DNA from: a virus | Virus record (IMG/VR): IMGVR_UViG_3300032093_000070 | Span: 17,010-81,009 of that record | Length of the DNA stretch: 64,000 nucleotides | Strand: one strand, 5' to 3' | Shown: positions 1 through 64,000 of the stretch, piece after piece | How positions within the stretch are numbered: the stretch's first letter is position 1 | How the letters are laid out: every line of letters starts with the position of its first letter | Position numbers and translations under genes: made by a program | The notes under the pieces: generated by a model | What the model was told of the DNA's origin: nothing | Seen by the model: only the letters and a program-made list of their open reading frames with translations | Database searches by the model: none

Positions 1-74
1 TTGCGCTGTCCACCTATCTTTTTTGATAGTCGTACCTCGTGCTTCTTTGACTCGCGTTGACCCTTACTCTTCAT
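1..74 (-). CDS. Possible Holliday-junction-resolvase/RecB-like nuclease, N-terminal fragment
   Basis: An ATG at 72-74 opens a frame that overlaps the end of recA by 11 bases and runs off the left edge. The 24 visible residues are basic and contain KHEVRLSKKIGGQR. This resembles the start of small phage nucleases of the Hjc/RecB type, which begin with a KHE..LAKKLGG-like segment. Position directly after recA fits recombination. No strong ribosome binding site is seen and the catalytic part lies outside the window, so the function is tentative. Confidence 0.4.
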   Translation of the reverse strand, partial: MKSKGQRESKKHEVRLSKKIGGQR

Positions 75-1116
75 TTACATGCTTTGACCCGGCTTTAATC
101 GAGTCCAGCACATCCCGTTCTAAGGTCTCGCGCAAATCTATCTCCTCGCGTATGGAGCTAAGCATAGCATCAGAACCCTGCCACTGACGATCCGCATACC
201 TGTAGTAGGCACCAGCTCGTTTGATGACCTTGTTAAGCATGCCAATAGCCAAGATCTCTTTGGCAAAGTCAAAGGATCCAGCTGGGAGTTCTCCGCCTTC
301 GGCAAAATAAAAGTCAACCAAAGCTACCTGTGAAGGAGGGGCGGACTTATTCTTCAATACTCTTACCTTGATGGTTTGCCCTACTCGGCGCTTTTCCTGC
401 CCAGTGCCAGATTCAATCCAATCGTCTCTTCGTACCTCGATACGGGTGAAGAAGGCATAGTCTTTTCCCAATCCGCCTGGTGTTGTTCGTGGGTCTCCAT
501 ACATTACTCCAATCTTTGATCGCCATTGGTTAATCATTAAACCAATGAATGGTCTTTCTGGTTTTGTAAGACTTCTCTTGCTGGCTTTACCGACCTTACG
601 AAAGAATTTATTAGTAAGTAGCGCCCCACGTCCCACTGTAGCTGTCTCCATCTCCGCCGCATTTTCCGTCGTAGGGACGAGGGCGGGAAGACTGTCAATG
701 ACAATACAATCCACAGCCTTTGACTGAGCGATTTGAACAACTGCCTCATATGCCTCTTCCATAATGTTTGTAGAAACTACATAGACTCGTGAAGGATCAA
801 CCCCACATATCTGAGCATACTCTGGCACCCACTCTTCTGCCGCTACCCACACCGTGGTGAACTCAGGATCTCTGGCTTGATTAGCCGCAATCGTCTTCAA
901 GGCTATAGCAGTCTTTCCGTTGCTTGCCTCACCAATAATTTCGTGCCATTGATTAGCTGGCCAGCCACCACCAAGTGCAACATCAACAGCAACGGATCCG
1001 CTTGTAAGTCGTTTACCTGATTCTGTAATTTCTGAACCTAAAACAATAGTGTCATCGCCCATTTTTTTATTTATTGCGGCAAAAACTTTTGCCAAATCGC
1101 CAGTAAGAGTAGTCAT
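64..1116 (-). CDS. recA: RecA-like recombinase
   Basis: This 350-residue protein is a RecA-type ATPase for strand exchange and recombination-dependent replication. The Walker A motif GEASNGKT lies at residues 62-69 and the Walker B strand CIVID at 137-141. The DNA-binding L2 region and the strand after it (around 196-230, with INQWRSKIG, TPGGLGKDY and TRIEVRR) follow the RecA pattern of Gly-Gly followed by a basic strand. Length matches bacterial RecA. The start ATG overlaps the stop of the upstream 119-aa gene by one base (TAATG), indicating translational coupling. It is the last complete gene of the replication cluster. Confidence 0.95.
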   Translation of the reverse strand: MTTLTGDLAKVFAAINKKMGDDTIVLGSEITESGKRLTSGSVAVDVALGGGWPANQWHEIIGEASNGKTAIALKTIAANQARDPEFTTVWVAAEEWVPEYAQICGVDPSRVYVVSTNIMEEAYEAVVQIAQSKAVDCIVIDSLPALVPTTENAAEMETATVGRGALLTNKFFRKVGKASKRSLTKPERPFIGLMINQWRSKIGVMYGDPRTTPGGLGKDYAFFTRIEVRRDDWIESGTGQEKRRVGQTIKVRVLKNKSAPPSQVALVDFYFAEGGELPAGSFDFAKEILAIGMLNKVIKRAGAYYRYADRQWQGSDAMLSSIREEIDLRETLERDVLDSIKAGSKHVNEE

Positions 1117-1475
1117 TAAATGTGTCCTATGATCGTTTGTGGATTAAATCCGCCAGATTGTACTTGTTTAGCAGCTTGAGTTGGACCCTGTGATTGTTGA
1201 CCACCTACTATGCCGGCACCAACGCCGGATCCACTCTGTTGAATTGGGTAACCGCAGTCATAGCATCTAGCTCTTGACTCCGCTGTACCGCCGTAGTTTG
1301 AACTTCCGCAACCAGGACAACGAGGTGACATTTGAATCTGTTGTGATGGTGGGTAGTGTGATTGAACAGGTTGTTGAAAGGTTGGTTGTGGTTGTACCAA
1401 TGGAACTTGTTGAGCAGGTACCTGTGGTGTGGGATTACCTAGTTTCTTTGACCACCAATCAGAAGCCATCTTCAT
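1116..1475 (-). CDS. Pro/Gln-rich zinc-ribbon protein
   Basis: Unrecognised 119-residue protein. Residues about 20-50 are rich in proline and glutamine and probably unstructured. A single zinc ribbon follows, with CPGC and CYDC pairs (around residues 53-77), then a Gly/Gln-rich tail ending in FNPQTIIGHI. It overlaps the preceding gene by 17 bases and recA by one base, so it is co-expressed with polA and recA. A small adaptor or DNA-binding accessory is possible, but nothing in the sequence fixes a function. Confidence 0.7.
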   Translation of the reverse strand: MKMASDWWSKKLGNPTPQVPAQQVPLVQPQPTFQQPVQSHYPPSQQIQMSPRCPGCGSSNYGGTAESRARCYDCGYPIQQSGSGVGAGIVGGQQSQGPTQAAKQVQSGGFNPQTIIGHI

Positions 1476-1941
1476 CCTCCAACTTCTTTATCGCTATGTC
1501 CGATGCTATCGCATTATTGGTAACTAGCCCTAATTGCAACGCTATGGAGAAGCCCCCTACTAGGCTTGATACCGCAATGGCTTTGTAAACGGACTGCATG
1601 GTTATCATATCGTCTTCAAGATCAGCGGTTTCTGAGATCACCCCAGCTTTTTGCATCTCTTTTAACTGCATACTGGACACCGCGTCCGCGGCTACATCTG
1701 ATATAAAATCAAGGTACGGCATTAGATCTAAAACTTGTTCGAGGCGTAACTCGCTGTCCTGTCTTTCCTTTTTATTTCCCTCTTCGCTTACTGGAGTTAA
1801 ACCAATCAGTTCGGCAATCTCATTCTCATGCCCCATGCCGGTGTCGTATATGTACCACCGCATTAAAGTTGTTAGGGGAACATCTTTGCTAACTGTTACA
1901 AAGTCATTATCTTTTCCAAAGAGCTTACGAAACCATCTCAC
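1459..1941 (-). CDS. Conserved-looking hypothetical protein between polA and recA
   Basis: A 160-residue protein of unknown function. The start is GTG and overlaps the polA stop as GTGA. The first half is charged (RWFRKLFGKDN, then an acidic stretch). The last third has a hydrophobic segment (AIAVSSLVGGFSIALQLGLVT, about 123-143) that could be one membrane helix or a buried helix, followed by an acidic tail. Its place in the replication operon suggests a role in DNA metabolism, but no motif supports one. Confidence 0.65.
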   Translation of the reverse strand: MRWFRKLFGKDNDFVTVSKDVPLTTLMRWYIYDTGMGHENEIAELIGLTPVSEEGNKKERQDSELRLEQVLDLMPYLDFISDVAADAVSSMQLKEMQKAGVISETADLEDDMITMQSVYKAIAVSSLVGGFSIALQLGLVTNNAIASDIAIKKLEDEDGF

Positions 1942-3905
1942 TTAGCCTCACCCCACCGTGTCACAACAGCCATGTCGGCCAACAGTGGGACCTTCAAAAC
2001 ATTTATATTTTCCATGGCATCACGGATCGCTTCCTTAGTCTCTTCAACCAAATGGTCTGGAGCTAGGGTAACTAATTCGTCGTGAACGGTAAGTATGAGC
2101 TTGGATTCCTTTGGCAGTCTTTCGTATGCCCTAACCATAGCTAATTTTATAATATCCGCAGCGGAACCCTGAATGCGGGTATTGAACGCCTGTCTTTCAG
2201 CTGAGGCTCGTAGCGCTATATTGTTAGAACGAATGTCTGGTAGGTAGCGACGCCTCTTGTAAAGGGTACTAACATAACCAAGCTTCTTGGCTACTCCAAT
2301 CACCAACTGCTTATAGTTGCCAACAGAAGGGAATCGATCAGAGAAATTTGTAAGAAGATCCCTAGCCTCCTGTATAGAGCAACCAATCTGACGAGCAATC
2401 TTGTCTGGGCCAACGCCGTAGGCAATAGATAGAACCAGCACCTTACCTGCTTTGCGATCCACACCCATCTCATTACCTACAGTGGTATAGATGTCACTGC
2501 CGTCAAGGTAGTTCTTGATCATGATGGGGTCTTCTGACATGGAAGCAATGATGCGTGGTTCAATCTGTGAGTAGTCTGCTACCACTAACTTGTAACCCTC
2601 TGGTGCATAAAATAAGTTTCTAATGGCGCGACCATGATCTGTGTTAGGCGCAGGAACATTCTGCAAGTTTGGATTCTTACTAGAAAATCTACCTGTCTCA
2701 GCCCCCCAAGGAATAAAGTCTGCATAGATCTTTCCATTAACTAACAGGCTGTCTCTGTGCTCAACCTTTGACTTACCATTTGTCGTCTTTACAACCTCGC
2801 CGCCTAAGTAAGGGACAACATAGGTGCTCAATAACTTGTTTAGATCTGAGTACTCAAGTAGTACCTTTACTAGCTCGTCAGTCTCTCTAAAGTCCTCTAA
2901 AGCCTCAGCTGATACTGAATAATCTTTGTAAGTCTTTTCGCCTTCTTTATCTTTACCTTTGCCTGTCAAAAGCTTTGGCTTCAATCCTCGACAGCCCTCT
3001 TCCTTTGGGCCGTACAAGATGTATTGTTTTTCAGCATTTGAATTGATGTTAAAAACTCCGCCGATCCTATAGATCTCTTTCTTTACTTCTTCTACCTCTA
3101 CGCTGATCTTGTCGTATAAAACCTGTAACTGATCTGTGTCAATAGATGCCCCAGTCAGCTTCATCTCACAAAGGACGCGTAACACATCCATTTCTAAGTT
3201 CATTACCTCGTTAACATTTGCTTCTTTTAATTTAGGAACAAGGTTCTGCCAGAGGAGGAAAGTGTATTTAGCATCTAGGTATGAGTACTTAGCAACCTCA
3301 CTAAAACTGTAGTCCTCTACTTTATGACCAATGCCCTTCTCCATGCTGTAACCAAGTTCTCTTTGCAAACAATCATCAAGACCAAGACGACCACGATTTT
3401 GATTACTGTTGTATAAGAAGGAAGCCATCAAGGTATCAAAGTAAGGCTTACAAGGAACCTCACCGCCGTAATACTTTGCAACAGAACTAAGATCAAAACC
3501 TAAATTGTGCCCAATCTTTAATGCTTTATCGTTGAAGAATAAAGGCTGGAGTGCTTTGAATACTTCACTCGGGTATAACTGTGCAGGGGCTTTGCCAAAC
3601 TCTTTAACAGCTTTTTTCTTATCCCGCGAATAATCTGACTCACGAGCTGGTAATCCTTCAAGTACACGCTTTTCCCCTTGACCGGTAAGCGGATAGGTTT
3701 CACCAATAAACTCACCGTTAGGATGACCAAGTGGTATGACATCGCACCTGCCATAAGTCGCAAACGATAACCAAAGGACTTCATTGACAGCAGGTACTTC
3801 CCTTCGATCACCTACAGTTTCAACATCAAATGCAAAAGCATCTTGCTGTAGGTAGTACGAAATCATTTCGTCTAACTGATCTTTAGTCGTAATTATAAAA
3901 GTCAC
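1938..3905 (-). CDS. polA: Family A DNA polymerase with 3'-5' exonuclease domain
   Basis: Replicative DNA polymerase of 655 residues. The N-terminal proofreading domain looks intact: D27 and E29 in FDVET, N134/D138 in HNLGFD and D211 in YLDAKY. The polymerase domain carries motif A ADYSQIEP (443-450), the O-helix RKAGKVLVLSIAYG (484-497) and motif C LTVHDEL (605-611). There is no 5'-3' exonuclease domain. Aligned to E. coli Pol I, R754, K758 and Y766 are kept and position 762 is leucine (Leu492 here). The start is GTG, supported by GGGAG about 8 bases upstream. A long inverted repeat lies just upstream (3925-3965). Confidence 0.95.
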   Translation of the reverse strand: MTFIITTKDQLDEMISYYLQQDAFAFDVETVGDRREVPAVNEVLWLSFATYGRCDVIPLGHPNGEFIGETYPLTGQGEKRVLEGLPARESDYSRDKKKAVKEFGKAPAQLYPSEVFKALQPLFFNDKALKIGHNLGFDLSSVAKYYGGEVPCKPYFDTLMASFLYNSNQNRGRLGLDDCLQRELGYSMEKGIGHKVEDYSFSEVAKYSYLDAKYTFLLWQNLVPKLKEANVNEVMNLEMDVLRVLCEMKLTGASIDTDQLQVLYDKISVEVEEVKKEIYRIGGVFNINSNAEKQYILYGPKEEGCRGLKPKLLTGKGKDKEGEKTYKDYSVSAEALEDFRETDELVKVLLEYSDLNKLLSTYVVPYLGGEVVKTTNGKSKVEHRDSLLVNGKIYADFIPWGAETGRFSSKNPNLQNVPAPNTDHGRAIRNLFYAPEGYKLVVADYSQIEPRIIASMSEDPIMIKNYLDGSDIYTTVGNEMGVDRKAGKVLVLSIAYGVGPDKIARQIGCSIQEARDLLTNFSDRFPSVGNYKQLVIGVAKKLGYVSTLYKRRRYLPDIRSNNIALRASAERQAFNTRIQGSAADIIKLAMVRAYERLPKESKLILTVHDELVTLAPDHLVEETKEAIRDAMENINVLKVPLLADMAVVTRWGEAK

Positions 3906-3924
3906 AAATAGTCTCCCAATAGGC

Positions 3925-3965
3925 TGAAGGGCTAGTCTAGGGGGTCACCTACAACTAGCCCTTCA
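3925..3965. repeat. 11-bp perfect inverted repeat upstream of polA
   Basis: Arms TGAAGGGCTAG (3925-3935) and CTAGCCCTTCA (3955-3965) enclose a 19-base loop, in the gap between the 221-aa gene and polA. There is no T-tract on the minus strand after the stem, so it is not a typical terminator. It could be an RNA hairpin in the polA leader or a protein-binding operator. Confidence 0.55.
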
Positions 3966-3977
3966 ACATCTCACTGT

Positions 3978-4643
3978 TTAGGACAAAGCGTTAGCGATTG
4001 CCTCTAGCTCATCCCAAGTTGGCGCTTTAAAAATAGAACTATCGTACGCTTGCATTTCGTTAACGATAGGGGTGACGGCAGCAAGATCAATGCCCCAGTC
4101 CTCTTGTAGATCTCTCTCTTTGACTGGGTTTACCTGATAGGTAATCGCAGCCATCTCACCAGTTCTACTAAGAGCCCAGTAGCTTCTATTTAACGGGCCG
4201 AATTGTTGATTGTGGTGCGCTGCATAAAGAGTTTTATACAAACGCGGAGTTGCCTTTAATACCTGACGCTGAGGTCCACCTTGGGCGCTGAGGTTGGCAA
4301 TAGTAAATGCGCGAATATGGCGAGGAACGCTTCCAAGCTTTACGCATAATGGATCATTAGATCCTAGGGAGATGTATGAACGCTTTCCAGAAGTTTTCTG
4401 AGTAAGCCAATGCTCTTTGTAAGAAGCAAATGGTGTTGCGCTCGGATCAATGAACTTAACGATCTGGAATTGACCGTCAATGAATTTGAAATCAACTGGG
4501 TAATTTCCACCGCCAGCGGCTGGGGTATCCCATCCACTTGATGAAATAGCGTTTGATGGACGACCTGCGATTTCTGTAGCATTTTGTACTGAAAAATCAT
4601 CATTCTCAGTAACGATAGGTGTTTCTTCTCTATTGATTGCCAT
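3978..4643 (-). CDS. Possible single-stranded DNA-binding protein
   Basis: A 221-residue acidic-to-neutral protein in the replication operon, directly upstream of polA. The central part (about 60-105) has a pattern of aromatic and Cys/His residues (FASYKEHWL, GKRSYISLGS, DPLCVKLG). It recalls phage proteins annotated as ssDNA-binding, in which HW...GKRSF.C...CPLC..G forms a small zinc site, but only one of the usual cysteines is present. The C-terminus is helical and acidic. The coding call is firm; the function rests on position and weak motif resemblance. Confidence 0.45.
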   Translation of the reverse strand: MAINREETPIVTENDDFSVQNATEIAGRPSNAISSSGWDTPAAGGGNYPVDFKFIDGQFQIVKFIDPSATPFASYKEHWLTQKTSGKRSYISLGSNDPLCVKLGSVPRHIRAFTIANLSAQGGPQRQVLKATPRLYKTLYAAHHNQQFGPLNRSYWALSRTGEMAAITYQVNPVKERDLQEDWGIDLAAVTPIVNEMQAYDSSIFKAPTWDELEAIANALS

Positions 4644-4654
4644 TAGTATTCTTT

Positions 4655-5122
4655 CTATTTGGTTTCGGTTGCGCGGATGTTAGTCCACGCCTCGGCTAAC
4701 TCTTTGCTGAGTTGCCGGTGTTCGGACCATTCTATACGGGTTACCGTAAGGAGTCCAGCCTTATCCAGCATCTCTACAAAGGTTTCAATCATTGCTCTAG
4801 ACCACATCCTTCGACCTGGGCGTTTAGTCCCATACTTGTCAATGGTGTCAGACAACCGATAAGGCGAGGCAGGAATATGCCCTTCCTTGATCCACGTGCG
4901 GATTGTTATTACGGGTCGTCCAACAGCTGAGGCTAAAGCTCCGATAGTAAACATCTCGATATCAGTCCCGTTAGGCAAAGTTTTTTTGTAAGGCTTTGCA
5001 TCCCAGTTTTTATCAACTGTTACTTCCGGATCTTTTTGCACAGGCGCTTTACGCTTGCGCTTACTGCCTGGATAATAATCATCCAGATCAGCAAAACTAT
5101 TTTCAATGAAGTCTTCGCTCAT
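4655..5122 (-). CDS. MerR/excisionase-type HTH DNA-binding protein
   Basis: 155 residues. After a basic linker (KRKRK at 21-25), residues 58-90 read FTIGALASAVGRPVITIRTW followed by a basic wing. This is the helix-turn-helix plus wing pattern of MerR-like and excisionase-like domains. The C-terminal third (about 108-150) is helical. It overlaps the next gene upstream as ATGA. It probably binds a specific DNA site in replication control or transcription. No effector or recombinase partner is visible nearby. Confidence 0.7.
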   Translation of the reverse strand: MSEDFIENSFADLDDYYPGSKRKRKAPVQKDPEVTVDKNWDAKPYKKTLPNGTDIEMFTIGALASAVGRPVITIRTWIKEGHIPASPYRLSDTIDKYGTKRPGRRMWSRAMIETFVEMLDKAGLLTVTRIEWSEHRQLSKELAEAWTNIRATETK

Positions 5123-5526
5123 GCTTCTTTAACGAGGAAGGCGTAAGTAATTTTCTCTGGGAACATGGAGTCAATGTCTGCCTCAGAAAGCTTGCCCTCA
5201 TAGAAAGCAGCCATGATCGCAGACTCATCTAATGTTGGAATCATTTTGATGCACTGCTCTTTAATGCCGCGTTCTTCAAGAAGCTTTTCGGCAACAGTAA
5301 TATCAAGATTTTTAAAAACTTTGCGTTGTTTTGTTAATGTAATTTCGCCTTTAATTGGGTCTTCAACAGTAAGAGTAAGATGACCCTTTTCAGCAGTCTC
5401 GCCGTTGCTTTCAACGTGCTCAGTTAAACGAGTTTTTAATGTATTGACGCGATTGGTGAGTAGCTCTACTTCACCCTTTAATGATAGATACTGTCTAAGA
5501 CTTGTTCTTAGATCTTCTAAAATCAT
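5119..5526 (-). CDS. Coiled-coil protein of the replication operon, unknown function
   Basis: The ATG at 5524-5526 is preferred (135 residues) over a TTG 27 bases upstream, because AAGGGGGT sits at good spacing before the ATG. The N-terminus is a heptad-like helix (about 1-45, leucine-rich with charged residues), followed by a beta segment and a C-terminal helical part with acidic ends. The layout of helix, then substrate-like strand, then helix recalls small phage replication or recombination accessory proteins, but no family is recognised. Confidence 0.6.
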   Translation of the reverse strand: MILEDLRTSLRQYLSLKGEVELLTNRVNTLKTRLTEHVESNGETAEKGHLTLTVEDPIKGEITLTKQRKVFKNLDITVAEKLLEERGIKEQCIKMIPTLDESAIMAAFYEGKLSEADIDSMFPEKITYAFLVKEA

Positions 5527-5554
5527 TTTGACCCCCTTGTTAGGTGGGTTCAAA

Positions 5555-5713
5555 TTAATCTAAAGGGTCTACCTCTGTCAAGTACTTCTCTAGCGCGGCG
5601 ATAATCACGCTGGTTACGGTCACCTTCTGGCGGGCAGCTTTCTTTTGCACGGCAAGCCAAAGGTCGTCAGGGACGCGGATCGTCCTCGTAGGGGTCTTAG
5701 GTGCGTTAGGCAT
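5555..5713 (-). CDS. Ribbon-helix-helix (CopG/Arc-type) protein
   Basis: A 52-residue gene between the helicase gene and the coiled-coil gene, with ATG at 5711-5713 and TAA at 5555-5557. The sequence TIRVPDDLWLAVQKKA gives a beta strand followed by helix 1, and VTVTSVIIAALEKYL gives helix 2: the classic RHH pattern of a dimeric DNA-binding repressor. It begins 9 bases after the helicase stop, so it belongs to the same operon. It may autoregulate the replication genes. Confidence 0.8.
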   Translation of the reverse strand: MPNAPKTPTRTIRVPDDLWLAVQKKAARQKVTVTSVIIAALEKYLTEVDPLD

Positions 5714-5722
5714 CCGAATAGT

Positions 5723-7312
5723 TTATACGGTGGCGTAGGCTAAGAACTGCTTAAGACTGCCTACAGTCATAGGAATTCCACCCTGCTCATCAATACCTTC
5801 GCCGTCAATGACCGCACTTGCCACAGCATTTTTTTGTTGAAGTAGCTCGTACTGTCTATCCTCAATAGATCCGTTAACGATGATGTCTTGGATAACAATT
5901 GACGGCCAAGTAGAACTGGCTCGTTTTATTCTTCCGTTTCGTTGAGTCGCAGAACCACTGCTCCAAGGCAGATCATAGTTAATGAGTAAGTTAGCCGCTG
6001 GAAGATCGACTCCATAACCACCTGCGTCAGAAGAAACCAAAACACGAATAGTAGGATCAGTGTTGAACGCTGTTTTGTTATCTTCTTTTGCCTTGGCATC
6101 TAACTTACCTGAGTACTTTCTACAAATATCTGTGCCTAAAGCATCAGTTATTTTGTCTAACATATCCACATATGTAGCAAATATAACTACCTTGTTAGCA
6201 TCGTTTTGTTCTAAAAATTCTTTTACATATTGGACTAGGAAGTCAAGCTTAGGGGAGGAATCAATTCCATCCAGATACCCAGACTCAACTAACTCGCTGG
6301 CATACATAGATCCTTCGCCGTTCATGGCGGCAAACTTGCGAGCGCTAGTCCTTAACAGATCTGGGTGAGAGCAAAGCATCTTTAAGCAACCTATCTTAGA
6401 CATGATGCGACCTCTGATCTCATCCTCCGGCCCTCCACCTTTGTTCTCTAAACCATAGTGAGCCATAACATTAAAGGAGGCGCCAAATAAGTTCTGAGCT
6501 TCGTCAAGGTCATCCACCAAATCAGTGGCTATCTTGAAGTAAAGCTTTGATGCTTTACGATCTAAAACAATCTTTATAGGATCTTTATGTATGGTGTCAG
6601 GAAGGAAAGGGGCTACATCTGGATCTTTCTGCGCCTTTCGTACGGCTGCTTCCTTCATCTTCTCATGCAAAGTCTTCAAGTTTCTGTAGTGCTGAACCGC
6701 ACCCCAATTGTTTCTAACAATAAAAGCCGAATCAAAGATATCAAATCGACCAAGCACGGATGAATCAACAAACTGCATGATGCTGTATAGCTCTTCAGGC
6801 TTACCGTTTTCTACGGGTGTTCCAGTTAGAGCAAATCTGTACTCTGCGTCGCTTAACTTCTTTACGGCTTTGGATCGTTTTGATCTAAAAGATTTAATTG
6901 CTGTGGCTTCGTCGCAGACGACGAATGATCGTGGGAGTTTAGATACGGATGCCCAGTCATTAACAACCTGCTCGTAGTTAAGAATGATGTAATCAACCCC
7001 TGAAGTCCGCCACGCCATTGCTTCGGCGTACTGCTCTGCTCTTTTCTTTGGCGTTCCATCAATAACCAAAGCTCGTGAAGATCCATCTGTAAACTTCTCA
7101 ATCTGGTTTGCCCACTGGTACTTTAAACTGGATAGGCAAATAATAAGACCTGGCTCATTTATTTTCCGCTCATCCATCAGCTGTTCTATGGCGGCTATGG
7201 TTATGACTGTCTTGCCCAACCCAAGGTCGTAGGCAACCAATACCTTCTTGCGGTCAATCATTCTGTTTACCGCTTCTGGTTGGTAAGGTAAAAGAGATCC
7301 AGTAAATGTCAT
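5723..7312 (-). CDS. SNF2-like superfamily 2 DNA helicase/translocase
   Basis: 529 residues. Motif I (DLGLGKT, 29-35), motif II CDEAT (133-137), motif III TGTP (163-166), and the C-terminal motifs V/VI (GYGVDLPAANLLINYD, then QRNGRIKR) identify an SNF2-type dsDNA translocase. The N-terminal LLPYQPEAV is the Q-like motif that precedes motif I in this family. Phage members are thought to act in replication-fork remodelling or recombination. Its start overlaps the dNMP kinase stop by 4 bases. Confidence 0.9.
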   Translation of the reverse strand: MTFTGSLLPYQPEAVNRMIDRKKVLVAYDLGLGKTVITIAAIEQLMDERKINEPGLIICLSSLKYQWANQIEKFTDGSSRALVIDGTPKKRAEQYAEAMAWRTSGVDYIILNYEQVVNDWASVSKLPRSFVVCDEATAIKSFRSKRSKAVKKLSDAEYRFALTGTPVENGKPEELYSIMQFVDSSVLGRFDIFDSAFIVRNNWGAVQHYRNLKTLHEKMKEAAVRKAQKDPDVAPFLPDTIHKDPIKIVLDRKASKLYFKIATDLVDDLDEAQNLFGASFNVMAHYGLENKGGGPEDEIRGRIMSKIGCLKMLCSHPDLLRTSARKFAAMNGEGSMYASELVESGYLDGIDSSPKLDFLVQYVKEFLEQNDANKVVIFATYVDMLDKITDALGTDICRKYSGKLDAKAKEDNKTAFNTDPTIRVLVSSDAGGYGVDLPAANLLINYDLPWSSGSATQRNGRIKRASSTWPSIVIQDIIVNGSIEDRQYELLQQKNAVASAVIDGEGIDEQGGIPMTVGSLKQFLAYATV

Positions 7313-7848
7313 CTGTGTAAGGCTGCAACCACTTCTAAAGAAAGGTCTTTAAAGTCCCCGCTATTATCAACGATGCGATCGTAGGAATAACCATCCATTT
7401 GAGTCTCTGAGATATGGGAGTTGACCGCGGTAACGCCGGGGCGAATGACTCTCCAGATCTGACCACCACGTTTCTTTATGGCTTCAGCTTCGTTAATAAA
7501 CCTGACATCCGTTATGACTAATCCATCATTTTGGGTAGGTGTGCTGAGGGCAGCGTTAATCCAAACATCTTCGCCCAAATAGTTTCTAGCTGAAACCCCA
7601 AGGTCTTGTAGTAAACGACGAACCTCTGGGTGCTGTTTAGCGCCCTCCCATCCGTTCAAAGCAACAAGGTCTGACAAAGTAGTGTGATTGTAATTTGATG
7701 GGCCAATGCCTACATAAGGATTTAAATCCAAAAGCATGTGCCTAATGTTGTCTGCAAAGGCAACTCTGGTATATCCATAGTTCTCTACGAGAAATTGAGC
7801 CACGGTGTCTTTGCCGGATCTTGCGTATCCAGATAACCCAATGATCAT
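7309..7848 (-). CDS. Deoxynucleoside monophosphate kinase-like P-loop kinase
   Basis: 179 residues with a P-loop GLSGYARSGKDT at 4-15, like T4 gp1 and other phage dNMP kinases, and a downstream segment (VITDVRFINEAEAIKKRGGQ) typical of the family. It would phosphorylate dNMPs to feed phage DNA synthesis. It overlaps both neighbours by 4 bases. The P-loop kinase assignment is firm; substrate preference cannot be read from sequence. Confidence 0.85.
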   Translation of the reverse strand: MIIGLSGYARSGKDTVAQFLVENYGYTRVAFADNIRHMLLDLNPYVGIGPSNYNHTTLSDLVALNGWEGAKQHPEVRRLLQDLGVSARNYLGEDVWINAALSTPTQNDGLVITDVRFINEAEAIKKRGGQIWRVIRPGVTAVNSHISETQMDGYSYDRIVDNSGDFKDLSLEVVAALHR

Positions 7849-8771
7849 ACGACTGCCTTCTTCCCTTGAGCTATGTGCTTGGCTTTTTCTAGTCCCAACC
7901 TTATCTCATCTAAGCTCATAGCCCCGACATCCTTCATATCTGTGTGTTGGTAGTTAAAAAACCACGCCTCTACCCCCATCTCTTGGCACTTGTTCAGTAG
8001 CTCAATTGATGAGGAGGTTCCCGCTAAGTCGTTGTCCATAGCAAAGATAATGCGGTCAGCCCCTCGAATAGCGTTCAATTGAGACTGAGATACTAAAGCG
8101 CCCATAGTAGCCACCCCGCCAGTAAAACCTAAAGAGTGTAAGCGAACCGTATCTAAAGGAGACTCAACTACGATCATGTCTCCGCCTTTGTATTGCTGAT
8201 ACCCAAACAAAGAATGACTCTTTTTCATCTTAGGAGGTTGGTTGTTAAAGTAACGAGACGCAAATCCCTTTTCTTGCCATCCTAAAAGCTTTCCTTGTAG
8301 ATCTCTAACAGGAAGAATCCAATTATTTTTTCTGTGATCCCACAACACTTGGTAGTGCTGAGCTGAGGTTAGAAGTAAGCCTCGTGATGTCAAAGCTTCA
8401 GCTGGCGGATCAACAAAAGCACTTAACATTGATTCGGTGATCAATGACGGCTCTTCAATTGGTTGTTTCTTTTCGTTAGTAACTCTGTGGAATCTTTGTA
8501 CTAAAGCGTCTGGAGAATCCATCCAATCTTTTGCCTTATCAAAGTCAATACCTTTAACATAACTAATAAGACCGTACAGACTTCCCTTGAACTGGCACGA
8601 AAAACAAATGTGTTGACCTGTATCTGCGTTGATCCACCATGACGGATTACGATCCTCGTGACCAGTTCTGTCTTTGTGTGCTGGACAGCTTGCCTGTAGC
8701 TCGCTACCTCGATTAGAAAGTACTTTTATCCCGAGACTAGCGAGAGTAGTTTCCATCTCCTCAGAAGTCAT
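7845..8771 (-). CDS. DnaG-type DNA primase (CHC2 zinc finger plus Toprim)
   Basis: The ATG at 8769-8771 is chosen because TTGGAGGA sits about 8 bases upstream; a longer frame would overlap the helicase gene by over 100 bases. The resulting 308-residue protein has a zinc-binding site C29, H32, C56, C59 (SCPAHKD and ICFSCQ) and a Toprim domain with E203 (VVESPLDTV) and D246/D248 (AMDNDLAG). It lacks the C-terminal helicase-binding domain of long bacterial DnaG. It lies beside the DnaB-like helicase gene, as expected for a primosome. Confidence 0.9.
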   Translation of the reverse strand: MTSEEMETTLASLGIKVLSNRGSELQASCPAHKDRTGHEDRNPSWWINADTGQHICFSCQFKGSLYGLISYVKGIDFDKAKDWMDSPDALVQRFHRVTNEKKQPIEEPSLITESMLSAFVDPPAEALTSRGLLLTSAQHYQVLWDHRKNNWILPVRDLQGKLLGWQEKGFASRYFNNQPPKMKKSHSLFGYQQYKGGDMIVVESPLDTVRLHSLGFTGGVATMGALVSQSQLNAIRGADRIIFAMDNDLAGTSSSIELLNKCQEMGVEAWFFNYQHTDMKDVGAMSLDEIRLGLEKAKHIAQGKKAVV

Positions 8772-10008
8772 CAGGAAGTCCTCCAAGATCTTCTTCTGAT
8801 ATCTCTCTAAATTCTCCTGTGTTCCAGTCCCAACATAGTGGAACCTCGGCAAGACCTGAGTTACGGCTTGCAACAATCTTTAAAGTTCTAAGGTCATCGT
8901 TTGCTTCCTCTTGCCTTTGCAGACCAAAAATAACATCAGCATCTTGATGGAATGAGGATGAGTATCCAATAGCATCAGCAGAGACTTGACCCTTCTTCAT
9001 CTTCCACGACAACACCTGCGTAGTAATAACCACAGGCTTTTGTATCTTTTGCGCCAGTCGTTTCAAAGATCGAGTGATGTTAGTAAGGGCTTGAGGTGTA
9101 TTGGACTCGCCCGTTTGCTCATCAATCATGAGGTAGGTGCCGTCAATAAAAACAATATCTGGATTTCTGTTTTGGATCTTGCTAGCAATACCACTTACCG
9201 TTTGACCGCTAGCTGAGTCTACAAACCAGAACTTATCTCTCATGTCTTGAATTGACTTAACCTTGGCGTAATACCGTGCTTCTTCCTCTGGGCTCAAAGA
9301 TCCGGTCATTAACCTTCTATGTGAGATGCGAGAACGCATAGCGTAGTAGCGGCTCTCTTGTTCTGCGTTGCTCATCTCAAACGAGTAGAACATAGGGACT
9401 TTACCCTCTAGGTGTGAGTTGATAGCAATCTGTAAAGCTAATGTGGATTTACCTGTCTTTGGTGGCGCAATGATCACAACTAGTTGACCTGGCTGTAGAC
9501 CAGAGGTTGCCTCATCCATAGTAGGAAATCCAGTAGGGATACCAAGTAGCCCAGGATTATTCTTTCTATGTTCATACGCATCAATAGCATTTTGCGCTGC
9601 CTTAGTAACTTCGAGGTCAGTAGATTTATTAAGTCCTTCTTCCTCTAACTTGATGATGCCAAGTTCCATGGCACGAAGAGCAGACTCGTGATCCTGCGCT
9701 TTCTCCATTGCATCAAGAGCTGAACCCAAGGTTGCGATGATGCGTTGTTTACGACGCTCATTTGTTAAGGAGTCAACTAAATAAAAAATGCTGTCTTCTA
9801 CAGCAGTTAGTTCAAACGAAGGAAAGTTTTCTTTTACTACATCAAGGCTTGGGCACTCTTGATAGTTTGAGTAGTGGTCGTGTAAAAATCTAAATATCTT
9901 TTTATCAGTAGGATCGGAAAACCAAGACTCATTGATATTACTTTCTAAGGCAAGAGAAAGATCTCTGTCTTTTATTATCTTGCTTAGAAGCCTCGTTTGA
10001 TTATTCAT
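8761..10008 (-). CDS. DnaB-like replicative DNA helicase
   Basis: Start ATG at 10006-10008 (415 residues), supported by CGGAG just upstream and an ATGA overlap with the previous gene. An N-terminal helical domain (1-130) precedes the RecA-like motor with Walker A APPKTGKST (181-189), Walker B IVFIDGTYL and the later SRNSGLAEV region. It is a hexameric 5'-3' helicase of the DnaB family. It overlaps the primase gene by 11 bases, and a DnaC-like loader is encoded 0.7 kb upstream. Confidence 0.92.
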   Translation of the reverse strand: MNNQTRLLSKIIKDRDLSLALESNINESWFSDPTDKKIFRFLHDHYSNYQECPSLDVVKENFPSFELTAVEDSIFYLVDSLTNERRKQRIIATLGSALDAMEKAQDHESALRAMELGIIKLEEEGLNKSTDLEVTKAAQNAIDAYEHRKNNPGLLGIPTGFPTMDEATSGLQPGQLVVIIAPPKTGKSTLALQIAINSHLEGKVPMFYSFEMSNAEQESRYYAMRSRISHRRLMTGSLSPEEEARYYAKVKSIQDMRDKFWFVDSASGQTVSGIASKIQNRNPDIVFIDGTYLMIDEQTGESNTPQALTNITRSLKRLAQKIQKPVVITTQVLSWKMKKGQVSADAIGYSSSFHQDADVIFGLQRQEEANDDLRTLKIVASRNSGLAEVPLCWDWNTGEFREISEEDLGGLPDDF

Positions 10009-10412
10009 AATACTCCGATGTCCAATCCCCAATGCCCATACCGTAACAGCCTATCCGGTTTATCTAACACACCTAACACCTCTGGTCGGTAAGGTAGTTC
10101 ATTAACGAGCTGTTCTACTTTCCCGTAAGAGGTGTAGTATCTAAATGGGTTGCCCCCTATTTCGTCAAGTGTATCTACCAAAGATTTAAGATCTTCTTCA
10201 GATAGATCATAAGAAATTAACTCAAGGGTTGTTCCAGTTCTAGTTGTGTATAAGTACAACCAACTTAAGAACTGACGGTTTATCTTCTTATCAATTTTAG
10301 GCACAGGAAATATCCTGAGCTTTTTTTGTACAGTGACCTCAACCGTTAAGAATGTATCTGTAGTTACGATTATTCTTCTCGGGAGATCATTACTAATGTC
10401 TCCCTTACGCAA
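10005..10412 (-). CDS. Hypothetical protein of the replication operon
   Basis: 135 residues, TTG start directly after the TAG of the SWIM gene, with AGAGG about 9 bases upstream. The N-terminal half is strand-rich (RRIIVTTDTFLTVEVTVQKK), followed by helices and a C-terminal motif with proline, aromatic and glycine residues (PYRPEVLGVLDKPDRLLRYG). I do not recognise the family. The ATGA overlap with the DnaB-like gene suggests co-expression with the helicase. Confidence 0.6.
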   Translation of the reverse strand: MRKGDISNDLPRRIIVTTDTFLTVEVTVQKKLRIFPVPKIDKKINRQFLSWLYLYTTRTGTTLELISYDLSEEDLKSLVDTLDEIGGNPFRYYTSYGKVEQLVNELPYRPEVLGVLDKPDRLLRYGHWGLDIGVL

Positions 10413-10733
10413 CTAAATGACCTCTACTTTTCCAAACTTAATTATGAAATCGCGGAAATCATTATTTGATCTGCGAGCTTTCTCTGCGTCTTCAGCTGTG
10501 GCTCGACTGGAGATCTCTAAAGGGTAACCATTACCTTGGTTAGCTTCAACTCTAGCCTTTACAAACCTGATGTGTTTACAACTAGATCGGCTTACATAGC
10601 CGGGGCAAGTGCAATAGTACTTGCCACTCTTTTCTCCATAAGAAACTTCATAGATGCCAGTACCAGAAGTATTGGTGTTTGGTAAAAAGATTTGAACTAA
10701 TCTAGCATCGTCAAGCATGGGTGTTTCTCTCAT
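10413..10733 (-). CDS. SWIM-type zinc-finger protein
   Basis: 106 residues with CTCPGYVSRSSCKH at 41-54: the CxCx(n)CxH spacing of SWIM zinc fingers, preceded by a two-strand segment (GIYEVSYGEKSGKYY). SWIM domains bind DNA or proteins and occur in recombination and helicase-associated factors. It overlaps the loader gene by 4 bases, so a role at the replication or recombination machinery is plausible but inferred. Confidence 0.75.
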   Translation of the reverse strand: MRETPMLDDARLVQIFLPNTNTSGTGIYEVSYGEKSGKYYCTCPGYVSRSSCKHIRFVKARVEANQGNGYPLEISSRATAEDAEKARRSNNDFRDFIIKFGKVEVI

Positions 10734-11419
10734 CGTAAGTCCCCTCGTGTTGGATCAATAGGCAGATAGGTGAAAGCCTCCTTGGCAAAACTTGCCGTTG
10801 CGTCACCATATAAACCATCCCAATTTTCACGAGCGATGTTAGTGGTAACTATAGTAGGCAATCCGTTGTTAAATCGGGTGCGTAAAACATGATGAAGTTG
10901 ATTTTTTTGCCAGCCTGATAGGGAGGCATGCTCTTTACCCACATCATCAATAACAAGAACGCGGATGTTATAGGCATCGTCTTTGGCTTCGCCAAGAACT
11001 CCGTCCCACAAAAGGGTATCCTCTTCTGTTGGGTCATCGGACATCGTCCGACCCTTTAGATCAAGCACATCGTTGTAAGTAGCAAAGTAGCAAGGTCGCA
11101 ATAAGATCTTGCCGTCTGTAGGAGCAAAAGACTCTAAAGGAAGCTTGGTCAATAGCTCTTGAATAATCGCTAAGCTCAAAGTAGTTTTACCTATACCTGG
11201 CTTTCCATAGATCAACATGCCAAGACCACAACTTTTTTTACCTAAAGCTTTTATAACTGCCCCTGCTTTTACTACCCGTAACCACATCTTTACTTTATCA
11301 ATGTCGCTTTGAGTTAGGTCAGTGCAATCTGATAGCAAGTAGCCGACGCGAGCGCTAGGTATCCCAGCTACCTTTACCCAAGACTTACGAACTAATTGCA
11401 GGTCAGTTAACTTATACAC
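10730..11419 (-). CDS. DnaC/IstB-like helicase loader ATPase
   Basis: 229 residues, GTG start immediately after the upstream TAA. The Walker A motif YGKPGIGKT (71-79) and Walker B LVIDDVGKE, followed by a probable sensor region (LPTIVTTNIAREN), match the DnaC/IstB AAA+ family. Together with the DnaB-like helicase it would load the helicase at the phage origin. It sits between the winged-helix protein and the helicase, an order common in phage replication modules. Confidence 0.88.
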   Translation of the reverse strand: MYKLTDLQLVRKSWVKVAGIPSARVGYLLSDCTDLTQSDIDKVKMWLRVVKAGAVIKALGKKSCGLGMLIYGKPGIGKTTLSLAIIQELLTKLPLESFAPTDGKILLRPCYFATYNDVLDLKGRTMSDDPTEEDTLLWDGVLGEAKDDAYNIRVLVIDDVGKEHASLSGWQKNQLHHVLRTRFNNGLPTIVTTNIARENWDGLYGDATASFAKEAFTYLPIDPTRGDLR

Positions 11420-12289
11420 TTACAGCCCTTCCTCCTCTGCAAACTGCTTGAGTCGATCAATTGATTTCTCTGATTGAACTGTAGCGGCTTCTGTTCTTTC
11501 TTGAGTAACCTCGCTCAATCTGATATCGGCAAGAAGACTACCAAACTGTTTGATAAACATCTTCCAGATAATTTCTGGGTCATTGATCTTCTTATTATGT
11601 GAGATCTGTTTGAAGAACTTCTCGTACATCAAGTTCTCGTAGTACCCGTTGGTGCCGTACAAAGACCGAGCATTGGCTAGGGCGATGCGGAAACGACTCT
11701 CGCCAATATGCCAAGGCAACACATGAAACAGATCTAACATCCTTGAAGCAAACTCGTAGGCACTGTCTGTGACTGACCACTTGGATGGATCGGGGCTCCG
11801 CCTGACCATAGCCTTTTCGTAACGCTGGTTCTTCTGCTCAGCCTTCTGGTCGTACTTAAGCTTGTCAGCTCGCCGACGAGCCTGATCAATATCATCGGGG
11901 TCATACGCGGCAGGGAAATCGGACATAGTGCCTCCTTCAAGATTTACTTTTAAAAACTTTTCTTTCTCTCCCGGCTCCGCCGGGATATTTGCATTACTTA
12001 TGTAGAAATTACTTATAACGTAGTTATTACTATTTCTTAGTACCTTAAGGATCAGGCCGCCTGTTTCTGCCGGCCAGTATTCGGGCTCTACTAGAATGTT
12101 GACCGTCATGATACGGCCCCCAATTCTCTCCTTATGGGTCTTTAAAATACCTGCCTCACGCAGTTCGTTTAGGGCAGCCCTGACCGCCTTGTCGCCTTCT
12201 TTGGCTAACCCAGCAAGGGTCTCAGAATTGATCCTGGAGCCCGTAGAGGCTAGGTACATGTAGAGACCTAATGCCCTCCATGAAATCAT
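11420..12289 (-). CDS. Winged-helix replication initiator-like protein
   Basis: 289 residues. Residues 3-60 form a winged helix (ALGLYMYLASTG, then LAGLAKEGDKAVRAALNEL and a GGRI wing). The C-terminal half (about 170-289) is helical and could be a DnaD-like or loader-interacting domain. The position just before the DnaC-like gene supports a role in initiation. An internal in-frame ATG at 11924-11926 is preceded by TTGAAGGAGG four bases upstream, so a second 168-residue product may be made. Confidence 0.7.
   Translation of the reverse strand: MISWRALGLYMYLASTGSRINSETLAGLAKEGDKAVRAALNELREAGILKTHKERIGGRIMTVNILVEPEYWPAETGGLILKVLRNSNNYVISNFYISNANIPAEPGEKEKFLKVNLEGGTMSDFPAAYDPDDIDQARRRADKLKYDQKAEQKNQRYEKAMVRRSPDPSKWSVTDSAYEFASRMLDLFHVLPWHIGESRFRIALANARSLYGTNGYYENLMYEKFFKQISHNKKINDPEIIWKMFIKQFGSLLADIRLSEVTQERTEAATVQSEKSIDRLKQFAEEEGL
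11924..11940 (-). promoter_or_regulatory. Strong internal ribosome binding site within the winged-helix gene
   Basis: Minus-strand sequence TTGAAGGAGG, then four bases, then ATG (11926). This is the best Shine-Dalgarno match in the replication operon, yet it lies inside an open frame rather than at a gene start. Initiation here would give the C-terminal 168 residues without the winged helix. Confidence 0.6.
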
Positions 12290-12951
12290 TCCTGCGGGCC
12301 TCCTGTGCCCTTTTTGCGGGCTTCTAGTTCTTCGGCGAAGGCTTTGGCAAAGACTTTCGCGATGGCTTCGATACCGAAATAGACATTGTCCACTTCTTCG
12401 TACTCTTCTTCGTCCTCTTCGTCTTCGCCTTCGTCGTCTTCTTCTTCTTCCTCATCCTCGTCTTCGTCCTCCTCGTCTTTTTCTAAAGTCTCTTGCTTAG
12501 GGATTACTGGGGCAGCCACAGGCTTAAGGTCAGATGAAGGGGTTAAGGGGAGTAGCCCTTCGGTCAGATCAAAGCAGGGTATCCCAGCATCCTTACATAG
12601 GGCTAGGCTTGTTTGGCATCCTGAATCTTCGTCAGACCAGAGTAGGAATGCGGAAGCTTTTAGTCCGCGTAAAAAATCTACGGCGCTAGATAGTGGATCG
12701 GAGCTTAGCTCCACACTGGCACTAGGCGCTCCGTCAAACCTACCGCTTTCGGTAGTAAATAACAGAATTTCTTTGTCTTTGTCTTTTGAGAACTGAATTG
12801 CGTAGACCTGTTCGGGCGTTGGCTTAGTCTCATACGCGACAACTATTGTTCCGGATTTACCGTTTTTGTAGTAATGATCTTCAAGCAAAGCTTCAATGTT
12901 TGCTCGACTGGTTTTACCGTTACCAGTTACTAGCACATAGTAATTGTCCAT
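12286..12951 (-). CDS. Hypothetical protein with a long poly-acidic segment
   Basis: 221 residues, ATG preceded by AAGGAGG. The N-terminal 140 residues look globular (alternating strands and helices, e.g. GTIVVAYETKP and FLLWSDEDSG). Residues about 157-192 are almost pure Glu/Asp, and a short helical, basic end follows. Acidic tails in replication-operon proteins can mimic DNA or dock SSB-like partners. It is the first gene of the replication operon, before the winged-helix gene. No family recognised. Confidence 0.65.
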   Translation of the reverse strand: MDNYYVLVTGNGKTSRANIEALLEDHYYKNGKSGTIVVAYETKPTPEQVYAIQFSKDKDKEILLFTTESGRFDGAPSASVELSSDPLSSAVDFLRGLKASAFLLWSDEDSGCQTSLALCKDAGIPCFDLTEGLLPLTPSSDLKPVAAPVIPKQETLEKDEEDEDEDEEEEEDDEGEDEEDEEEYEEVDNVYFGIEAIAKVFAKAFAEELEARKKGTGGPQE

Positions 12952-12989
12952 AGGACCTCCTTGTTAGGGGAGGCACACACTACACGATT

Positions 12990-13265
12990 CTAGTTGGATG
13001 GGTTAATAATGGTTGGCCGGTATGTCGCAATCCGCTCCACCCCAGCAAGCAAAGCATTGCCAAGAAACCCGCCAGCTACTGTCCACAATATGAGACTTTT
13101 TATATCTTCGTAGCCAACTAACCAATTTGCCAGCCAAGCAAACAGCAAAGAAAAGACTGCGTTTACTATCTTGGTGTTGATAAAAATAGATATCAAACTT
13201 ACCAATGGCTCTACTACAGCTAACAAAAACGCGGTAAACATACCGATCAAGACTAGGTCAAGCAT
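12990..13265 (-). CDS. Small multi-span membrane protein
   Basis: About 91 residues, starting at ATG 13263-13265 (a TTG six bases earlier is possible; neither has a good ribosome binding site). Three hydrophobic segments are visible: about 2-26, 32-52 and 59-78, with short charged loops (NTK, GYEDIK). It follows the baseplate gene and precedes the replication operon. It could be a holin or a membrane-acting early protein; the sequence does not decide. Confidence 0.6.
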   Translation of the reverse strand: MLDLVLIGMFTAFLLAVVEPLVSLISIFINTKIVNAVFSLLFAWLANWLVGYEDIKSLILWTVAGGFLGNALLAGVERIATYRPTIINPSN

Positions 13266-13277
13266 GACCAAATACTA

Positions 13278-15800
13278 CTATGTTTTTGGCTGTGCTAAGT
13301 AAATCGCAAAAGTAGAGCCTAAGGTTAGGTACTCACTCAACAGATCTGTGGTGAGTCGATTCTGGATAGCAAACCTATTTTTGTATAGGTGGCTTCTAGA
13401 GGCACTAGCCGTTCCTTCCCAGAAAAGATCTGTACCGTCGCAAGGGCCGTAGTCACCATCAAAGTAAGGCAAGATCACGCCAACATTTTCAAACAGAGCT
13501 TTATCTAGTCCAAGGGTACTTCCGTCAATGACCTGCCATGTAAGTCGCACTGAAGCATACGCCGCGTTACTTGGCGCGGTTGCGATTAATGAAAGACGAT
13601 TCCACGATGTTCCTGAAGCTGTGACTGTGTACTCAGTTCCTATGCTAGAGCTAATAAGGGTCTTTGAACTGTTGTACCAAATGATCTCTGGGGTAACTTC
13701 TTCCTGACCTCCGCCAAGAATTTGAGCATAGACACTAAACGCATAAGAAGTATTTGGATAGTGGATATCCATGTAGTCTGCATTAGTTGTATAGGAATCA
13801 ATAAGCACTGTTGATCCAGTTGCGCTTACTCGTAAAGAAGTTCCTGATCTATACGCCGTGCCCGATACTGTAGTTCGCGGAACATTGGCTGTGGTTAGGG
13901 CGTATGTAAAGGTAAGAGAGTTGAGCAGAGAATCTACGGTATTAATACCAGTAGTTGCCACAGTAAACGCTCCGTCGTAAGGAGAACCTAAACCAGAAAT
14001 AACAATGGTAGATCCGGCTTCTATGTCGTGACTTACAGAGGTTTCTATTCTCACCACATTTGAGTCTACGGTGTAGTGCGTAATTGTGTACACATCTGAG
14101 TCAGGCTCTTGTGCTAAAACATTTATTGACCCAGATCCATCGGTAATGTTCCAAGGAGCTATTGGGGAAGCAAAGTGTGGGTTTTTTAATTCATTAATTC
14201 TTGTGGCTTTTAAAGTTAACTTAAGTTGTCTAGCCTCTTCAAAGGCAGTGGCTGTGGCACTATTTTCAAATTGCGCTCCATCAAAATAATGATGTTCTGT
14301 GGCTACACTATCAGCAGATGTTATTTGAATAACGGGGACTGCAAAGTATGAGTTAGCTGGGGCGGTAGCGGTAACCGTTGGTCGAGCGGTGAATCCATTT
14401 AATACTGTTGTAGTAGAAGATCCAGTGCTTGTAGAAATCAAAGTTCCAAGGCGGTCGTACCACTTTATCTTCAATACAATTCCTCTGACAGTACCAACAG
14501 AAGATGCGTAAGTGCTAAAGGTATATTGCTGACCAGCGGTAATTGGAATTCCTTTAAGGATCGGGTTATCGTCCCCGCACTCAATAGTTGTATTTCCAGT
14601 GCCCGTGGTTTTACGCACAGATAAAATTCCAGATTGTTTATTTGGATAGCCTGTAGGAGCGGTAGCCTCGGCATAAGGAGCTGGGTACGGAGCTACTTGC
14701 GTGTAAGCCTCAGTAACTTTATTGAATCCAGATTGAGCAGCAAAAGAAGTAATAGTAGACGCAACAGATATTGAGGTTGCATCCACCGCTGTAATTGTTA
14801 AAGGCAAACTAGAGTTAAATGCTGGGTATGGACTACCGCTTACTGTTACCTTATGATTAACTTTGTAGTTATGCGCTCCAATAACTAACTTAGCAACGCT
14901 AGCAGTAACGGATATTTGCGTCACATCTTTTTTTACTAAGCTGTTTATAGTGGCTGTAGAATCTGAAGAGATCCAATGACCTTTGGACTCTTCAAAAGAA
15001 GAATCGTTATAATCAAGGAATAAGTTTTTACCTACAAGTACTCCGTCTGTGCTTGGGTTTGGAGTTCCAGCAAGTGGCTCCGGCACTCCATAACCAGTAA
15101 ACGATTTAATAAAGCTTCTTAATCCGTCTTGACTACCTTTCTTTTTAAAGTTTTCAATGGCATCTCGAAGGATAATTCTGGCTTGTTGGAGTCCTACCTC
15201 TGGCTCAAAGTTGATGCCAAATTGTTTTAAGAAGTATGGAATTAAAAGACCGCTGACGCGCTCTAGGTTGTATCGGTCTTCAAGCAAAGCAATTAGTGTG
15301 TGGGTTCTATCTAAGTCAAAACCAAAAACAGAAACAAAGTTATAAAGGTCTTGATTGTTCAAGCTTCCAGACGCGTCATAAATTTGTTCCATTTTCATAA
15401 TGTCTGGTAGTGAATCGTAGACTTTATTTCTATAGTTATAATCTTTTACAGACAAACCAATAACGTTAGATGCTCTTACCCATGCGTAGGCAGTAAGCTC
15501 AAATACAAATAGAGAGTAATAATAAAAAGATCCTGGCAGAAGGTTTTGATCTAGGTAGTTAGTAGGATCGGTTTCTTTTGCAGCGTTAACAAGTACATCA
15601 CCATCAAAGGCATTAACTGGAAATCCGTACGGGTTTCTTACAAGTCTTACTTTTGACCACTCACCCGCAGCGCTATTCCAAGAGAGCTGAATAGTTCCGT
15701 AGTCTGTAGGATCAGCAGTAAAATTTGTAGCAACAAAACTTACGGGGTTGTCTGGACCGTAATAAGCTAAGTTGTAATAGTTTAACCCGTAACGTGACAT
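13278..15800 (-). CDS. Baseplate/tail protein (tail protein I-like) with FnIII and adhesin-like modules
   Basis: 840 residues. An FnIII-like domain (about 18-110) is followed by a region (about 115-250) with the helical pattern of phage tail protein I and wedge proteins (PYFLKQFGINFEPEVGLQQA, then a KGSQDGLRSFI helix). The long C-terminal part has beta-sandwich modules ending in repeats such as FEEARQLKLT and PYFDGDYGPCDGTDLFW, typical of carbohydrate-binding tail extensions. It overlaps the J-like gene by one base. It is likely the outer baseplate component. Confidence 0.75.
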   Translation of the reverse strand: MSRYGLNYYNLAYYGPDNPVSFVATNFTADPTDYGTIQLSWNSAAGEWSKVRLVRNPYGFPVNAFDGDVLVNAAKETDPTNYLDQNLLPGSFYYYSLFVFELTAYAWVRASNVIGLSVKDYNYRNKVYDSLPDIMKMEQIYDASGSLNNQDLYNFVSVFGFDLDRTHTLIALLEDRYNLERVSGLLIPYFLKQFGINFEPEVGLQQARIILRDAIENFKKKGSQDGLRSFIKSFTGYGVPEPLAGTPNPSTDGVLVGKNLFLDYNDSSFEESKGHWISSDSTATINSLVKKDVTQISVTASVAKLVIGAHNYKVNHKVTVSGSPYPAFNSSLPLTITAVDATSISVASTITSFAAQSGFNKVTEAYTQVAPYPAPYAEATAPTGYPNKQSGILSVRKTTGTGNTTIECGDDNPILKGIPITAGQQYTFSTYASSVGTVRGIVLKIKWYDRLGTLISTSTGSSTTTVLNGFTARPTVTATAPANSYFAVPVIQITSADSVATEHHYFDGAQFENSATATAFEEARQLKLTLKATRINELKNPHFASPIAPWNITDGSGSINVLAQEPDSDVYTITHYTVDSNVVRIETSVSHDIEAGSTIVISGLGSPYDGAFTVATTGINTVDSLLNSLTFTYALTTANVPRTTVSGTAYRSGTSLRVSATGSTVLIDSYTTNADYMDIHYPNTSYAFSVYAQILGGGQEEVTPEIIWYNSSKTLISSSIGTEYTVTASGTSWNRLSLIATAPSNAAYASVRLTWQVIDGSTLGLDKALFENVGVILPYFDGDYGPCDGTDLFWEGTASASRSHLYKNRFAIQNRLTTDLLSEYLTLGSTFAIYLAQPKT

Positions 15801-17512
15801 TAGACGAGGATTCCTCCACTTAGGGTAAGGGTAATATCATTTGCTTCTGGTATTTCGTTTACACCACAGATGATGTCGCTAACCGTAAGGATAGTTGATT
15901 GACCGGTTGCGGCAGCCGATGTTACGTTAGCCGCTACTAAAGCATAAGAAAAAGTAGTGGTAGTAGGAACTGCGGTGATGATAAAAGTTCCATCAAATGT
16001 CGCATCTACGCCAGTAACTTTTACAGTTTGACCTACGGTAAACCCGTGCGCCGCACTTGTAGTTAAAGTTGCTACTGAAGAAGTCAGAGCTTTGTTAGTA
16101 ATAGTTCTAGTAACATCTTGATCTTGTCTTACTAGTTTGCTTACCTGTGTATAAGCAACGCCCGGTATAGAACTGATTGCAGAGATAACATCTTGTAGGC
16201 TGATTCTGTCGTTAAACAACACATTGTCAAAGTCTAATAGTTCGTTAAGGATTGACTCCACAGAAGCTTGGATAGTGCTCTGACGATATTGAGGTAAGCA
16301 TGTGATAGCCGCGGTTATATTAACACCAACATAGCTAGGTGGTTGGAAGGTAACTGTAGTGTTAGCTGGGATCTTATCTTTTAGATATTCTGTGACATCT
16401 GTCTTTAACGCATTAAAGACAGCAGATGGGGTAGTCCCGTCATTCTCAACTCCTTTGTCTCCATACGGAGCAAAGAACACATTAACACTGGTATACACAT
16501 CTGCAATAGCGGTTGCTTTTGCGATACCGCTTACCTGTAAAGTGAGAGCAGAATAATCAGAGATAGATACAGCTCTGTTTAATGATTTAGTGCTAAGGGG
16601 GGCATTGATACGGATTGAGTCAGTTGATTCTGCGTCTGCTCCGCCAGTAGCTGATCCATCATTTGTAGCAGATACATATTGGTTAAGTACAGAGAGTCCA
16701 TTAACTTGATTAGTTTCAATAAACTTTATTGTGTTTGCGGATACATTGCCCTGTATGCCTCCACCTACGCGATAGGTACAAATAATTTCAGCATTATTGG
16801 GAGGAATACGACCGCTTACTCCGTCACCAAAAACAATATAAGTGACGCCATTAGCATTAGTTACAGTCGTGTAAACAGGATCGTACCCTTGATAATCAAT
16901 AAGGTACGGAACTTCCGTGTATTCAACTCCACCAACAGTTACAGAAGTGCTTCCATTAATTACAGGAGACTCTGATAATTGATAGAGCTGATTAGGTTGT
17001 CCGTTAGATGTACCAATAGTTTCTGGATCCGGCGTTTCACCTTGAGTCGCTAACACAGTTGCTGCTCCATCAACAATTCCAACTTTTGCTGGGACAGTTA
17101 CAGCGGTGTCAGTTTCAAAAACAATACGAGTAGTGTTACCACTTATAACTGTAGTGGTAGAAACTTTAGTTCCAGCAGGTACTGTAATAGGACTAGCTGT
17201 TGAGTTTTTAAAAGTCAAAGTCACCGTTGATGCGGTAGCTTCTGTTGGCTTATAACTAAGTAGACGAGCTAATTGAAGAACGCTTTCACGTTGACTAGCT
17301 GTTGTGATAAACGCTTCATTAGCCGCTCTATCAATGTAGTAGTTAAGCAGGTCGCCCATGTAAGAGTATGCCTCTAGGATGGTCATACCAAAATCGGCTG
17401 GGTCGCGGTTTGTCCACTCAGGTGCGTATTCTGGAATAAGGTTTATAACATCGCGACGAATTGATTCGTAGTCGCGGGATGTGTAATCCGTTTGCGGAAT
17501 ATAGTTTGCCAT
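15800..17512 (-). CDS. Baseplate J-like wedge protein (T4 gp6 analogue)
   Basis: 570 residues. The start YTSRDYESIRRDVINLIPEY, the DPADFGMTILEAYSYMGD segment and the LLNYYIDRAANEAFI helix are hallmarks of J-like/gp47 proteins that build the baseplate wedge ring. Near the C-terminus (about 465-535) a beta module with KALTSSVATLTTSAAHGF has been inserted. The same module recurs in the tail fibres encoded 20-28 kb away. The gene overlaps its upstream gp25-like neighbour by one base. Confidence 0.92.
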   Translation of the reverse strand: MANYIPQTDYTSRDYESIRRDVINLIPEYAPEWTNRDPADFGMTILEAYSYMGDLLNYYIDRAANEAFITTASQRESVLQLARLLSYKPTEATASTVTLTFKNSTASPITVPAGTKVSTTTVISGNTTRIVFETDTAVTVPAKVGIVDGAATVLATQGETPDPETIGTSNGQPNQLYQLSESPVINGSTSVTVGGVEYTEVPYLIDYQGYDPVYTTVTNANGVTYIVFGDGVSGRIPPNNAEIICTYRVGGGIQGNVSANTIKFIETNQVNGLSVLNQYVSATNDGSATGGADAESTDSIRINAPLSTKSLNRAVSISDYSALTLQVSGIAKATAIADVYTSVNVFFAPYGDKGVENDGTTPSAVFNALKTDVTEYLKDKIPANTTVTFQPPSYVGVNITAAITCLPQYRQSTIQASVESILNELLDFDNVLFNDRISLQDVISAISSIPGVAYTQVSKLVRQDQDVTRTITNKALTSSVATLTTSAAHGFTVGQTVKVTGVDATFDGTFIITAVPTTTTFSYALVAANVTSAAATGQSTILTVSDIICGVNEIPEANDITLTLSGGILV

Positions 17513-17919
17513 CAGTCGCTTACCTCCAAAATAACCTCACCAGTTCTGGTAAGGATAGCCGTTTTTAGTTTTACTCTCTGCTCATTTTGACGAGGATTAT
17601 ATTTGTAAAAGACCTCGATCATTAAGTACCCATCTGTTTTATCTGAGTAGGCATCAACTTTAAGTAATTGAAGTTGAGGTAGCCATTTGCTGAAAGCGGC
17701 AGAGACAGACTTCCTTATAGATGCCGCAGCCCCTTCATCGTTTTCAAATAGATAGGTTTGAATTTCGCTTCCATATGTAGGGCGCATAATGCGCTCGCCA
17801 AGACGAGTCATCAACATAAGGACTACTCGATCTTGCCAAACCTTTGCCTCATCGCTTGTAAACGCAACAGCCCCAGACGCGTCAAAAGAAAAAGGCAATG
17901 AGATAGCTTTTTGAGCCAT
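17512..17919 (-). CDS. gp25-like (gpW) baseplate wedge protein
   Basis: 135 residues with the gp25/gpW fold pattern: LMTRLGERIMRPTYGSEIQT near 37-56 and a later basic strand. This lysozyme-like wedge component is found in every contractile tail between the spike and the J-like protein, exactly its place here. It overlaps both neighbours by one base. Confidence 0.92.
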   Translation of the reverse strand: MAQKAISLPFSFDASGAVAFTSDEAKVWQDRVVLMLMTRLGERIMRPTYGSEIQTYLFENDEGAAASIRKSVSAAFSKWLPQLQLLKVDAYSDKTDGYLMIEVFYKYNPRQNEQRVKLKTAILTRTGEVILEVSD

Positions 17920-18608
17920 TAGCTTCCTCCGATCCAGAGCGGAAAGTTAGGATCTCCGCCTTCAAACATAACCCACACCCCTTGGCTGGGTTGGGGTTTC
18001 CATTTACCAATTAAGTTTAATGTAGCAATTATACCTGGAACCGCTGGGCCAACCCCCGCGTTGTCGTGACTTAGGAAGGTATTAGTGCTGTTAGCAGAGG
18101 ATACAAATTCAATATAGTCCTTTGCCTCCAGATCCAAAATAAGGCTGACAGTCATGGTGATTTCTGAGTTGTTTCCAGCTAATGTGATTTTGGTATTGCT
18201 GTCTGGAATGTCTACTCCGTTTTTTCTAAACCACATGCTAGCTGTACCAGAGTTAGCGGTAGTTTTAATAAACATGGCAGAGAACTGTACAAAGTAGTCG
18301 CCAGTCTCTTCTACATAGATTCGTGTCCCATCAAGATACGATTTACTGGTATCGGCTTCTATCCAGTTATTGACTACTGTAGCTGTGTTGACCCCGATGG
18401 CTTGATCAGAAGTGGTGTAGAAAGTTCCGTAAGGCCAACTCTTTTGAGCTATGGCTCCCCCGACTGGGTAAGCCCACTCAGTCACTTCACTTCCTAAAAC
18501 CTGTGGTACAACAAGTTGTACACGTCCCTGATTCTCCGGATCACTGGAACTGTAAACAAAGCCACGGTAGATGCCGTAAAACCTTTTGTCTGGGCTGTCA
18601 ATACTCAT
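17919..18608 (-). CDS. Spike/OB-fold baseplate protein with an inserted jelly-roll domain
   Basis: 229 residues. The N-terminal 55 residues (GIYRGFVYSSSDPENQGRVQ and LVVPQVLG...EWAYP) and the last 30 (QPSQGVWVMFEGGDPNFPLW, IGG) are the two halves of a gpV/gp5-type OB fold. Between them, residues about 58-195 form a C1q/TNF-like beta sandwich (YFVQFSAMFIK, MWFRKNGVDIP, DYIEFVS). The OB fold is thus split by a foreign domain. It sits between the hub and gp25 genes, as expected for the spike base. Confidence 0.75.
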   Translation of the reverse strand: MSIDSPDKRFYGIYRGFVYSSSDPENQGRVQLVVPQVLGSEVTEWAYPVGGAIAQKSWPYGTFYTTSDQAIGVNTATVVNNWIEADTSKSYLDGTRIYVEETGDYFVQFSAMFIKTTANSGTASMWFRKNGVDIPDSNTKITLAGNNSEITMTVSLILDLEAKDYIEFVSSANSTNTFLSHDNAGVGPAVPGIIATLNLIGKWKPQPSQGVWVMFEGGDPNFPLWIGGS

Positions 18609-19933
18609 CGAGCAACCCTGCTCAATCTATTAATAACTGCGGAGGACTTTGTAGTTTGAGGTATCACGGTGCTTAAGGTAGAGGTAGCTGACTTCCATGT
18701 TGGAGCAGAAACAGATGCGGCTCGACTCCTATTGTTTACCGATCCAAATGAGGTTTCTGTCTGAGGAGTAGACCGTCTACCAGTTTTCTTTAATTGAGTT
18801 TTAGGCGCTACTTTTGTTTGTTTAACATTAGGAATTAAAGTTCTTTGGGGTAGGTAGTCGGGAGACAGGATCTCTTTGCTATCCGTCCATCTGTCTGCCT
18901 TTCCTAGTGAGTCCGTTCCAACTTCAAGGATAGTTGTATAGCGGTGCCTGTTTAGTTCCTCTTCAACAATGACATGTTCTGTAGACAACACTGTCCAAAA
19001 ACCAGAATAGGTTTGACCTAGACCATCTAAATAAACAGGGAAATCTGGTCGTAGGGTTGGATCACCAATGACTTCTACCTTAGCTCTATAAGGAAACGCA
19101 TTCCTAGCTTCAGCAGCTTCCGCCTCGTACTTAGCAACATCAAGACTCGGGGCTACAGACACGGTATCAAATTGATCAAGGATCTCCGACTTCTTTTTCT
19201 TTCTAGTTTTTTTATTTGCTTTCTGTTTTGTATAAGATACTTGGCTAGCAGTAAGGACATCTACACCGGATACGGCCACTGCCGCTTTTCTTGCGTCGTC
19301 AAACTCTATAGTCTCTCCAATAACTGGATTGAATGAATAGATGGTTGTACCATCCAAACTAGATGTTGGCTTCTTTACAAATCGAGGGGCTTCAGCTCTG
19401 TACTTTGTATAGTCTTCAAGGATTGGCTGGAAGTAAAGCTCAGTGTTGGTGGCTCTAAGCGTATAACCACATTGCTTTGCCAGCCTGACCATAAGCTCCC
19501 AATCACTGTGACCAGTTTGAGATATCTGTGGGAAAACTCTTGGGTGAGGTACTGAATAGCAAACAAAGTTGTGCTTCTTTGCAATTTCTCTAACTACCCG
19601 ATCAGCTGTTGCATTCTTATAAATCTTTTGTGATTGTCGTTTCATAAGGAAAGACGCACCAATTAAAACTACTGTTACAAAGTTTTTGCCTGGTGTCTGC
19701 TCTGGTGCAATGTGATGAACATATCCGTAGAACTCTCGTCTTTTACCTGGGCCGTACATGGTTACATTAACTGGGCTATTTGGTTCAACAACCTCGTAGG
19801 GTAGATCCCAATCTCTAAAGGTTATTGTCATAATTTCGTGAGAGTATCGGTTTTGTTTTAGGGTAGCCGAGTACACAAATGAAGGCTGTACTGAAGGAGA
19901 CTCTGGAAACTTAACTTTTACATAATTAAACAT
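18605..19933 (-). CDS. Baseplate hub protein (gpD/gp27-like)
   Basis: 442 residues with the hub pattern of late-control D proteins: an N-terminal barrel (ITFRDWDLPYEVVEPNSPVN), a YGYVHHI strand, a TADRVVREIAKKHNF helix, and GHSDWELMVRLAKQCGYTLR, the conserved D/WELM..L....GY motif. A KKTRKKKKSE basic loop interrupts the middle. The C-terminal 90 residues are Ser/Thr-rich and basic. It overlaps the spike gene by 4 bases and the LysM gene by 8. Confidence 0.88.
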   Translation of the reverse strand: MFNYVKVKFPESPSVQPSFVYSATLKQNRYSHEIMTITFRDWDLPYEVVEPNSPVNVTMYGPGKRREFYGYVHHIAPEQTPGKNFVTVVLIGASFLMKRQSQKIYKNATADRVVREIAKKHNFVCYSVPHPRVFPQISQTGHSDWELMVRLAKQCGYTLRATNTELYFQPILEDYTKYRAEAPRFVKKPTSSLDGTTIYSFNPVIGETIEFDDARKAAVAVSGVDVLTASQVSYTKQKANKKTRKKKKSEILDQFDTVSVAPSLDVAKYEAEAAEARNAFPYRAKVEVIGDPTLRPDFPVYLDGLGQTYSGFWTVLSTEHVIVEEELNRHRYTTILEVGTDSLGKADRWTDSKEILSPDYLPQRTLIPNVKQTKVAPKTQLKKTGRRSTPQTETSFGSVNNRSRAASVSAPTWKSATSTLSTVIPQTTKSSAVINRLSRVAR

Positions 19934-20207
19934 TAGGAATCCTTAATTGGGTTCCCGCTGGGATATCCGTAATGTCTTCTAGCTCTGGGTTGTACTCTGG
20001 AATAATCCACCAGAACTCTGGTTTGCCATAGTACTTAGCCGCAATTTGATCCAAGCGTTCGCCTTTTACATACTCATGAACCCAATAGCGAACTAAACCA
20101 AGGGGTGAAAATTGATAGAACACTACAGGGTTTTCTGCGCCGTCAGGCGTAATAGAAAAGTAATCAACTGTTGAGTATTCGTAGCGAGAGCCTTTAAAGA
20201 TAGCCAT
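19926..20207 (-). CDS. LysM-type baseplate/tail assembly protein (gp53-like)
   Basis: 93 residues ending in a LysM domain: GERLDQIAAKYYGKPEFWWI, then an IPAGTQLRIP end. T4 gp53-like and other contractile-tail adaptors use this domain to tie the hub and wedge, or to contact peptidoglycan. Its place between the hub and the next baseplate gene supports this. Confidence 0.85.
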   Translation of the reverse strand: MAIFKGSRYEYSTVDYFSITPDGAENPVVFYQFSPLGLVRYWVHEYVKGERLDQIAAKYYGKPEFWWIIPEYNPELEDITDIPAGTQLRIPNV

Positions 20208-21343
20208 TACTTGCTAGCTCCTATTCCGGATCCAGAGAAGCATTCAATAGAGATTGAAACTTGTGTTTGAAGCGGGATCATGGTCTCTGTGAACTTAGTA
20301 TGGTTCATAGAAAGGTTAGAGATCCAACCAACATAGGAAAGATTATCTTGCGTAGGTCCAAGTTCTATACCTAGAAGCGTTGGCTGTAAATAACCAATAT
20401 TGGCGGTTACTCTGTTTAGTAGGTTGGTGTAATAGCCGGGTTTGCCATCAGGTCCAATGAATCCCGATCCGTTTACTGCTCTAAATAAATATTCAAGATC
20501 ATAGAGGGTTCCTTGCCGTAGTAAGGCATCCATCTCTGTAGCAAAGTCTTGCTTTAGTTCGTTTGGGTATCTATTGAGGTAGTAGGTTTCAAAAGTTTTT
20601 AAGTCAGAAGTGGTGCCCTGTGAAGCATGCTTGATACAGGCAAAGTCATTAGTTCTATCTAGAAGAAGGTTTAAGCTAACCGTCTCTTGACCTGGAAACA
20701 CACCTGTTACTACACGAAGAGCATCCGCAGCAGACGGGGTGATGTCCATATTTCTAGCAACATTTACAGAGATTGATTCTGGGTTCCATAAGAATTGGAA
20801 AGCATACTTTCTATCTTCTAAGTTAATTTCGCTTCCGCCAACGACTTTTGTGCCAGCAACTTTTTCAGCCGCGGTTACAGTTTCTCCAGTAGATGAGTCA
20901 ATTTGAGTGATGTCGCCAGAGGTGTTCCAGTACCAAATACGACCACGACGAAGACCATGGAAAGATGTTCCAGATCCATTAGCTCCGCTTACTATAGTTG
21001 AATCAACTTCAACTGGTCGTAGCGGGATACTCCACTGATGAGGTGGCAAGTTAAACTTGTAGTCTTTAGGTGAAGCCGTCCAATTATTTTTTGCTGTGGT
21101 AACTACATCATTTGAGTTTGGTTTTTCTTGAGCCTTATCAGCGTCTAATGCCAACAACAAAGCAATATTTCTGTTAGTAAACCCACCTTTTAATCCAGCT
21201 TCAATAAGATCTAGTTCGGTATAGGTTTTACCGTTAAGTACTTTAGTTAAACGCTTATTACCTGTAGAGGTTGAGTTAGTTGAATTAGCGGCAGATGTTT
21301 TTTGGTTGTATGAGCCGTAGTTGGTAGCGTCTAAATATCCCAT
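20207..21343 (-). CDS. Tail tube-initiator/baseplate adaptor (CIS tube-like)
   Basis: 378 residues. A YAFQFLWNPESISVNVARN segment near residue 192, followed by FPGQETVSLNLLLDRTNDF, resembles the FNP-type motif of contractile injection system tube-initiator and adaptor proteins. Upstream is an N-terminal low-complexity stretch rich in Ser/Thr/Asn. The C-terminus (VGWISNLSMNHTKFTETMIP) matches the end of the same family. It lies directly after the tape measure gene. Confidence 0.7.
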   Translation of the reverse strand: MGYLDATNYGSYNQKTSAANSTNSTSTGNKRLTKVLNGKTYTELDLIEAGLKGGFTNRNIALLLALDADKAQEKPNSNDVVTTAKNNWTASPKDYKFNLPPHQWSIPLRPVEVDSTIVSGANGSGTSFHGLRRGRIWYWNTSGDITQIDSSTGETVTAAEKVAGTKVVGGSEINLEDRKYAFQFLWNPESISVNVARNMDITPSAADALRVVTGVFPGQETVSLNLLLDRTNDFACIKHASQGTTSDLKTFETYYLNRYPNELKQDFATEMDALLRQGTLYDLEYLFRAVNGSGFIGPDGKPGYYTNLLNRVTANIGYLQPTLLGIELGPTQDNLSYVGWISNLSMNHTKFTETMIPLQTQVSISIECFSGSGIGASK

Positions 21344-23652
21344 TACTTACTCGCCGCCTTTTCTAGTATCTTCTCATCTGAGAACATCTTCTTAATAGTC
21401 TCAGCAATTTTCTTAGCGTTGTCACCAAGTACATTTATAACTACTCCGCCATAGTTGTGGGTAACCCCGCCAGAGCTTAGGGCGCTTGTCAGCATACCCA
21501 TACCGCCCGCAGCGCTAGCGCCTTGATTAATAAAAGACTTAAGATCTTTTACTTGAGTTGCGTACTGTGGATCTTTAAGAAGTTTATTAACTTCAGCTAG
21601 TGTCTTAGCATCAAGAGATGCAGGATCAACACCAAAGAATGTAGCAACATCTTCAGCGCTTGTGGTTCCTCCACCACCTTTGCCCGTACCCCACTTAGAC
21701 GCGTAAACCGCATCCATAATTCTAGATTTATCTTTTCCGCTGACGATAGCATTAACGATCTTGTCGTAGCCTCGTTCTTTTGCTTTTTCAGTCAGCGTTA
21801 ATACAGTTGCTTCTAGACCTTGATTCCAGCTGGTGTAGTGCCGTACTCCGTGAGATCTTCCAGGTCCTGCATCCATAAGACTTGAGCCAGGTAGAATGCG
21901 AGTAGTGTTAAGTGGGTTGTAGCCAGCAGAGTTATTCCAGTGCCCACCTTCTTGATCCATCCATGATGTAACAGCAGCCATATTAGCGTCTGTTGGCGAT
22001 CCACCTAGCTTTGTGATTAAAGCTCTAGCCCAATCTTGTTTACTTAAATTTGGACCTGTATCTTTTACGCTTCCACCATGGTGCCTAAATGGATTTTTGT
22101 TATCCATATTAGGAATGATTGTTCCATCGGTTTTCGGAATAAATAATTCTGGGCCTTCTTCACCAACAACATAGGGAACCTTATCGCTTACTCCACCACC
22201 AGTAGCTTTTCCTTTAATGCCTAATAGCATCGTTAAGATTTTGGTTAGGAAATCGTTTCCAGATCCCATTAGCGTGGTCACAAAAGCATTTCCGCGAGTA
22301 GCCAACTGTAGAACACCTGTAAATCGATCAAGCATGTTCATGAACTGACCAAGCATCGTCAAGCTTTGAGCCGCTTGTTCATAGCCAATAGCTCCAGCGT
22401 TTGCCACTTGACCAAGTCCTTGAGCGGCAGCGGCATTTCTCTTGCTGAACGCACTAACAGCAGCAGTAGTTCCACCAAACTCTTGAATGTTTTCTTTAGT
22501 AATAGCTCCGCCACCAGTCTTTGCTTTAAACAAAAGACCGTTAGCAACTAACTGTTTTGCCATAGGATCGTTGCCAAAATACATATCAAGCATGGAGTCC
22601 ATAGAGTTACCAGGCTGTAAGCCGATAAGGACTTCGCGCTCAGACGGCTTTCTATCTGAGCCGTAAGCTCGTGCGTAGTCGCGGCAAATCTTTTTCCAGA
22701 GGTCGTCAATGATCTGATCAGGTGGCTTTAGGTTGCCCTGCTCATCACGAAGACGAATACCAATTCCGCGAAGCATGTTTACATTGCGTCCCTGTTGCAT
22801 TGCGCCAAAGGCTCGCATTGATCCTTCGGCACCGATGCCGGGAAGAAGGTTGGATACTTGAGCAACGCCCATACCGACGCTACCAAATTGACCACCAGCT
22901 TGAGTGATGTTAGGCCCAGTGATGCCGTAGCTTTGAGCGGCGACCAAAGATCGCATCGCATCCATCTTGTCAAGAACCGTGCCTTCATAAGACATTCGTT
23001 CTTGTAATTGACGCATACGTTCAAAGTCGTATGTTCCACCAATCATTGGGTTCTCCATGAGAACCTCTTTGCCAGATGTAAGTCTTCTACCGCTAGGACC
23101 AGCAGAGTTAAAGAACGCGGCGCGTTGCATGAGAAGTTGAGCCTCTACTGCATCAGACGCAGAGAACAAAGCTCCGCTTGCTGCGCCGGCAAATAGAGCG
23201 CCCGCAGCAGGGTTTTCTTTTATAAAGTCTGTGAGGTTAGTGCCACCTGTAAATCTGCCACCGCCACCACCGCCTGTAGTGGAAATATCAGGAGTATATG
23301 CAACTACTGTCCCACCTCGACTGTATGGGACCATGCCACCGCCACCGCCAGTAAGAGCAGGTGGTTGAGCGCCTCCGCCTCCACCTCCACCTATTGCGGC
23401 TTGACCTGCTGGTGGAGTAAATTCTGGATCCGGTGCAACTTGATTTGAGCTTCCACCAATTCCACCACCGCCACCGCCCATCTTGATGCTAGACATAGCA
23501 TCTCTAAAGCGTTGGGCAGATGTGGTGGCGTCTTGAAGCTCTTGCTTAAAAAGTCTAAATTCTTGACGAGCATCAACTATGCCGTTTTTGAGGTCAACAA
23601 TAAAAGACGCTCGGGTTGATCCACCTAGCCCCAAACGATCTTTGCTATCCAT
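21343..23652 (-). CDS. Tail tape measure protein with C-terminal lysozyme-like domain
   Basis: 769 residues. The N-terminal coiled-coil (17-55) is followed by Gly/Pro-rich stretches (to about 130), an alanine-rich helical middle with hydrophobic segments, and a peptidoglycan hydrolase-like domain around 535-655 (AVTSWMDQEGGHW with a candidate catalytic Glu; later NQGLEATVLTL and RIMDAVYASKWGTG). The GGGVSDKVPYVVGEEGPELF segment is common in tape measures. The start ATG overlaps the stop of the frameshifted frame (TGATG). The lytic domain could aid DNA entry. Confidence 0.85.
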   Translation of the reverse strand: MDSKDRLGLGGSTRASFIVDLKNGIVDARQEFRLFKQELQDATTSAQRFRDAMSSIKMGGGGGGIGGSSNQVAPDPEFTPPAGQAAIGGGGGGGAQPPALTGGGGGMVPYSRGGTVVAYTPDISTTGGGGGGRFTGGTNLTDFIKENPAAGALFAGAASGALFSASDAVEAQLLMQRAAFFNSAGPSGRRLTSGKEVLMENPMIGGTYDFERMRQLQERMSYEGTVLDKMDAMRSLVAAQSYGITGPNITQAGGQFGSVGMGVAQVSNLLPGIGAEGSMRAFGAMQQGRNVNMLRGIGIRLRDEQGNLKPPDQIIDDLWKKICRDYARAYGSDRKPSEREVLIGLQPGNSMDSMLDMYFGNDPMAKQLVANGLLFKAKTGGGAITKENIQEFGGTTAAVSAFSKRNAAAAQGLGQVANAGAIGYEQAAQSLTMLGQFMNMLDRFTGVLQLATRGNAFVTTLMGSGNDFLTKILTMLLGIKGKATGGGVSDKVPYVVGEEGPELFIPKTDGTIIPNMDNKNPFRHHGGSVKDTGPNLSKQDWARALITKLGGSPTDANMAAVTSWMDQEGGHWNNSAGYNPLNTTRILPGSSLMDAGPGRSHGVRHYTSWNQGLEATVLTLTEKAKERGYDKIVNAIVSGKDKSRIMDAVYASKWGTGKGGGGTTSAEDVATFFGVDPASLDAKTLAEVNKLLKDPQYATQVKDLKSFINQGASAAGGMGMLTSALSSGGVTHNYGGVVINVLGDNAKKIAETIKKMFSDEKILEKAASK

Positions 23653-23825
23653 CAGCTAATTCCTCTTCTGCTATAACGTTGCGCTCGGTCTAACCAGTTG
23701 AGGCGCTCTCTATAAGAAAGCTTCCTAATCTCCGATAGCGTCCATCCGCTAAAGGTTCTAGTTAGAACTTCGTATTGGTTAAGAAGATGTTCGTAGTCTT
23801 GCTTGCTATAAGCGAAACAAGTCGG
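23652..23825 (-). CDS. Start-less frameshift extension of the tail assembly chaperone
   Basis: This frame is open from just after a TGA at 23826-23828 to a TGA at 23652-23654, which overlaps the tape measure ATG. It contains no ATG, GTG or TTG, yet encodes a clearly protein-like sequence: about 53 residues after the shift, including FSGWTLSEIRKLSYRERLNW. It can be expressed only as an extension of the upstream 263-aa gene. Moving from that frame requires a +1 (or -2) shift. The best slip site is TTT C at 23814-23817, where tRNA-Phe can move from TTT to TTC. The fusion would be about 314 residues. Confidence 0.8.
   Translation of the reverse strand, partial: PTCFAYSKQDYEHLLNQYEVLTRTFSGWTLSEIRKLSYRERLNWLDRAQRYSRRGIS
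23806..23817 (-). promoter_or_regulatory. Candidate +1 ribosomal frameshift site
   Basis: On the minus strand the end of the chaperone gene reads TTT CGC TTA TAG. TTT to TTC is a perfect re-pairing for tRNA-Phe. It is followed by CGC and, two codons on, by the in-frame stop, which could favour pausing. The downstream frame (start-less) is the +1 frame. No obvious -1 slippery heptamer is present. Confidence 0.6.
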
Positions 23826-24597
23826 TCAAACTTAACGGTAGAGGAATATCCTCACCGCATGCCTGACAAGTCTTCTTCACCTCCCCAAGGCGTGGGCCTG
23901 GGTTACGGTTCAGGATCTCATCAATAATCTTGTTTCGATCTGCCATACCAAGTGATAAAGCAGTTCGAGCGCCTACTGATGGAGCCCCGTTAATAGATGT
24001 AATGCAACCAGAAAGAAGAATGGTGTTTACCTCAGCGGCTGTCTTATCAATATTGTCCATAAGTTTCTTTTGAACAATACCGTTAGGTAGCGCTACGGTT
24101 ACGGTGCCCTTCTTTGTTTCTACAACCCAGTTTCGGTCATTGACCGCATCCTTTAGTTCCTTTGATGGAACATCAGTTAGCAGGTCAATTACTACCTGTT
24201 GTTGCTGGCTGCAATTACCGCATCTAACTGTCACATTCAGCTCACTGCCAAATGTAATAGTCCTGATGCCTATGAGAATTGCATCTCTGTCGCCGGATAG
24301 TAGCTGGTCTAGGTGATCCCGAGTTACCTCTTCGTTTCCAATTTTAACTAAACCGCGTTCCAGTAAAGCGTTGAGCGCTTTAGCTGTTGACCCGGTTCTT
24401 GAAACAATCTCCTCGTCCTCTCCGTTTAGTTCTCTAACTTCAGCGGTGCGAACAACACCGCTTGGGGTTAGGTAACCACCCGGTAAAGTTACTTCGGAGT
24501 CGGATGGAGCCCGAGTTGTTACTTCTGCCTCGGGCTCCTCCAGAGCCTTCTTTGCGTATTGATTAACTAGTTCCGCATCAGTAATGATTTCAGTCAC
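23806..24597 (-). CDS. Tail assembly chaperone (gp26-like), short form
   Basis: 263 residues directly upstream of the tape measure gene, the standard place of tail assembly chaperones. A VRELNGEDEE segment (about 54-63) recalls the REL.G.DE motif of such chaperones. Two CxxC pairs (VRCGNCS about 127-133; KTCQACGED about 244-252) could form a zinc site. The C-terminus SLTDLFRL is where the frameshift occurs. T4-type phages have a similar gene (gp26) here, but with a separate neighbour. It is expressed as a short form and, by frameshift, a longer one. Confidence 0.75.
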   Translation of the reverse strand: MTEIITDAELVNQYAKKALEEPEAEVTTRAPSDSEVTLPGGYLTPSGVVRTAEVRELNGEDEEIVSRTGSTAKALNALLERGLVKIGNEEVTRDHLDQLLSGDRDAILIGIRTITFGSELNVTVRCGNCSQQQQVVIDLLTDVPSKELKDAVNDRNWVVETKKGTVTVALPNGIVQKKLMDNIDKTAAEVNTILLSGCITSINGAPSVGARTALSLGMADRNKIIDEILNRNPGPRLGEVKKTCQACGEDIPLPLSLTDLFRL

Positions 24598-24639
24598 GGT
24601 TTATTACTCCCTATTGTTTGGTTATTACGCTTGTACTAC

Positions 24640-25284
24640 TTATCCCTTTGCTCCACCTTCGACTGGTGTAAAGCCTGTATCAGTAAAGAATACTGACAAA
24701 CCTTCGTGCACCAAGCTCATGGATTCAAACAAGATTGCTCCATCGTTAGCATTTAGATCGGTGTAGTTTAATCCACTGATCCAAGCGTTGTGTACTTTGA
24801 AGCCCATGCGAGGGACATTTGCATCTGTAGGTCCAGCGTTTGGATGATCCATAACCCAGATCTTTAGATTGACGCGGAAGGTTTTCTTTTCGGCTAAGCC
24901 TACTTTTAGACCATCACCAGCAGCCGCAGCAAACAAACCACGCATCCATGTGATTGCTTGGTCGTTTCCGTATAGGACGCCGCGTTGCATTGTGATTGGG
25001 CTGAAAGTGGTCATACCAGGTACTTGATGTACGGTGGTGTTGTAGCCGCCTTCACGGTATTGAATTGATTGAGTGGTGATGTTAAGACCACTGATATTTG
25101 TAAAGCCTCCTGCCCAGCCTACTGACTTACCAGAAGTGCTAGCTGCCGCATCTGATGACTTAATACGATCATCAAATACAGTTTCTCCGTTACGGCCAAC
25201 TACTTCGAATTCAACATAGAATCGAAACGAGCGTAACGGATCTGTCGCTAGGGTAGAGAAGCGATTGATTGTTGTGTTTGGCAT
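24640..25284 (-). CDS. Tail tube protein (T4 gp19-like)
   Basis: 214 residues with the gp19 family pattern: DPLRSFRFYVEFEV near the N-terminus, GFTNISGLNITTQSIQYREG, TTFSPITMQRGVLYGNDQAI and an ISGLNYTDLNANDGAILFES end. It forms the inner tube of the contractile tail. It is encoded immediately after the sheath gene, as in T4. Confidence 0.93.
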   Translation of the reverse strand: MPNTTINRFSTLATDPLRSFRFYVEFEVVGRNGETVFDDRIKSSDAAASTSGKSVGWAGGFTNISGLNITTQSIQYREGGYNTTVHQVPGMTTFSPITMQRGVLYGNDQAITWMRGLFAAAAGDGLKVGLAEKKTFRVNLKIWVMDHPNAGPTDANVPRMGFKVHNAWISGLNYTDLNANDGAILFESMSLVHEGLSVFFTDTGFTPVEGGAKG

Positions 25285-25299
25285 GTGTGATTATCTCCT

Positions 25300-26793
25300 T
25301 TACGCCACAGTAACGGTGGTTCCACCGTCAAATTGACCGATCTTGATAACAACAAATTCAGCTGGACGCTGTAGTGCCACACCAACTTCGATATGGACTT
25401 CTCCATTATCAATAGATGCTTGTGGGTTATTTGTTGCATCAACCTTAACAAAGAACGCCTGTTGCGGGGTCGCTCCACGAAGACCGCCCTGTGACCAGAA
25501 GCCTGTTAAGAATCCGCTGACAGTCGCGTTGATACGACGCCATAGAGCCTCATCGTTTGGCTCAAAGATCGCAAACTCTGTGAGATCTGTGAGTGCCTTA
25601 CGGAGGTAAATAAGAGTTCTGCGTACTGGAACATACTTGTCAACATATCCAGTCTTAAGAGTGCGTGAACCCATAACGACAATGCCTGATCCTGGAACAT
25701 ACTTAATTGCGTTAACTGGGGCTGCTGCTGAGTTCAAGCTATCTAGCTCTGTATTAGTAAGTGTTGCCACTGAAACTGCTCCAGCAACTCTGGTTTGTAG
25801 TCCTGCTGGCGCTTTGAAGACACCGCGAGAAGCATCAGTAGTTGAATAAATACCTACTAAAGCTGCTCCAGCACCTACGGTTTTTGTTTGACCGCTTGCT
25901 CCTCCAACACCAACTGTTGGGTCAGAGATAACGAGAGGTGGGTAGTAAACCGCGGCGTATGAGGTTGGTGTGTATGTTGCAGCAAGTGTCAAAGCATCTG
26001 CCGCAGTAGCACTAGTTGAGTCAATAACAACAAAGACATCATCTCTGCTTTCAGCGTATGAGATAGCAGCGTTGATAGTAGTTGCAGCGGTTACGCCGGG
26101 AACATTGAGAATCAAAGACTGATTAATTACATCAAATCCAGAGAAGTCTGTAATGTTTCCAACGGTAGATCCGTTAGCACCAGTGCTTAGGGCTTGGTTA
26201 GTTACAACAGATGGGTTTCTATCAGAACCTGTAGTAGCAGATCCTAGATCTGTTGCTGTTACATATACCGAACCAGCATTAATAACTGAAACTGCAAAAC
26301 GAGTATCTGTAGGGGTCATGCTTAGATCAGTAAACTTCTCTACAATTTCAGCATCAGTGTTTCCACCGTAATAAACAGTAAGATCAAACTTACCTGTTGT
26401 TAGAGAGTTAGAGATAGTAACGTTAATGCTGTTACCCCATGTACCCTCGTTTTTAGAATTAAGGCGAAGCGTTGCCAAAGGCGTTCCAGCACGATCGTTG
26501 AAAGTACGGACTGCGGTTGCGGCTCCAGCTCCTACGACACGCTTAACATAAGCGCGGCTTCCTCCGTTTGCGAAGAACATATAAACACCTAGTGGCAAGT
26601 TATTGCTTGCGGTGGTGTTCCATGTTCCAAACAGATTTGTGTACTGGCTCCACGATGTAACCAGTGTTGGTGTAGTAGGTCCACGATCGTTAGTGCCGAT
26701 GAAAGCACCAACTGAATCGGAGTTAGGCCCTACTGTTGATTGAATAGGATTTAGTACTTCTTGTACATAAACCCCAGGGCGTTGAAATGCCAT
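25300..26793 (-). CDS. Tail sheath protein (T4 gp18-like)
   Basis: 497 residues. The start QRPGVYVQEVLNPIQS, the GAFIGTNDRGPTTP segment and the C-terminal VDATNNPQASIDNGEVHIEV and ALQRPAEFVVIKIGQ are diagnostic of contractile-tail sheath proteins. The length suits a sheath with one extra outer domain. The window therefore comes from a myovirus. Confidence 0.95.
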   Translation of the reverse strand: MAFQRPGVYVQEVLNPIQSTVGPNSDSVGAFIGTNDRGPTTPTLVTSWSQYTNLFGTWNTTASNNLPLGVYMFFANGGSRAYVKRVVGAGAATAVRTFNDRAGTPLATLRLNSKNEGTWGNSINVTISNSLTTGKFDLTVYYGGNTDAEIVEKFTDLSMTPTDTRFAVSVINAGSVYVTATDLGSATTGSDRNPSVVTNQALSTGANGSTVGNITDFSGFDVINQSLILNVPGVTAATTINAAISYAESRDDVFVVIDSTSATAADALTLAATYTPTSYAAVYYPPLVISDPTVGVGGASGQTKTVGAGAALVGIYSTTDASRGVFKAPAGLQTRVAGAVSVATLTNTELDSLNSAAAPVNAIKYVPGSGIVVMGSRTLKTGYVDKYVPVRRTLIYLRKALTDLTEFAIFEPNDEALWRRINATVSGFLTGFWSQGGLRGATPQQAFFVKVDATNNPQASIDNGEVHIEVGVALQRPAEFVVIKIGQFDGGTTVTVA

Positions 26794-26831
26794 TAGTTTA
26801 TCTCCTTAGTTTTAAACAGAGTACCCATGTA

Positions 26832-27455
26832 TTAGACCATCTCGTATCCAGTAGGGGGAGTCGTCTTATCCAGAAAGACTTCATCAACAATTGGAGTTGC
26901 GGTGACTGCCACATAAGGTGACATCTCACTTATCACTCTGACTGTTAATGCGTTGCGAAGAATACGACGGGCTCCGCCAGTATCCTCCTCAACTCCGTCT
27001 AGTTTTGTATATCCATCAAGGAACATACTTCGGTATGCCGTCTCAGTACCTAACTGATTTGGCACAGCTAGCTTGCCGTACTTTGATGGAAACTTTTGTA
27101 GTAGTTGAATTAATAAAGCTCTATCGTGGCGTGGATGGCGCGAGTGTGAAGTAACTTGATACACAATGTCATATGCCACTGGGACATCATAGGTGTAAAT
27201 CAGCGATCCACTTGCTGCGATTGTTCCTTGATAGTCTGCGTCAGAGAGGCGACCTTGGATCTGTCGATCATTTGCTGGAACGATATCTAAAAGATCAATG
27301 GTGACAAAAGGAAACTTTTGGTCACGTATTTCTACATCTGGGTACCCAAACCACACTTGAACAGGTCTTCCCATATTTTTTTCATCAGAGACCGTCATAC
27401 CAGCTAGGTAGGTTTTCAAGGCTAGGTCTTCAGCAATAACAAATGGATTAGGCAT
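26832..27455 (-). CDS. Probable tail terminator/neck protein
   Basis: 207 residues just upstream of the sheath gene. Features include VWFGYPDVEIRDQKFPFVTI, DLLDIVPANDRQIQGR and a VAYDIVYQVTSHSRHPRHDR segment. This combination (Pro-Phe-hydrophobic strand, then an R-rich helix, LLIQLLQKFP) is common in phage tail terminator and head-tail joining proteins. T4 gp15 occupies the same place. The structural role is likely; the exact name is inference. Confidence 0.65.
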   Translation of the reverse strand: MPNPFVIAEDLALKTYLAGMTVSDEKNMGRPVQVWFGYPDVEIRDQKFPFVTIDLLDIVPANDRQIQGRLSDADYQGTIAASGSLIYTYDVPVAYDIVYQVTSHSRHPRHDRALLIQLLQKFPSKYGKLAVPNQLGTETAYRSMFLDGYTKLDGVEEDTGGARRILRNALTVRVISEMSPYVAVTATPIVDEVFLDKTTPPTGYEMV

Positions 27456-27786
27456 ATATCTCCTCTAGGTTAAAGAGGTTGGACGCGACATGATCTTTAT
27501 AAAACTCTTTAATCAACGGCTGGATCTTGTAGATGAAAGATCTCAATACCGAGTTAGGTACCTGCCCAGTTTTTCCGTACTCCAGATCCTGGACTATTTG
27601 AGCTACCTCTTCTGGGTAGTCAATGTAAAGGGAAGCGCCATCAAAGGAAACCGTCAGTTGTTTAATTACTCGAGCCGGCCAGTTAGAGGCTAGGGCTAGG
27701 GACTGAAGCTCGTCAGTCAATACGGGGATTAGGTAGAAGGCAGCGTCAGAGACAGTCGCGTCTACTTCATTTGTTTCTGCGATCAC
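27448..27786 (-). CDS. Hypothetical tail/neck protein
   Basis: 112 residues, GTG start. Two amphipathic helical segments flank a strand region (VSFDGASLYIDYPEEVAQIV, then LEYGKTGQVPNSVLRSFI). Its place between the small 56-aa gene and the neck protein, in the tail operon, suggests a structural or assembly role. The family is not recognised. Its start overlaps the 56-aa gene by 20 bases. Confidence 0.65.
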   Translation of the reverse strand: MIAETNEVDATVSDAAFYLIPVLTDELQSLALASNWPARVIKQLTVSFDGASLYIDYPEEVAQIVQDLEYGKTGQVPNSVLRSFIYKIQPLIKEFYKDHVASNLFNLEEIYA

Positions 27787-27937
27787 GCTTCAAAGCCTTC
27801 CCTACTACATATGCCCCTAATGCGCCGTAGAAAAGTTTTGTGCTGTCGTCCTTGTCAGGAAGGTTCTTTGCTATCTCTCTAGCAAACAGAACTTGATCAG
27901 GCTTATCTACTTTTGGTTGGTTCGGTAAACCAAACAT
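27767..27937 (-). CDS. Small 56-residue tail-operon protein
   Basis: ATG at 27935-27937 preceded by AAGGAGA at good spacing; stop TGA at 27767-27769. The 56 residues include REIAKNLPDKDDSTKLFYGA and a short hydrophobic stretch GALGAYVVGKALKRDRR. It is the first gene of the tail operon, downstream of the terminator at 28025. Unknown function; possibly a small membrane-associated or assembly factor. Confidence 0.7.
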   Translation of the reverse strand: MFGLPNQPKVDKPDQVLFAREIAKNLPDKDDSTKLFYGALGAYVVGKALKRDRRNK

Positions 27938-27985
27938 CGCAGTCTCCTTGTGGAGTAGGGCACGTGTACAGCGCAGGGGTAGAAC

Positions 27986-28008
27986 TTTGATTCCCGCATG
28001 GAATCAAA
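27986..28008. repeat. Perfect 9-bp stem, 5-base loop hairpin
   Basis: Arms TTTGATTCC (27986-27994) and GGAATCAAA (28000-28008) around CGCAT. It lies 17 bases from the terminator at 28025-28044 in the leader of the tail operon. It lacks the T-run expected of a second terminator on the minus strand, so it may be a leader structure or operator for tail gene expression. Confidence 0.5.
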
Positions 28009-28024
28009 AATAGTATAAAGGCAA

Positions 28025-28044
28025 AAGCCCCCTTTCGGGGGCTT
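28025..28044 (-). terminator. Rho-independent terminator ending the microprotein operon
   Basis: The minus strand reads AAGCCCCC GAAA GGGGGCTT followed by TTGCCTTTAT: an 8-bp perfect stem with a GNRA-type GAAA loop. It lies just after the stop of the 86-aa lysine-rich gene and before the tail operon. Confidence 0.85.
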
Positions 28045-28048
28045 AGCC

Positions 28049-28309
28049 TTACTTCTTTTCTTTCTTCTTTTCGGCTTTTTCTTCAGCCTTTTCTTTTGCC
28101 TTGACCTTCTTGATAATCGCATCGTCCTTCTTGCGATCCTCAGCTATGGTCTTTGGCTTCTTCTTTTTGCCGTGGGCTTTGTCCAGTTTTTCGAACATAG
28201 CCTTATCGTCCTTGTCTTTGATGCCGGCTTTTTTCATAAGGCGGGCATCCATCTTTTCGTCCTTAGACTTTGTGTATTTGCCCTTCATGAAGCTAGGGGT
28301 CTTGGACAT
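28049..28309 (-). CDS. Lysine-rich 86-residue protein, last gene of the microprotein operon
   Basis: 86 residues, nearly a third lysine, with acidic residues interspersed (KAGIKDKDDKAMFEKLDKAH) and a Lys/Glu-rich helical end. The start ATG shares its A with the stop of the 19-aa gene (TGATG). A terminator follows directly. Charge suggests nucleic acid binding or an assembly role in the virion; unrecognised otherwise. Confidence 0.7.
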   Translation of the reverse strand: MSKTPSFMKGKYTKSKDEKMDARLMKKAGIKDKDDKAMFEKLDKAHGKKKKPKTIAEDRKKDDAIIKKVKAKEKAEEKAEKKKEKK

Positions 28310-28368
28310 CAGTGCTTTCCCTTACAAACTTTGCAGGAGCACTTGCAGTTATCTTTCTTGCAGCCCAT
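28309..28368 (-). CDS. 19-residue cysteine-rich microprotein
   Basis: ATG at 28366-28368 (TAATG overlap with the 42-aa gene) and TGA overlapping the next ATG. The product, MGCKKDNCKCSCKVCKGKH, has five cysteines in 19 residues, plus a terminal histidine, like a minimal metal-binding or metallothionein-like peptide. Its reality is supported by exact stop-start overlaps on both sides, the pattern of all genes in this run. Too short to assign a family. Confidence 0.6.
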   Translation of the reverse strand: MGCKKDNCKCSCKVCKGKH

Positions 28369-28496
28369 TATTTTTTACCCTTCTTCTTGTCTTTTACAGG
28401 CGCACCCTTCTTTGCAGCAAACTTCTTGTTCGCCGCTTTGAGGGTCTTCATCCCGTGCTTGTCCTTGGGACGGCCACAACCGCAGGTCGCGCACAT
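28368..28496 (-). CDS. 42-residue Cys/Lys-rich protein (MCATCGC family, copy B)
   Basis: ATG at 28494-28496 overlaps the previous TAA. The protein begins MCATCGCGRPKDKHG and continues as a lysine-rich tail (KKFAAKKGAPVKDKKKGKK). The N-terminal seven residues are identical to the next gene upstream, so the two are likely paralogues. The CxxCxC cluster could bind zinc or an iron-sulphur unit. Confidence 0.65.
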   Translation of the reverse strand: MCATCGCGRPKDKHGMKTLKAANKKFAAKKGAPVKDKKKGKK

Positions 28497-28657
28497 TACT
28501 TCTTCTTCTTTGCACGAAGAGCAGCGAAGTCTGATCCTTCTAACTTGCCGTTCTTGTTTGTATCAAGTTTCTTTTGCTTAGAAGATAATCCCTTTGTTGC
28601 TGCCTTCTTAGCTGGGGCTTTCTTCTTGTTACCCATGCAACCACATGTAGCGCACAT
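28496..28657 (-). CDS. 53-residue Cys-cluster protein with an EF-hand-like loop (MCATCGC family, copy A)
   Basis: ATG at 28655-28657 overlaps the previous stop (TAATG). It begins MCATCGCMGNKKK and, after a basic stretch, contains LDTNKNGKLEGSDFAAL: a DxNxNGxLxxxD arrangement matching a calcium-binding EF-hand loop. It ends in a run of lysines. Such EF-hand-like sequences occur in other small phage proteins. Calcium binding is inferred from spacing alone. Confidence 0.65.
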   Translation of the reverse strand: MCATCGCMGNKKKAPAKKAATKGLSSKQKKLDTNKNGKLEGSDFAALRAKKKK

Positions 28658-28803
28658 TACTTCTTACCTGCTTTCTGTTTCTTGGGTTTTGCGACTTTGT
28701 TCTTGCCGGATCCTTCTGGGACACAGTTAGGAACCTTCTTGCCATTTTTCATTTTAAAACCAACTTGGACATAGCCGTCCCAGCATGGACCTTGCTTTGC
28801 CAT
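28657..28803 (-). CDS. 48-residue CWxGY-type basic protein
   Basis: ATG at 28801-28803 with AAGGAG upstream. The core CWDGYVQVGFKMKNGKKVPN then CVPE matches a short motif (CW.GY...G.K.KNG..VPNCVP) seen as a stand-alone protein or C-terminal tail in many phages and bacteria. A lysine-rich end follows. Function unknown; often near structural genes. Confidence 0.75.
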   Translation of the reverse strand: MAKQGPCWDGYVQVGFKMKNGKKVPNCVPEGSGKNKVAKPKKQKAGKK

Positions 28804-29012
28804 TATTTCTCCTTCTTATGCGGATTCTTTTTGTGCCAGTCCTTGACGGCTTTGACGCCTTCTTTGACTGTTTTAGATCCACCTTTTTTAGTGAGGTTAA
28901 TCTTATCCCACTTGCCAGCCTTTGCCTTGGCTTCGTGGTCTACAACAACATCGCCCTTTTTGTTTTTCTTGACGGTGTGTTTAACCCCAGCAACTTTCAA
29001 GGTCTTTGCCAT
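28803..29012 (-). CDS. 69-residue lysine-rich protein
   Basis: 69 residues with VAGVKHTVKKNKKGDVVVDH, an alternating basic strand pattern, then KAKAGKWDKINLTKKGGSKT. Start and stop overlap both neighbours by one base. Probably binds an acidic partner such as DNA. Unrecognised. Confidence 0.7.
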   Translation of the reverse strand: MAKTLKVAGVKHTVKKNKKGDVVVDHEAKAKAGKWDKINLTKKGGSKTVKEGVKAVKDWHKKNPHKKEK

Positions 29013-29176
29013 TACGAGCTCTTTCTATAGCGGATAGTGGCTTTAGGTTTGCGGATAATTCCGCCAGCTTTTTTTCGGGATTTAGCGCCGCCAGTTTTGT
29101 ATTTGCTACCAGTCAAGGCAACATCTACAGACTTCTTTGGGTCCTTTCCCGCGGTTTGACCGATTCTCTTAGGCAT
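29012..29176 (-). CDS. 54-residue basic protein
   Basis: ATG at 29174-29176, stop at 29012-29014 overlapping the next ATG. The product is rich in Lys, Arg and Gly (KRIGQTAGKDPKKSVDVALT, then KSRKKAGGIIRKPKATIRYR). No family is recognised. It is one of eight consecutive small genes in this operon. Confidence 0.65.
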   Translation of the reverse strand: MPKRIGQTAGKDPKKSVDVALTGSKYKTGGAKSRKKAGGIIRKPKATIRYRKSS

Positions 29177-29178
29177 AG

Positions 29179-29340
29179 TTATTTCTTCTTTTTCTTAGAC
29201 ATTCCAGCTTCGCTCATGGCAATAGCCACAGCTTGCTTCTTTGATTTGACTACAGGACCTTTGCCAGGACCTTTCTTGCCAGACTTCAAGGTTTTATTCT
29301 TGAACTCCTTCATTACTTTCTGTACTTTATCCTGCGCCAT
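29179..29340 (-). CDS. 53-residue DUF6496-like protein
   Basis: ATG at 29338-29340, preceded by AGGAGG: the strongest ribosome binding site of the run, so this is the first gene. The sequence VMKEFKNKTLKSGKKGPGKG and VVKSKKQAVAIAMSEAGMSK matches the widespread DUF6496 pattern (VM.EFK.GTLKSG...VKSRKQAIAIALSEA). Function unknown; members are common in phages and their hosts. Confidence 0.8.
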   Translation of the reverse strand: MAQDKVQKVMKEFKNKTLKSGKKGPGKGPVVKSKKQAVAIAMSEAGMSKKKKK

Positions 29341-29348
29341 GGTTCCTC

Positions 29349-29891
29349 CTAGGACTGAGCGTAAGTTGCAAACTGAGCGTCGTTGACCAACTCTTCAGGC
29401 ATGAGCTGAGCACACTTGAGAACAATAATTGTACCGCGGTCAGTGACATAACCTTGGGTCTGTGTCTGGATCGGACGATACAACTGACCCTGCCAAGCCA
29501 CTCGATACTTGTTAGCGAAGTTAATCTGTGGTCGGATAAAGCCGCGTTCATCAAAGAAAAGCTCAGGGCTAACTTCTTGTAGATCGTCAATGTTTACAGT
29601 GAGCTTGAGGGAGTCGGATGAGTAGAAGCCTCGTTGGTTAGCTTGATTAACACCATGGGTGATAGATGCGCTAATAACTAGTAGTTCGTAAGGGCCGTCC
29701 CATACGCGACCACTGCCGATTGGCTCAACATCATAGATAGGATCTTTAGTTGAGGAAACATCGTTGTAGATCCACCACTCCGCAGAGGTACCAAAAGGAT
29801 TAGTTGCATCAACAGTTATGCCAGTGCCTACTTCGTCAAGTTCCCAGTCAGTAGAGAACCGACCACCCGGCTCAAAGGATCTTTGTGGCAT
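29349..29891 (-). CDS. Structural protein, possible head-tail connector
   Basis: 180 residues, beta-rich, with EWWIYNDVSSTKDPIYDVEP, GYRVAW-like strands (NKYRVAWQGQLYRP) and a TDRGTIIVLKCAQLMPEEL end. The ANKYRVAWQGQ...G end resembles phage head-closure or neck proteins. It lies between the GT2 gene and the microprotein operon, close to the sheath and neck genes. Assignment is tentative. Confidence 0.55.
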   Translation of the reverse strand: MPQRSFEPGGRFSTDWELDEVGTGITVDATNPFGTSAEWWIYNDVSSTKDPIYDVEPIGSGRVWDGPYELLVISASITHGVNQANQRGFYSSDSLKLTVNIDDLQEVSPELFFDERGFIRPQINFANKYRVAWQGQLYRPIQTQTQGYVTDRGTIIVLKCAQLMPEELVNDAQFATYAQS

Positions 29892-30937
29892 TAGCTCTCC
29901 TTGGCTTTGTAGAATACTAGGTTACGGCTTAACCGCTCGTCTGTGGGGTTGAGCTCCACTGCCTTCTGCCCGTATTCAATAGCCAATTCTGTAAGCCCTA
30001 AGTTATAAGCAGCAAGCGCCGCTAAGTCATAAACCTCATGCCCCCAAGCAAAGTCTTCAACGATGTAGTCAAGTCTTTTTTCTTTTATAAGAAGGGCGTT
30101 CTGCGCCCAGTCAAGGCACAGGCTCCAGTCTTTGTCATAGTAGTGCCGCGCCAATAGAACCATTGGCTCTCTGCTACCAGAGTATTCAGCAATAGACTTT
30201 TCGCACCAGTAAGGTGCGTTCTCTGGTTCTACACGAGCAAGGTAATTCATAGCTGATGCTTTTTCAGGTGACCACCAAGCCATAGTTAAATAGCGTTTAA
30301 ATTCTTTTGCTGATTGACTATACAAACCGTGAAAGTAAAGTTCTCTTGCATAGTAAAACGACGCTCGTTCGCTATGCGGTTCTTCATGAACAGCCATGGC
30401 TAATAAAGGCAAGTACTGTCCGCGAGACTTTGTGTGATCTGGTCTGTGATGGATTTCAAAATTCATTTTCATGCGTTTTTCTTCAATACCATAGGGACTA
30501 GGTATTTCGTGGATCGGAAAACGCCAACGGTATCCAAAGCGAGTATGGATTCTAAAACCATCAAACTCTGTGCCAGGACTTCCATCTGGAAGCCATGATG
30601 TTATAAATCTGTATAGGGGTCTAGTAATCCCCTGCTCGTGCGCTCGCTCAAGTTCTTCACGCCAGCCGGGTTGTAGAACCTCGTCCATATCAAGAGCAAT
30701 GCAGTAATCAATATCTGTAGGTAGCATGAAGAGTGCGGCATTGCGGGCGTCATCAAAACGCCATGGCTTAATAGTTACTTGGTGAACATTGATCCCAAGC
30801 TCTAAAGCTTTCTCCACAGTACGGTCAGTTGACCCTGTGTCCATGATCATGAAGTAATCGGCGCCTTCGCCGGATCTAAACCAGCGTTCTACGAATTGTT
30901 CTTCGTTAAGGGCGATTGTATAAATCGCTACCTTCAT
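29891..30937 (-). CDS. GT2-family glycosyltransferase with TPR-like C-terminus
   Basis: 348 residues. The N-terminal GT-A domain has IYTIALNEEQFVERW, MDTGSTDRTVEKA and ALDMDEVL, the DxD-type metal site. The C-terminal half (about 185-345) is helical with TPR-like repeats (ASFYYARELYFHGLYSQSAK; NLGLTELAIEYGQKAVELNP). Such GT-TPR fusions can glycosylate proteins. It is co-transcribed with the collagen-like fibre genes through a 35-aa gene, with one-base overlaps, which points to fibre glycosylation. Donor and acceptor are unknown. Confidence 0.85.
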   Translation of the reverse strand: MKVAIYTIALNEEQFVERWFRSGEGADYFMIMDTGSTDRTVEKALELGINVHQVTIKPWRFDDARNAALFMLPTDIDYCIALDMDEVLQPGWREELERAHEQGITRPLYRFITSWLPDGSPGTEFDGFRIHTRFGYRWRFPIHEIPSPYGIEEKRMKMNFEIHHRPDHTKSRGQYLPLLAMAVHEEPHSERASFYYARELYFHGLYSQSAKEFKRYLTMAWWSPEKASAMNYLARVEPENAPYWCEKSIAEYSGSREPMVLLARHYYDKDWSLCLDWAQNALLIKEKRLDYIVEDFAWGHEVYDLAALAAYNLGLTELAIEYGQKAVELNPTDERLSRNLVFYKAKES

Positions 30938-31044
30938 TACTCAGAAAATACTAAGTCGTATCCGATTACTGCGCCAGAGTCGTCTGTTACTTCAAACTTC
31001 TCAGCACCAGTTTCTGGATCAATACCTAAACTTCTACGTGGCAT
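30937..31044 (-). CDS. 35-residue acidic protein between fibre and glycosyltransferase genes
   Basis: ATG at 31042-31044 overlaps the fibre stop (TAATG), and its own stop overlaps the glycosyltransferase ATG in the same way. The product RRSLGIDPETGAEKFEVTDD ends in a beta strand (GAVIGYDLVFSE). The exact chaining of both ends supports that it is translated. Function unknown. Confidence 0.65.
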   Translation of the reverse strand: MPRRSLGIDPETGAEKFEVTDDSGAVIGYDLVFSE

Positions 31045-32843
31045 TATTCGAACCTCCCCCACACTCCAACGATACTTGATGTAAAGGATGAAGCGGTAGT
31101 TGGAAGATCAGCTTGAGCAGATACCAAACCTGTCATTCTTGGAGAGAGCGCTCCCATTGCAGATGGGATTAGGTCAAACGCTGTATACAAGTTAGCTGGT
31201 GAGCTTCCTACCCAGATAACACCTAGGGCGTAGCGTTGACCCGCTAGTAGGGTATAGGTTGCTGGATACCCACCAGTGGTATCAAAGTTGCGAACATAAG
31301 CAGTGTTGGTGCTTGCAAATAGGCTGGTATCAGAGGCCGTTCTTGCTACTAATGTAGCAGTACTGCCGTCAAAGGTATACAAACCAAGTCGAGCAAGAGT
31401 AGTTCCAGTAGCCGCGGTAGCCGCGCTTACAACACGAATCTGATCAACCGTTACTTCATAACGAGGAGTAAAGAAAGTAAAGTAGACATTTCCTGTAGCC
31501 ACAGATCCATTCCAGTTACCTTGACGAGGTGCGACATCTACTGCACTGAGGTCTTCGTTTCTAGATCCGGCAGAGGCTGAGGTTTCATCAACCCAGATAA
31601 GTCCTGTAGAGGTAGAGGATTTAGCTTTGAGGACATAGGTGTCTGTTCCCACGGGAAGTCTAGTAATAGCATTAGATCCGGTCGCCACGAGTAGATCTCC
31701 CTTTGCTGTAGCAATATGGCTACCAAGCAAAGTGGTATCTGCAGCAGGAACTGTTACGGTTACATCCGCAACTGGATCTGTAAAGCTAAGAGTTGTTTCA
31801 TAGGCGTCAGCGCTAGATCCCTCAACCGTAATACTGGAGTCAGACAGATAAAGACCAGAGACTGTAGGTGAGGTTAGGGTAAGACCTGCGACAGTAGCGG
31901 CTGTTCCACCAAGAGCTACTGAGGTAGATCCAATAGTTACGCTGTCGTATTGAAGCTTAGCGTTAGTGACATTATCGTCTGCAATTTTAGTAGTAGTAAC
32001 CGATCCATCTACTGGTGTACGCTCATTAGTTAAACGAGTGTCATTTCCTTTAACTACTTCGCTAGTTCCGGCATCTCCAGTAGCCGCGACATTATGAGTG
32101 GATGCGGTACCAAGACCTGTTACTTGGGTGTTAGCGATGCTAATTAAAGACTGATTAATACCTACAGTTTGAGTAGGGCTATCGTATGTAATTGGTGATG
32201 TAGCAGTAACAACACTGTTAGGGCCAGTTGGACCTGTCGCTCCAGTGGCTCCTGTTGGGCCTGTATCACCTGTAGGACCAGTAGGGCCAGTATTACCTTG
32301 CGGACCAGTAGGGCCGGTAGCGCCAACAATTTGTCCTGCGCTATACCAAACAGATCCATCCCATATATAAAGATCGCCGTCTGCATCTACGATATACGCA
32401 TCGTTAATTGCAAGACCTACAGCAGGTAGTGCGCCTACTGTTGCAACGCTACCAATTAAATTAATACCAACACCTTGTGGACCAGTGGCTCCTGTAGCGC
32501 CAGTAGGGCCTGTAGGACCCACGCTTCCTGTTGCACCTGTCGCTCCAGTAGATCCAGTCGCACCAGTTTGAAGAGTTAAATTAAGAGTTTGATTTGGAGC
32601 TGTACCTGTAATTGTTGCTGCGGCGGGTCCAGCTGATACCGTTCCAATTGTTAAAGAATTAGTAGGTCCTGTTGGTCCAGTTGTACCTGATGAATAAGGA
32701 AGCGAGTTCCATGCTTGCGATCCATTACCAATTTTAAATTTGCCAGTATCGTATTCGTAACCAGCTTCACCTTGTGAAAGAATTGGGTTTGCAGATGTCC
32801 ACTGCGCTGCAGTGCCTCGTCTAAATTGAACTTTAACTGCCAT
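31044..32843 (-). CDS. Collagen-like tail fibre
   Basis: ATG at 32841-32843 (599 residues) is preferred, with GGAGGA upstream. The N-terminal domain [20 protein letters not shown] and [17 protein letters not shown] is a phage fibre/MTD-like start. Two collagen-like blocks follow, made of Gly-Pro-Thr and Gly-Ala-Thr triplets (about 60-130 and 175-220), separated by a short globular segment. A long beta-rich C-terminus ends in VVGVWGRFE-like strands (ending [11 protein letters not shown]). It is a trimeric tail fibre or capsid fibre. Pro occupies the X position of the triplets. Confidence 0.85.
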
Positions 32844-33184
32844 CAGGGTCCTCCGCAATCAACGGGGTCAACGCCACCATAGATCGATGTGGGATCTCCA
32901 CAATCGACATTTTGAAAAATAGGACCTTGTGGTCCTGTTGCACCTGTAGGACCAGTTGCTCCTGCACCAGTTGGTCCAGTTGGTCCAGTAGGTCCAGTAG
33001 GTCCCGGTACAGTAGAAGGTTCAGTTGATACAGGTCCTGTTGGTCCTGTAGCTCCAGTTGGTCCAGTAGGTCCAACTAAAGATATTACTACAGTTCGCCA
33101 AACATTTCCGTCCCATTCCCATGCTTGACCACCATAAGTATATTGTTGACCTATGGAAGGGGATGAGGGAAAATCTGCCGGCAT
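32843..33184 (-). CDS. Short collagen-like virion protein
   Basis: 113 residues: an N-terminal 35-residue domain ([28 protein letters not shown]) and a collagen-like tail of Gly-Pro-Thr and Gly-Ala-Thr triplets, ending in a cysteine-containing tip ([20 protein letters not shown]). The same N-terminal type (FPNSPTLNQEFTSGSTTWKW) begins the 155-aa collagen-like protein at 40574. It shares one base with the fibre gene. Confidence 0.8.
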
Positions 33185-33193
33185 GTTTTAATT

Positions 33194-33574
33194 CTACTGG
33201 TAAAGCCACATATCTTCGGGCTCTACCCAATGCTCTTGCAGAACAAAGTGCATCCCTAATTCTTTCATTCTTTCTTGGACTTGCCGCTGTGCGCCAGCCC
33301 CATAGTATGTTTCTAGCCCTTTTCCTTTTAGTTCATTTTCCCAGCCTGTACGAACCATATAAAATTCAGCGTAAGGACTCCAAGCTGCGTATACCCCCCA
33401 ACCTCCACTGTACTCAGCAACCACTTCCCATATGTCTACATCTTCAATTTGTAGCTCTCTTGCGTAGTCCCAATCTCTTTTAGGGGGAAGGATGACCTTG
33501 TCACTATCCATCCAATTAGGATCAAAGTACTCGCCAAAGTCCTTAAATATATTGTGGGTGGTTTTAAATCTCAT
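33194..33574 (-). CDS. Hypothetical protein beside the plus-strand cassette
   Basis: 126 residues, rich in Trp, Tyr and acidic residues (RDWDYARELQIEDVDIWEVV, YSGGWGVYAAWSPYAEFYMV). It is divergent to the 2OG oxygenase gene, with starts 47 bases apart. No good ribosome binding site precedes the ATG, and a TATACT at 33583-33588 would place the transcript start almost at the ATG, so leaderless translation is possible. Family not recognised. Confidence 0.6.
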   Translation of the reverse strand: MRFKTTHNIFKDFGEYFDPNWMDSDKVILPPKRDWDYARELQIEDVDIWEVVAEYSGGWGVYAAWSPYAEFYMVRTGWENELKGKGLETYYGAGAQRQVQERMKELGMHFVLQEHWVEPEDMWLYQ

Positions 33575-33584
33575 AGCAAAGTAG

Positions 33585-33590
33585 TATACT
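33585..33590 (+). promoter_or_regulatory. Candidate -10 element of the divergent promoter
   Basis: TATACT at 33585-33590 on the plus strand, inside the palindrome AGTATACT (33583-33590), so it also reads as TATACT on the minus strand. No good -35 box is seen (TTTTAA at 17-base spacing). GAAAGG, 12 bases before the ATG at 33622, is the only ribosome binding site candidate. Confidence 0.4.
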
Positions 33591-33621
33591 CACTGTACTT
33601 ACAGAAAGGTCATTAAAACTG

Positions 33622-34251
33622 ATGGCTACTCAAATACACGGTCTATTTCCTGGAGAACTATTGCCCTCTACCACCGTGGCAGGTTGCGTTGATATATTTG
33701 AAAATGCTTGGCCTAACCCAAAAGAGACCATAGAAATGGTTGAGGGTGAATGTGCCAAAATTGGTTCTGGCATGGCTTGGTCAAGAGCAACAACAATGGG
33801 TCAAGGCATTCATCAAAATATTAGAACTAATTATCATTTAGGAATAACTGAAGCGGGATCAACTTACGACAACCCTGTTGCTCACACAGTACATAATCAA
33901 ATGTATGTCCTTTTGCTATCTACAACTCTTCCTTATTCAAGGAAACATGATATTGAATACATGCAACATGAGCCGTACAACATGTTGAAGTACAGCGGAG
34001 GTCAAGAGTATAAAGCTCATGCGGACGGGACTACTGAAACTGGAAGAGCAATTTCTGCAATCGTTTATTTAAACGATGAATTTGAAGGTGGCGAAGTAGA
34101 GTTTGTAAACTTTGGCGTTAAAATAAAACCAGAGCCGGGAATGCTGTTACTGTTTCCTTCTACTTATCCTTACACCCATATAGCTCATCCAGTAACTTCT
34201 GGAACTAAATACGCTTTAGTAACTTGGATTCACGATAGGGCAATTAAATGA
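33622..34251 (+). CDS. 2OG-Fe(II) oxygenase, prolyl 4-hydroxylase-like
   Basis: 209 residues with the double-stranded beta-helix oxygenase signature: H133-x-D135 (YKAHADG), distal H189 and the 2-oxoglutarate-binding K196 (HPVTSGTKYALVTW). The AIVYLNDEFEGGEVEF and PGMLLLFPS strands match prolyl 4-hydroxylase-type enzymes. It is first in a plus-strand operon inside a minus-strand fibre region whose flanks encode proline-containing collagen-like proteins. Hydroxylation of fibre proline is the simplest inferred role; a sugar or DNA base is also possible. Confidence 0.88.
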   Translation: MATQIHGLFPGELLPSTTVAGCVDIFENAWPNPKETIEMVEGECAKIGSGMAWSRATTMGQGIHQNIRTNYHLGITEAGSTYDNPVAHTVHNQMYVLLLSTTLPYSRKHDIEYMQHEPYNMLKYSGGQEYKAHADGTTETGRAISAIVYLNDEFEGGEVEFVNFGVKIKPEPGMLLLFPSTYPYTHIAHPVTSGTKYALVTWIHDRAIK

Positions 34252-34871
34252 ACGAAGATTTTAAAACTAAAAAGTACTGTGTTGTTGAGTCTGGTCTTTC
34301 TAAAGACATTATAAATTTGGTTACTCAATACGCCCTTTTTGATGAAATGCAGAATTACAGCCCAGAGACAAGTGAACAACAGGTTCCGGGCGCTCACAGT
34401 TGTTATGCCGATCCTTTGATGGAGTCTCTCTTGCTTCATTTGCAACCAGAGATTGAAAAACATACTGGGCTATCTCTATACCCTACTTACTCTTACTACC
34501 GCGTCTATCACCCAGGAGACGAATTAAAACACCATGTTGACAGGCCTTCATGCGAAATATCTTTAACGATATCTTTTGAGTTTGATTTTAAAGGGGAGCT
34601 AAAAGCTTGGCCTATATACATAGATGGTACCCCTGTCGAACTAATGCCTGGTCAAATGGCTATTTATCGAGGAATTGATTTAGATCACTGGAGAGAAAAG
34701 TTAGAGGCCCCAGAGGGATCCTGGCATGTACAAGCTTTCCTTCATTATGTAGATGTAAACGGGCCGCATGCCGAGTATAAGTGGGATAAGAGAAACTCAA
34801 TAGGAGTAGCAAAACCAAATGTAATTTCAAACGCTACACCTAAAAAGAGTTATATTACTTATACAAAATGA
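34248..34871 (+). CDS. Second 2OG-Fe(II) oxygenase-like protein
   Basis: 207 residues, coupled to the first oxygenase by an ATGA overlap. The iron triad is H96-x-D98 (KHHVDRP) and H147 in DLDHWREKL. The YSYYRVYHPGDELKHHVD lead-in and LMPGQMAIYRG strand are typical of the superfamily. The [DE]HWRE motif is shared with the third oxygenase at 61027. A different substrate position from the first enzyme is likely. Confidence 0.8.
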   Translation: MNEDFKTKKYCVVESGLSKDIINLVTQYALFDEMQNYSPETSEQQVPGAHSCYADPLMESLLLHLQPEIEKHTGLSLYPTYSYYRVYHPGDELKHHVDRPSCEISLTISFEFDFKGELKAWPIYIDGTPVELMPGQMAIYRGIDLDHWREKLEAPEGSWHVQAFLHYVDVNGPHAEYKWDKRNSIGVAKPNVISNATPKKSYITYTK

Positions 34872-36502
34872 TTGTTGTAGGAGTAAGCAGATTCCACAAC
34901 TCCTCTGTTTGTTTAATAAAAGATGGGGAAATACTTTTCCACATAGACAACGAACGCCTATCTAATATTAAATACGACAGGTATCCTTTTTTAGCCTTGT
35001 CTAAAATAAAAGAGTATGTTGACCATGTTGATGTTGTAGCGATCGCCGGTCTTGGTCCAACTGTACCCGGGGAATACTTTGAAAGCACAGATGTCTACAC
35101 TACTTTTATTCGTGGGCTTGGTAAAACTTTCTTTAACTCAGACATAAAAATTTATAACTTTAGTATGGAGCACCATTTGACTCATGCTGCATCTGCGTTT
35201 TATTCCTCTGGGTTTTCTAATGCTCTCTGTATAGTAAAAGATGGGATGGGATCTGAGGTCTATTTAAATGATTCAATGTTTCTTGAAGGCACCTTTGGGA
35301 GAGAAACAATGTCTGTGTTTAAGGCGTCTTATCCAAGCAAGTTTAGTCGTTTACATCAAGAGGTTCTTGTTAACTTTAAAACCGATCCTATCTACCTAAA
35401 AGAAGGTGTTTCTGTTACAAATAATTTTGGAGAGGCGCTTGCGTTTGAAGATACATCAAAGGCTTTTGGTTTTCACGGCCTTGATGCAGGTAAAGTAATG
35501 GGCATGTCGTCTTACGGTAAATCAAATAAAAACATTCCACCCATATATGTAGACGGAAGAATAAACACTAATATTTTTTATGTGGGTAGCTCTTTATTGG
35601 ATCGAGAGTTGAGGTACAACAAGTTTAACGATTTTCAAGATAAAGCTGATTTTGCCTATTCCTTACAAAAAGCAACGCAAACACATGTAAAAGATCAAAT
35701 TATTAAATGGCATGAAAGCACAGGAGTAAAAGATATTTGTTTATCTGGCGGGTTCTTTTTAAACTGTGTTGCTAATTACGAATATCTTAAAGACCTCCCA
35801 AAAGGTGTACGACTTTATATAGAACCTATATCAAGTGACTCTGGAACAGCTATGGGTGCCGCAAAATTAGCGTGGCACATGGAAACAAAAGATATGTCTA
35901 TCAGAGAACAAAAATCCGTATATTACGGTCCAATGCCTGTTATTGATAGTAATAAATATGTAAAAAACACATCTAGTTCTGAGGTGGCAAACAAACTTGT
36001 AAAAGGAAAAATTATTGCCATATATCAAGGTAGATCAGAAGCTGGACCTAGGGCCTTAGGCAATAGAAGTATTTTATTTGACCCTAGAGTTAGAGATGGA
36101 AAAGACATTGTAAACAGGGTTAAAAAGAGAGAATGGTTTAGACCCTTCGCGGGTACGGTTCTTCTTGATTATGCCCACGAGTGGTTTGATCTTAGGGGTC
36201 TTGAGGAAAGTCCCTTTATGATGTATGCCGTTGATGTTTTAGAAGATAAGAAAGACAAAATTCCAGCCATTGTTCATGTAGACGGAACATGTCGAATTCA
36301 AACAGTTACCAGAGAGCAGAACCCGCATTACTACGATTTAATAAATGAGTTCTATAAACTTACTGGCGTCCCAATACTATTTAACACTTCGTTTAACTTA
36401 GCTGGAGATTGCATTGTAGAGACCTTAGACGATGCGATCTCTACAGTGCAGGAAAGTGATATTGACTTTCTTTATCTTCCAGAACTACAAGTATTACTTT
36501 AA
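34868..36502 (+). CDS. O-carbamoyltransferase (NodU/CmcH/TobZ family)
   Basis: 544 residues with both family domains. The N-terminal kinase-like fold carries FHNSSVCLIKDGEILF, the metal-binding HHLTHAASAFYSS (H102, H106) and KDGMGSE. The C-terminal domain has QGRSEAGPRALGNRSILFDP, the family's most conserved motif. The family carbamoylates hydroxyl groups of small molecules and sugars, using carbamoyl phosphate and ATP. It overlaps the previous gene as ATGA, so hydroxylation followed by carbamoylation is plausible. Its A+T-rich codon use differs from the flanking fibre genes. Confidence 0.92.
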   Translation: MIVVGVSRFHNSSVCLIKDGEILFHIDNERLSNIKYDRYPFLALSKIKEYVDHVDVVAIAGLGPTVPGEYFESTDVYTTFIRGLGKTFFNSDIKIYNFSMEHHLTHAASAFYSSGFSNALCIVKDGMGSEVYLNDSMFLEGTFGRETMSVFKASYPSKFSRLHQEVLVNFKTDPIYLKEGVSVTNNFGEALAFEDTSKAFGFHGLDAGKVMGMSSYGKSNKNIPPIYVDGRINTNIFYVGSSLLDRELRYNKFNDFQDKADFAYSLQKATQTHVKDQIIKWHESTGVKDICLSGGFFLNCVANYEYLKDLPKGVRLYIEPISSDSGTAMGAAKLAWHMETKDMSIREQKSVYYGPMPVIDSNKYVKNTSSSEVANKLVKGKIIAIYQGRSEAGPRALGNRSILFDPRVRDGKDIVNRVKKREWFRPFAGTVLLDYAHEWFDLRGLEESPFMMYAVDVLEDKKDKIPAIVHVDGTCRIQTVTREQNPHYYDLINEFYKLTGVPILFNTSFNLAGDCIVETLDDAISTVQESDIDFLYLPELQVLL

Positions 36503-37467
36503 GAATTAACTGGGTAGCGGATAATCACAACGCCGTGACCACCAGCTCCGCCTTCTCCACCAGGAGTTGGAGGAGGAGATGCTCCAGCACCGCCTCCGCC
36601 TCCGCCACCAAGACCGTTTGTTCCAGCGTATCCAGTACTTGGACCAGAACTGTTTAACCAACCACCGGCTCCGCCACCGCCAGGTCCGCCAGCTCCGCCA
36701 GCAACTCCCGGTGCGGGACCTCCGCCTCCGCCTCCGCCGCCTCCGGCGTAAGTAATAGAAGAACCTGAAATAGAAAATGCTAAACCGCTTCCGCCAACAG
36801 TTACACGGCCTTGACCTCCAGGGTTACCAGCGCTTCCAGCACCACCACCACTAGATCCACTATAAATTGGCGAGTTAATGCAGTCGCCACCTTTAAATCC
36901 ATAACCAATTCCGCCACCACTAGGTCCCTGTGTTGCAGATCCTCCGGGTGCGTTTGGTTGTGATCCACCACCACCGCCACCACCGCCGGATCCGCCTGGA
37001 CCTCCAAAGCTTCCTGGACCTCCAGGTCCGCATCCGCCGTAGCCACCACCGATAGCAGTGATTCCATTGAATACTGAGTTGCCACCTTGGTTTCCTGGTG
37101 ACTGAGAGTTTCCTGCGGTAAATGTAGCTCCCGCTCCAACTGTTACAGATAAAGCACCAGATGTTACTGGGCTTGCAGAGTGATAAACAAGACCACCTGC
37201 TCCAGCACCACCGCCACCATCTGAACCACCGGTGTTTGCGCCAGAGTTTCTAGATCCACCAGATCCACCGCCAGCAAGCACTAATACTTCAACATTTCCA
37301 GAAGCAGTGGCAGTAAAAGTTTGAGCACCACCTGTATAGTTAAAAGTATGAATGCGGTAACCACCAGCAGTTGTAATGGTTCCGCCAGTAGAGTCGCTTA
37401 ATCTGGCAGTTGGTCTAAACCGTCCCTGTGGTCCGAACGAAGATCGAACAGATGCTATAAAAGGCAT
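36499..37467 (-). CDS. Glycine-rich fibre tip protein, cassette copy B
   Basis: 322 residues: an N-terminal domain (VRSSFGPQGRFRPTARLSDS, GGTITTAGGYRIHTF) and a long Gly/Ser/Ala-rich body (runs of glycine from about residue 60) ending in HGVVIIRYPVNS. The paralogue at 41041 has the same start and end (GGTITTAGGYRIHAF and GIVVIRYPI). Glycine-rich adhesin tips of this type determine receptor binding in some T-even phages. Its 3' end overlaps the plus-strand carbamoyltransferase by 4 bases (convergent). Confidence 0.85.
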   Translation of the reverse strand: MPFIASVRSSFGPQGRFRPTARLSDSTGGTITTAGGYRIHTFNYTGGAQTFTATASGNVEVLVLAGGGSGGSRNSGANTGGSDGGGGAGAGGLVYHSASPVTSGALSVTVGAGATFTAGNSQSPGNQGGNSVFNGITAIGGGYGGCGPGGPGSFGGPGGSGGGGGGGGSQPNAPGGSATQGPSGGGIGYGFKGGDCINSPIYSGSSGGGAGSAGNPGGQGRVTVGGSGLAFSISGSSITYAGGGGGGGGGPAPGVAGGAGGPGGGGAGGWLNSSGPSTGYAGTNGLGGGGGGGAGASPPPTPGGEGGAGGHGVVIIRYPVNS

Positions 37468-37476
37468 TTAAGCTCC

Positions 37477-39951
37477 TTAGAAGTTTAGAGACGCTGCGCC
37501 GTAGACGATCCAAGAACCACCTGAAGTGCGTTGCATTGTAAAGTTGAAGATATCAATCTTATTAGCAGATGAGGTTGGAGTTGGAGCAGCACTACCTAAC
37601 CAACGAATAGTTTGAGAAGCTCCTGCAATTTGGAAAGTTGTTGGAATGTATCCGGTAGAACCTTGTGTAACTATGACGTTAATTGTCATAATTTTAGATC
37701 CTTCTGTAGGAACATTTGTTACGTTAAAGGTCATTGCGCCAGAAGGAGCGGTAGCGATATAGAAAATGTTTCCAGCAGTCCAATCAAGGGTTCCCACATT
37801 GGAAGCTAGGGTTACATCAACTACCTGCTCACGAAGTTCTTGAACGTCTGTAGTACCAGAGAAGGACGCTCCACCAGTAAATGTAAGAGATCCGGAAGAA
37901 GAAACTCCACCGTTGGCTGTAAGTAACCCAGTAACTCCAAGGGTACCCGCAACTGCGGCGTTTCCAGTTGTTGCGTTAACAGTGAACTTATTAGTTGCGA
38001 CGGCAAAGTTTCCTGTTACATCTCCAGTACCGCCAACTGCAAGAGTTCCCGTAGCTTCGATGTTCTTTGCCTTAAAGTCCGCAAATACTAAACCACCTTC
38101 AGAGAAGTTAACTGTAGATGTAGGTTTTGTTGTTGCGTCCGCAAATATTTTAATAATTCCATCTGAAGCGTCACGAACAATTCCTGAGAACTTGCGTCGA
38201 GCAGATACAGATGCGGATCCTGTTGGACTTACGGCTGTTGAAGACACATTTGATGCAGTCTTAGCGTAGGTAAATGTAGTTGAAGTAGGCACGGTAGTAA
38301 TTTGATATGTGCCGTTAAATGTGGCGTCTACGCCTGTTACTGTAACCCAATCACCAACTAGATAGTTGTGGTTTGCTGCTGTGGTTAGGGTAGCCACATT
38401 TGAAGTAAGAGCCTTGTTATTAACAACCGCAGTAATAGCTGATACGGTTACAGCGTACTCCCCAATTAATCCAAGATCAAGAGTGTCTGCGTTGTTAGCG
38501 TTACCAACAAATACAAGTGGGTCAGAAACCGCTAGGTTAGATGTAGTAGTAGATCCACCACCAAATGAAAGGTTACCTACGATTGCCACATCACCAGCAA
38601 TATTCATATCGCCTTGGATACCCACGCCACCAACAACTGTTAGAGCACCTGTTGTAGGAGAGGTAGATTCCGTTGGAATTTCAATATGAACATTTACATC
38701 TGGAGTAATTTCCATCTGTGTGTTGTCAGATCCCAAACCTCCAGCGGCAAAAACAATCTTGTTTTCTGCGCCAGTATCGCCTGTAGCAAGAACAAGGTTT
38801 CCGTTTCCAGATGATCCGACAGGGGCGGTTACGAAAATGTAACCGTCGTTAGGACCTGTGATGGTGAACTCTGGATCGCTAAAGGTAGAACTTGTGATAC
38901 CTAAATCAATATAACCAGCAAAGTCAGTTCCGTTATCTGGGTAAGCAATGAAGTCGGAAGACGCATTAGGATCAGTGCTGGTGTTTTGCATGATGACCTG
39001 TGAGTAGTCATCTCCATCAATAGTAAAGAAAGCTACTGGGTTAGTAAAGCCTGTTACCGCAGATACAGTACCGCCTGATGCAACAGAGGTTACATTTGAT
39101 GCGGTTACGGCATAGGTAAATGTAGTAGTGGTCGGGGTATCAATAATTTCATGAGTACCGTTAAAAGTTGCATCTACCCCAGCTACAGTTACAAATTGGA
39201 AAGGAGAGTAGCCATGAGCTGCGCTTGTTGTAAGTGTTGCTACGTTAGACGTTAAAGCTTTGTTGGTAACAGTCTTAACATTTGTTCCGTTAGCGTCTGC
39301 CGTAGTTTTGGCATCTGCACCTACATAAAGAGCGCCGGATGTGTTTGATACTTCGGTATCCCCATCAACGGTTAATCCTGCCAGAGTTGGTGTCCCTGTC
39401 CAAGATGCTGATGTTCCATCAGTAGTTAAAACTTTTCCAGCGTTACCTGCTTGATTTGGATATGTTCCGTCTACTAACTTATCCCAAAACGCAGTATCTG
39501 TTGGGGCATTACCAGAGCTAGTGTTAGCTGTAAGGATGTAAGCAGATCCGCCGTAAGAAACTACATCACTCTTTTGATAAGTTGCAACACCTGAATAAGC
39601 TCCTTCGTACTGAATTCCATCAGAGATAAGAGTAAAGAAGCTGGTATTAGTTGGTGCTGTTCCCGGAGAAGCGTCTGCGGTGCAAAGGTATAACTTTCCA
39701 CCTTGAGAGATTACTTCGCCAACTTTGTATCCAGTGCTACCAGAGTACGCACCAACATATTTAAGACCAGATAAAATTAAATTCCAGTAAGTTGTATTAG
39801 TTGGAGCATACCCGCTTGCTGTTGTTGCAAACTTGTAGTGGTACAGGTTTCCACCGTAGCTGACTACATCGTTAAACTCGTAACTGGTTGCGCCGCTATA
39901 AACGCCTGTATAGGTAAAGCGCAGCTTTCCTAGATCAATGATTTGGGACAT
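37477..39951 (-). CDS. Long tail fibre, cassette copy B
   Basis: 824 residues. The N-terminus LGKLRFTYTGVYSGATSYEF is followed by three related 50-residue repeats (GAYSGSTGYKVGEVISQGGK with LYLC; then APTNTSFF type ends), resembling small carbohydrate-binding modules. Two KALTSNVATLTT beta modules lie at about 225-300 and 505-575, and a shared fibre body (QGDMNIAGDVAIVGNLSFGG) is nearly the same in the paralogue at 41978. Likely a trimeric adhesin. Confidence 0.85.
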   Translation of the reverse strand: MSQIIDLGKLRFTYTGVYSGATSYEFNDVVSYGGNLYHYKFATTASGYAPTNTTYWNLILSGLKYVGAYSGSTGYKVGEVISQGGKLYLCTADASPGTAPTNTSFFTLISDGIQYEGAYSGVATYQKSDVVSYGGSAYILTANTSSGNAPTDTAFWDKLVDGTYPNQAGNAGKVLTTDGTSASWTGTPTLAGLTVDGDTEVSNTSGALYVGADAKTTADANGTNVKTVTNKALTSNVATLTTSAAHGYSPFQFVTVAGVDATFNGTHEIIDTPTTTTFTYAVTASNVTSVASGGTVSAVTGFTNPVAFFTIDGDDYSQVIMQNTSTDPNASSDFIAYPDNGTDFAGYIDLGITSSTFSDPEFTITGPNDGYIFVTAPVGSSGNGNLVLATGDTGAENKIVFAAGGLGSDNTQMEITPDVNVHIEIPTESTSPTTGALTVVGGVGIQGDMNIAGDVAIVGNLSFGGGSTTTSNLAVSDPLVFVGNANNADTLDLGLIGEYAVTVSAITAVVNNKALTSNVATLTTAANHNYLVGDWVTVTGVDATFNGTYQITTVPTSTTFTYAKTASNVSSTAVSPTGSASVSARRKFSGIVRDASDGIIKIFADATTKPTSTVNFSEGGLVFADFKAKNIEATGTLAVGGTGDVTGNFAVATNKFTVNATTGNAAVAGTLGVTGLLTANGGVSSSGSLTFTGGASFSGTTDVQELREQVVDVTLASNVGTLDWTAGNIFYIATAPSGAMTFNVTNVPTEGSKIMTINVIVTQGSTGYIPTTFQIAGASQTIRWLGSAAPTPTSSANKIDIFNFTMQRTSGGSWIVYGAASLNF

Positions 39952-39952
39952 A

Positions 39953-40231
39953 CTACTTTACCTCCATGAGAAGTCGATCTCCGCTCCAAGAAAAACCAAG
40001 ATTGTATTCATTCCAAAGCCAGTGCTTGTAAGCCTCTGGATCGGCTTCTGCACCATCATCTGGAAGATCAATATCATCACCGCTATTAGGAGTTACCTGC
40101 TCAACAGTAACCCTGCTAGTTGTGTGATCCATTTTAAAACCGTAAAAGGTATTAACCGCAGCAAGATTAATTGCAGGAGCAGTGTCCTGTGTAACATTTG
40201 TTACAGGACGTGTATAAGCATACCCTGGCAC
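39953..40231 (-). CDS. 92-residue fibre-cassette protein, copy B
   Basis: 92 residues with the pattern FYGFKMDHTTSRVTVEQV and FSWSGDRLLMEVK, matching the 89-residue gene at 44056 (FYGFKYDPINDTLTIEEY, FSWDTTYTDQLIMEVD). Beta-rich; perhaps a fibre adaptor or chaperone. It lies 1 base from the long fibre gene. Confidence 0.75.
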   Translation of the reverse strand: MPGYAYTRPVTNVTQDTAPAINLAAVNTFYGFKMDHTTSRVTVEQVTPNSGDDIDLPDDGAEADPEAYKHWLWNEYNLGFSWSGDRLLMEVK

Positions 40232-40239
40232 TTAGTCTC

Positions 40240-40572
40240 CTATACGGTTACTTGGTCAATACCTTGTGCGTAAAACGATACTCCCGCGCTACCAGCAACT
40301 TTGACGACATCGCCATTGTTAACCGCAAAACGGAAAGTTTCATATGTATTGTATCCAGAAAGAGGAAGACTGTAAGCAACTAAGGCATATTGAGAAGCTT
40401 GAGTTGCTCCGCTAGGCACAATAAATACATAAATACTTGCGTTTGTAGGCTCTGTGTTGGTAGCTATTACAGAAAGCAGATAGTTATCTGTTGCAGTGAA
40501 GATCGTGGTTCCTGAGCTAAAAGCAACCTCTGAGGATAGCTTTACTACGCCGAGTCGTTCGATGCCGGCCAT
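40240..40572 (-). CDS. 110-residue fibre-cassette protein, copy B
   Basis: 110 residues, beta-rich, with TTIFTATDNYLLSVIATNTE and YALVAYSLPLSGYNTYETFR. The gene at 44322 also encodes exactly 110 residues and shares the layout (TVVSSITVANRDSVSTTFRI, HYVAYEITLDRNSTQVFTLG). Likely a small beta-sandwich decorating or capping the fibre. Confidence 0.75.
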   Translation of the reverse strand: MAGIERLGVVKLSSEVAFSSGTTIFTATDNYLLSVIATNTEPTNASIYVFIVPSGATQASQYALVAYSLPLSGYNTYETFRFAVNNGDVVKVAGSAGVSFYAQGIDQVTV

Positions 40573-40573
40573 A

Positions 40574-41041
40574 TCAGACTCCTAACCACCACGATAATGA
40601 GTAACTACCCGATCCACCTTCGCCTGTTGCTCCAGTAGCTCCTGTCGCACCAGTCGCTCCAGTAGCACCTGTAGGACCCGGTACTGTTGATGCCGGTCCA
40701 GTTGCACCTGTCGGTCCTTGAGGACCTACAGATCCGGCAGGACCTGTGGCACCTGTTGGACCAATTGGGGCAGCACCTGCTTCCACCCAGTATCCGTCAT
40801 AATAAATAAAAATTCCGCCTGTACTTGGATCAAACCAAGCATCACCAGCTTGCGGATTTACTGGAGCAGTAGATGTAGAAGACCAAACACCAGGTGCACC
40901 TGTAGCTCCCGTGGCTCCTGTAGGTCCGACAACAGGTGTGCGAATTACATTCCACGCAACACCATCCCACTTCCATGTAGTGGATCCAGAAGTAAATTCT
41001 TGATTGAGTGTAGGTGAATTAGGAAAATCAATTGCTGTCAT
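40574..41041 (-). CDS. Short collagen-like fibre protein, cassette copy B
   Basis: 155 residues: N-terminal domain FPNSPTLNQEFTSGSTTWKW, a globular segment (APGVWSSTSTAPVNPQAGDA, WFDPSTGGIFIYYDG) and two collagen-like stretches of Gly-Pro/Ala-Thr triplets, ending GSYSLSWWLGV. The WF...IYYDGYWVE segment is also in the longer collagen-like protein at 44683. It overlaps the Gly-rich gene at 41041 by one base. Confidence 0.8.
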   Translation of the reverse strand: MTAIDFPNSPTLNQEFTSGSTTWKWDGVAWNVIRTPVVGPTGATGATGAPGVWSSTSTAPVNPQAGDAWFDPSTGGIFIYYDGYWVEAGAAPIGPTGATGPAGSVGPQGPTGATGPASTVPGPTGATGATGATGATGATGEGGSGSYSLSWWLGV

Positions 41042-41973
41042 TAGATTGGATACCTAATAACTACAATACCTGAACCACCTACAACAACATCAGGAGGGTC
41101 ACTCCAAGAAGAACCTCCACCACCTGAGCCAGTATTAGCACCACCAGCTCCTCCTGGTCGGTTATCACCTACTGTTCCAGATGCTCCAGAGTTCAATGCG
41201 CTACCGCCGCCAGATCCTGCTGATCCACCACTTGTGGCAGAGCCACCGCCACCTCCACCTATACCACCATTTCCAGATTGCCCACCTGTATAAACACTAC
41301 CCCCACCGCCTGCAGCCCAATAATAATTTGTTCCTAAAATAGAATTTTGTAAACCGCTTCCGCCATGAGCAGTATCGCTACCTGATGAGCCGGCGCTTCC
41401 AGCACCACCACCTCCGCCGCCTCTTCTGTCGTTATTAATTCCAGGTCTACCGGCTCCGCCAGCATTACCTGTTCCTTGACCATTAGCAGATCCACCAGCA
41501 GTACCGTTGTCCGCACCACCGCCGCCTGAGCCACCAGATTTACCAGATGTAGAGTTTGATCCACCAGCATGTGAACCACCAAATCCACCACCGCTAGAAA
41601 TTAAATTAAACGCAGATGAATCTCCACCATTTGTACCTCCAGAGTCATTATTTCCTGAAGCAATTCCACCATTACCAACAACAATTGAATAATTTTGTTG
41701 ATTTATAGCAAGTGAACCAGACCTGTAGCCTCCAGCGCCTCCGCCTCCGCCAATAGCGCCTCCGCCTCCGCCACCGCCAATAATTAAATATTCAACTGTT
41801 CCGCCAGAATCTGGTACAAAAGTTGAAGTTCCAACAGCAGTAAAAGCATGAATGCGATATCCGCCGGCAGTTGTAATAGTTCCGCCAGTACTGCCGGTAC
41901 CTAAACGACCAGTTTGTCCTCTAAGTCTGCTTTGAACTCCGTAGCTTCCACGAACAGAGCTAACAAAAGGCAT
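41041..41973 (-). CDS. Glycine-rich fibre tip protein, cassette copy A
   Basis: 310 residues. The start VSSVRGSYGVQSRLRGQTGR and GGTITTAGGYRIHAF is followed by a body of Gly/Ser/Asn-rich repeats and an IVVIRYPI end. Paralogous to the 322-aa gene at 36499. The glycine-run loops differ between the copies, as expected if they contact different receptors. Confidence 0.85.
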   Translation of the reverse strand: MPFVSSVRGSYGVQSRLRGQTGRLGTGSTGGTITTAGGYRIHAFTAVGTSTFVPDSGGTVEYLIIGGGGGGGAIGGGGGAGGYRSGSLAINQQNYSIVVGNGGIASGNNDSGGTNGGDSSAFNLISSGGGFGGSHAGGSNSTSGKSGGSGGGGADNGTAGGSANGQGTGNAGGAGRPGINNDRRGGGGGGAGSAGSSGSDTAHGGSGLQNSILGTNYYWAAGGGGSVYTGGQSGNGGIGGGGGGSATSGGSAGSGGGSALNSGASGTVGDNRPGGAGGANTGSGGGGSSWSDPPDVVVGGSGIVVIRYPI

Positions 41974-41977
41974 TTAA

Positions 41978-44056
41978 TTACCCCCAGTTTAAGTTAGCGG
42001 AGCCTAGTACTGTCCATGCACTGCTAAGACGAATAAGTGTAAATGTGAAAACATCAATTCTTCCTGCTGTTGATGTTGGAGTAGGAGCAGCAGCTGTAGG
42101 CCACTTAGGAGTAATAGATCCACCGCCATTAATAGTTAATGCACTTGGAATATACCCAGTTGCACCTTGAGTAACAAATACGTTTATTGTCATAACGCGA
42201 TCATTATCAGTTGGTACATTTGTTAAATTAACTGTAAAGTTTGCGCTAGGAGTTGATGTTACCCAGAAGATGTTTCCAGAAGACCAATCAGCCGCAATAG
42301 CGTTAGAAGAAATAGCAAGAGATACTACAGTTTCACGCATCTCTTGGATATCAACTGTACCGCTAAGAGACACTGTGCCAGAAGCTGTTAAACCGCCCAC
42401 TCGAATATCAGCAAACGCAGCTCCAGCTTCTCCAAAGTTTGCAGTAGATGTTGGCTTAGTAGTTCCATCTTTATAGAACTTTATAACGCCGTCAGTAGCA
42501 TCACGAAGAACACCTGCATATTTACGACGCTTACTTACCGATGCGCTACCTGTGGCGGCAGCAGAAGACACGTTAGCGTTGGTTTTAGCATAGCTAAATG
42601 TGTTTGAGGTAACTGCTGTAATAGCATAGGTACCATTAAATGTAGCATCTACTCCAGTTACTACAACAATATCTCCCTCTAAGTAAGTGTGAGATGTAGA
42701 AGTTGTGAGAGTAGCGACATTTGAAGTTAAAGCTTTATTTGTAACAGTGGTTACAATGGCTGAGATAGTAGTTGCGTACTCTCCAACAAGACCTAGATCA
42801 AGAAGGTCATCAGAGTTAGCGTTTCCAACAAAGACGATTGGATCGGTAACAGTAAGGTTTGCAGTAGTTGTAGAGCCTCCGCCGAAGGTCAAGTTACCTG
42901 TGATAGTGGTATCACCAAGAACATTTAAATTACCTGAAACACCAACACCGCCAACTACAGTTAAAGCACCCGTAGTAGGAGATGTAGATTGAGTTGCAAT
43001 TTCAACATGAACATTGACATCTGGGGTAATAGACATCTGCTCGTTGTCAGACTGTAGACCACCAGCAGCAAAGATAATTTTGTTTTCTGATCCCTTATCG
43101 CCAGTTGCAATAACTAGGTTACCAGCTCCTACGGTATCGGTTGGAGCGTCGTAGAAGAGGTAAGCGTCATTAGGTCCAGTGAGGGTAAACTCTGGATCAG
43201 CAAAAGCCGAACTGGTTACACCATGAGAGAACCAACCAGCAAAGTCAGTTCCATTATCTGGATAAACAATAAAGTCTGTAGAAGAGTTAGCGCCATTACC
43301 ACGATTTCTAAATGCTACTTGAGCAAAGTCATCATCTGCATCCACGGCAAATACAGCAACTGCATTTGTGTATCCTGGAATTGCAGACACTGTACCAACA
43401 GTAGCTTGCGATCCAATGTTTCCCGTTACCTTATCAAAGGTAAATGTATTAAGTGTTGGAGTCGAAGTGATTTCGTAGGTGCCATCAAAGGCAGCATCAG
43501 CTGGGCTGAGGGCAATTGTTACAAATTGAAATGGAGCAAATCCGTGTGCGGTTGCTGTAGTAATAGTTGCAACATTGGAAGTAAGAGCTTTTGTTGTTAC
43601 ATTGATTACGCTAGTACCAAGAGTCTCAGCGTCGTTGCGAGCACCATTACCTACATATAATTCACCTGCGGTTGTTCCAACATCAAGGTCAGCAGTTACT
43701 CCAAGATTACCAAATTCGTTTGACCAAGAAGCATTGGTGCCGTCTGTTTTAAGAAATTTACCTGAGTTACCTGTTTGAGAAGGTACTTGGCTTACAGTGG
43801 CAAACTGAAAAGCAGATCCGGTAGTTTGTAAGAACTGACCATTAGTTCCTGAAGTAGGGTCTGTATAACCATCAATCATCTTTGACCAATATGAGGTATT
43901 GGTTGGGGCGTTACCTGTGGTTGCGCCTGTGTTGATGTACACATAGAGGTTATTGGTGTACTTGACTACATCGTTAAGTTGGTATTCAGTAGCGCCGCTA
44001 TAGGCACCTTTGTAGGTAAAGCGGAGCTTACCTAAATTAAAGATCTGGGCAGCCAC
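41978..44056 (-). CDS. Long tail fibre, cassette copy A
   Basis: 692 residues. One N-terminal carbohydrate-binding-like repeat (LGKLRFTYKGAYSGATEYQL) is kept, versus three in copy B. Two KALTSNVAT-type modules (about 155-225 and 440-510) and the shared body SGNLNVLGDTTITGNLTFGG follow. The C-terminal region (VDIQEMRETVVSLAISSNAI, then DWSSGNIFWV) matches the end of copy B, so the anchoring C-terminus is conserved and the N-terminal half varies. Confidence 0.85.
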   Translation of the reverse strand: MAAQIFNLGKLRFTYKGAYSGATEYQLNDVVKYTNNLYVYINTGATTGNAPTNTSYWSKMIDGYTDPTSGTNGQFLQTTGSAFQFATVSQVPSQTGNSGKFLKTDGTNASWSNEFGNLGVTADLDVGTTAGELYVGNGARNDAETLGTSVINVTTKALTSNVATITTATAHGFAPFQFVTIALSPADAAFDGTYEITSTPTLNTFTFDKVTGNIGSQATVGTVSAIPGYTNAVAVFAVDADDDFAQVAFRNRGNGANSSTDFIVYPDNGTDFAGWFSHGVTSSAFADPEFTLTGPNDAYLFYDAPTDTVGAGNLVIATGDKGSENKIIFAAGGLQSDNEQMSITPDVNVHVEIATQSTSPTTGALTVVGGVGVSGNLNVLGDTTITGNLTFGGGSTTTANLTVTDPIVFVGNANSDDLLDLGLVGEYATTISAIVTTVTNKALTSNVATLTTSTSHTYLEGDIVVVTGVDATFNGTYAITAVTSNTFSYAKTNANVSSAAATGSASVSKRRKYAGVLRDATDGVIKFYKDGTTKPTSTANFGEAGAAFADIRVGGLTASGTVSLSGTVDIQEMRETVVSLAISSNAIAADWSSGNIFWVTSTPSANFTVNLTNVPTDNDRVMTINVFVTQGATGYIPSALTINGGGSITPKWPTAAAPTPTSTAGRIDVFTFTLIRLSSAWTVLGSANLNWG

Positions 44057-44325
44057 TAGTCAACCTCCATAATAAGCTGGTCTGTATAGGTAGTATCCCA
44101 CGAAAAAGTGAATTCGTAAGGGGTTAGCGCGGTTGTGTAATAGGTATCGTCATATCGAGCGTATACCGTTCCATCATCATTTACTTGAGGAACAATGATT
44201 TGAGCTGATGTATCTCCCCATAGGTATTCCTCAATAGTCAAAGTGTCATTAATAGGATCGTATTTAAAGCCGTAAAAGTTCTGTTTATCCTTGCCACCAG
44301 ATGGTGGAAAGCTTGCAAGACTCAT
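44056..44325 (-). CDS. 89-residue fibre-cassette protein, copy A
   Basis: 89 residues with FYGFKYDPINDTLTIEEYLW and FSWDTTYTDQLIMEVD, paralogous to the 92-aa gene at 39953. It overlaps the long fibre gene by one base and the 110-aa gene by 4 bases. Confidence 0.75.
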   Translation of the reverse strand: MSLASFPPSGGKDKQNFYGFKYDPINDTLTIEEYLWGDTSAQIIVPQVNDDGTVYARYDDTYYTTALTPYEFTFSWDTTYTDQLIMEVD

Positions 44326-44654
44326 GCGGTGATCTCCGTCCCAAAAGCATTGAAGGACACTGTGGCAGCCGCAGCGCGGACTGTTATAACATCCCCAGCG
44401 TCTAAGGTGATACCCAAGGTAAATACTTGAGTGCTATTACGATCAAGAGTGATTTCATACGCCACATAGTGACGGTTTGCCAAAACCTCAGAATTAGGAC
44501 GCACAGCAATTCTAAAGGTAGTGCTAACTGAATCTCTATTGGCTACAGTAATGGAGCTAACTACTGTTTGAGTTGACGCTGGAACAGTGTATAGATCTAC
44601 CTCTGTGCCCGCGATTGCCACAGCTTGACCTAACACTTTATATGTAGTTGCCAT
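44322..44654 (-). CDS. 110-residue fibre-cassette protein, copy A
   Basis: 110 residues of beta-sandwich character with VLGQAVAIAGTEVDLYTVPA near the start and VVSSITVANRDSVSTTFRIA. The start is supported by AGGAAGT upstream. Partner of the 110-aa gene at 40240. Confidence 0.75.
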   Translation of the reverse strand: MATTYKVLGQAVAIAGTEVDLYTVPASTQTVVSSITVANRDSVSTTFRIAVRPNSEVLANRHYVAYEITLDRNSTQVFTLGITLDAGDVITVRAAAATVSFNAFGTEITA

Positions 44655-44682
44655 TACTCACTTCCTATTCTTCTTAATTTTA

Positions 44683-46257
44683 TTATGCGCCCATTAACAA
44701 GAACGGGTGAAAGCCCGCTTCGCCAATTGGACCTGTTGGTCCCGTTGCGCCAGTTGGACCTGGAACAGTAGATGCTGGCCCTGTAGCTCCTGTTGGTCCT
44801 GTTGGACCCGTAGGACCTGTGGGACCTGTTGCACCAGCAGGTCCTGGACCTCCAGCTGGACCTGTAGGACCGGCTGGTCCCGCTGATCCGGTTGGTCCTG
44901 GCACTGTAGATGCTGGGCCTGTTGGGCCTGTTGGACCTGCGGGTCCTGTTGGACCAACATCTGAAGATGCCCATTCAACCCAGAAGCTGTCGTAATAAAC
45001 ATAAACTTTTGCGTTATTAGTATTAAACCAAACATCACCTAGTGCAGGTGAAGCTGGCGCTGTTGCACTTGCATACCAAATACCAGTCGCACCAGTTGGT
45101 CCAACGATCTGTCCAACATCATCCCATGAAGATGTTCCAGTATCCCAAACATAAAGATGACCGTTATCACCAACAACAATATATGCGTCACCAGCAGCAC
45201 CGGTAGCAGGAAGATCTCCAGTAGTAGAAACGCTTCCTAAAATATTTAATGAAGTTCCTTGAGCACCAGTAGGTCCTGTTGGACCTGTGGGTCCTTGAAC
45301 GGTTGAGTCTGCTCCAGTTGGACCCGTAGCACCAGTAGGTCCTGTAGCGCCTGTGGCACCAGTAGGTCCTGGAACAATTGAATCAGCTCCAGTTGCGCCT
45401 GTTGCTCCCGTCGCACCTGTCGCACCGATTGCTCCAGTTGCTCCCGTTGCTCCAGTTGCTCCAACATCTCCAGTCGCGCCCGTTGCACCAGTGGCTCCCG
45501 TTGGTCCGGGCACAGTAGAATCTGCGCCAGTAGCTCCTGTAGGGCCAGTAGCACCAGTGGCACCAGTTGATCCAGCAGGTCCTGGTATTAGTGAATCTGC
45601 ACCAGTAGCACCAGTTGCACCTGTAGCTCCAGTTGGACCTGAAACACCCTGTGGTCCTGTCGCTCCAGTAGCACCCGTAGCACCTGCTACACCAGTAGCA
45701 CCCGTAGGTCCCGTTGCTCCTGTAGCACCTGTTGCGCCATTAGTACCCGCTGTGCCAGTTGCACCCTGCGGACCAGTAGGACCAACAATTTGTCCTACAT
45801 TGTTCCAACTATCGCCATCCCATACATAAAGATCTCCATTTGAGTCAACAATATATGCGTCGTTAACTGCAGCAGTAGCGCCAAGTGAAGCAAGATACGA
45901 TGGATCGGGAACTGATCCTCTAAATGTTATTGATGTTCCTTGTGCACCAGTCGCACCAGTCGCACCCGCAGGTCCAGTTGCACCTGTTGGTCCAGCGGCG
46001 CCTGTAGCGCCTGTAGGACCCGCATCACCTTCTGGGCCTACAAAACCAATAGGACCCTGTGGACCAGTGGCTCCTGTGGCTCCTGTGGCCCCTGTTGCAC
46101 CTGTTAAACCAGTAGCACCAGTTGCGCCTGTGGCGCCTGTAGCACCTGTTGCACCAGCGGCACCTGCTGCACCCGTAGGACCGGTGGCGCCATTACCACC
46201 AATAGATACTTGAATTTCAGGTTGCGGAGATACCGATATTTGAATTTCTTCTGGCAT
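44683..46257 (-). CDS. Long collagen-like fibre protein, cassette copy A
   Basis: 524 residues, mostly Gly-Pro-Thr and Gly-Ala-Thr triplets in several long blocks. The N-terminus is 20 residues of [17 protein letters not shown] type. Two or three globular inserts of about 40 residues ([20 protein letters not shown], then [10 protein letters not shown]; a second [18 protein letters not shown]) repeat the same sequence type. The end FHPFLLMGA has no collagen repeats. Triplets with Pro in X and Thr in Y match the type O-glycosylated in Bacillus BclA. Confidence 0.88.
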
Positions 46258-47321
46258 TAGTCAACCGTCACTTGTTGAGTTACGAACACCTGTCCTTTGA
46301 TGTATGTTTTTTGGAAAGTAGCATCTACTGTGGAGGTTGCTTGTAGATCCCAGAAAGCGCGAACAGGTAGGTAAGCTGTTTGTTGTTTTGTTAAAGATAA
46401 TTGAATCTTCTTTAGCACTGGATCTGTAACGGTAACCGTGAACTCTGCGTATCTAGCTGGAGCATTTGGATATGTTCTGATCTGTGCTTTAAATACTAAG
46501 TTAGAGATATTGTAGGTATCTGGGAAATCTAAAATGATTGAGAAGCTGTCGCCTTGATATATCACAAGGTCATAAATAGCAGCCGTTGTCGGCATAGGAC
46601 TTCTGCCCAACATATCATTTTGTATATAAACTCTTTCAGGCTTGCGGGCATCATCAATTTCTTGAGGCATATAGACAGGAACAAGCTTGTTGGTATGACG
46701 AGATACTCGACGAAGGGTTCCGATCTCAAGTCTCCATAGACCAATATTTAGCGCAGAGCAGAGGGTTCTATATTGCTCTTGGCGCTGGTTGATCATATTG
46801 ACGAGCTGGTGGTAACGCTCAGAACGAGGAATAGTAACTCCGTCTGGAGCAAAGATATTAATGTCAAAGGACGCATCTGTTGCAAGAGCCCACAAGGCTT
46901 CAATTACAGCAAGGATGGCAATTGGATACTCTTCAACGGCAGGTACCTTAGCCAAGGTCATCTGGTTTCCAAAACCGTCTGTGCGGTTGTAGGTATGCTG
47001 TTCAACAGCAGTATTGATAAAAAGCTCTAAATCGGTATCTGTAAAATAGCGGTAGTGGGTACCAGATACTCTGATGGTTGTGTTATTACCCGGCGCTGAA
47101 GCAAAGGTAATGATTCCGTGATCGGCTTGGACGGTGTAGCCAGATGGCTGGGTTACGGGGGTGTTGTTGACTGTTACAACAAGGGTGGCCGGATCTACTG
47201 GCTTAACGCGTAGGTCATAGACCTTTGTGGATCCATCGCCTGTATCGGACCAGTTAAATGCTTTTTCTAGGTCACCTAATTCAAGGCGAACTCTATAAAG
47301 AATGTCTGCTATTACAGCCAC
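46257..47321 (-). CDS. Head-tail connector/fibre-anchor protein with BppU-like C-terminus
   Basis: 354 residues. The N-terminal half ([60 protein letters not shown]) is of the phage head-completion or connector type. The C-terminal 100 residues ([40 protein letters not shown], then [17 protein letters not shown]) resemble the upper-baseplate BppU N-terminal domain, which anchors receptor-binding trimers. The protein may link the head-neck to fibres encoded next to it. Confidence 0.6.
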
Positions 47322-47389
47322 TAACCACTCCTAACATCGCCTACATAATGGTAGGTGACCAGTATTAAAAAATCCTTACAAACGAAGAA

Positions 47390-47409
47390 GCGGGCAACTA
47401 TGTGCCCGC
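47390..47409 (-). terminator. Terminator after the capsid operon
   Basis: On the minus strand GCGGGCA CATAGT TGCCCGC forms a 7-bp stem, followed after a short gap by T-rich sequence (TTCTTCGTTTG then ATTTTTT). It lies just after the 120-aa gene that ends the capsid block. Confidence 0.6.
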
Positions 47410-47427
47410 CGCTCCGATTATTACTGG

Positions 47428-47790
47428 TTAGATAGCAGCGGCTAAGTAGCCTTTTTCTTTAAGGTGTTGAGCTACTGCCTTAGTGACAGAGTACTTTTGA
47501 CCTGCCTTAAAGCTGTAATTGTTGCCCGCACCGAGAGTCATGTTTTCAATGTCTTCTACGACACGAATCTCAATAGTGTCAACCTGCTCGCCTACTTTGA
47601 CTGCTTCATCAACAATAACTACTTGTCGATCAGGTTTAGTTGCATCAATAGCCTGATCAAGCTGTGCTTTAGCAGCAGCAGTTGCCATTGACATTTCTCC
47701 AGCACGTTGAGCTAGGACTTCAGCGTTTGCTGCAAGAGCCTCTTCACGTGCACGACCTGTAACATCGGTCGGCTTTACTTTACTTGCCAT
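47428..47790 (-). CDS. Hypothetical capsid-block protein
   Basis: 120 residues; GGAGGATCC precedes the ATG. The first half is an Ala/Glu-rich helix (AREEALAANAEVLAQRAGEM); the second half is beta-rich with IRVVEDIENMTLGAGNNYSF and KAGQKYSVTKAVAQHLKEKG. The ending type (KAG.KY.VTK.VA.HLKEKGYL) recurs in other actinophage genes next to the major capsid gene. A head-tail joining or decoration role is possible. Confidence 0.65.
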   Translation of the reverse strand: MASKVKPTDVTGRAREEALAANAEVLAQRAGEMSMATAAAKAQLDQAIDATKPDRQVVIVDEAVKVGEQVDTIEIRVVEDIENMTLGAGNNYSFKAGQKYSVTKAVAQHLKEKGYLAAAI

Positions 47791-47861
47791 TTGGATCCTC
47801 CGGGTTAGTGACTGTTAAAGTGGGCAGTTTAAGGACATGCCCAGGTCGCCGTATTTAGTTT

Positions 47862-48950
47862 TTAGTTGGTTTCAGCAACGATAACAGCCTGATCAGTGAT
47901 GAGGCCAAGACCGAAGATTGAGTACCAAGCAAGAGCATGCTCACGACCGAAGTCAAGGATACCGCCATCGCGGAGCTCGACTGGAAGAGAGATTGCGTGA
48001 CCGAATGCGTTATCTCCAATGAAGATAGCGTCATAGCGGTCAGATTGTCCGTTACCGGTGAACTGTGCAGGAGTGATGTAACCTCCGCCAGGTGTAACGG
48101 TTGGGTTAGCAACAGCTGTATCAGCGGTGTAGTTAGTACCAGCACCACCAACAACCTTGCGAACCTGTGTGGTCTCAATGAATACTGTGTCGTATAGACG
48201 ACCAATTTCACCGAGCATGAAGTTACCAGGAGCAGCGTACTTAGTTACTTCAATGAACTCAGCGGTATCACGAAGCTTACGGCTCTGGTGTGGGTGGACG
48301 AAGCAAACATAAGTTTCGCCCAACCGTGGAATGTTCTTGGTTGAGAGTGTCTCAACAGCATCCTTAACGGTACGTGGAGTGAGGCTGAAGTTACCGGTCA
48401 TTGAAGCACGGCTTGATCCATTTGTACCATATGCGTACTGGTTGAAAGTACCAGTTCCGTTGGTGATAGCAAGCATGTTAGTGCGGTCTTCACCATAGAT
48501 TGTTGAGGTTGCTGCGTAGAGTGTGTCGCGTGAAAGCTGATCTAGATAGATCGCCATGTTACGACCGAGAAGACGTGAAGCAGATGCCATCACATCGTCA
48601 AATGAAGCATTGAGCAATAGCTCAGAAACAGCAAGAGCATAACCATGCTCAGATACTGTGATTGAGAACTGTTGTGCTGTCAATGCGTTGGTCTGCATAC
48701 GTACACCTTCAACAAGGCCACTTGCGAAGCCGAGGTTGTTGTAACGCATGAAGTTGATTTGAAGACCAGGTGCAACACCTAGTTCGGTCTTCTTTACTGC
48801 AAATTGCTCAAAGCGAAGGATTGGCATGGCCTGGAAAAGAATTTCCTTGGACCAGATCGTCTGAATCGCTTGAGTCAATTGGGTATTTGTACCCGAGTAG
48901 GCTGTAGGGGCAGCGGCTAGATTACCGGTACCTGTGATTCCTGATGCCAT
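47862..48950 (-). CDS. Major capsid protein (N4-gp56/HK97-fold type)
   Basis: 362 residues. QAIQTIWSKEILFQAMPILR, FEQFAVKKTELGVAPGLQIN, EHGYALAVSELLLNASFDDV and a LGRNMAIYLDQLSRDTLYAA helix match the N4-gp56-type capsid family with the HK97 fold. It follows the scaffold gene. AAGGAG precedes the start at workable spacing. Confidence 0.9.
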   Translation of the reverse strand: MASGITGTGNLAAAPTAYSGTNTQLTQAIQTIWSKEILFQAMPILRFEQFAVKKTELGVAPGLQINFMRYNNLGFASGLVEGVRMQTNALTAQQFSITVSEHGYALAVSELLLNASFDDVMASASRLLGRNMAIYLDQLSRDTLYAATSTIYGEDRTNMLAITNGTGTFNQYAYGTNGSSRASMTGNFSLTPRTVKDAVETLSTKNIPRLGETYVCFVHPHQSRKLRDTAEFIEVTKYAAPGNFMLGEIGRLYDTVFIETTQVRKVVGGAGTNYTADTAVANPTVTPGGGYITPAQFTGNGQSDRYDAIFIGDNAFGHAISLPVELRDGGILDFGREHALAWYSIFGLGLITDQAVIVAETN

Positions 48951-48986
48951 TTAAATTTGACTCCTTAGTTGGATTTGGATTGGGGA

Positions 48987-49778
48987 TTACCCGAACAGTC
49001 CGCGAGACTTCCCACGAGCCGAAGGGCTCAATAGTCGTTCTCTATATTTGGCGTAATCGTTCATGGACAGAGACTGAATTTCTTCAGCCGTTAACTGACG
49101 TTGCTCCGAATTAGTTTCCAATGGTCCGGCTGGCGGCAAGGTTGCCCTTGTGCCAGTCATTTCTTTTCTGGCGGTCTGCATTGCAGACTGAGCCGATTCA
49201 AGAATACGAGCTGAGCGCTCCTTCAATCCTTCAACACTAGCTTGGATTTCTTCGCGGGTATTACCTGCGATTAGATCAACTAGTTCTGGAATGATGTTGT
49301 CGCGCTCTTGTTCTAGTACTTGCTGGCGATAAGCCTGAAGATCTGCAAAAGTCTTTTCGCGCTCCAGAAGAGCGAGGGCTCGTTCACGTTCTTGACGCTC
49401 ACGCTCCAACTGCTCTTGCAACTCAGAAAGGCGAGCATCAGCATAGGATTTTGCATCCAATTCTGATAATGCTTCTTGTTTTGCCTTTTCAGCTAAAGCT
49501 TGCGCTTCAGCTTCTTTGCGAGCTGCTTCTTCTTCTTTTTCTTTACGAATTGAGTTTAGCTCTTCCTTCAGAGATTCGATCTGAGGGTAAAGCTTTTCCT
49601 TTTCCTGAGAACGCACTTTAGCTAGATCATCCTCCGTGTAAAACTTTGGCTGTCTTGCATTCACTTTCTCAGTGCTCGTAATAACAGTCGACGCGTCAAC
49701 GTCCGACACATTTACTACTGGAGCTGTTCCGGCTTCTGCTTCAAAAGCAGTTGCCATTGTTTCCGCAGTATCTGACAT
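48987..49778 (-). CDS. Capsid scaffolding protein
   Basis: 263 residues; charged, Glu/Lys/Gln-rich coiled coil over most of its length (about 60-180), then a Thr/Pro-rich linker and an AEEIQSLSMNDYAKYRERLL segment near the C-terminus, the usual capsid-binding end of phage scaffolds. AAAGGA precedes the ATG. It lies between the portal and the capsid gene, as expected. Confidence 0.85.
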   Translation of the reverse strand: MSDTAETMATAFEAEAGTAPVVNVSDVDASTVITSTEKVNARQPKFYTEDDLAKVRSQEKEKLYPQIESLKEELNSIRKEKEEEAARKEAEAQALAEKAKQEALSELDAKSYADARLSELQEQLERERQERERALALLEREKTFADLQAYRQQVLEQERDNIIPELVDLIAGNTREEIQASVEGLKERSARILESAQSAMQTARKEMTGTRATLPPAGPLETNSEQRQLTAEEIQSLSMNDYAKYRERLLSPSARGKSRGLFG

Positions 49779-49898
49779 GCTTATATCCTTTTTTCCTCTG
49801 GGTCGTTTTCCGAATGCCCTTGCGGGCGTAGCACATATGACCTAACGTTTGTAAGTTAATTTTCGCCTTACCGTACGAAATTGTCTGCGTAAATCGCT

Positions 49899-51620
49899 TT
49901 ATTTTTCGTAGTCTTGCGGTACCTGCCTTTTAGGTAGTTGGGTACCGTAAGCTTCAGTTACGAGTTTGGTTCTCAAAGCAGCCTCGCCCTGCTGAGCCAC
50001 TACACCGGCTCCGTCTAAGATATTAGGTGCGCCCGCGCCCATTACTGGGGCCCCGCCACCAGCCGATCCAGCTCCGCCACCTGTTGGGGCAGCGCCACCC
50101 ATTTCAGGAGGCAAGGTGCCTGTGATCTGCATGATCTCTTGTTCAATCTGAGTTTGTAGAAGTTTAAGTGCTCCATCGGACAGAGCCTCGTCTTTAAGCT
50201 CTTGACGGATCTCTTCTAGTTTCTCAGTTGGGAATTCTTCACCAAGGGAGCGCAAAGCTCCTTCTTTAGACTCAAGCCCTAGTGACATAAGTGATTGAAC
50301 TTCGTTCAAAGCAATCAACTTATCTAGAGGTAGAGGTGGTGGGAAGTGAACATAAGATTGGTAAGTAAGAGGATCTTGTGGATCTAGTCGATCTAACTGA
50401 CCCTGCTTCAAAGGAGAGTTTTTAGCTGGATCCCATACAAAAGTCTCTGGCTCTTTAATTGCAAGGCTAAGCAAAATAAGTTCGTTTACACGCTCTAACC
50501 CGCGAGCATACTGAATGATCTTTTGATGATAACGGTTCATCAAAGGCTGGAACTGAATGGATAGCGCAACACCTGAGGTATTGGAAATAGGCTGTGCCTG
50601 ACCGAGTGCGGTCTCAGGAACACCAATCATTTCGTGCATAGACTTCTTGAGCATTGTCAAGAACTCCATAGCGCCTTTTAGTCCTTGCGATCCACCTTCA
50701 AGGTTTTCTACCTTCGCGTCTTTTGGTAAACCACCCCAGACTTTGTTAGCCCCCTTCTCAAGCTGAGAAGCTTTTGCACCGATGATAACTGTGACTGGGG
50801 CGGCGTGATAGTTAACAATGTCAGCAATATCCGTAGCGGTCTCGTTGTAAGCGCGGTTAATATTGATAATATCATTGCAATCAGAAAGACCCCAAGGGCT
50901 GCCACTAATACGAACATTTGGTACATGAACCACAGGGATAACACCAAGAGGGTTCGGGCGCGAGTCAATAAGTTCATCATTGATATATTCCTCAATGACA
51001 TCTTCTGTCAGGATTTCTGTGTAGGTGAATACTTGTCGCGTACCTTCAAGAGAGGTGCCCCAGAAGCGGTACTTGAGCTTAAAGCGAATAAGACGCTCAC
51101 GGTCGTGAGGATGAAACTCTGGAAAACAGAAAGACGAGTTAAGAGGCAGAACGCGAACACGACCAGGATGCACACGGCCCGCAGGATCTGTATATGCTTC
51201 TTCGTACGCAACCTTGATAAAACAGTCGCCTGAGACTGAGCCTTGCTGTCCAATTTCCCAAAGGACTGTGGCTTTGTTGTTGTCAACTTCCCAAACTCTT
51301 TCCAAGAGATCCGGAACAATCGCTTCAGTTTCTTTAGGGCTACGGAAGCTGACGCCCTTACCGAATGTAAAGTTAATAACGAAGTCTGTGAACGCACGGT
51401 AGTAGTTTAACATCATTTGAGTTTCGCCAGTTTGACGGCGGTATGAGTAATGATGTCCTAGATACATAGCCCAGTTAAGGGAGTATCTGTTTAAGCGCGG
51501 ACCATGAACTTCAAATTCTTCATCTGCAAGCTCCACCAAACCTAGTGGAGAAATGGAAATAGTAAGGTCAGATGACGCCGCCCTATACGACGGCGGTGAG
51601 AAATCTATACCGCTCACCAA
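49899..51620 (-). CDS. Portal protein
   Basis: 573 residues. AMYLGHHYSYRRQTGETQMM, DFVINFTFGKGVSFRSPKET, WEIGQQGSVSGDCFIKVAYE and LPLNSSFCFPEFHPHDRERL match SPP1-type portals. The stem region and helical crown follow (HEMIGVPETALGQAQPISNT). The last 60 residues are Gly/Ala/Pro-rich and vary among phages. It lies between the TerL block and the scaffold. Confidence 0.92.
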   Translation of the reverse strand: MVSGIDFSPPSYRAASSDLTISISPLGLVELADEEFEVHGPRLNRYSLNWAMYLGHHYSYRRQTGETQMMLNYYRAFTDFVINFTFGKGVSFRSPKETEAIVPDLLERVWEVDNNKATVLWEIGQQGSVSGDCFIKVAYEEAYTDPAGRVHPGRVRVLPLNSSFCFPEFHPHDRERLIRFKLKYRFWGTSLEGTRQVFTYTEILTEDVIEEYINDELIDSRPNPLGVIPVVHVPNVRISGSPWGLSDCNDIININRAYNETATDIADIVNYHAAPVTVIIGAKASQLEKGANKVWGGLPKDAKVENLEGGSQGLKGAMEFLTMLKKSMHEMIGVPETALGQAQPISNTSGVALSIQFQPLMNRYHQKIIQYARGLERVNELILLSLAIKEPETFVWDPAKNSPLKQGQLDRLDPQDPLTYQSYVHFPPPLPLDKLIALNEVQSLMSLGLESKEGALRSLGEEFPTEKLEEIRQELKDEALSDGALKLLQTQIEQEIMQITGTLPPEMGGAAPTGGGAGSAGGGAPVMGAGAPNILDGAGVVAQQGEAALRTKLVTEAYGTQLPKRQVPQDYEK

Positions 51621-51679
51621 ACCACCCTTCCTACATTAACCCGCAAAGAATACCACTATTACCGACAAAACGATAAAGA

Positions 51680-51991
51680 TTACTTTCTGAAAGCTTCTCC
51701 AGCAACATTGCCTTTGCCGACCTTTTTGGTCACTTTCTTCTTCTGATCTTTTTCTTTTTTATCTTGAGCTTCTTTGGCGTAGTCTCTAAATCTCGGATCT
51801 ACTTCTTTTTTAGAATCAACAAACTTGCCACCCATTTGAACATATTTGGCATGAACCCAGTGAGCAGCGGCTGGGGATGGATATTTAGCAAAACGAGTTT
51901 TCGCCTGTGTTGTGATCATGTTATATAGGCGTGGATTAGCCGGAACCTGTTTAGGTCCCTCTTTAACTTCTTGACCTCTGATTAATGCCAT
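51680..51991 (-). CDS. Hypothetical basic protein, DUF5872-like
   Basis: 103 residues with NPRLYNMITTQAKTRFAKYP, AAAHWVHAKYVQMGGKFVDS and a Lys-rich end (DKKEKDQKKKVTKKVGKGN). The ANPRLY...K.KF..YPS...A.WV...Y...GG pattern resembles small phage proteins of DUF5872 type. Function unknown; located between portal and a small pre-terminase gene. Confidence 0.65.
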   Translation of the reverse strand: MALIRGQEVKEGPKQVPANPRLYNMITTQAKTRFAKYPSPAAAHWVHAKYVQMGGKFVDSKKEVDPRFRDYAKEAQDKKEKDQKKKVTKKVGKGNVAGEAFRK

Positions 51992-52079
51992 GAATACCCT
52001 TTACATAGATAGGTTGTCCCGCCCCGGGTTAATGCTAAGCAAATAACCTATTTAATACGAGGCAGGACTTCCTAAATTG

Positions 52080-52478
52080 TTAGTCTTGTACGACAGCTGG
52101 GTTAGCAGGTTGCTGATGTGCTCCGCTACGGAATACACGCTCAAAGCGGTTGTCACCATGGTCAGCAAAGCCGCCAGATGAGAACTCGCCAAGATAAGCA
52201 GGTGCTTCTACCCAAGCTGCAGAACCGACGTGTGCACGTTCGCGCATTGTCTCTTCTGCTGTCTTGGTATGAACCACAGCATTACGATTTGGGCGACCTG
52301 CTGCAGGAACATATCCCTGCATCGCGCCTTTAGAAAATTCCTGTGGGACATCTGTATCTGTCGCAACGCCTTCTTCGAAACGAAGAGGGCCACGCATTCC
52401 TGGAGTAGCAGCAGCAAACTTACGGTCGTAAGTATTAGCTGTCTTCTCAGGGAAGTTAGGGTTTGGTGCAATTGCCAT
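52080..52478 (-). CDS. Hypothetical protein between TerL and portal
   Basis: 132 residues, low complexity, with Pro/Gly/Arg (RKFAAATPGMRGPLRFEEGV, GAMQGYVPAAGRPNRNAVVH), probably disordered. A role in packaging or virion structure is possible from position. AAGGAGT precedes the ATG. Confidence 0.6.
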   Translation of the reverse strand: MAIAPNPNFPEKTANTYDRKFAAATPGMRGPLRFEEGVATDTDVPQEFSKGAMQGYVPAAGRPNRNAVVHTKTAEETMRERAHVGSAAWVEAPAYLGEFSSGGFADHGDNRFERVFRSGAHQQPANPAVVQD

Positions 52479-52550
52479 TTTTACTCCTTATTAAAGGTTG
52501 AGGGCCTCATGTAAAAGTTTCCTACCTTGCGAGCCTAAAGTCTGCCTAAA

Positions 52551-54134
52551 CTAGCGATAAAAAGGGGATGAGGATACTTCTATGGATGGCATGGTTAGAT
52601 CCATAGTTAGCGACACCGCGATAGCCAAACTGTCGGCGTAGTCATCGTGGGCATGCGCCTCATCTGGAGCGTGAGCTAAAAAGTTAGGACCCTGAAACTT
52701 AGTCTCTAGATCCGTCATTTGTTGGTAGAAACGCTTCCATGTACGCAACCTGCGGGTTTTGGCATGAGCTGGCCAACCGATCATCCGTCGATCAATTAGT
52801 GCTTTTAAGTGTTTCCAGCGCTTGGATTGCTCCGGCTGGCTACTGCCTATGGCATGAACTTCTGCCCTAGGAAGAAGAAGTTTAAGTCTTTGAGCTACCG
52901 CATCACCTACGCCGTTAGCGTCTACGCCTACGGCTAGAACATCGTAGTTGTTAAGGAAGTTAATGATCTGAAAGTATTGATCTTCCCAGTCGTCTCCTTG
53001 AATCTCAAGCCAATTTAAAACTCTATGGTCAAAGTAACCAAACTCGTCAGGGCGATCCCAATCAACCCAAACAACTGTAACTACTGTGGAGTCCAGTTTA
53101 CGAGCCGGATCAATTCCAACTACCACAGGAGTTCTATGCCAAGCTTTAACTGTTTCTTGTGATGTATCTCCAAGTTCGTCCATGATTGCAGATGAAACGA
53201 ACATACCTCGCTCAAGCAACCATTTACAAGAATATGACATCTGGAACTCATCAGAATCCTCGCCAATGCGAAGCATTTCTTTTTTAATAAACTTTCCATA
53301 GTTCGGGTTTACTTTTGCGACCTCTCTCCAGTCCCACTCGTAGTGATTTTGGCGAGCGCTCTTACTTGTTTGCCTACGCTTGTTTAATTGAATAGATCTA
53401 TAAAAGTTGTTTTTAGTTGTAGTAGGAGTTCCTGTCTTTACCATCGTACCTGAGTAATACGCCAACATAGGGGAGATAGACTTAGATACAACAAAGTCGT
53501 CTGCTTCTTGACACTCATCAATAACTACAAGATGGAAAGACTTAGACTCAATTTTAGCTCTAGGGTTAGCAGTCATCATCATGAGGCTACTACCTGAGTT
53601 TTTTAATTTAATCTGCCGTGTAACGCCAGGCACTTTACCTAGTGAGTCATCAATCTCTGGGTCTCCAAGAATCTCAAGCGCTCGCTCACTTGTAAGCCTG
53701 TTTACTGTACGACCAAAAAGAGTTTCAACCTGACCTTCAACAGGAGCAAACATTCCAATCCAGATTCCATCTTTGAAACGACCAAGAAGTTCTGGATACA
53801 TCTTAGCTAAACGAGGAAGTAAAACCATAAGTGTTGCTACTGTATTCGCAATAGTTTCAGACTTACCTGACTGGCGAGCAGCAAGTGCAGTTACTTCTTC
53901 ACCATCATTAATGATTACAGACTCAATTACGCGTCTGGCAAGAGGTAGTTGATATGGGTGAAGTTCGTGCCCTACAAGGGCAGTCATAAATTCAATACAA
54001 CGATCAATGAGTTTTTTTACAAACTCTCTAGAGAGTTCGTCTAACTCTTCTTCAACATCCTCTTCTAAAGGTTGTTCAAGATCCTCATCAGGAAAGAACT
54101 CTTCTTCGTCTTCGTACGCGGAATCATTAATCAT
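52551..54134 (-). CDS. terL: Large terminase subunit
   Basis: 527 residues. The ATPase has Walker A ARQSGKS (86-92) and Walker B VVIDECQEAD, with a coupling motif region following. The RNase H-like nuclease domain begins at VVGIDPARKLDSTVVTVVWV with a catalytic aspartate, and a second aspartate is present in AVGVDANGVGDAV. The acidic N-terminus (1-35) is unusual. It packages DNA into proheads. A terminator precedes its start. Confidence 0.95.
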   Translation of the reverse strand: MINDSAYEDEEEFFPDEDLEQPLEEDVEEELDELSREFVKKLIDRCIEFMTALVGHELHPYQLPLARRVIESVIINDGEEVTALAARQSGKSETIANTVATLMVLLPRLAKMYPELLGRFKDGIWIGMFAPVEGQVETLFGRTVNRLTSERALEILGDPEIDDSLGKVPGVTRQIKLKNSGSSLMMMTANPRAKIESKSFHLVVIDECQEADDFVVSKSISPMLAYYSGTMVKTGTPTTTKNNFYRSIQLNKRRQTSKSARQNHYEWDWREVAKVNPNYGKFIKKEMLRIGEDSDEFQMSYSCKWLLERGMFVSSAIMDELGDTSQETVKAWHRTPVVVGIDPARKLDSTVVTVVWVDWDRPDEFGYFDHRVLNWLEIQGDDWEDQYFQIINFLNNYDVLAVGVDANGVGDAVAQRLKLLLPRAEVHAIGSSQPEQSKRWKHLKALIDRRMIGWPAHAKTRRLRTWKRFYQQMTDLETKFQGPNFLAHAPDEAHAHDDYADSLAIAVSLTMDLTMPSIEVSSSPFYR

Positions 54135-54163
54135 ATTTTCCTAGTTTATGGAAAAACAAAAAG

Positions 54164-54185
54164 CCTTGGGTATGTAAACCCAAGG
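54164..54185 (-). terminator. Strong rho-independent terminator just upstream of TerL
   Basis: Minus strand: CCTTGGGT TTACAT ACCCAAGG followed by CTTTTTGTTTTT. The 8-bp stem plus T-run is a textbook terminator. It sits only 30 bases before the TerL start codon. Confidence 0.85.
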
Positions 54186-54257
54186 GCTCTTTGCTGCCGC
54201 CATACGGGGAGAGAAGAGAGAGGCAAGGCAAATCTTAGCATAATGTAGACAAAGCTA

Positions 54258-54497
54258 CTATTTAGTGCTTCGTTTATAAAGCTCTTCGACGACAGCATGT
54301 AAAGCTTCTGCTCCATTTCTGGCTTCATCTAAATAGACTTTTTCTCGGCTTTTTTGATAACTGGACAGGCACTTTCCAACTTCATAGATCGCCTGATCAA
54401 TCCACATTTCCAGCTCAGCTGTTGGGATCCTAGAGACCCGTTTTGCTATTTTTTCAGAGAAAGGTTTATCCCAGTCTTTATCCTTAAAAAGCTTCAT
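54258..54497 (-). CDS. Hypothetical small helical protein
   Basis: 79 residues, helical, with FKDKDWDKPFSEKIAKRVSR and AELEMWIDQAIYEVGKCLSS. It lies where a small terminase subunit might be. The size is small for TerS; no DNA-binding motif is evident. Confidence 0.65.
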   Translation of the reverse strand: MKLFKDKDWDKPFSEKIAKRVSRIPTAELEMWIDQAIYEVGKCLSSYQKSREKVYLDEARNGAEALHAVVEELYKRSTK

Positions 54498-54777
54498 GGT
54501 ATGCCCCGTCCTCTGGAGACCAAACTTTTCTTGCCCGAAGGGCGTTACCGACTAACAGATCAATATCTTCGTCGGTTAAAAGGTGTGGATCTTTTACGGT
54601 CTTAAATAAAAGACCTAGATAAAACCCCGGCTTTGTAAAGGGGAATCTAAATACTAAACAACGACCAGATCGATAGGGAAAGTCTGTTTCTTGGGTGCGA
54701 CCAAGTTCTACAATAGGAAGGGCTTTGCGGTGGTAATAATTAAGTTTCCCTAGATATATCGGTCCCAGTGTTCTCAT
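54484..54777 (-). CDS. Hypothetical protein
   Basis: 97 residues with HRKALPIVELGRTQETDFPY and a Phe/Arg-rich strand (RCLVFRFPFTKPGFYLGLLF). It ends in EDGAYHEAF. It overlaps its neighbours by 14 and 38 bases, so all belong to one operon. Family unknown. Confidence 0.65.
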   Translation of the reverse strand: MRTLGPIYLGKLNYYHRKALPIVELGRTQETDFPYRSGRCLVFRFPFTKPGFYLGLLFKTVKDPHLLTDEDIDLLVGNALRARKVWSPEDGAYHEAF

Positions 54778-55300
54778 TTGATTCCTCAGTAGTTCTCGTA
54801 TAAGCGGGGCTGTTCTGTATGCTACTTGCTATCTGGGCAGTATAACTAATCTGCTCCTTTAGCGACTCCGGCATGTCTGCAACACTTGCCGGTCCCATAT
54901 CTGACCAACCATCTAACCCAGAAGATCTCAAGTATCTTCCTGTAGACGGGCTGTTCTTTAGCCCTAGCCACATATTAGTAGGAACATTATTGTACTCCCA
55001 CCATGTGCCATCTCTAAATACCACAATTAGTTTGTTAACTTCAGGGGCATACGCGACCACAAGAGCTCGTGGTCTGCCTGGGTTTATTGTTGGAGCAGAG
55101 CGCATTTCACCGCGGTTTACCTGAGGCTCTGGGGCTTTGCTCACATCATTTGGAATAACAACTTCAGTGTCTTTCCATTTAGCCGCAAACCGATCCTCAT
55201 ACCCAAGTTTTTCTTGGGCTCGAAGGATTAAGTTAAGCTTTTTATTTGCTGAGTCATCGGTTGGGCCATACTTTAAAGCTCTGCCTTTGTACTTTGGCAT
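54740..55300 (-). CDS. KTSC-like domain protein
   Basis: 186 residues. The middle (about 80-130) contains ALVVAYAPEVNKLIVVFRDG and TWWEYNNVPTNMWLGLKNSP, then a GRYLRSSG end, matching the KTSC domain (YD....L.V.F..G..Y.Y..VP...Y..L..A.S.G.Y). The C-terminal tail is Ser/Thr/Glu-rich. KTSC domains occur with RNA-binding or RNase partners in other proteins; its phage role is unknown. Confidence 0.75.
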   Translation of the reverse strand: MPKYKGRALKYGPTDDSANKKLNLILRAQEKLGYEDRFAAKWKDTEVVIPNDVSKAPEPQVNRGEMRSAPTINPGRPRALVVAYAPEVNKLIVVFRDGTWWEYNNVPTNMWLGLKNSPSTGRYLRSSGLDGWSDMGPASVADMPESLKEQISYTAQIASSIQNSPAYTRTTEESNENTGTDISRET

Positions 55301-55560
55301 TAGTCCTCACACCTATGATTTTCTTTTTCAGAGTCTAGAACTCTTGTTAAACAATAAGCACAGCGGACATACTTTGGTGGTCTGTAATCATTTTGCGCCG
55401 TAGCGCCTAGAGGATAATCACTACCATCTTCATCTTGATTGGGTCTATCCACAACAATGTCTGGTTCCCTAAACAAGTCAGGTGGAAACGGTCCAACCGG
55501 ATCCATCATTCGATCGGGAACTGGGTGGACTTGTACAGCCTGTTTTTTAGTTATCCGCAT
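55300..55560 (-). CDS. Small zinc-ribbon protein
   Basis: 86 residues; proline-rich N-terminal region (VHPVPDRMMDPVGPFPPDLF) and a C-terminal CxxC...H.C site (VRCAYCLTRVLDSEKENHRC). The metal-binding layout (CAYC, then HRC) suggests one zinc. Unknown role; in the pre-terminase operon. Confidence 0.65.
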   Translation of the reverse strand: MRITKKQAVQVHPVPDRMMDPVGPFPPDLFREPDIVVDRPNQDEDGSDYPLGATAQNDYRPPKYVRCAYCLTRVLDSEKENHRCED

Positions 55561-55744
55561 CAGCAGGAGCCTCTTTAGCTTCTGCTTTCTTCTTAGCTGG
55601 GGCAGCCTTTTCTACAGGAAAATGTCCAGCCAAGGCGCGATCTTGTAACCATGTAGGCAAGCAGGTCGCGCAGTAGTTAACTGGGTTAACGCCAGGATCA
55701 GCTACTGTGTAAGCCGCATCGTTAGAGCAGTTATCGCACTTCAT
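55547..55744 (-). CDS. Small zinc-finger protein with Ala/Lys-rich tail
   Basis: The ATG at 55742-55744 (65 residues) is preferred over one 21 bases upstream, because AAAGGAGA lies at good spacing before it. KCDNCSNDAAYTVADPGVNP and NYCATCLPTWLQDRAL form two CxxC pairs. The tail is Ala/Lys/Pro-rich, KAAPAKKKAEAKEAPADADN. Function unknown. Confidence 0.65.
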   Translation of the reverse strand: MKCDNCSNDAAYTVADPGVNPVNYCATCLPTWLQDRALAGHFPVEKAAPAKKKAEAKEAPADADN

Positions 55745-55789
55745 TGGTTCTCCTTTTCTTCCCATAATTCTATCTTAAAAAAGCAATAA

Positions 55790-55808
55790 GGCGGGCATTG
55801 AGCCCGCC
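55790..55808 (-). terminator. Terminator after the lysis operon
   Basis: Minus strand GGCGGGC TCAAT GCCCGCC followed by TTATTGCTTTTTT. It lies between the holin candidate (stop 55824) and the pre-terminase genes (start 55744), separating the lysis and packaging transcripts. Confidence 0.85.
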
Positions 55809-55823
55809 CTACTGATTTAATGC

Positions 55824-56102
55824 TTACTTCTTTTTAGCCTTCTTGGCTTCTGCATCAAGCTTCTTGGTTACTTCACCTGCAAGCGATGCGGCCACACGAC
55901 CAAACGCCGGATCCTTCTTATTTGCCCAACGTAGTGCAACTGGGATCACGGATGCCCAAAGGGCGTTTGCAACCAGTGTCCATTCACCTGAACCAAACTC
56001 TAGTGGTGATGCGATTCCGCTGGTTTGAGTAACAATTACGATCGCGCCGATAATCTGACCGAGCAAGTTACGGGCATACGATTCAATTGCTGCTTTATTC
56101 AT
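55824..56102 (-). CDS. Holin candidate
   Basis: 92 residues with two hydrophobic segments (about 12-32 and 40-58; GQIIGAIVIVTQTSGIA and LVANALWASVIPVALRWA) followed by NKKDPAFG and a Lys/Ala-rich tail. The layout of two TM helices plus a basic end, next to an endolysin gene, fits an r1t-like phage holin. AGGAG precedes the ATG at good spacing. Confidence 0.7.
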   Translation of the reverse strand: MNKAAIESYARNLLGQIIGAIVIVTQTSGIASPLEFGSGEWTLVANALWASVIPVALRWANKKDPAFGRVAASLAGEVTKKLDAEAKKAKKK

Positions 56103-56109
56103 ATAGCTC

Positions 56110-56670
56110 CTACTTCTTTACTTGACCGCAGGTTGGGCACACTTGTGGTGCTTCTGCGGGGGCAGCAGCCTCTGCTGCTTCTTTGAACTTTGGACGGCCA
56201 AAGCCCACGATAGATACCATAACATTCTTTGGGTTCTTTTTCCAAGCGCGAAGCTTAAGGCAGACTTCTCCGCCATTGCGCTGGTCACCCTTCTTGTCTG
56301 GGCTGGTATTGCCCTCAATTACTAGACAGGTGCCATCTTTCTTTACGGACTTCACGATACCCACATGGCTGATCCGATCAACGCCATCTGCTGGGAAATC
56401 AAAATAGGCGATATCTCCTGGCTGTGGGTCATCTTCGTGCCAGCGTCCAGCCTTCTTAAAAGCATCAGCTCCAGAAGGAGTGTAAACGGTATTAGGTACC
56501 TTTACGCCAGCTTCATTCGCGCACCACATAACAAAGCTTCCGCACCATGGTTGGAAGTTAGCTTTTGTGTAGGCGCCATACTTTGTTTCATTGTCTTTTG
56601 GACCTTCAACGGTTCCAACTTCTTGCTCAGCCTCTTCAATCAGGCGAGCGGCTGTTCCTAGATCTGCCAT
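56110..56670 (-). CDS. CHAP-domain endolysin with C-terminal zinc-knuckle tail
   Basis: 186 residues. The CHAP peptidase/amidase site is C43 (PWCGSFVMWC), H102 (RISHVGIVKS) and E119/N121 (VIEGNTS). The last 20 residues carry a CPTCG pair after an Ala-rich linker (EAPQVCPTCGQVKK), unusual for an endolysin. No signal peptide, so release depends on the holin. It would cut peptidoglycan peptide bonds. Confidence 0.88.
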   Translation of the reverse strand: MADLGTAARLIEEAEQEVGTVEGPKDNETKYGAYTKANFQPWCGSFVMWCANEAGVKVPNTVYTPSGADAFKKAGRWHEDDPQPGDIAYFDFPADGVDRISHVGIVKSVKKDGTCLVIEGNTSPDKKGDQRNGGEVCLKLRAWKKNPKNVMVSIVGFGRPKFKEAAEAAAPAEAPQVCPTCGQVKK

Positions 56671-56918
56671 TATTTGCTACCTCTTTTTTTAACGAGTAAT
56701 CCGTAAATCTCATCAACTCGAATTTCAAGTCTGTCAACTTTTGAGTCAAGTTCGTTAACTTTATCTTTGATCGAGCTTCCACCGTTCGGTTTAAGTTCTG
56801 CTAGATAATGTTTGACCAGCCATTTGACTCCAAGAGCCGCTGATCCTAATACGCTGATTAATGTGGCTACGAAGCCAAGCCAATCTATTGGGGACACTCT
56901 ATACACCCATTCTGTCAA
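56670..56918 (-). CDS. Single-span membrane protein with coiled coil (lysis accessory?)
   Basis: 82 residues; TTG start (GTG further in is possible). One TM helix (about 13-36, WLGFVATLISVLGSAALGVK) and a C-terminal coiled coil (KDKVNELDSKVDRLEIRVDE). It precedes the endolysin and shares its operon. The topology matches holin-like or anchor proteins of actinophages; function inferred. Confidence 0.65.
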   Translation of the reverse strand: MTEWVYRVSPIDWLGFVATLISVLGSAALGVKWLVKHYLAELKPNGGSSIKDKVNELDSKVDRLEIRVDEIYGLLVKKRGSK

Positions 56919-56999
56919 AAAGTCAATAGTTTTACCTTAGCAGAATGGTTGTCCGAATAAAATCACATAAGATCTACGCATAAATTACAGCATTAGAAT

Positions 57000-57033
57000 A
57001 CACGCGTGTCATAATAAAAAATATATATTTTTT
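57000..57033. repeat. Two palindromes in the divergent intergenic region
   Basis: ACACGCGTGT (57000-57009) is a perfect 10-bp palindrome. AAAAAATATATATTTTTT (57016-57033) is an 18-bp A/T palindrome 6 bases further on. Both lie between the divergent lysis (minus) and SLT/WhiB (plus) units, as expected for operator or melting sites. Confidence 0.6.
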
Positions 57034-57037
57034 ACGC

Positions 57038-57068
57038 TTGACACCGTTTGTAAAGCCTGTGCTAAGGT
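57038..57068 (+). promoter_or_regulatory. Sigma70-type promoter for the SLT-WhiB unit
   Basis: A perfect TTGACA (57038-57043) and TAAGGT (57063-57068) separated by 19 bases. The -10 fits the actinobacterial TAnnnT. Transcription should begin near 57075, just before a hairpin. The spacing is 1-2 bases longer than ideal. Confidence 0.65.
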
Positions 57069-57078
57069 TGAACCTGAT

Positions 57079-57100
57079 AAGCCACCAGTGATGGTGGCTT
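57079..57100 (+). terminator. Leader hairpin (attenuator-like) before the SLT gene
   Basis: AAGCCACCA GTGA TGGTGGCTT followed by TTCGG: a 9-bp perfect stem at the very start of the predicted transcript. It has little T-run, so it could be an attenuator or a 5' mRNA-stabilising hairpin. The ATG at 57123 follows a good AGGAG. Confidence 0.5.
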
Positions 57101-57122
57101 TTCGGCACTGAGAGGAGCAGAA

Positions 57123-57659
57123 ATGCTTAATATCAGAAAAGAAGATATGGCAGGAATGGCGGTGCTAGCGGTGTATGGATTAGTTCTAGGAGCTCTTCCA
57201 CACGCGCTCGCGGCTAATGTAATACCTGAGCCCAAAGTAGCTGAGGTAGTCGTAGTTGATCCGCTGGACGAGTTTAGGAACGCTAAGTCGCTAGACGGCG
57301 CGGAACTAAAGTCTCTGCTTAAGGCAGTCGGTTTTGAGGGAAAATCCCTCAGGGTTGCCTGGGCAGTTGCCATGAAAGAGTCAAACGGTCGCCCATTAGC
57401 TCATAATGACGATCTAAGTACGGGGGACAACTCTTACGGGATATTCCAGATCAACATGCTTGGTCAACTTGGAATAGATCGACTAGAGAAGTTTGACCTA
57501 AAAGCTAATAAGGATCTCTACGATCCAGTAACAAACGCGCAGATTGCTTACCATATGACCGCTGGTGGAAAAGACTGGTCGTCTTGGAAAATCAATCCCG
57601 AAGCAAGTAACGGACAACGATACGACTCCTTTTATGAGGAGTTTCCAAAAGGAAAATAA
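57123..57659 (+). CDS. Exported lytic transglycosylase-like muralytic protein
   Basis: 178 residues. A hydrophobic N-terminal segment (about 12-31, ending ALAAN) looks like a signal peptide. The SLT-like domain has catalytic-type E86 (AVAMKESNGRPLAHN), SYGIFQINM at 104-112 and NAQIAYHMTAGGKDWSSW near the end. It would cleave peptidoglycan glycans outside the cytoplasm without holin. First gene of the plus-strand unit, with WhiB after it (one-base overlap). Confidence 0.85.
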   Translation: MLNIRKEDMAGMAVLAVYGLVLGALPHALAANVIPEPKVAEVVVVDPLDEFRNAKSLDGAELKSLLKAVGFEGKSLRVAWAVAMKESNGRPLAHNDDLSTGDNSYGIFQINMLGQLGIDRLEKFDLKANKDLYDPVTNAQIAYHMTAGGKDWSSWKINPEASNGQRYDSFYEEFPKGK

Positions 57660-57910
57660 TGTACGCAAAAATAGCCGCACCAACCTTTGATGGCACCCAG
57701 CCATGTAAAGGAATGAACACGGAAGAATTCTTCCCAGTGGATCGCATAGAAGAAGAGAGATTTAAAAGGGCTATCAAGCCTGTGTGCGATTCTTGCAAGT
57801 TCAGATCTGAGTGCCTTCAGTGGGCGCTTGACAATAGAGAGATTGGGATCTGGGCTGGAACAACTACAGATGAGCGACGGCTCATTATTCGACGATTAAG
57901 GCGTAAATAG
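57659..57910 (+). CDS. WhiB-family transcription factor
   Basis: 83 residues with the four iron-sulphur cysteines C16, C43, C46, C52 in the CX(n)CxxCX5C pattern, then GIWAGTTTDERR and a basic end (RRLIIRRLRRK). WhiB-like proteins are confined to actinobacteria and their phages and act with the host sigma factor. It probably reprograms host or late-gene transcription, or blocks a host WhiB. A bidirectional terminator follows. Confidence 0.93.
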   Translation: MYAKIAAPTFDGTQPCKGMNTEEFFPVDRIEEERFKRAIKPVCDSCKFRSECLQWALDNREIGIWAGTTTDERRLIIRRLRRK

Positions 57911-57911
57911 C

Positions 57912-57945
57912 AAAAAACCCCCTGCCAAACGGCGGGGGGTTTTTT
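57912..57945. terminator. Bidirectional terminator between convergent units
   Basis: AAAAAACCCCC, TGCC AAAC GGC and GGGGGTTTTTT form a GC stem flanked by A-run and T-run, so it works on both strands. It separates the WhiB gene (plus) from the minus-strand virion gene ending at 57956. Confidence 0.85.
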
Positions 57946-57955
57946 GTTAGGGCTA

Positions 57956-58936
57956 TTAAGAAGCTGTTGCCCAAGGAGTGATTGTGATTGTTGCAGTTGT
58001 CGCAACGCTTGCTGCGTTTGCTGCAGTGCTCTGGGTCTTGATGGTGCCATTGGCTCCGCCAAGTGTTCCAGTTGCGTTGACACCAGTTGTATCTGCAACT
58101 GTGAAGCCAGAACCTGAAACGGTGATCTGACCTGCACCAGCAGAACCTGTAACTGTCCAAGTACCAAGTGCGTATGCTGGAAGATTGACTGGAGCTTCGC
58201 CAGCTGGAGTTCCAGCAACAAGTGTGACCTTGGTGCCTGTTGGGTAATTGGTGTGAGCATTTGTAGCGTAGATAACTGCTGCTGTAGCGCTTGTAGCGTT
58301 AAAGCGAGTTACATCTGTACGTGTATTTGTTGCCGCAGTAGCGGTAGTGATATTTGCTGCTTCATAACCAGCGTCCTTAAGAGCATCAAGAGCCAAAGCT
58401 GTGGTGAGACCACGAACATCTGGAACGATGATGTAACCAATTCCAGCGCCATCTGCTGCTGTAAGAGCGGTTGTTGATTGAACCTTTCCATACTGACCTG
58501 TAATAGATCCGGCGTTTGCCGCGTTAGTTACAGTAAATGAAAGAGCGTTTGCTGTAGCCACGGTGGCTGAGGATAGGTTGTAAGCACTAGCTGTAAGGCC
58601 GGTGATGTTTACGACATCTCCTGCTGCAAGCTTGTTCTGTGCGGTGTATGTAACGGTTGTTCCGTTACCTGAAACTGCTGTAATGATGTAGTTGCCAGCC
58701 CCAGCGGTGAATGCTGGATATCCTGACCAACCTGCTTCTGCATTTGCGTGGTTGTCAAGATCGGCGTTAAGGCGAGCGCTTGGATAGACGGAATATCCGC
58801 TCCAATCGTAGTTTTGAGCTGCATCAGCAGCCACGACTACGGTAGCACCGCCATCTGTACGATCATCATTTGGCTGCATAGGGAAGTTACCCCATACAAA
58901 GTCAACTGCTTGTTGACCCGATGTATCTGTTGCCAT
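57956..58936 (-). CDS. Virion/decoration-type protein with a PASTA-like domain
   Basis: 326 residues, Ala/Thr/Gly-rich and beta-rich. A PASTA-like unit is visible around 168-200 (IIVPDVRGLTTALALDALKD, AGY), and a KALTSNV-like module earlier (VTYTAQNKLAAGDVVNITGL). The N-terminal 30 residues (VDFVWGNFPMQPNDDRTDGG) may anchor it. PASTA domains bind peptidoglycan in actinobacterial kinases and penicillin-binding proteins, so this could be a cell-wall-binding virion protein. AAAGG precedes the ATG. Confidence 0.65.
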   Translation of the reverse strand: MATDTSGQQAVDFVWGNFPMQPNDDRTDGGATVVVAADAAQNYDWSGYSVYPSARLNADLDNHANAEAGWSGYPAFTAGAGNYIITAVSGNGTTVTYTAQNKLAAGDVVNITGLTASAYNLSSATVATANALSFTVTNAANAGSITGQYGKVQSTTALTAADGAGIGYIIVPDVRGLTTALALDALKDAGYEAANITTATAATNTRTDVTRFNATSATAAVIYATNAHTNYPTGTKVTLVAGTPAGEAPVNLPAYALGTWTVTGSAGAGQITVSGSGFTVADTTGVNATGTLGGANGTIKTQSTAANAASVATTATITITPWATAS

Positions 58937-59022
58937 TAAATTACCTTTTCTCTAGAGTGGTATAGCGCCTGATCGGGGCGCCCTACTATTGTCTAAGAGC
59001 TTTTAGGCTTTGTCATGGCTAC

Positions 59023-60066
59023 CTAACGGAGATTAAGCAGGGACTCGTCCCAGTCTCGATACCAACAGGCTTTGTTCCCTTCCGTTGGGTGACCGTTCCA
59101 AGAAAAGTCCCCTGTTGTTGCCGATGGGGGTTTGTTCCAGTATTTCCATCCTTGAAGCCTTCCAGCCTGATTCATGTTTCTTTGTATATAACTAGTGAAG
59201 GTGCTTCCAGAACTGCCGATAAAGTCTTGCGAGTAGTGCATAACAAGATTACAGAGTAGCCCAAAGGACACCTCATCTTGAAACTTAAACTCCTTAAATT
59301 CTTTCTCAAAGTTATTGATTATGTACTCGTCTAAAAGAATAAATTTGTCTTTATTGCGTAAGACCATAGTGTTAGTGGGTTCGTCTGTGGAAAGGATCAC
59401 GGGAAGATCTCCCACTAGTTCGTCTAAGCCAGCAGTAAACTGCTCAAATGTAGGTTTATCGTATTGATTGTCAGTCAGCCGTAAATGGGCTCCCTTGAAC
59501 CTGCCAATAGAGTTTGCTATAACCTCAGATAGTTGAATGTATTCCGCTTTAAATCTAACCTTAGACAAGGCTTGATCTAACTCCTTTGATCGATCATAAA
59601 AAAAGGTTGAATATTGCCCTAGTGTACGTTTCAAGTGAATATTTTTATTAGGGGGAATAATAAGGTTTTTCCGTTTAAAGGCAAAAGCAAGTTCTCTCTT
59701 AGAGGTCTCCCTAATAGAACTGTAATAGTCCATCATGTCCTCTATAAGGATGTCTTCTTGAGGAAAATAAGGTATTTTGTCTTCTATTAATATAATACTG
59801 TTGTACGGCTCAAAGTCTAACAAGTCGTCAATTCTTGGGTACTGGTCATATCTTAAAAAATTGTCTCGTTTATTCCATTGCCAGTTTGCACTGTATATAC
59901 CGACACGATTGTTGTCATAAACCGAATTAGGACGATCCCTTAGGTTGTGCACTACTAAATCTCTCTTATATACATAAGAAAGACCTACGGCTAACTCCAT
60001 ACTTATAGTCTGATTAAATAATCCACAAGGGTTGTAAAGTTGAAAAAATATTAAATTATTTTTCAT
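59023..60066 (-). CDS. O-fucosyltransferase-like glycosyltransferase
   Basis: ATG at 60064-60066 is preferred over a TTG 6 bases upstream. The 347-residue protein has a Rossmann-type start (FQLYNPCGLFNQTISMELAV), the GAHLRLTDNQY segment (like the H.R..D motif of O-fucosyltransferases), LSTDEPTN and DFIGSSGSTFTSYIQRN near the end, the donor-site motif of GT-B fucosyltransferases. It overlaps the GDP-sugar epimerase gene by 11 bases, indicating that it uses that enzyme's product. Acceptor unknown. Confidence 0.75.
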   Translation of the reverse strand: MKNNLIFFQLYNPCGLFNQTISMELAVGLSYVYKRDLVVHNLRDRPNSVYDNNRVGIYSANWQWNKRDNFLRYDQYPRIDDLLDFEPYNSIILIEDKIPYFPQEDILIEDMMDYYSSIRETSKRELAFAFKRKNLIIPPNKNIHLKRTLGQYSTFFYDRSKELDQALSKVRFKAEYIQLSEVIANSIGRFKGAHLRLTDNQYDKPTFEQFTAGLDELVGDLPVILSTDEPTNTMVLRNKDKFILLDEYIINNFEKEFKEFKFQDEVSFGLLCNLVMHYSQDFIGSSGSTFTSYIQRNMNQAGRLQGWKYWNKPPSATTGDFSWNGHPTEGNKACWYRDWDESLLNLR

Positions 60067-61018
60067 TTTCAATCTGTTTTACGATCCAGTCGTAGGTATG
60101 TTTTAACCCTTCTTCTAAGTTTTCTTTTGGAGACCTGCCTAGAACCTTGTGTATTAAATTATTATCAGATGTTCTTGCCTTTACCCCAGTTGGGCCTTCA
60201 ATATGTATCTTTTTAAGATCTTTGTTTGCAATAGCACAGACCATATCAACTAATTGATTTATAGACACCGTGGCTGTAGAACCAATATTAATAGGATCAA
60301 AAAAAGTTCTTTCTCTATAAAAAGCTTTAGTAAACTCTACGCACTCGTCAACATACAAAAAAGATCTAAGCTGCGACCCATCTCCCCAAATTTCTATATT
60401 GTCAGTTGCTTGAGCTACTTTTCGACAAATAGCAGCAGGGGCTTTTTCTTTCCCACCTTTCCAGGTACCTTGAGGACCAAAAACATTGTGGTATCTTCCA
60501 ATTTTATTTTTCATACCGTAGTCTCGGTTGTATGCTAAATAAATGCGCTCGCTAAAAAGTTTTTCCCATCCATATTCGGTATCTGGATGCGCTGGATAAG
60601 CGGTACTTTCCTCACATGTAAAGTTATTAGGATTTATTTGATTATGTTCTGGGTATACGCAAGCCGAAGAAGAGAAAAAAACTCCGTGAATGCCTACTTC
60701 TTCTGCTCGTCTAACTATATTTAAGTTTATTAACGCCGAATTAGTTAATATAGAAGCATCATGGCTAGAACTTATGTACCCAATACCGCCCATGTCAGCC
60801 GCTAATTGGTATACCTCATCGTATTTTTGAGACATGACCCTATTTACTGTGTATCTATCTCGTAAATCAGCAACTACAAACACATCAGCTTGTGATTTAC
60901 CAAATTCTGGATGTTTTATATCCGACCCAACAACCCAATACCCTTCTTCTTTTAACGAGGTAACAAGGTGATTGCCAATAAAACCGCCAGCACCAAAAAC
61001 TAAAGCCGTCTTACTCAT
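60056..61018 (-). CDS. GDP-mannose 3,5-epimerase
   Basis: 320 residues; an extended SDR enzyme with GAGGFIG at 9-15. Catalytic residues match plant GDP-mannose 3,5-epimerase spacing: C120 (SSACVYPE), Y149/K153 (YGWEK, 29 residues later) and K192 (EKAPAA, 72 after the Cys). The GPQGTWKGGKEKAPAAICRK segment is nearly that of the plant enzyme. It would turn GDP-D-mannose into GDP-L-galactose. Strong AAGGAGC start. Rare in phages. Confidence 0.85.
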   Translation of the reverse strand: MSKTALVFGAGGFIGNHLVTSLKEEGYWVVGSDIKHPEFGKSQADVFVVADLRDRYTVNRVMSQKYDEVYQLAADMGGIGYISSSHDASILTNSALINLNIVRRAEEVGIHGVFFSSSACVYPEHNQINPNNFTCEESTAYPAHPDTEYGWEKLFSERIYLAYNRDYGMKNKIGRYHNVFGPQGTWKGGKEKAPAAICRKVAQATDNIEIWGDGSQLRSFLYVDECVEFTKAFYRERTFFDPINIGSTATVSINQLVDMVCAIANKDLKKIHIEGPTGVKARTSDNNLIHKVLGRSPKENLEEGLKHTYDWIVKQIENEK

Positions 61019-61026
61019 GGTGCTCC

Positions 61027-61608
61027 TTACATCATCTGTTGAGGTTCTTTTTCTTTGTTAGCTCTAATATGCGTAAACAAGTAGTTAGGTCCTTCTGTAA
61101 AGTACCAATGATCTGGCTCGCAAAAGAAGAAAAAGGCATTGCACACCAAATTTGTTTCTGGGTTAGGAAACGCCTCTCTCCAATGTTCTTGATCATTACC
61201 ATACATAAATAAAGCGTCGTTTTCTAACAAGGTATAGGGCTTACCCTCTGCCCAAATATCCCAAGGTTCTTTTTGAAAAACGCAAAGGTCAATGTGATAT
61301 GTGCATGCGTTATCATCTTTATGTTTCCAAAGACGCGCTGCTTCTCCTTCGTAAGTGCTCATTAAACACCAAGATGGTTTTAAAGTAGGACTACCAAAGT
61401 ACTCTCGCGCTATCTCAGTTAGTAACTCATGAATTCTAGAGAGTTCAGGCTCACCATGCCATTGATGTCTGCCAAAACCAGGTTCGTACGCCGGTCTATT
61501 AGCCCAAAGATCCATAGCGTGTCTTTGAAGGTTTTTAAGTTCTTCTGGTGGAAGCAGGTTATTTACTATAAACGGCTCTTTTATAATTACGGGGTACTCT
61601 GTTGACAT
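61027..61608 (-). CDS. Third 2OG-Fe(II) oxygenase-like protein
   Basis: ATG at 61606-61608 preferred (193 residues) with AGGAAAG upstream. The HxD pair is H96/D98 (WKHKDD) and the distal H142 in QEHWREAFP. PYTLLENDALFMYG and LVCNAFFFFCEPDHW complete the core. The [DE]HWRE motif matches the oxygenase at 34248. Its neighbours are the GDP-sugar epimerase and the zinc-finger gene. Confidence 0.75.
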   Translation of the reverse strand: MSTEYPVIIKEPFIVNNLLPPEELKNLQRHAMDLWANRPAYEPGFGRHQWHGEPELSRIHELLTEIAREYFGSPTLKPSWCLMSTYEGEAARLWKHKDDNACTYHIDLCVFQKEPWDIWAEGKPYTLLENDALFMYGNDQEHWREAFPNPETNLVCNAFFFFCEPDHWYFTEGPNYLFTHIRANKEKEPQQMM

Positions 61609-61610
61609 AA

Positions 61611-61850
61611 TTACCACTTTCCTAGAGGACAGGTTGCATGCTCAAGTTTGGTCTTTGCAACCATAAAGCACCCGCACTTTTTGCACTGCTTAGTTACTTT
61701 AATGAGTTCTGGGCAAGCTAAGCACATCTCATACCGTTCAGTGGCTTTTTCCTCTGTTGTATAGGCATTACGATCCAACATGTCCCAAGGACGAGTTTCG
61801 CCTAAGTTCTTTTTATACCTCTGCCAGGGGGTTAATTCATTTTCACTCAT
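61611..61850 (-). CDS. DUF6171-like Cys-rich protein
   Basis: 79 residues. The C-terminal half CLACPELIKVTKQCKKCGCF and AKTKLEHATCPLGKW gives six cysteines in the pattern CxxC...CxxCxC...C, typical of a zinc-binding DUF6171 unit in marine and freshwater phages. The N-terminus is charged. Function unknown. Confidence 0.75.
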   Translation of the reverse strand: MSENELTPWQRYKKNLGETRPWDMLDRNAYTTEEKATERYEMCLACPELIKVTKQCKKCGCFMVAKTKLEHATCPLGKW

Positions 61851-61854
61851 GAGG

Positions 61855-62289
61855 CTATCCTACAGGAGAATTAAAAAATACCCCATCCCATGTGTAGCCA
61901 ACTGTAATATTGCCGTCAGTTGGGACAATTTTTGGGTTTGAGTCAAGACCTGCCACTGATCGATCAAATTCCTCTGGATCCATATCCTCTTTTACATAGG
62001 TGAGGATACCAACCACATCGTTATCTGCAACAACGGCATATCTAGCAACCCCCTCAGGTACACTCTCTCCAGTAGATAATGGGTTTTCCATATCAACATC
62101 TTCTGGTGCGTAAAAGTTACCTTCTTTATAAAAGTAGGTTTTGTTTACATCTGGATAGCTATTAACATTTACAATTGTAGGATCGGAACTGAAAACAGCT
62201 ATCCATTTTTCCAAAGATGAAACTGAGTCATCAAAGCGGGTGACATAAAAGACATCACCGTCAGATATAAAGGCAAAATGCTTTAGCAT
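61855..62289 (-). CDS. Hypothetical protein with two related halves
   Basis: 144 residues that seem to be an internal duplication: FAFISDGDVFYVTRFDDSVS...FSSDPTIVNV...YFYKEGNFYAPE is followed by YAVVADNDVVGILTYVKEDM...LDSNPKIVPT...YTWDGVFFNSPV. Both halves end in a [WY]xxDG/EGxFxxP strand, a type seen in phage tail proteins. AGGAGGC precedes the ATG. Likely structural. Confidence 0.65.
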   Translation of the reverse strand: MLKHFAFISDGDVFYVTRFDDSVSSLEKWIAVFSSDPTIVNVNSYPDVNKTYFYKEGNFYAPEDVDMENPLSTGESVPEGVARYAVVADNDVVGILTYVKEDMDPEEFDRSVAGLDSNPKIVPTDGNITVGYTWDGVFFNSPVG

Positions 62290-63308
62290 AGGTAGCCTCC
62301 TAGGTTAGTACACTGACATGATGCGTTGTAGGTTCCAATTCTAATACATGGATCAGGGCAGCAACCACAGAGATTACAGGAAGCATAAACTTCGCAAGAC
62401 TGACCCTGACAACTTGCAGTAGGTGTAGGCGCTACAGGTGTTGGTGCCACTGGAGTAGGCGCTACTGGAGTAGGTGCCACTGGTGTTGGAGCTACTGGAG
62501 TAGGCGCTACAGGTGTTGGAGCGACTGGAGTTGGGGCAACAGGAGTTGGCGCTACTGGGGTCGGAGCAACAGGTGTAGGTCCGCAAGTAGTTGACTGACA
62601 GTTTGGATATGAGGACTGTGAACATGTGATGTTGTAACCAGTACCTGTTTGAGAAATATTAGTTATCTCTTGTGAGTAAGAACAGTTTCCTGCACCGGCG
62701 CATTGAGAGCTTGTAGTACAGAACCATGAGCCAGCGACTGGTGTAGGGGCTACTGGAGTAGGGGCTACTGGCGTTGGAGCTACTGGTGTTGGAGCGCAGC
62801 ATGTATTGATCACGCTTGTAGTTGGTCCAGAACTTACTGAGTATGGGGAGCAAACATCTACCGCAAAAGCATTTGCAGCAGCTTGACTTGGGAAACTTCC
62901 AACTTTTACATCGCAATCTGGGCCACTGCAACACCAGTAATAAGTAGTTAGTGCTACTGGAGTAGGCGCTACTGGAGTAGGTGCCACTGGTGTAGGAGCT
63001 ACAGGCGTTGGTGCAACTGGTGTAGGAGCTACAGGAGTAGGTGCGACAGGAGTAGGGGCAACTGGTGTAGGAGCTACAGGGGTCGGTGCTACTGGAGTTG
63101 GAGCAACTGGTGTTGGTGCGACTGGGGTTGGTGCTACAGGTGTTGGAGTTGGTGCAGGTTCACAAACTGATCGCCAAGTTCCTGCTACTTTTACATAAGA
63201 GTTAGTTACGGTACGCCAGGTATTACTTACTTTTACATTACCGCACTCAGCAGCTTGATCTGCCGATACAGTGCGCCAAGTCCCACCAACCTTTATGTAC
63301 TCGGCCAT
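62283..63308 (-). CDS. Virion protein with three Pro-Thr-Pro-Val-Ala linkers and Cys-rich modules
   Basis: 341 residues. Three short KV.GTWRTV-type repeats at the N-terminus (residues 1-48) precede an (APTPV)n linker of about 13 units (52-120). Next come a Cys-rich module (WCCSGPDCDVKVGSFPSQAA...CCAP), a 4-unit linker, a second Cys module, an 11-12-unit linker and a Cys-rich C-terminal module (QSCEVYASCNLCGCCPDPC). Such linkers extend adhesins. Ala-Pro/Thr-Pro/Val-Pro repeats match the glycomodules of plant hydroxyproline-rich glycoproteins. Confidence 0.8.
   Translation of the reverse strand: MAEYIKVGGTWRTVSADQAAECGNVKVSNTWRTVTNSYVKVAGTWRSVCEPAPTPTPVAPTPVAPTPVAPTPVAPTPVAPTPVAPTPVAPTPVAPTPVAPTPVAPTPVAPTPVAPTPVALTTYYWCCSGPDCDVKVGSFPSQAAANAFAVDVCSPYSVSSGPTTSVINTCCAPTPVAPTPVAPTPVAPTPVAGSWFCTTSSQCAGAGNCSYSQEITNISQTGTGYNITCSQSSYPNCQSTTCGPTPVAPTPVAPTPVAPTPVAPTPVAPTPVAPTPVAPTPVAPTPVAPTPVAPTPTASCQGQSCEVYASCNLCGCCPDPCIRIGTYNASCQCTNLGGYLC
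62419..62580 (-). repeat. (APTPV)n linker block 3, 15-bp unit
   Basis: A tandem 15-base unit encoding Ala-Pro-Thr-Pro-Val, with synonymous drift between copies. It lies in the 341-aa virion gene; it is not a CRISPR, since the units are contiguous and coding. Confidence 0.8.
62735..62796 (-). repeat. (APTPV)n linker block 2, 15-bp unit
   Basis: Four coding copies of the 15-base Ala-Pro-Thr-Pro-Val unit joining two cysteine modules of the 341-aa protein. Confidence 0.8.
62951..63150 (-). repeat. (APTPV)n linker block 1, 15-bp unit
   Basis: About thirteen coding copies of the 15-base unit after the N-terminal repeats of the 341-aa protein. Silent changes show that the copies are not very recent. 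Confidence 0.8.
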
Positions 63309-63311
63309 GGT

Positions 63312-63833
63312 TTACGTATACTTTAACCAGACATCCCCATCATTTCCACCAGTAGGAGTGGAGGTGGAGACATGAATTGTTCTTACATAGCCAGATGATG
63401 CGGGAGCTACAGTAGTCATAGTTCCATCAGCATTTACTGTAGTAACAGCTGTTCCCGCAGAAGTCTGCCATTCCTGCAATGTAGCGCTTTGGCTTGCTGC
63501 GCCACGGACAACAAGACCCTTTGTTGCTGCGGATCCGGCAACAATAATGTTTCCAGAATCTCCAGCTTTTCTAATATATTGACTGTGAGCATCAGAAACA
63601 ACACCGATCTCAATGTTAGCTAATCGAGCTGAGACGGAAGCAAAGGATGTAGCGGTGCTAGCAAATGTGCCAGAGGCGGAAGGGGCTGTTGAAAGATTAG
63701 GGTTTACGCCAAGGATAGACTCAATGGCTACTACTTCTTCTTGAAGGCTATTTGGGTGAGAGGCATCAATGATGTCAATGATGTTCTGCTTAGTAGTAAA
63801 GACCGCAACAGAGGTTGGGTAGGAGGCCGCCAT
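63312..63833 (-). CDS. Short tail-fibre/virion protein
   Basis: 173 residues; the start YPTSVAVFTTKQNIIDIIDA and SHPNSLQEEVVAIESILGVN is typical of phage short fibre or decoration proteins, followed by a beta-rich body ending DGDVWLKYT (as in NGDVWLK.T fibre ends). GAAAGGAA precedes the ATG. It is the first complete gene of the minus-strand block at this end. Confidence 0.75.
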   Translation of the reverse strand: MAASYPTSVAVFTTKQNIIDIIDASHPNSLQEEVVAIESILGVNPNLSTAPSASGTFASTATSFASVSARLANIEIGVVSDAHSQYIRKAGDSGNIIVAGSAATKGLVVRGAASQSATLQEWQTSAGTAVTTVNADGTMTTVAPASSGYVRTIHVSTSTPTGGNDGDVWLKYT

Positions 63834-63895
63834 CTTGTTCCTTTCAAGCTTTAAGGTACTACGGTAGGGGAATTACTTTATGTTTTCCGCCTAAA

Positions 63896-64000
63896 CTAGT
63901 TCTGTGACTCTCCTCGTTGACCGCGTCCCGGCTTTAAGTGAGTCCAGATCGTTGGTTTTTCTGCTTCATTCAAAAAGAATTCTCTTCTACCAAATCTAGT
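63896..64000 (-). CDS. C-terminal fragment of a protein running off the right edge
   Basis: A minus-strand frame enters at the right edge and stops with TAG at 63896-63898. The 34 visible residues (RREFFLNEAEKPTIWTHLKP, then GRGQRGESQN) are basic and charged. No family can be assigned from so little. The reading frame is open to the window edge, so the gene is incomplete. Confidence 0.5.
   Translation of the reverse strand, partial: TRFGRREFFLNEAEKPTIWTHLKPGRGQRGESQN

Follow-up and report, generated by a model that had tools for sequence, protein, structure and literature searches.

Gene organization of the fibre locus

The window analyzed here comprises 64,000 nucleotides of a virus of bacteria (IMG/VR record IMGVR_UViG_3300032093_000070, positions 17,010 to 81,009). 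Within its fibre locus, three plus-strand open reading frames, oxyA (33622..34251, 209 aa), oxyB (34248..34871, 207 aa), and a carbamoyltransferase gene (CT; 34868..36502, 544 aa), form an operon whose two gene junctions are both ATGA overlaps, as an initial annotation of this DNA had described. The operon also runs against its neighbors, as that annotation stated, with the genes immediately on either side both on the minus strand. Its reported A+T-richness is borne out by a G+C content of 38.2%, compared with 44.7% overall, which is the lowest or next to lowest value among 612 segments of the same size. The separate promoter proposed for the operon was dropped. The 47-bp divergent gap upstream of oxyA (33575..33621) contains a single sigma-70 match (9 of 12, with a weak -10-like TATACT), and the region holds fewer such sites than its own shuffles.

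The minus-strand gene across this gap encodes a 126-aa protein (33194..33574) that neither PHROGs nor Pfam assigns to a family. Its family has 31 ORFs among the loci, mostly beside the tips of this phage group, and it may be a tip assembly factor. It was set aside as a part of the CT module because it goes with the tips of the group under any enzyme and was not found in cyanophage loci. The same strand then carries a collagen-like fibre protein (32843..33184) with GPTGPT repeats and a weak PF01391 match below the cut-off, a Mtd_N/collagen-like fibre protein (31044..32858; PF18454 and PF01391), and a glycosyltransferase-2 and TPR protein beside the fibres (29891..30937; phrog_13126, E 7e-109), a possible glycan supplier. 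On the other side, the operon meets a convergent minus-strand gene for a glycine-rich tip protein (36499..37467), whose stop end overlaps that of CT by 4 bp. This gene is followed on the minus strand by a tail fibre gene upstream of it (37477..39951; phrog_9851), which sister phages retain although their tips and enzymes differ, and by a second glycine-rich tip gene (41041..41973; PF21722), a paralogue without an adjoining enzyme cassette that serves as an internal control. Further collagen-like genes lie at 40574-41041 and 44683-46257. Collagen-like fibres were originally said to flank the operon; they are nearby but are not its immediate neighbors.

Predicted functions of the operon enzymes

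OxyA is a 2OG-Fe(II) oxygenase of the prolyl-4-hydroxylase (P4H) type (PF13640, E 3e-16), and its closest solved structures by sequence are bacterial P4Hs (3itq and 5hv0) and a viral P4H (5c5t). OxyB has no match in Pfam and, by sequence, nothing meaningful in the PDB. It is assigned to the 2OG-Fe(II) oxygenases through phrog_2954 (E 2e-45), its iron triad, and its predicted fold. The likeness of OxyB to prolyl hydroxylases came from a fold search, in which its AF2 model (pLDDT 91.6) gave Pseudomonas putida P4H (4j25 and 4iw3), PHD2, and viral P4H (5c5t) as top Foldseek matches. The PHROGs label for phrog_2954 is 'ferrochelatase'. The complete HxD...H triads first noticed in both oxygenases are kept in their homologues: H133-x-D135...H186 of OxyA is conserved in 9 homologues, and H96-x-D98...H147 of OxyB (H147-W-R149) is invariant across 64. 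The double-stranded beta-helix fold is indicated for OxyB by Foldseek and for OxyA by sequence only. Judged by sequence and model, both enzymes are of the prolyl-hydroxylase type, and proline hydroxylation is their predicted activity. Because the prolyl hydroxylases matched by OxyB act on proteins, this match was counted in favor of a protein substrate, the tip.

The third enzyme is, as initially annotated, a TobZ/NodU-type O-carbamoyltransferase (PF02543 and PF16861, E 2e-61; phrog_1601, E 2e-163). A Kae1-like N domain with the motif EHHLTHA and a C domain with GPRALGNRS place it in class III of these enzymes, and it is predicted to carbamoylate a hydroxyl with carbamoyl phosphate and ATP. 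Its solved relatives, GdmN, TobZ, and decarbamoylnovobiocin CT, all act on small molecules, a point counted against tip decoration.

Its relatives NolO, TobZ, and NovN carbamoylate sugars. A glycan is therefore a conceivable acceptor: the glycosyltransferase at 29891-30937 or host enzymes would add a sugar to the fibre or tip, and CT would carbamoylate it. We regard this as quite unlikely. The activity of CT relatives on sugars and small molecules, the presence of a glycosyltransferase in the locus, and the position of the clade-2 CT of S-CAM1 among sugar-phosphate genes speak for a glycan; however, the glycosyltransferase is retained under every cassette type, and the regions shown around the clade-I CTs of cyanophages have neither a glycosyltransferase nor a sugar gene among their annotations.

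The glycine-rich tip protein

The convergent gene encodes a putative fibre-tip protein of the receptor-binding type (PF21722), the proposed substrate of the operon enzymes. Its AF2 model (pLDDT 87) has the fibre of cyanophage Pam3 (7ypx) and the tail tip of Bxb1 (9d93) as top Foldseek matches, with a probability of 1.0 and moderate TM-scores of 0.42 and 0.52, respectively. The model shows the lattice fold of glycine-rich fibre-tip adhesins; the protein would sit at the fibre tip, and host receptor binding is its predicted role. A tblastn search of this tip against GenBank phages returned no match, apparently because low-complexity filtering masked the query.

Association of tip type with enzyme type

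Sequence comparison identifies the adjacent glycine-rich tip, not collagen, as the protein that tracks CT. The window tip scores 703-740 against the tips of CT-carrying cyanophages and 739 against that of L093, a record with oxyA-oxyB-CT, compared with 542 against its own paralogue (49.5%, below the likeness of the cyanophage tips) and 484-553 against the tips of halogenase-carrying sister phages. Because it is nearer to the former than to its paralogue or sisters, tip type tracks CT and not phage ancestry. Among cyanophages, S-SM1, which has no CT beside its tip, resembles the CT carriers at 75-82% in the neighboring fibre gene but only 45-49% in the tip, which is less like their tips than the window tip is.

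In a tree of tips, 11 of 12 CT-adjacent tips fall in one group, with an SH-aLRT support of 92, below 95, from a quick search on low-complexity sequence. The CT label changes twice on this tree, compared with 10.8 times in shuffles. The CT tree recovers the same nine contigs as a clade of nine CTs (clade I; SH-aLRT 98), and both oxygenase types occur near all nine. No clade-I tip without an adjoining CT was found among the tips compared.

Related phages show what else can occupy the locus. Sister phage G047 has fibre genes 71% and 85% identical to those of the window but carries a flavin halogenase and a different tip at the same place; G048, whose fibre gene is 77% identical, carries a CT of 36% identity and a different tip. 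This divergent CT (L284/G048) occupies the same locus with no oxygenase there and a tip of another clade. By contrast, L250 and L251 share the oxyA-oxyB-CT operon of the window as well as its tip type, with one set against the other. Together with L093 and the cyanophage CTs beside tips, they supply the similar arrangement by fibre genes elsewhere that the initial annotation had suggested looking for. The Gly_rich_2 association extends to clade-2 CTs, which have such genes within 5 kb in 18 of the 21 records having one (5.6 expected), and to the Trp_halogenase-family halogenases adjoining Gly_rich_2 genes in syn9. Counted against tip decoration were the L284/G048 CT without oxygenase and with its other-clade tip, the behavior of oxyA, which tracks phage lineage more than cassette type, the small number of independent lineages showing the pairing (about three), and the tree support of 92.

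The main rival explanation is co-transfer through adjacency alone, in which CT and tip travel together in a recombination hot spot of the fibre locus while CT acts on the host envelope or a metabolite. That touching genes can be co-transferred without joint function was counted against tip decoration, and the locus is plainly hypervariable, with differing enzymes and tips at one place. Furthermore, cyanophage genomics classes such 2OG-oxygenase and CT genes as auxiliary metabolic genes of uncertain role rather than fibre modifiers, with 2-oxoglutarate sensing or pyrimidine synthesis as published guesses (PMC3037559, PMC10436341). Co-transfer alone nevertheless appears unlikely, although it retains some weight. 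The pairing holds down to ~54% identity in phages as different as an actinophage-like myophage and T4-like cyanophages, and the overlap of the stop codons is kept although the oxygenases lie on opposite strands in the two groups; clade-2 CTs, arranged otherwise, are also near Gly_rich_2 genes; and every clade-I tip found had a CT beside it.

Collagen and DNA as alternative substrates

The collagen-like proteins themselves were the target first envisaged. In that reading, the oxygenases would hydroxylate GPT repeats and CT would carbamoylate hydroxyproline or Thr there. Collagen-like fibres do flank the locus, and the P4Hs nearest to OxyA include the Bacillus anthracis enzyme. However, PF01391 was found in 3 of 26 records, including sister phages that yielded no CT, and was not found in four complete CT-carrying cyanophage genomes or in the L093 record. 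Because its presence and absence do not follow CT, collagen was rejected as the co-evolving target, and its modification by these enzymes is improbable. OxyA, common to the collagen-bearing sisters, could still act on collagen.

DNA base modification, the alternative named at the outset, is disfavored still more strongly. The CT family includes the 5hmC carbamoyltransferase of MetaGPA, which acts on DNA (PMC8670742), and CT might likewise carbamoylate a hydroxylated base; the phage encodes a DpdA-like transglycosylase (phrog_887), and OxyA has a Tet_JBP match, albeit below the cut-off. Yet the thymidylate-synthase fold PF00303, expected of a dCMP hydroxymethylase partner, occurs in 0 of 48 records, nearly all of them CT-bearing, and nowhere in the whole 81-kb record. 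At the marker positions TobZ 408/421/423, mapped by motif spacing through GdmN, the window CT has I, G, and R where the 5hmC enzyme has I, C, and T, so that two of the three differ; the G421/R423 pattern of GdmN recurs in nearly all phage CTs among the matches listed. The phrog_887 gene does not track CT either, being absent from CT-carrying cyanophages and present in a halogenase phage (G041). DNA carbamoylation was rejected on these grounds and would be very surprising. Tree placement of the 5hmC enzyme was discarded because its branch was too long.

A proposed module for decorating the fibre tip

Because the same CT occurs with the same tip type in unrelated viruses, the operon enzymes probably decorate the tip, the host-contacting part of the virus. 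The initial proposal of a fibre modification system thus has strong comparative support and is the best-supported reading, with the tip in place of collagen. The explanation we consider reasonably probable from the gene comparisons is an exchangeable module of enzymes and fibre tip, in which the enzymes hydroxylate and carbamoylate the tip. The gene structure, the enzyme families, the fold of the tip, and the tie between tip type and enzyme are what the analysis shows directly.

In this mechanism, for which we infer the substrate, the chemistry, the residues, the step order, and the benefit alike, OxyA and OxyB would hydroxylate residues of the adjacent tip, with clade-specific prolines in its Gly-Pro-Gly motifs as the best guess. 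Three candidate sites, selected post hoc, are Pro148 (codon 37024..37026, minus strand), Pro157 (36997..36999, minus), and Pro171 (36955..36957, minus). The first two are proline in 11/11 clade-I tips, compared with 5% and 10% of others, and the third in 91%, compared with 5%. Overall proline enrichment of CT-linked tips (5.8% vs 3.6%, p 0.02, uncorrected for kinship) was set aside as weak. CT would form carbamoyl-adenylate from carbamoyl phosphate and ATP and move the carbamoyl group to a tip hydroxyl, either newly made or of native Ser/Thr. Hydroxylation followed by carbamoylation of the same site, as originally suggested, is plausible given both oxygenase types near 9/9 clade-I CTs, and is stated conditionally because the divergent L284 CT sits at a locus without oxygenases. 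Since the decorated tip would be the receptor-contacting end of the fibre, its decoration probably affects receptor specificity, the ability to cope with variable host receptors, or the stability of the tip.

Tip type and finishing enzyme, whether carbamoyltransferase or flavin halogenase, would be passed on as a pair and exchanged between phages as a pair. A broader and more tentative proposal, for which the balance lies slightly on the side of doubt, is that phage families exchange such pairs of tip domain and finishing enzyme, one hydroxylating and O-carbamoylating tip side chains and another halogenating them, and that these help set host recognition. If so, the chemical alphabet of tail tips would reach past the twenty amino acids, and the receptor-binding surface of a phage could not be read from its protein sequence alone, which matters for host-range prediction. 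The many 2OG oxygenases of cyanophages and the orphan halogenases of viruses would then serve to decorate tips and would not be metabolic genes. Marine and freshwater phages commonly carry runs of 2OG oxygenase, carbamoyltransferase, and flavin halogenase genes, and the pairing of enzyme and tip types offers all three enzyme kinds a concrete candidate substrate, the receptor-contacting tip, including in cultured phages.

Comparison with known systems

Each component has characterized counterparts. PBCV-1 vCPH, B. anthracis P4H, and P. putida P4H, which acts on EF-Tu, resemble OxyA by sequence and OxyB by fold, but identity is low and the substrate here is putative. TobZ and GdmN share the domain pair and active-site motifs of the window CT; they modify secondary metabolites, whereas its gene context points to a protein. 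Carbamoyl-adenylate transfer onto a protein has a precedent in HypF, which S-carbamoylates HypE (PMC9633730), although HypF is a four-domain class II enzyme with a Cys acceptor. The MetaGPA 5hmC carbamoyltransferase is phage-borne and of the same superfamily as the window CT; the window phage differs in G421/R423 and in having no dCMP-hydroxymethylase partner.

Pam3 gp24 and T2-type gp38 (S16, PP01) carry GGGGxGG-type motifs like those of the window tip, and the Pam3 fibre (7ypx) matches its predicted fold; S16 gp38 itself is absent among the Foldseek matches listed. The literature on these tips, so far as it was available in part, describes no modification enzymes for them. VirX1-type flavin halogenases (cyanophage Syn10; Trp_halogenase family) halogenate rather than carbamoylate, and none is present in the window, whereas sister phages carry such enzymes in the CT slot. 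For VirX1, the one structurally studied viral halogenase, the available part of a review gives no natural substrate. T4-like cyanophages P-RSM4, S-CAM8, S-SSM5, and S-MS29 have a homologous CT (53-55%), both oxygenase kinds, and a convergent glycine-rich tip overlapping the CT stop. Their oxygenases lie opposite to CT, whereas the window combines all three genes in one operon of a non-T4 phage.

Operon organization and enzyme families

The plus-strand genes oxyA (33622-34251), oxyB (34248-34871) and CT (34868-36502) are coupled by ATGA overlaps and flanked by oppositely oriented genes, which bears out the initial annotation of an oxygenase-oxygenase-carbamoyltransferase operon running against its neighbours. 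Its A+T-richness was likewise borne out, with a G+C content (38.2%) that ranks lowest or next to lowest among 612 same-size windows; the promoter of its own once proposed gained no support from a scan.

OxyA is a PF13640 member whose nearest solved structures are bacterial and viral prolyl 4-hydroxylases (P4Hs). OxyB had no match in a Pfam search and is assigned to a PHROG labelled 'ferrochelatase'. This label is almost certainly a propagated error, because the HxD...H triad is invariant among 64 homologues, the AlphaFold model is confident (pLDDT 91.6), and the solved structures closest to it in fold are those of P. putida P4H (alone and EF-Tu-bound), PHD2 and a viral collagen P4H. 'Ferrochelatase' proteins in many cyanophage records (PHROG 2954/3531, T4-like GC 615; loci L002-L005 and L287-L290) are, judged by motif and fold, 2OG oxygenases of the oxyB type, and several 'DNA endonuclease (V)' names in those runs look like a similar error. 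CT belongs to the class III (TobZ/GdmN) carbamoyltransferases; its motifs are intact and neither domain is missing. The S-MS29 carbamoyltransferase given as pyrBI (aspartate carbamoyltransferase; PMC10436341) is probably this TobZ-type CT, whose family is not that of aspartate carbamoyltransferases.

The window covers 64 kb of an 81-kb IMG/VR virus record, and its genes (tail sheath, portal, terminase, DNA polymerase, ribonucleotide reductase, WhiB) indicate a phage with a contractile tail that is not of the T4 type. The host is probably actinobacterial, given the WhiB-family gene (57659-57910), which is among the few genes, apart from those of the operon, on the plus strand. A second cluster (59023-63308) may decorate the virion or envelope; it comprises a protein of 349 aa that matches no family (59023-60072), a nucleotide-sugar epimerase (60056-61018), an oxyB-like 2OG oxygenase (61027-61617) and a protein in which KVxGTWR-like units recur (62283-63308).

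Pairing of tip type with enzyme type

Convergent with CT is a minus-strand gene for a Gly_rich_2 protein of fibre-tip type (36499-37467), whose stop overlaps the CT stop codon by 4 bp. Its model (pLDDT 87) resembles in fold both the fibre of cyanophage Pam3 and the tail tip of Bxb1; in Pam3, the glycine-rich domain is described as lying at the distal end of the fibre and recognising the receptor (PMC9608196). Four cyanophages carry the closest CTs (53-55%), and in them the CT-convergent gene also scores as a Gly-rich tip (a Pfam match was verified in S-CAM8, and a genome search extended this to all four) and, as in the window, overlaps CT, by 26 or 54 bp.

The CT-linked tip type tracks the enzyme type. 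Compared with the window tip, tips of CT-carrying cyanophages score 703-740, that of L093, a locus carrying oxyA-oxyB-CT, scores 739, the window's own paralogue (41041-41973) scores 542, and those of sister phages (L090-L092), in whose records oxyA comes with a flavin halogenase and CT is missing, score 484-553. In cyanophage S-SM1, where CT is missing from the fetched region and from the annotations of a published table, the fibre gene beside the tip is 75-82% identical to those of CT-carrying cyanophages, and the tip is only 45-49% identical to CT carriers' tips, which share 67-88% among themselves. In a tree of 52 tips, all low-complexity sequences, 11 of 12 CT-adjacent tips fall together (SH-aLRT 92), and two changes suffice for the CT label, against a shuffled mean of 10.8; in the CT tree the same nine contigs again form a clade, with support of 98. 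An IMG/VR scan for the tip type, which confirmed only 35 loci and may have missed tips of this clade (clade I) lacking CT, yielded further contigs: two, L250 and L251, carry the three-gene operon facing the same tip type, their tips grouping with the window tip at 99, and L270 has the cyanophage arrangement. Among clade-2 CTs, a separate group arranged otherwise, Gly_rich_2 lies within 5 kb of CT in 18 of the 21 records with a Gly_rich_2 match (5.6 expected), with a combined p-value of 0.0035 that is only indicative because these phages are related.

Adjacent genes can travel together without functional partnership, and the independent lineages number about three (the window with L250/L251, L093, and the cyanophages). 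Natural swaps are seen at the locus. In G047, fibre-locus proteins are 71% and 85% identical to those of the window, and the operon slot holds a halogenase cassette and another tip; in G048 (fibre protein 77% identical) it holds a lone divergent CT (36%), which again has a 4-bp overlap with the tip gene, here of a different tip. L256 carries oxyA-oxyB-halogenase. A 126-aa gene, an Mtd_N/collagen-like fibre and a glycosyltransferase are kept around the slot. Because many records are fragments, absences are provisional except in complete cyanophage genomes. Searches of open-licence papers turned up no account of carbamoylated fibre tips or of tip-enzyme pairing, which is no proof that none exists.

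Larger oxygenase/halogenase loci of the same kind occur in S-CREM1 (L289, 1306-9423) and syn9 (L293, 8344-21145), where long oxygenase runs adjoin halogenase and collagen-like or Gly_rich_2 genes and no CT is annotated. A phrog_7084 protein adjoining halogenases (L285:9772-10521; L092:8621-9352) is possibly a halogenase partner.

Candidate substrates

The collagen-like proteins first suggested as the CT target do not follow CT, since PF01391 is missing from the L093 record and from each of the four cyanophage genomes that carry CT, and occurs in G039 and G041, where no CT was found. As for DNA, the known 5hmC carbamoyltransferase was discovered through its partnership with a PF00303-type enzyme (PMC8670742). 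PF00303 (thymidylate synthase/dCMP hydroxymethylase) occurs in none of 48 records, nearly all CT-bearing, nor in the whole 81-kb record, and the marker residues of the 5hmC enzyme, mapped by motif spacing through GdmN, differ from the window CT at two of three positions. A DpdA-like/queuine tRNA-ribosyltransferase family protein (phrog_887; L294:5415-6881, outside the window), common to this phage and its sisters G041 and G048, makes 7-deazaguanine DNA modification possible, separate from CT; this transglycosylase is not found in the cyanophages that carry CT, and G041, which has it, is a halogenase phage.

Proposed pathway and known systems

Gene structure, enzyme families, tip fold and tip-enzyme pairing are observed; on the inferred pathway, OxyA and OxyB would hydroxylate residues of the tip, and CT would make carbamoyl-adenylate and carbamoylate a tip hydroxyl. 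The presence of both oxygenase types near all nine clade-I CTs favours this two-step path, as initially envisaged, and the lone CT of G048 shows that oxygenases are not obligatory for every CT. Tip residues P148, P157 and P171 hardly vary among clade-I tips and are rarely present in other tips; as monophyletic groups always have such positions, they are only first candidate places to look. Glycosyltransferases and collagen hydroxylases are known examples of viral and phage enzymes that act on virion proteins of the same virus. A protein as carbamoyl acceptor also has precedent, since HypF, of a related enzyme class, carbamoylates a protein cysteine (PMC9633730).
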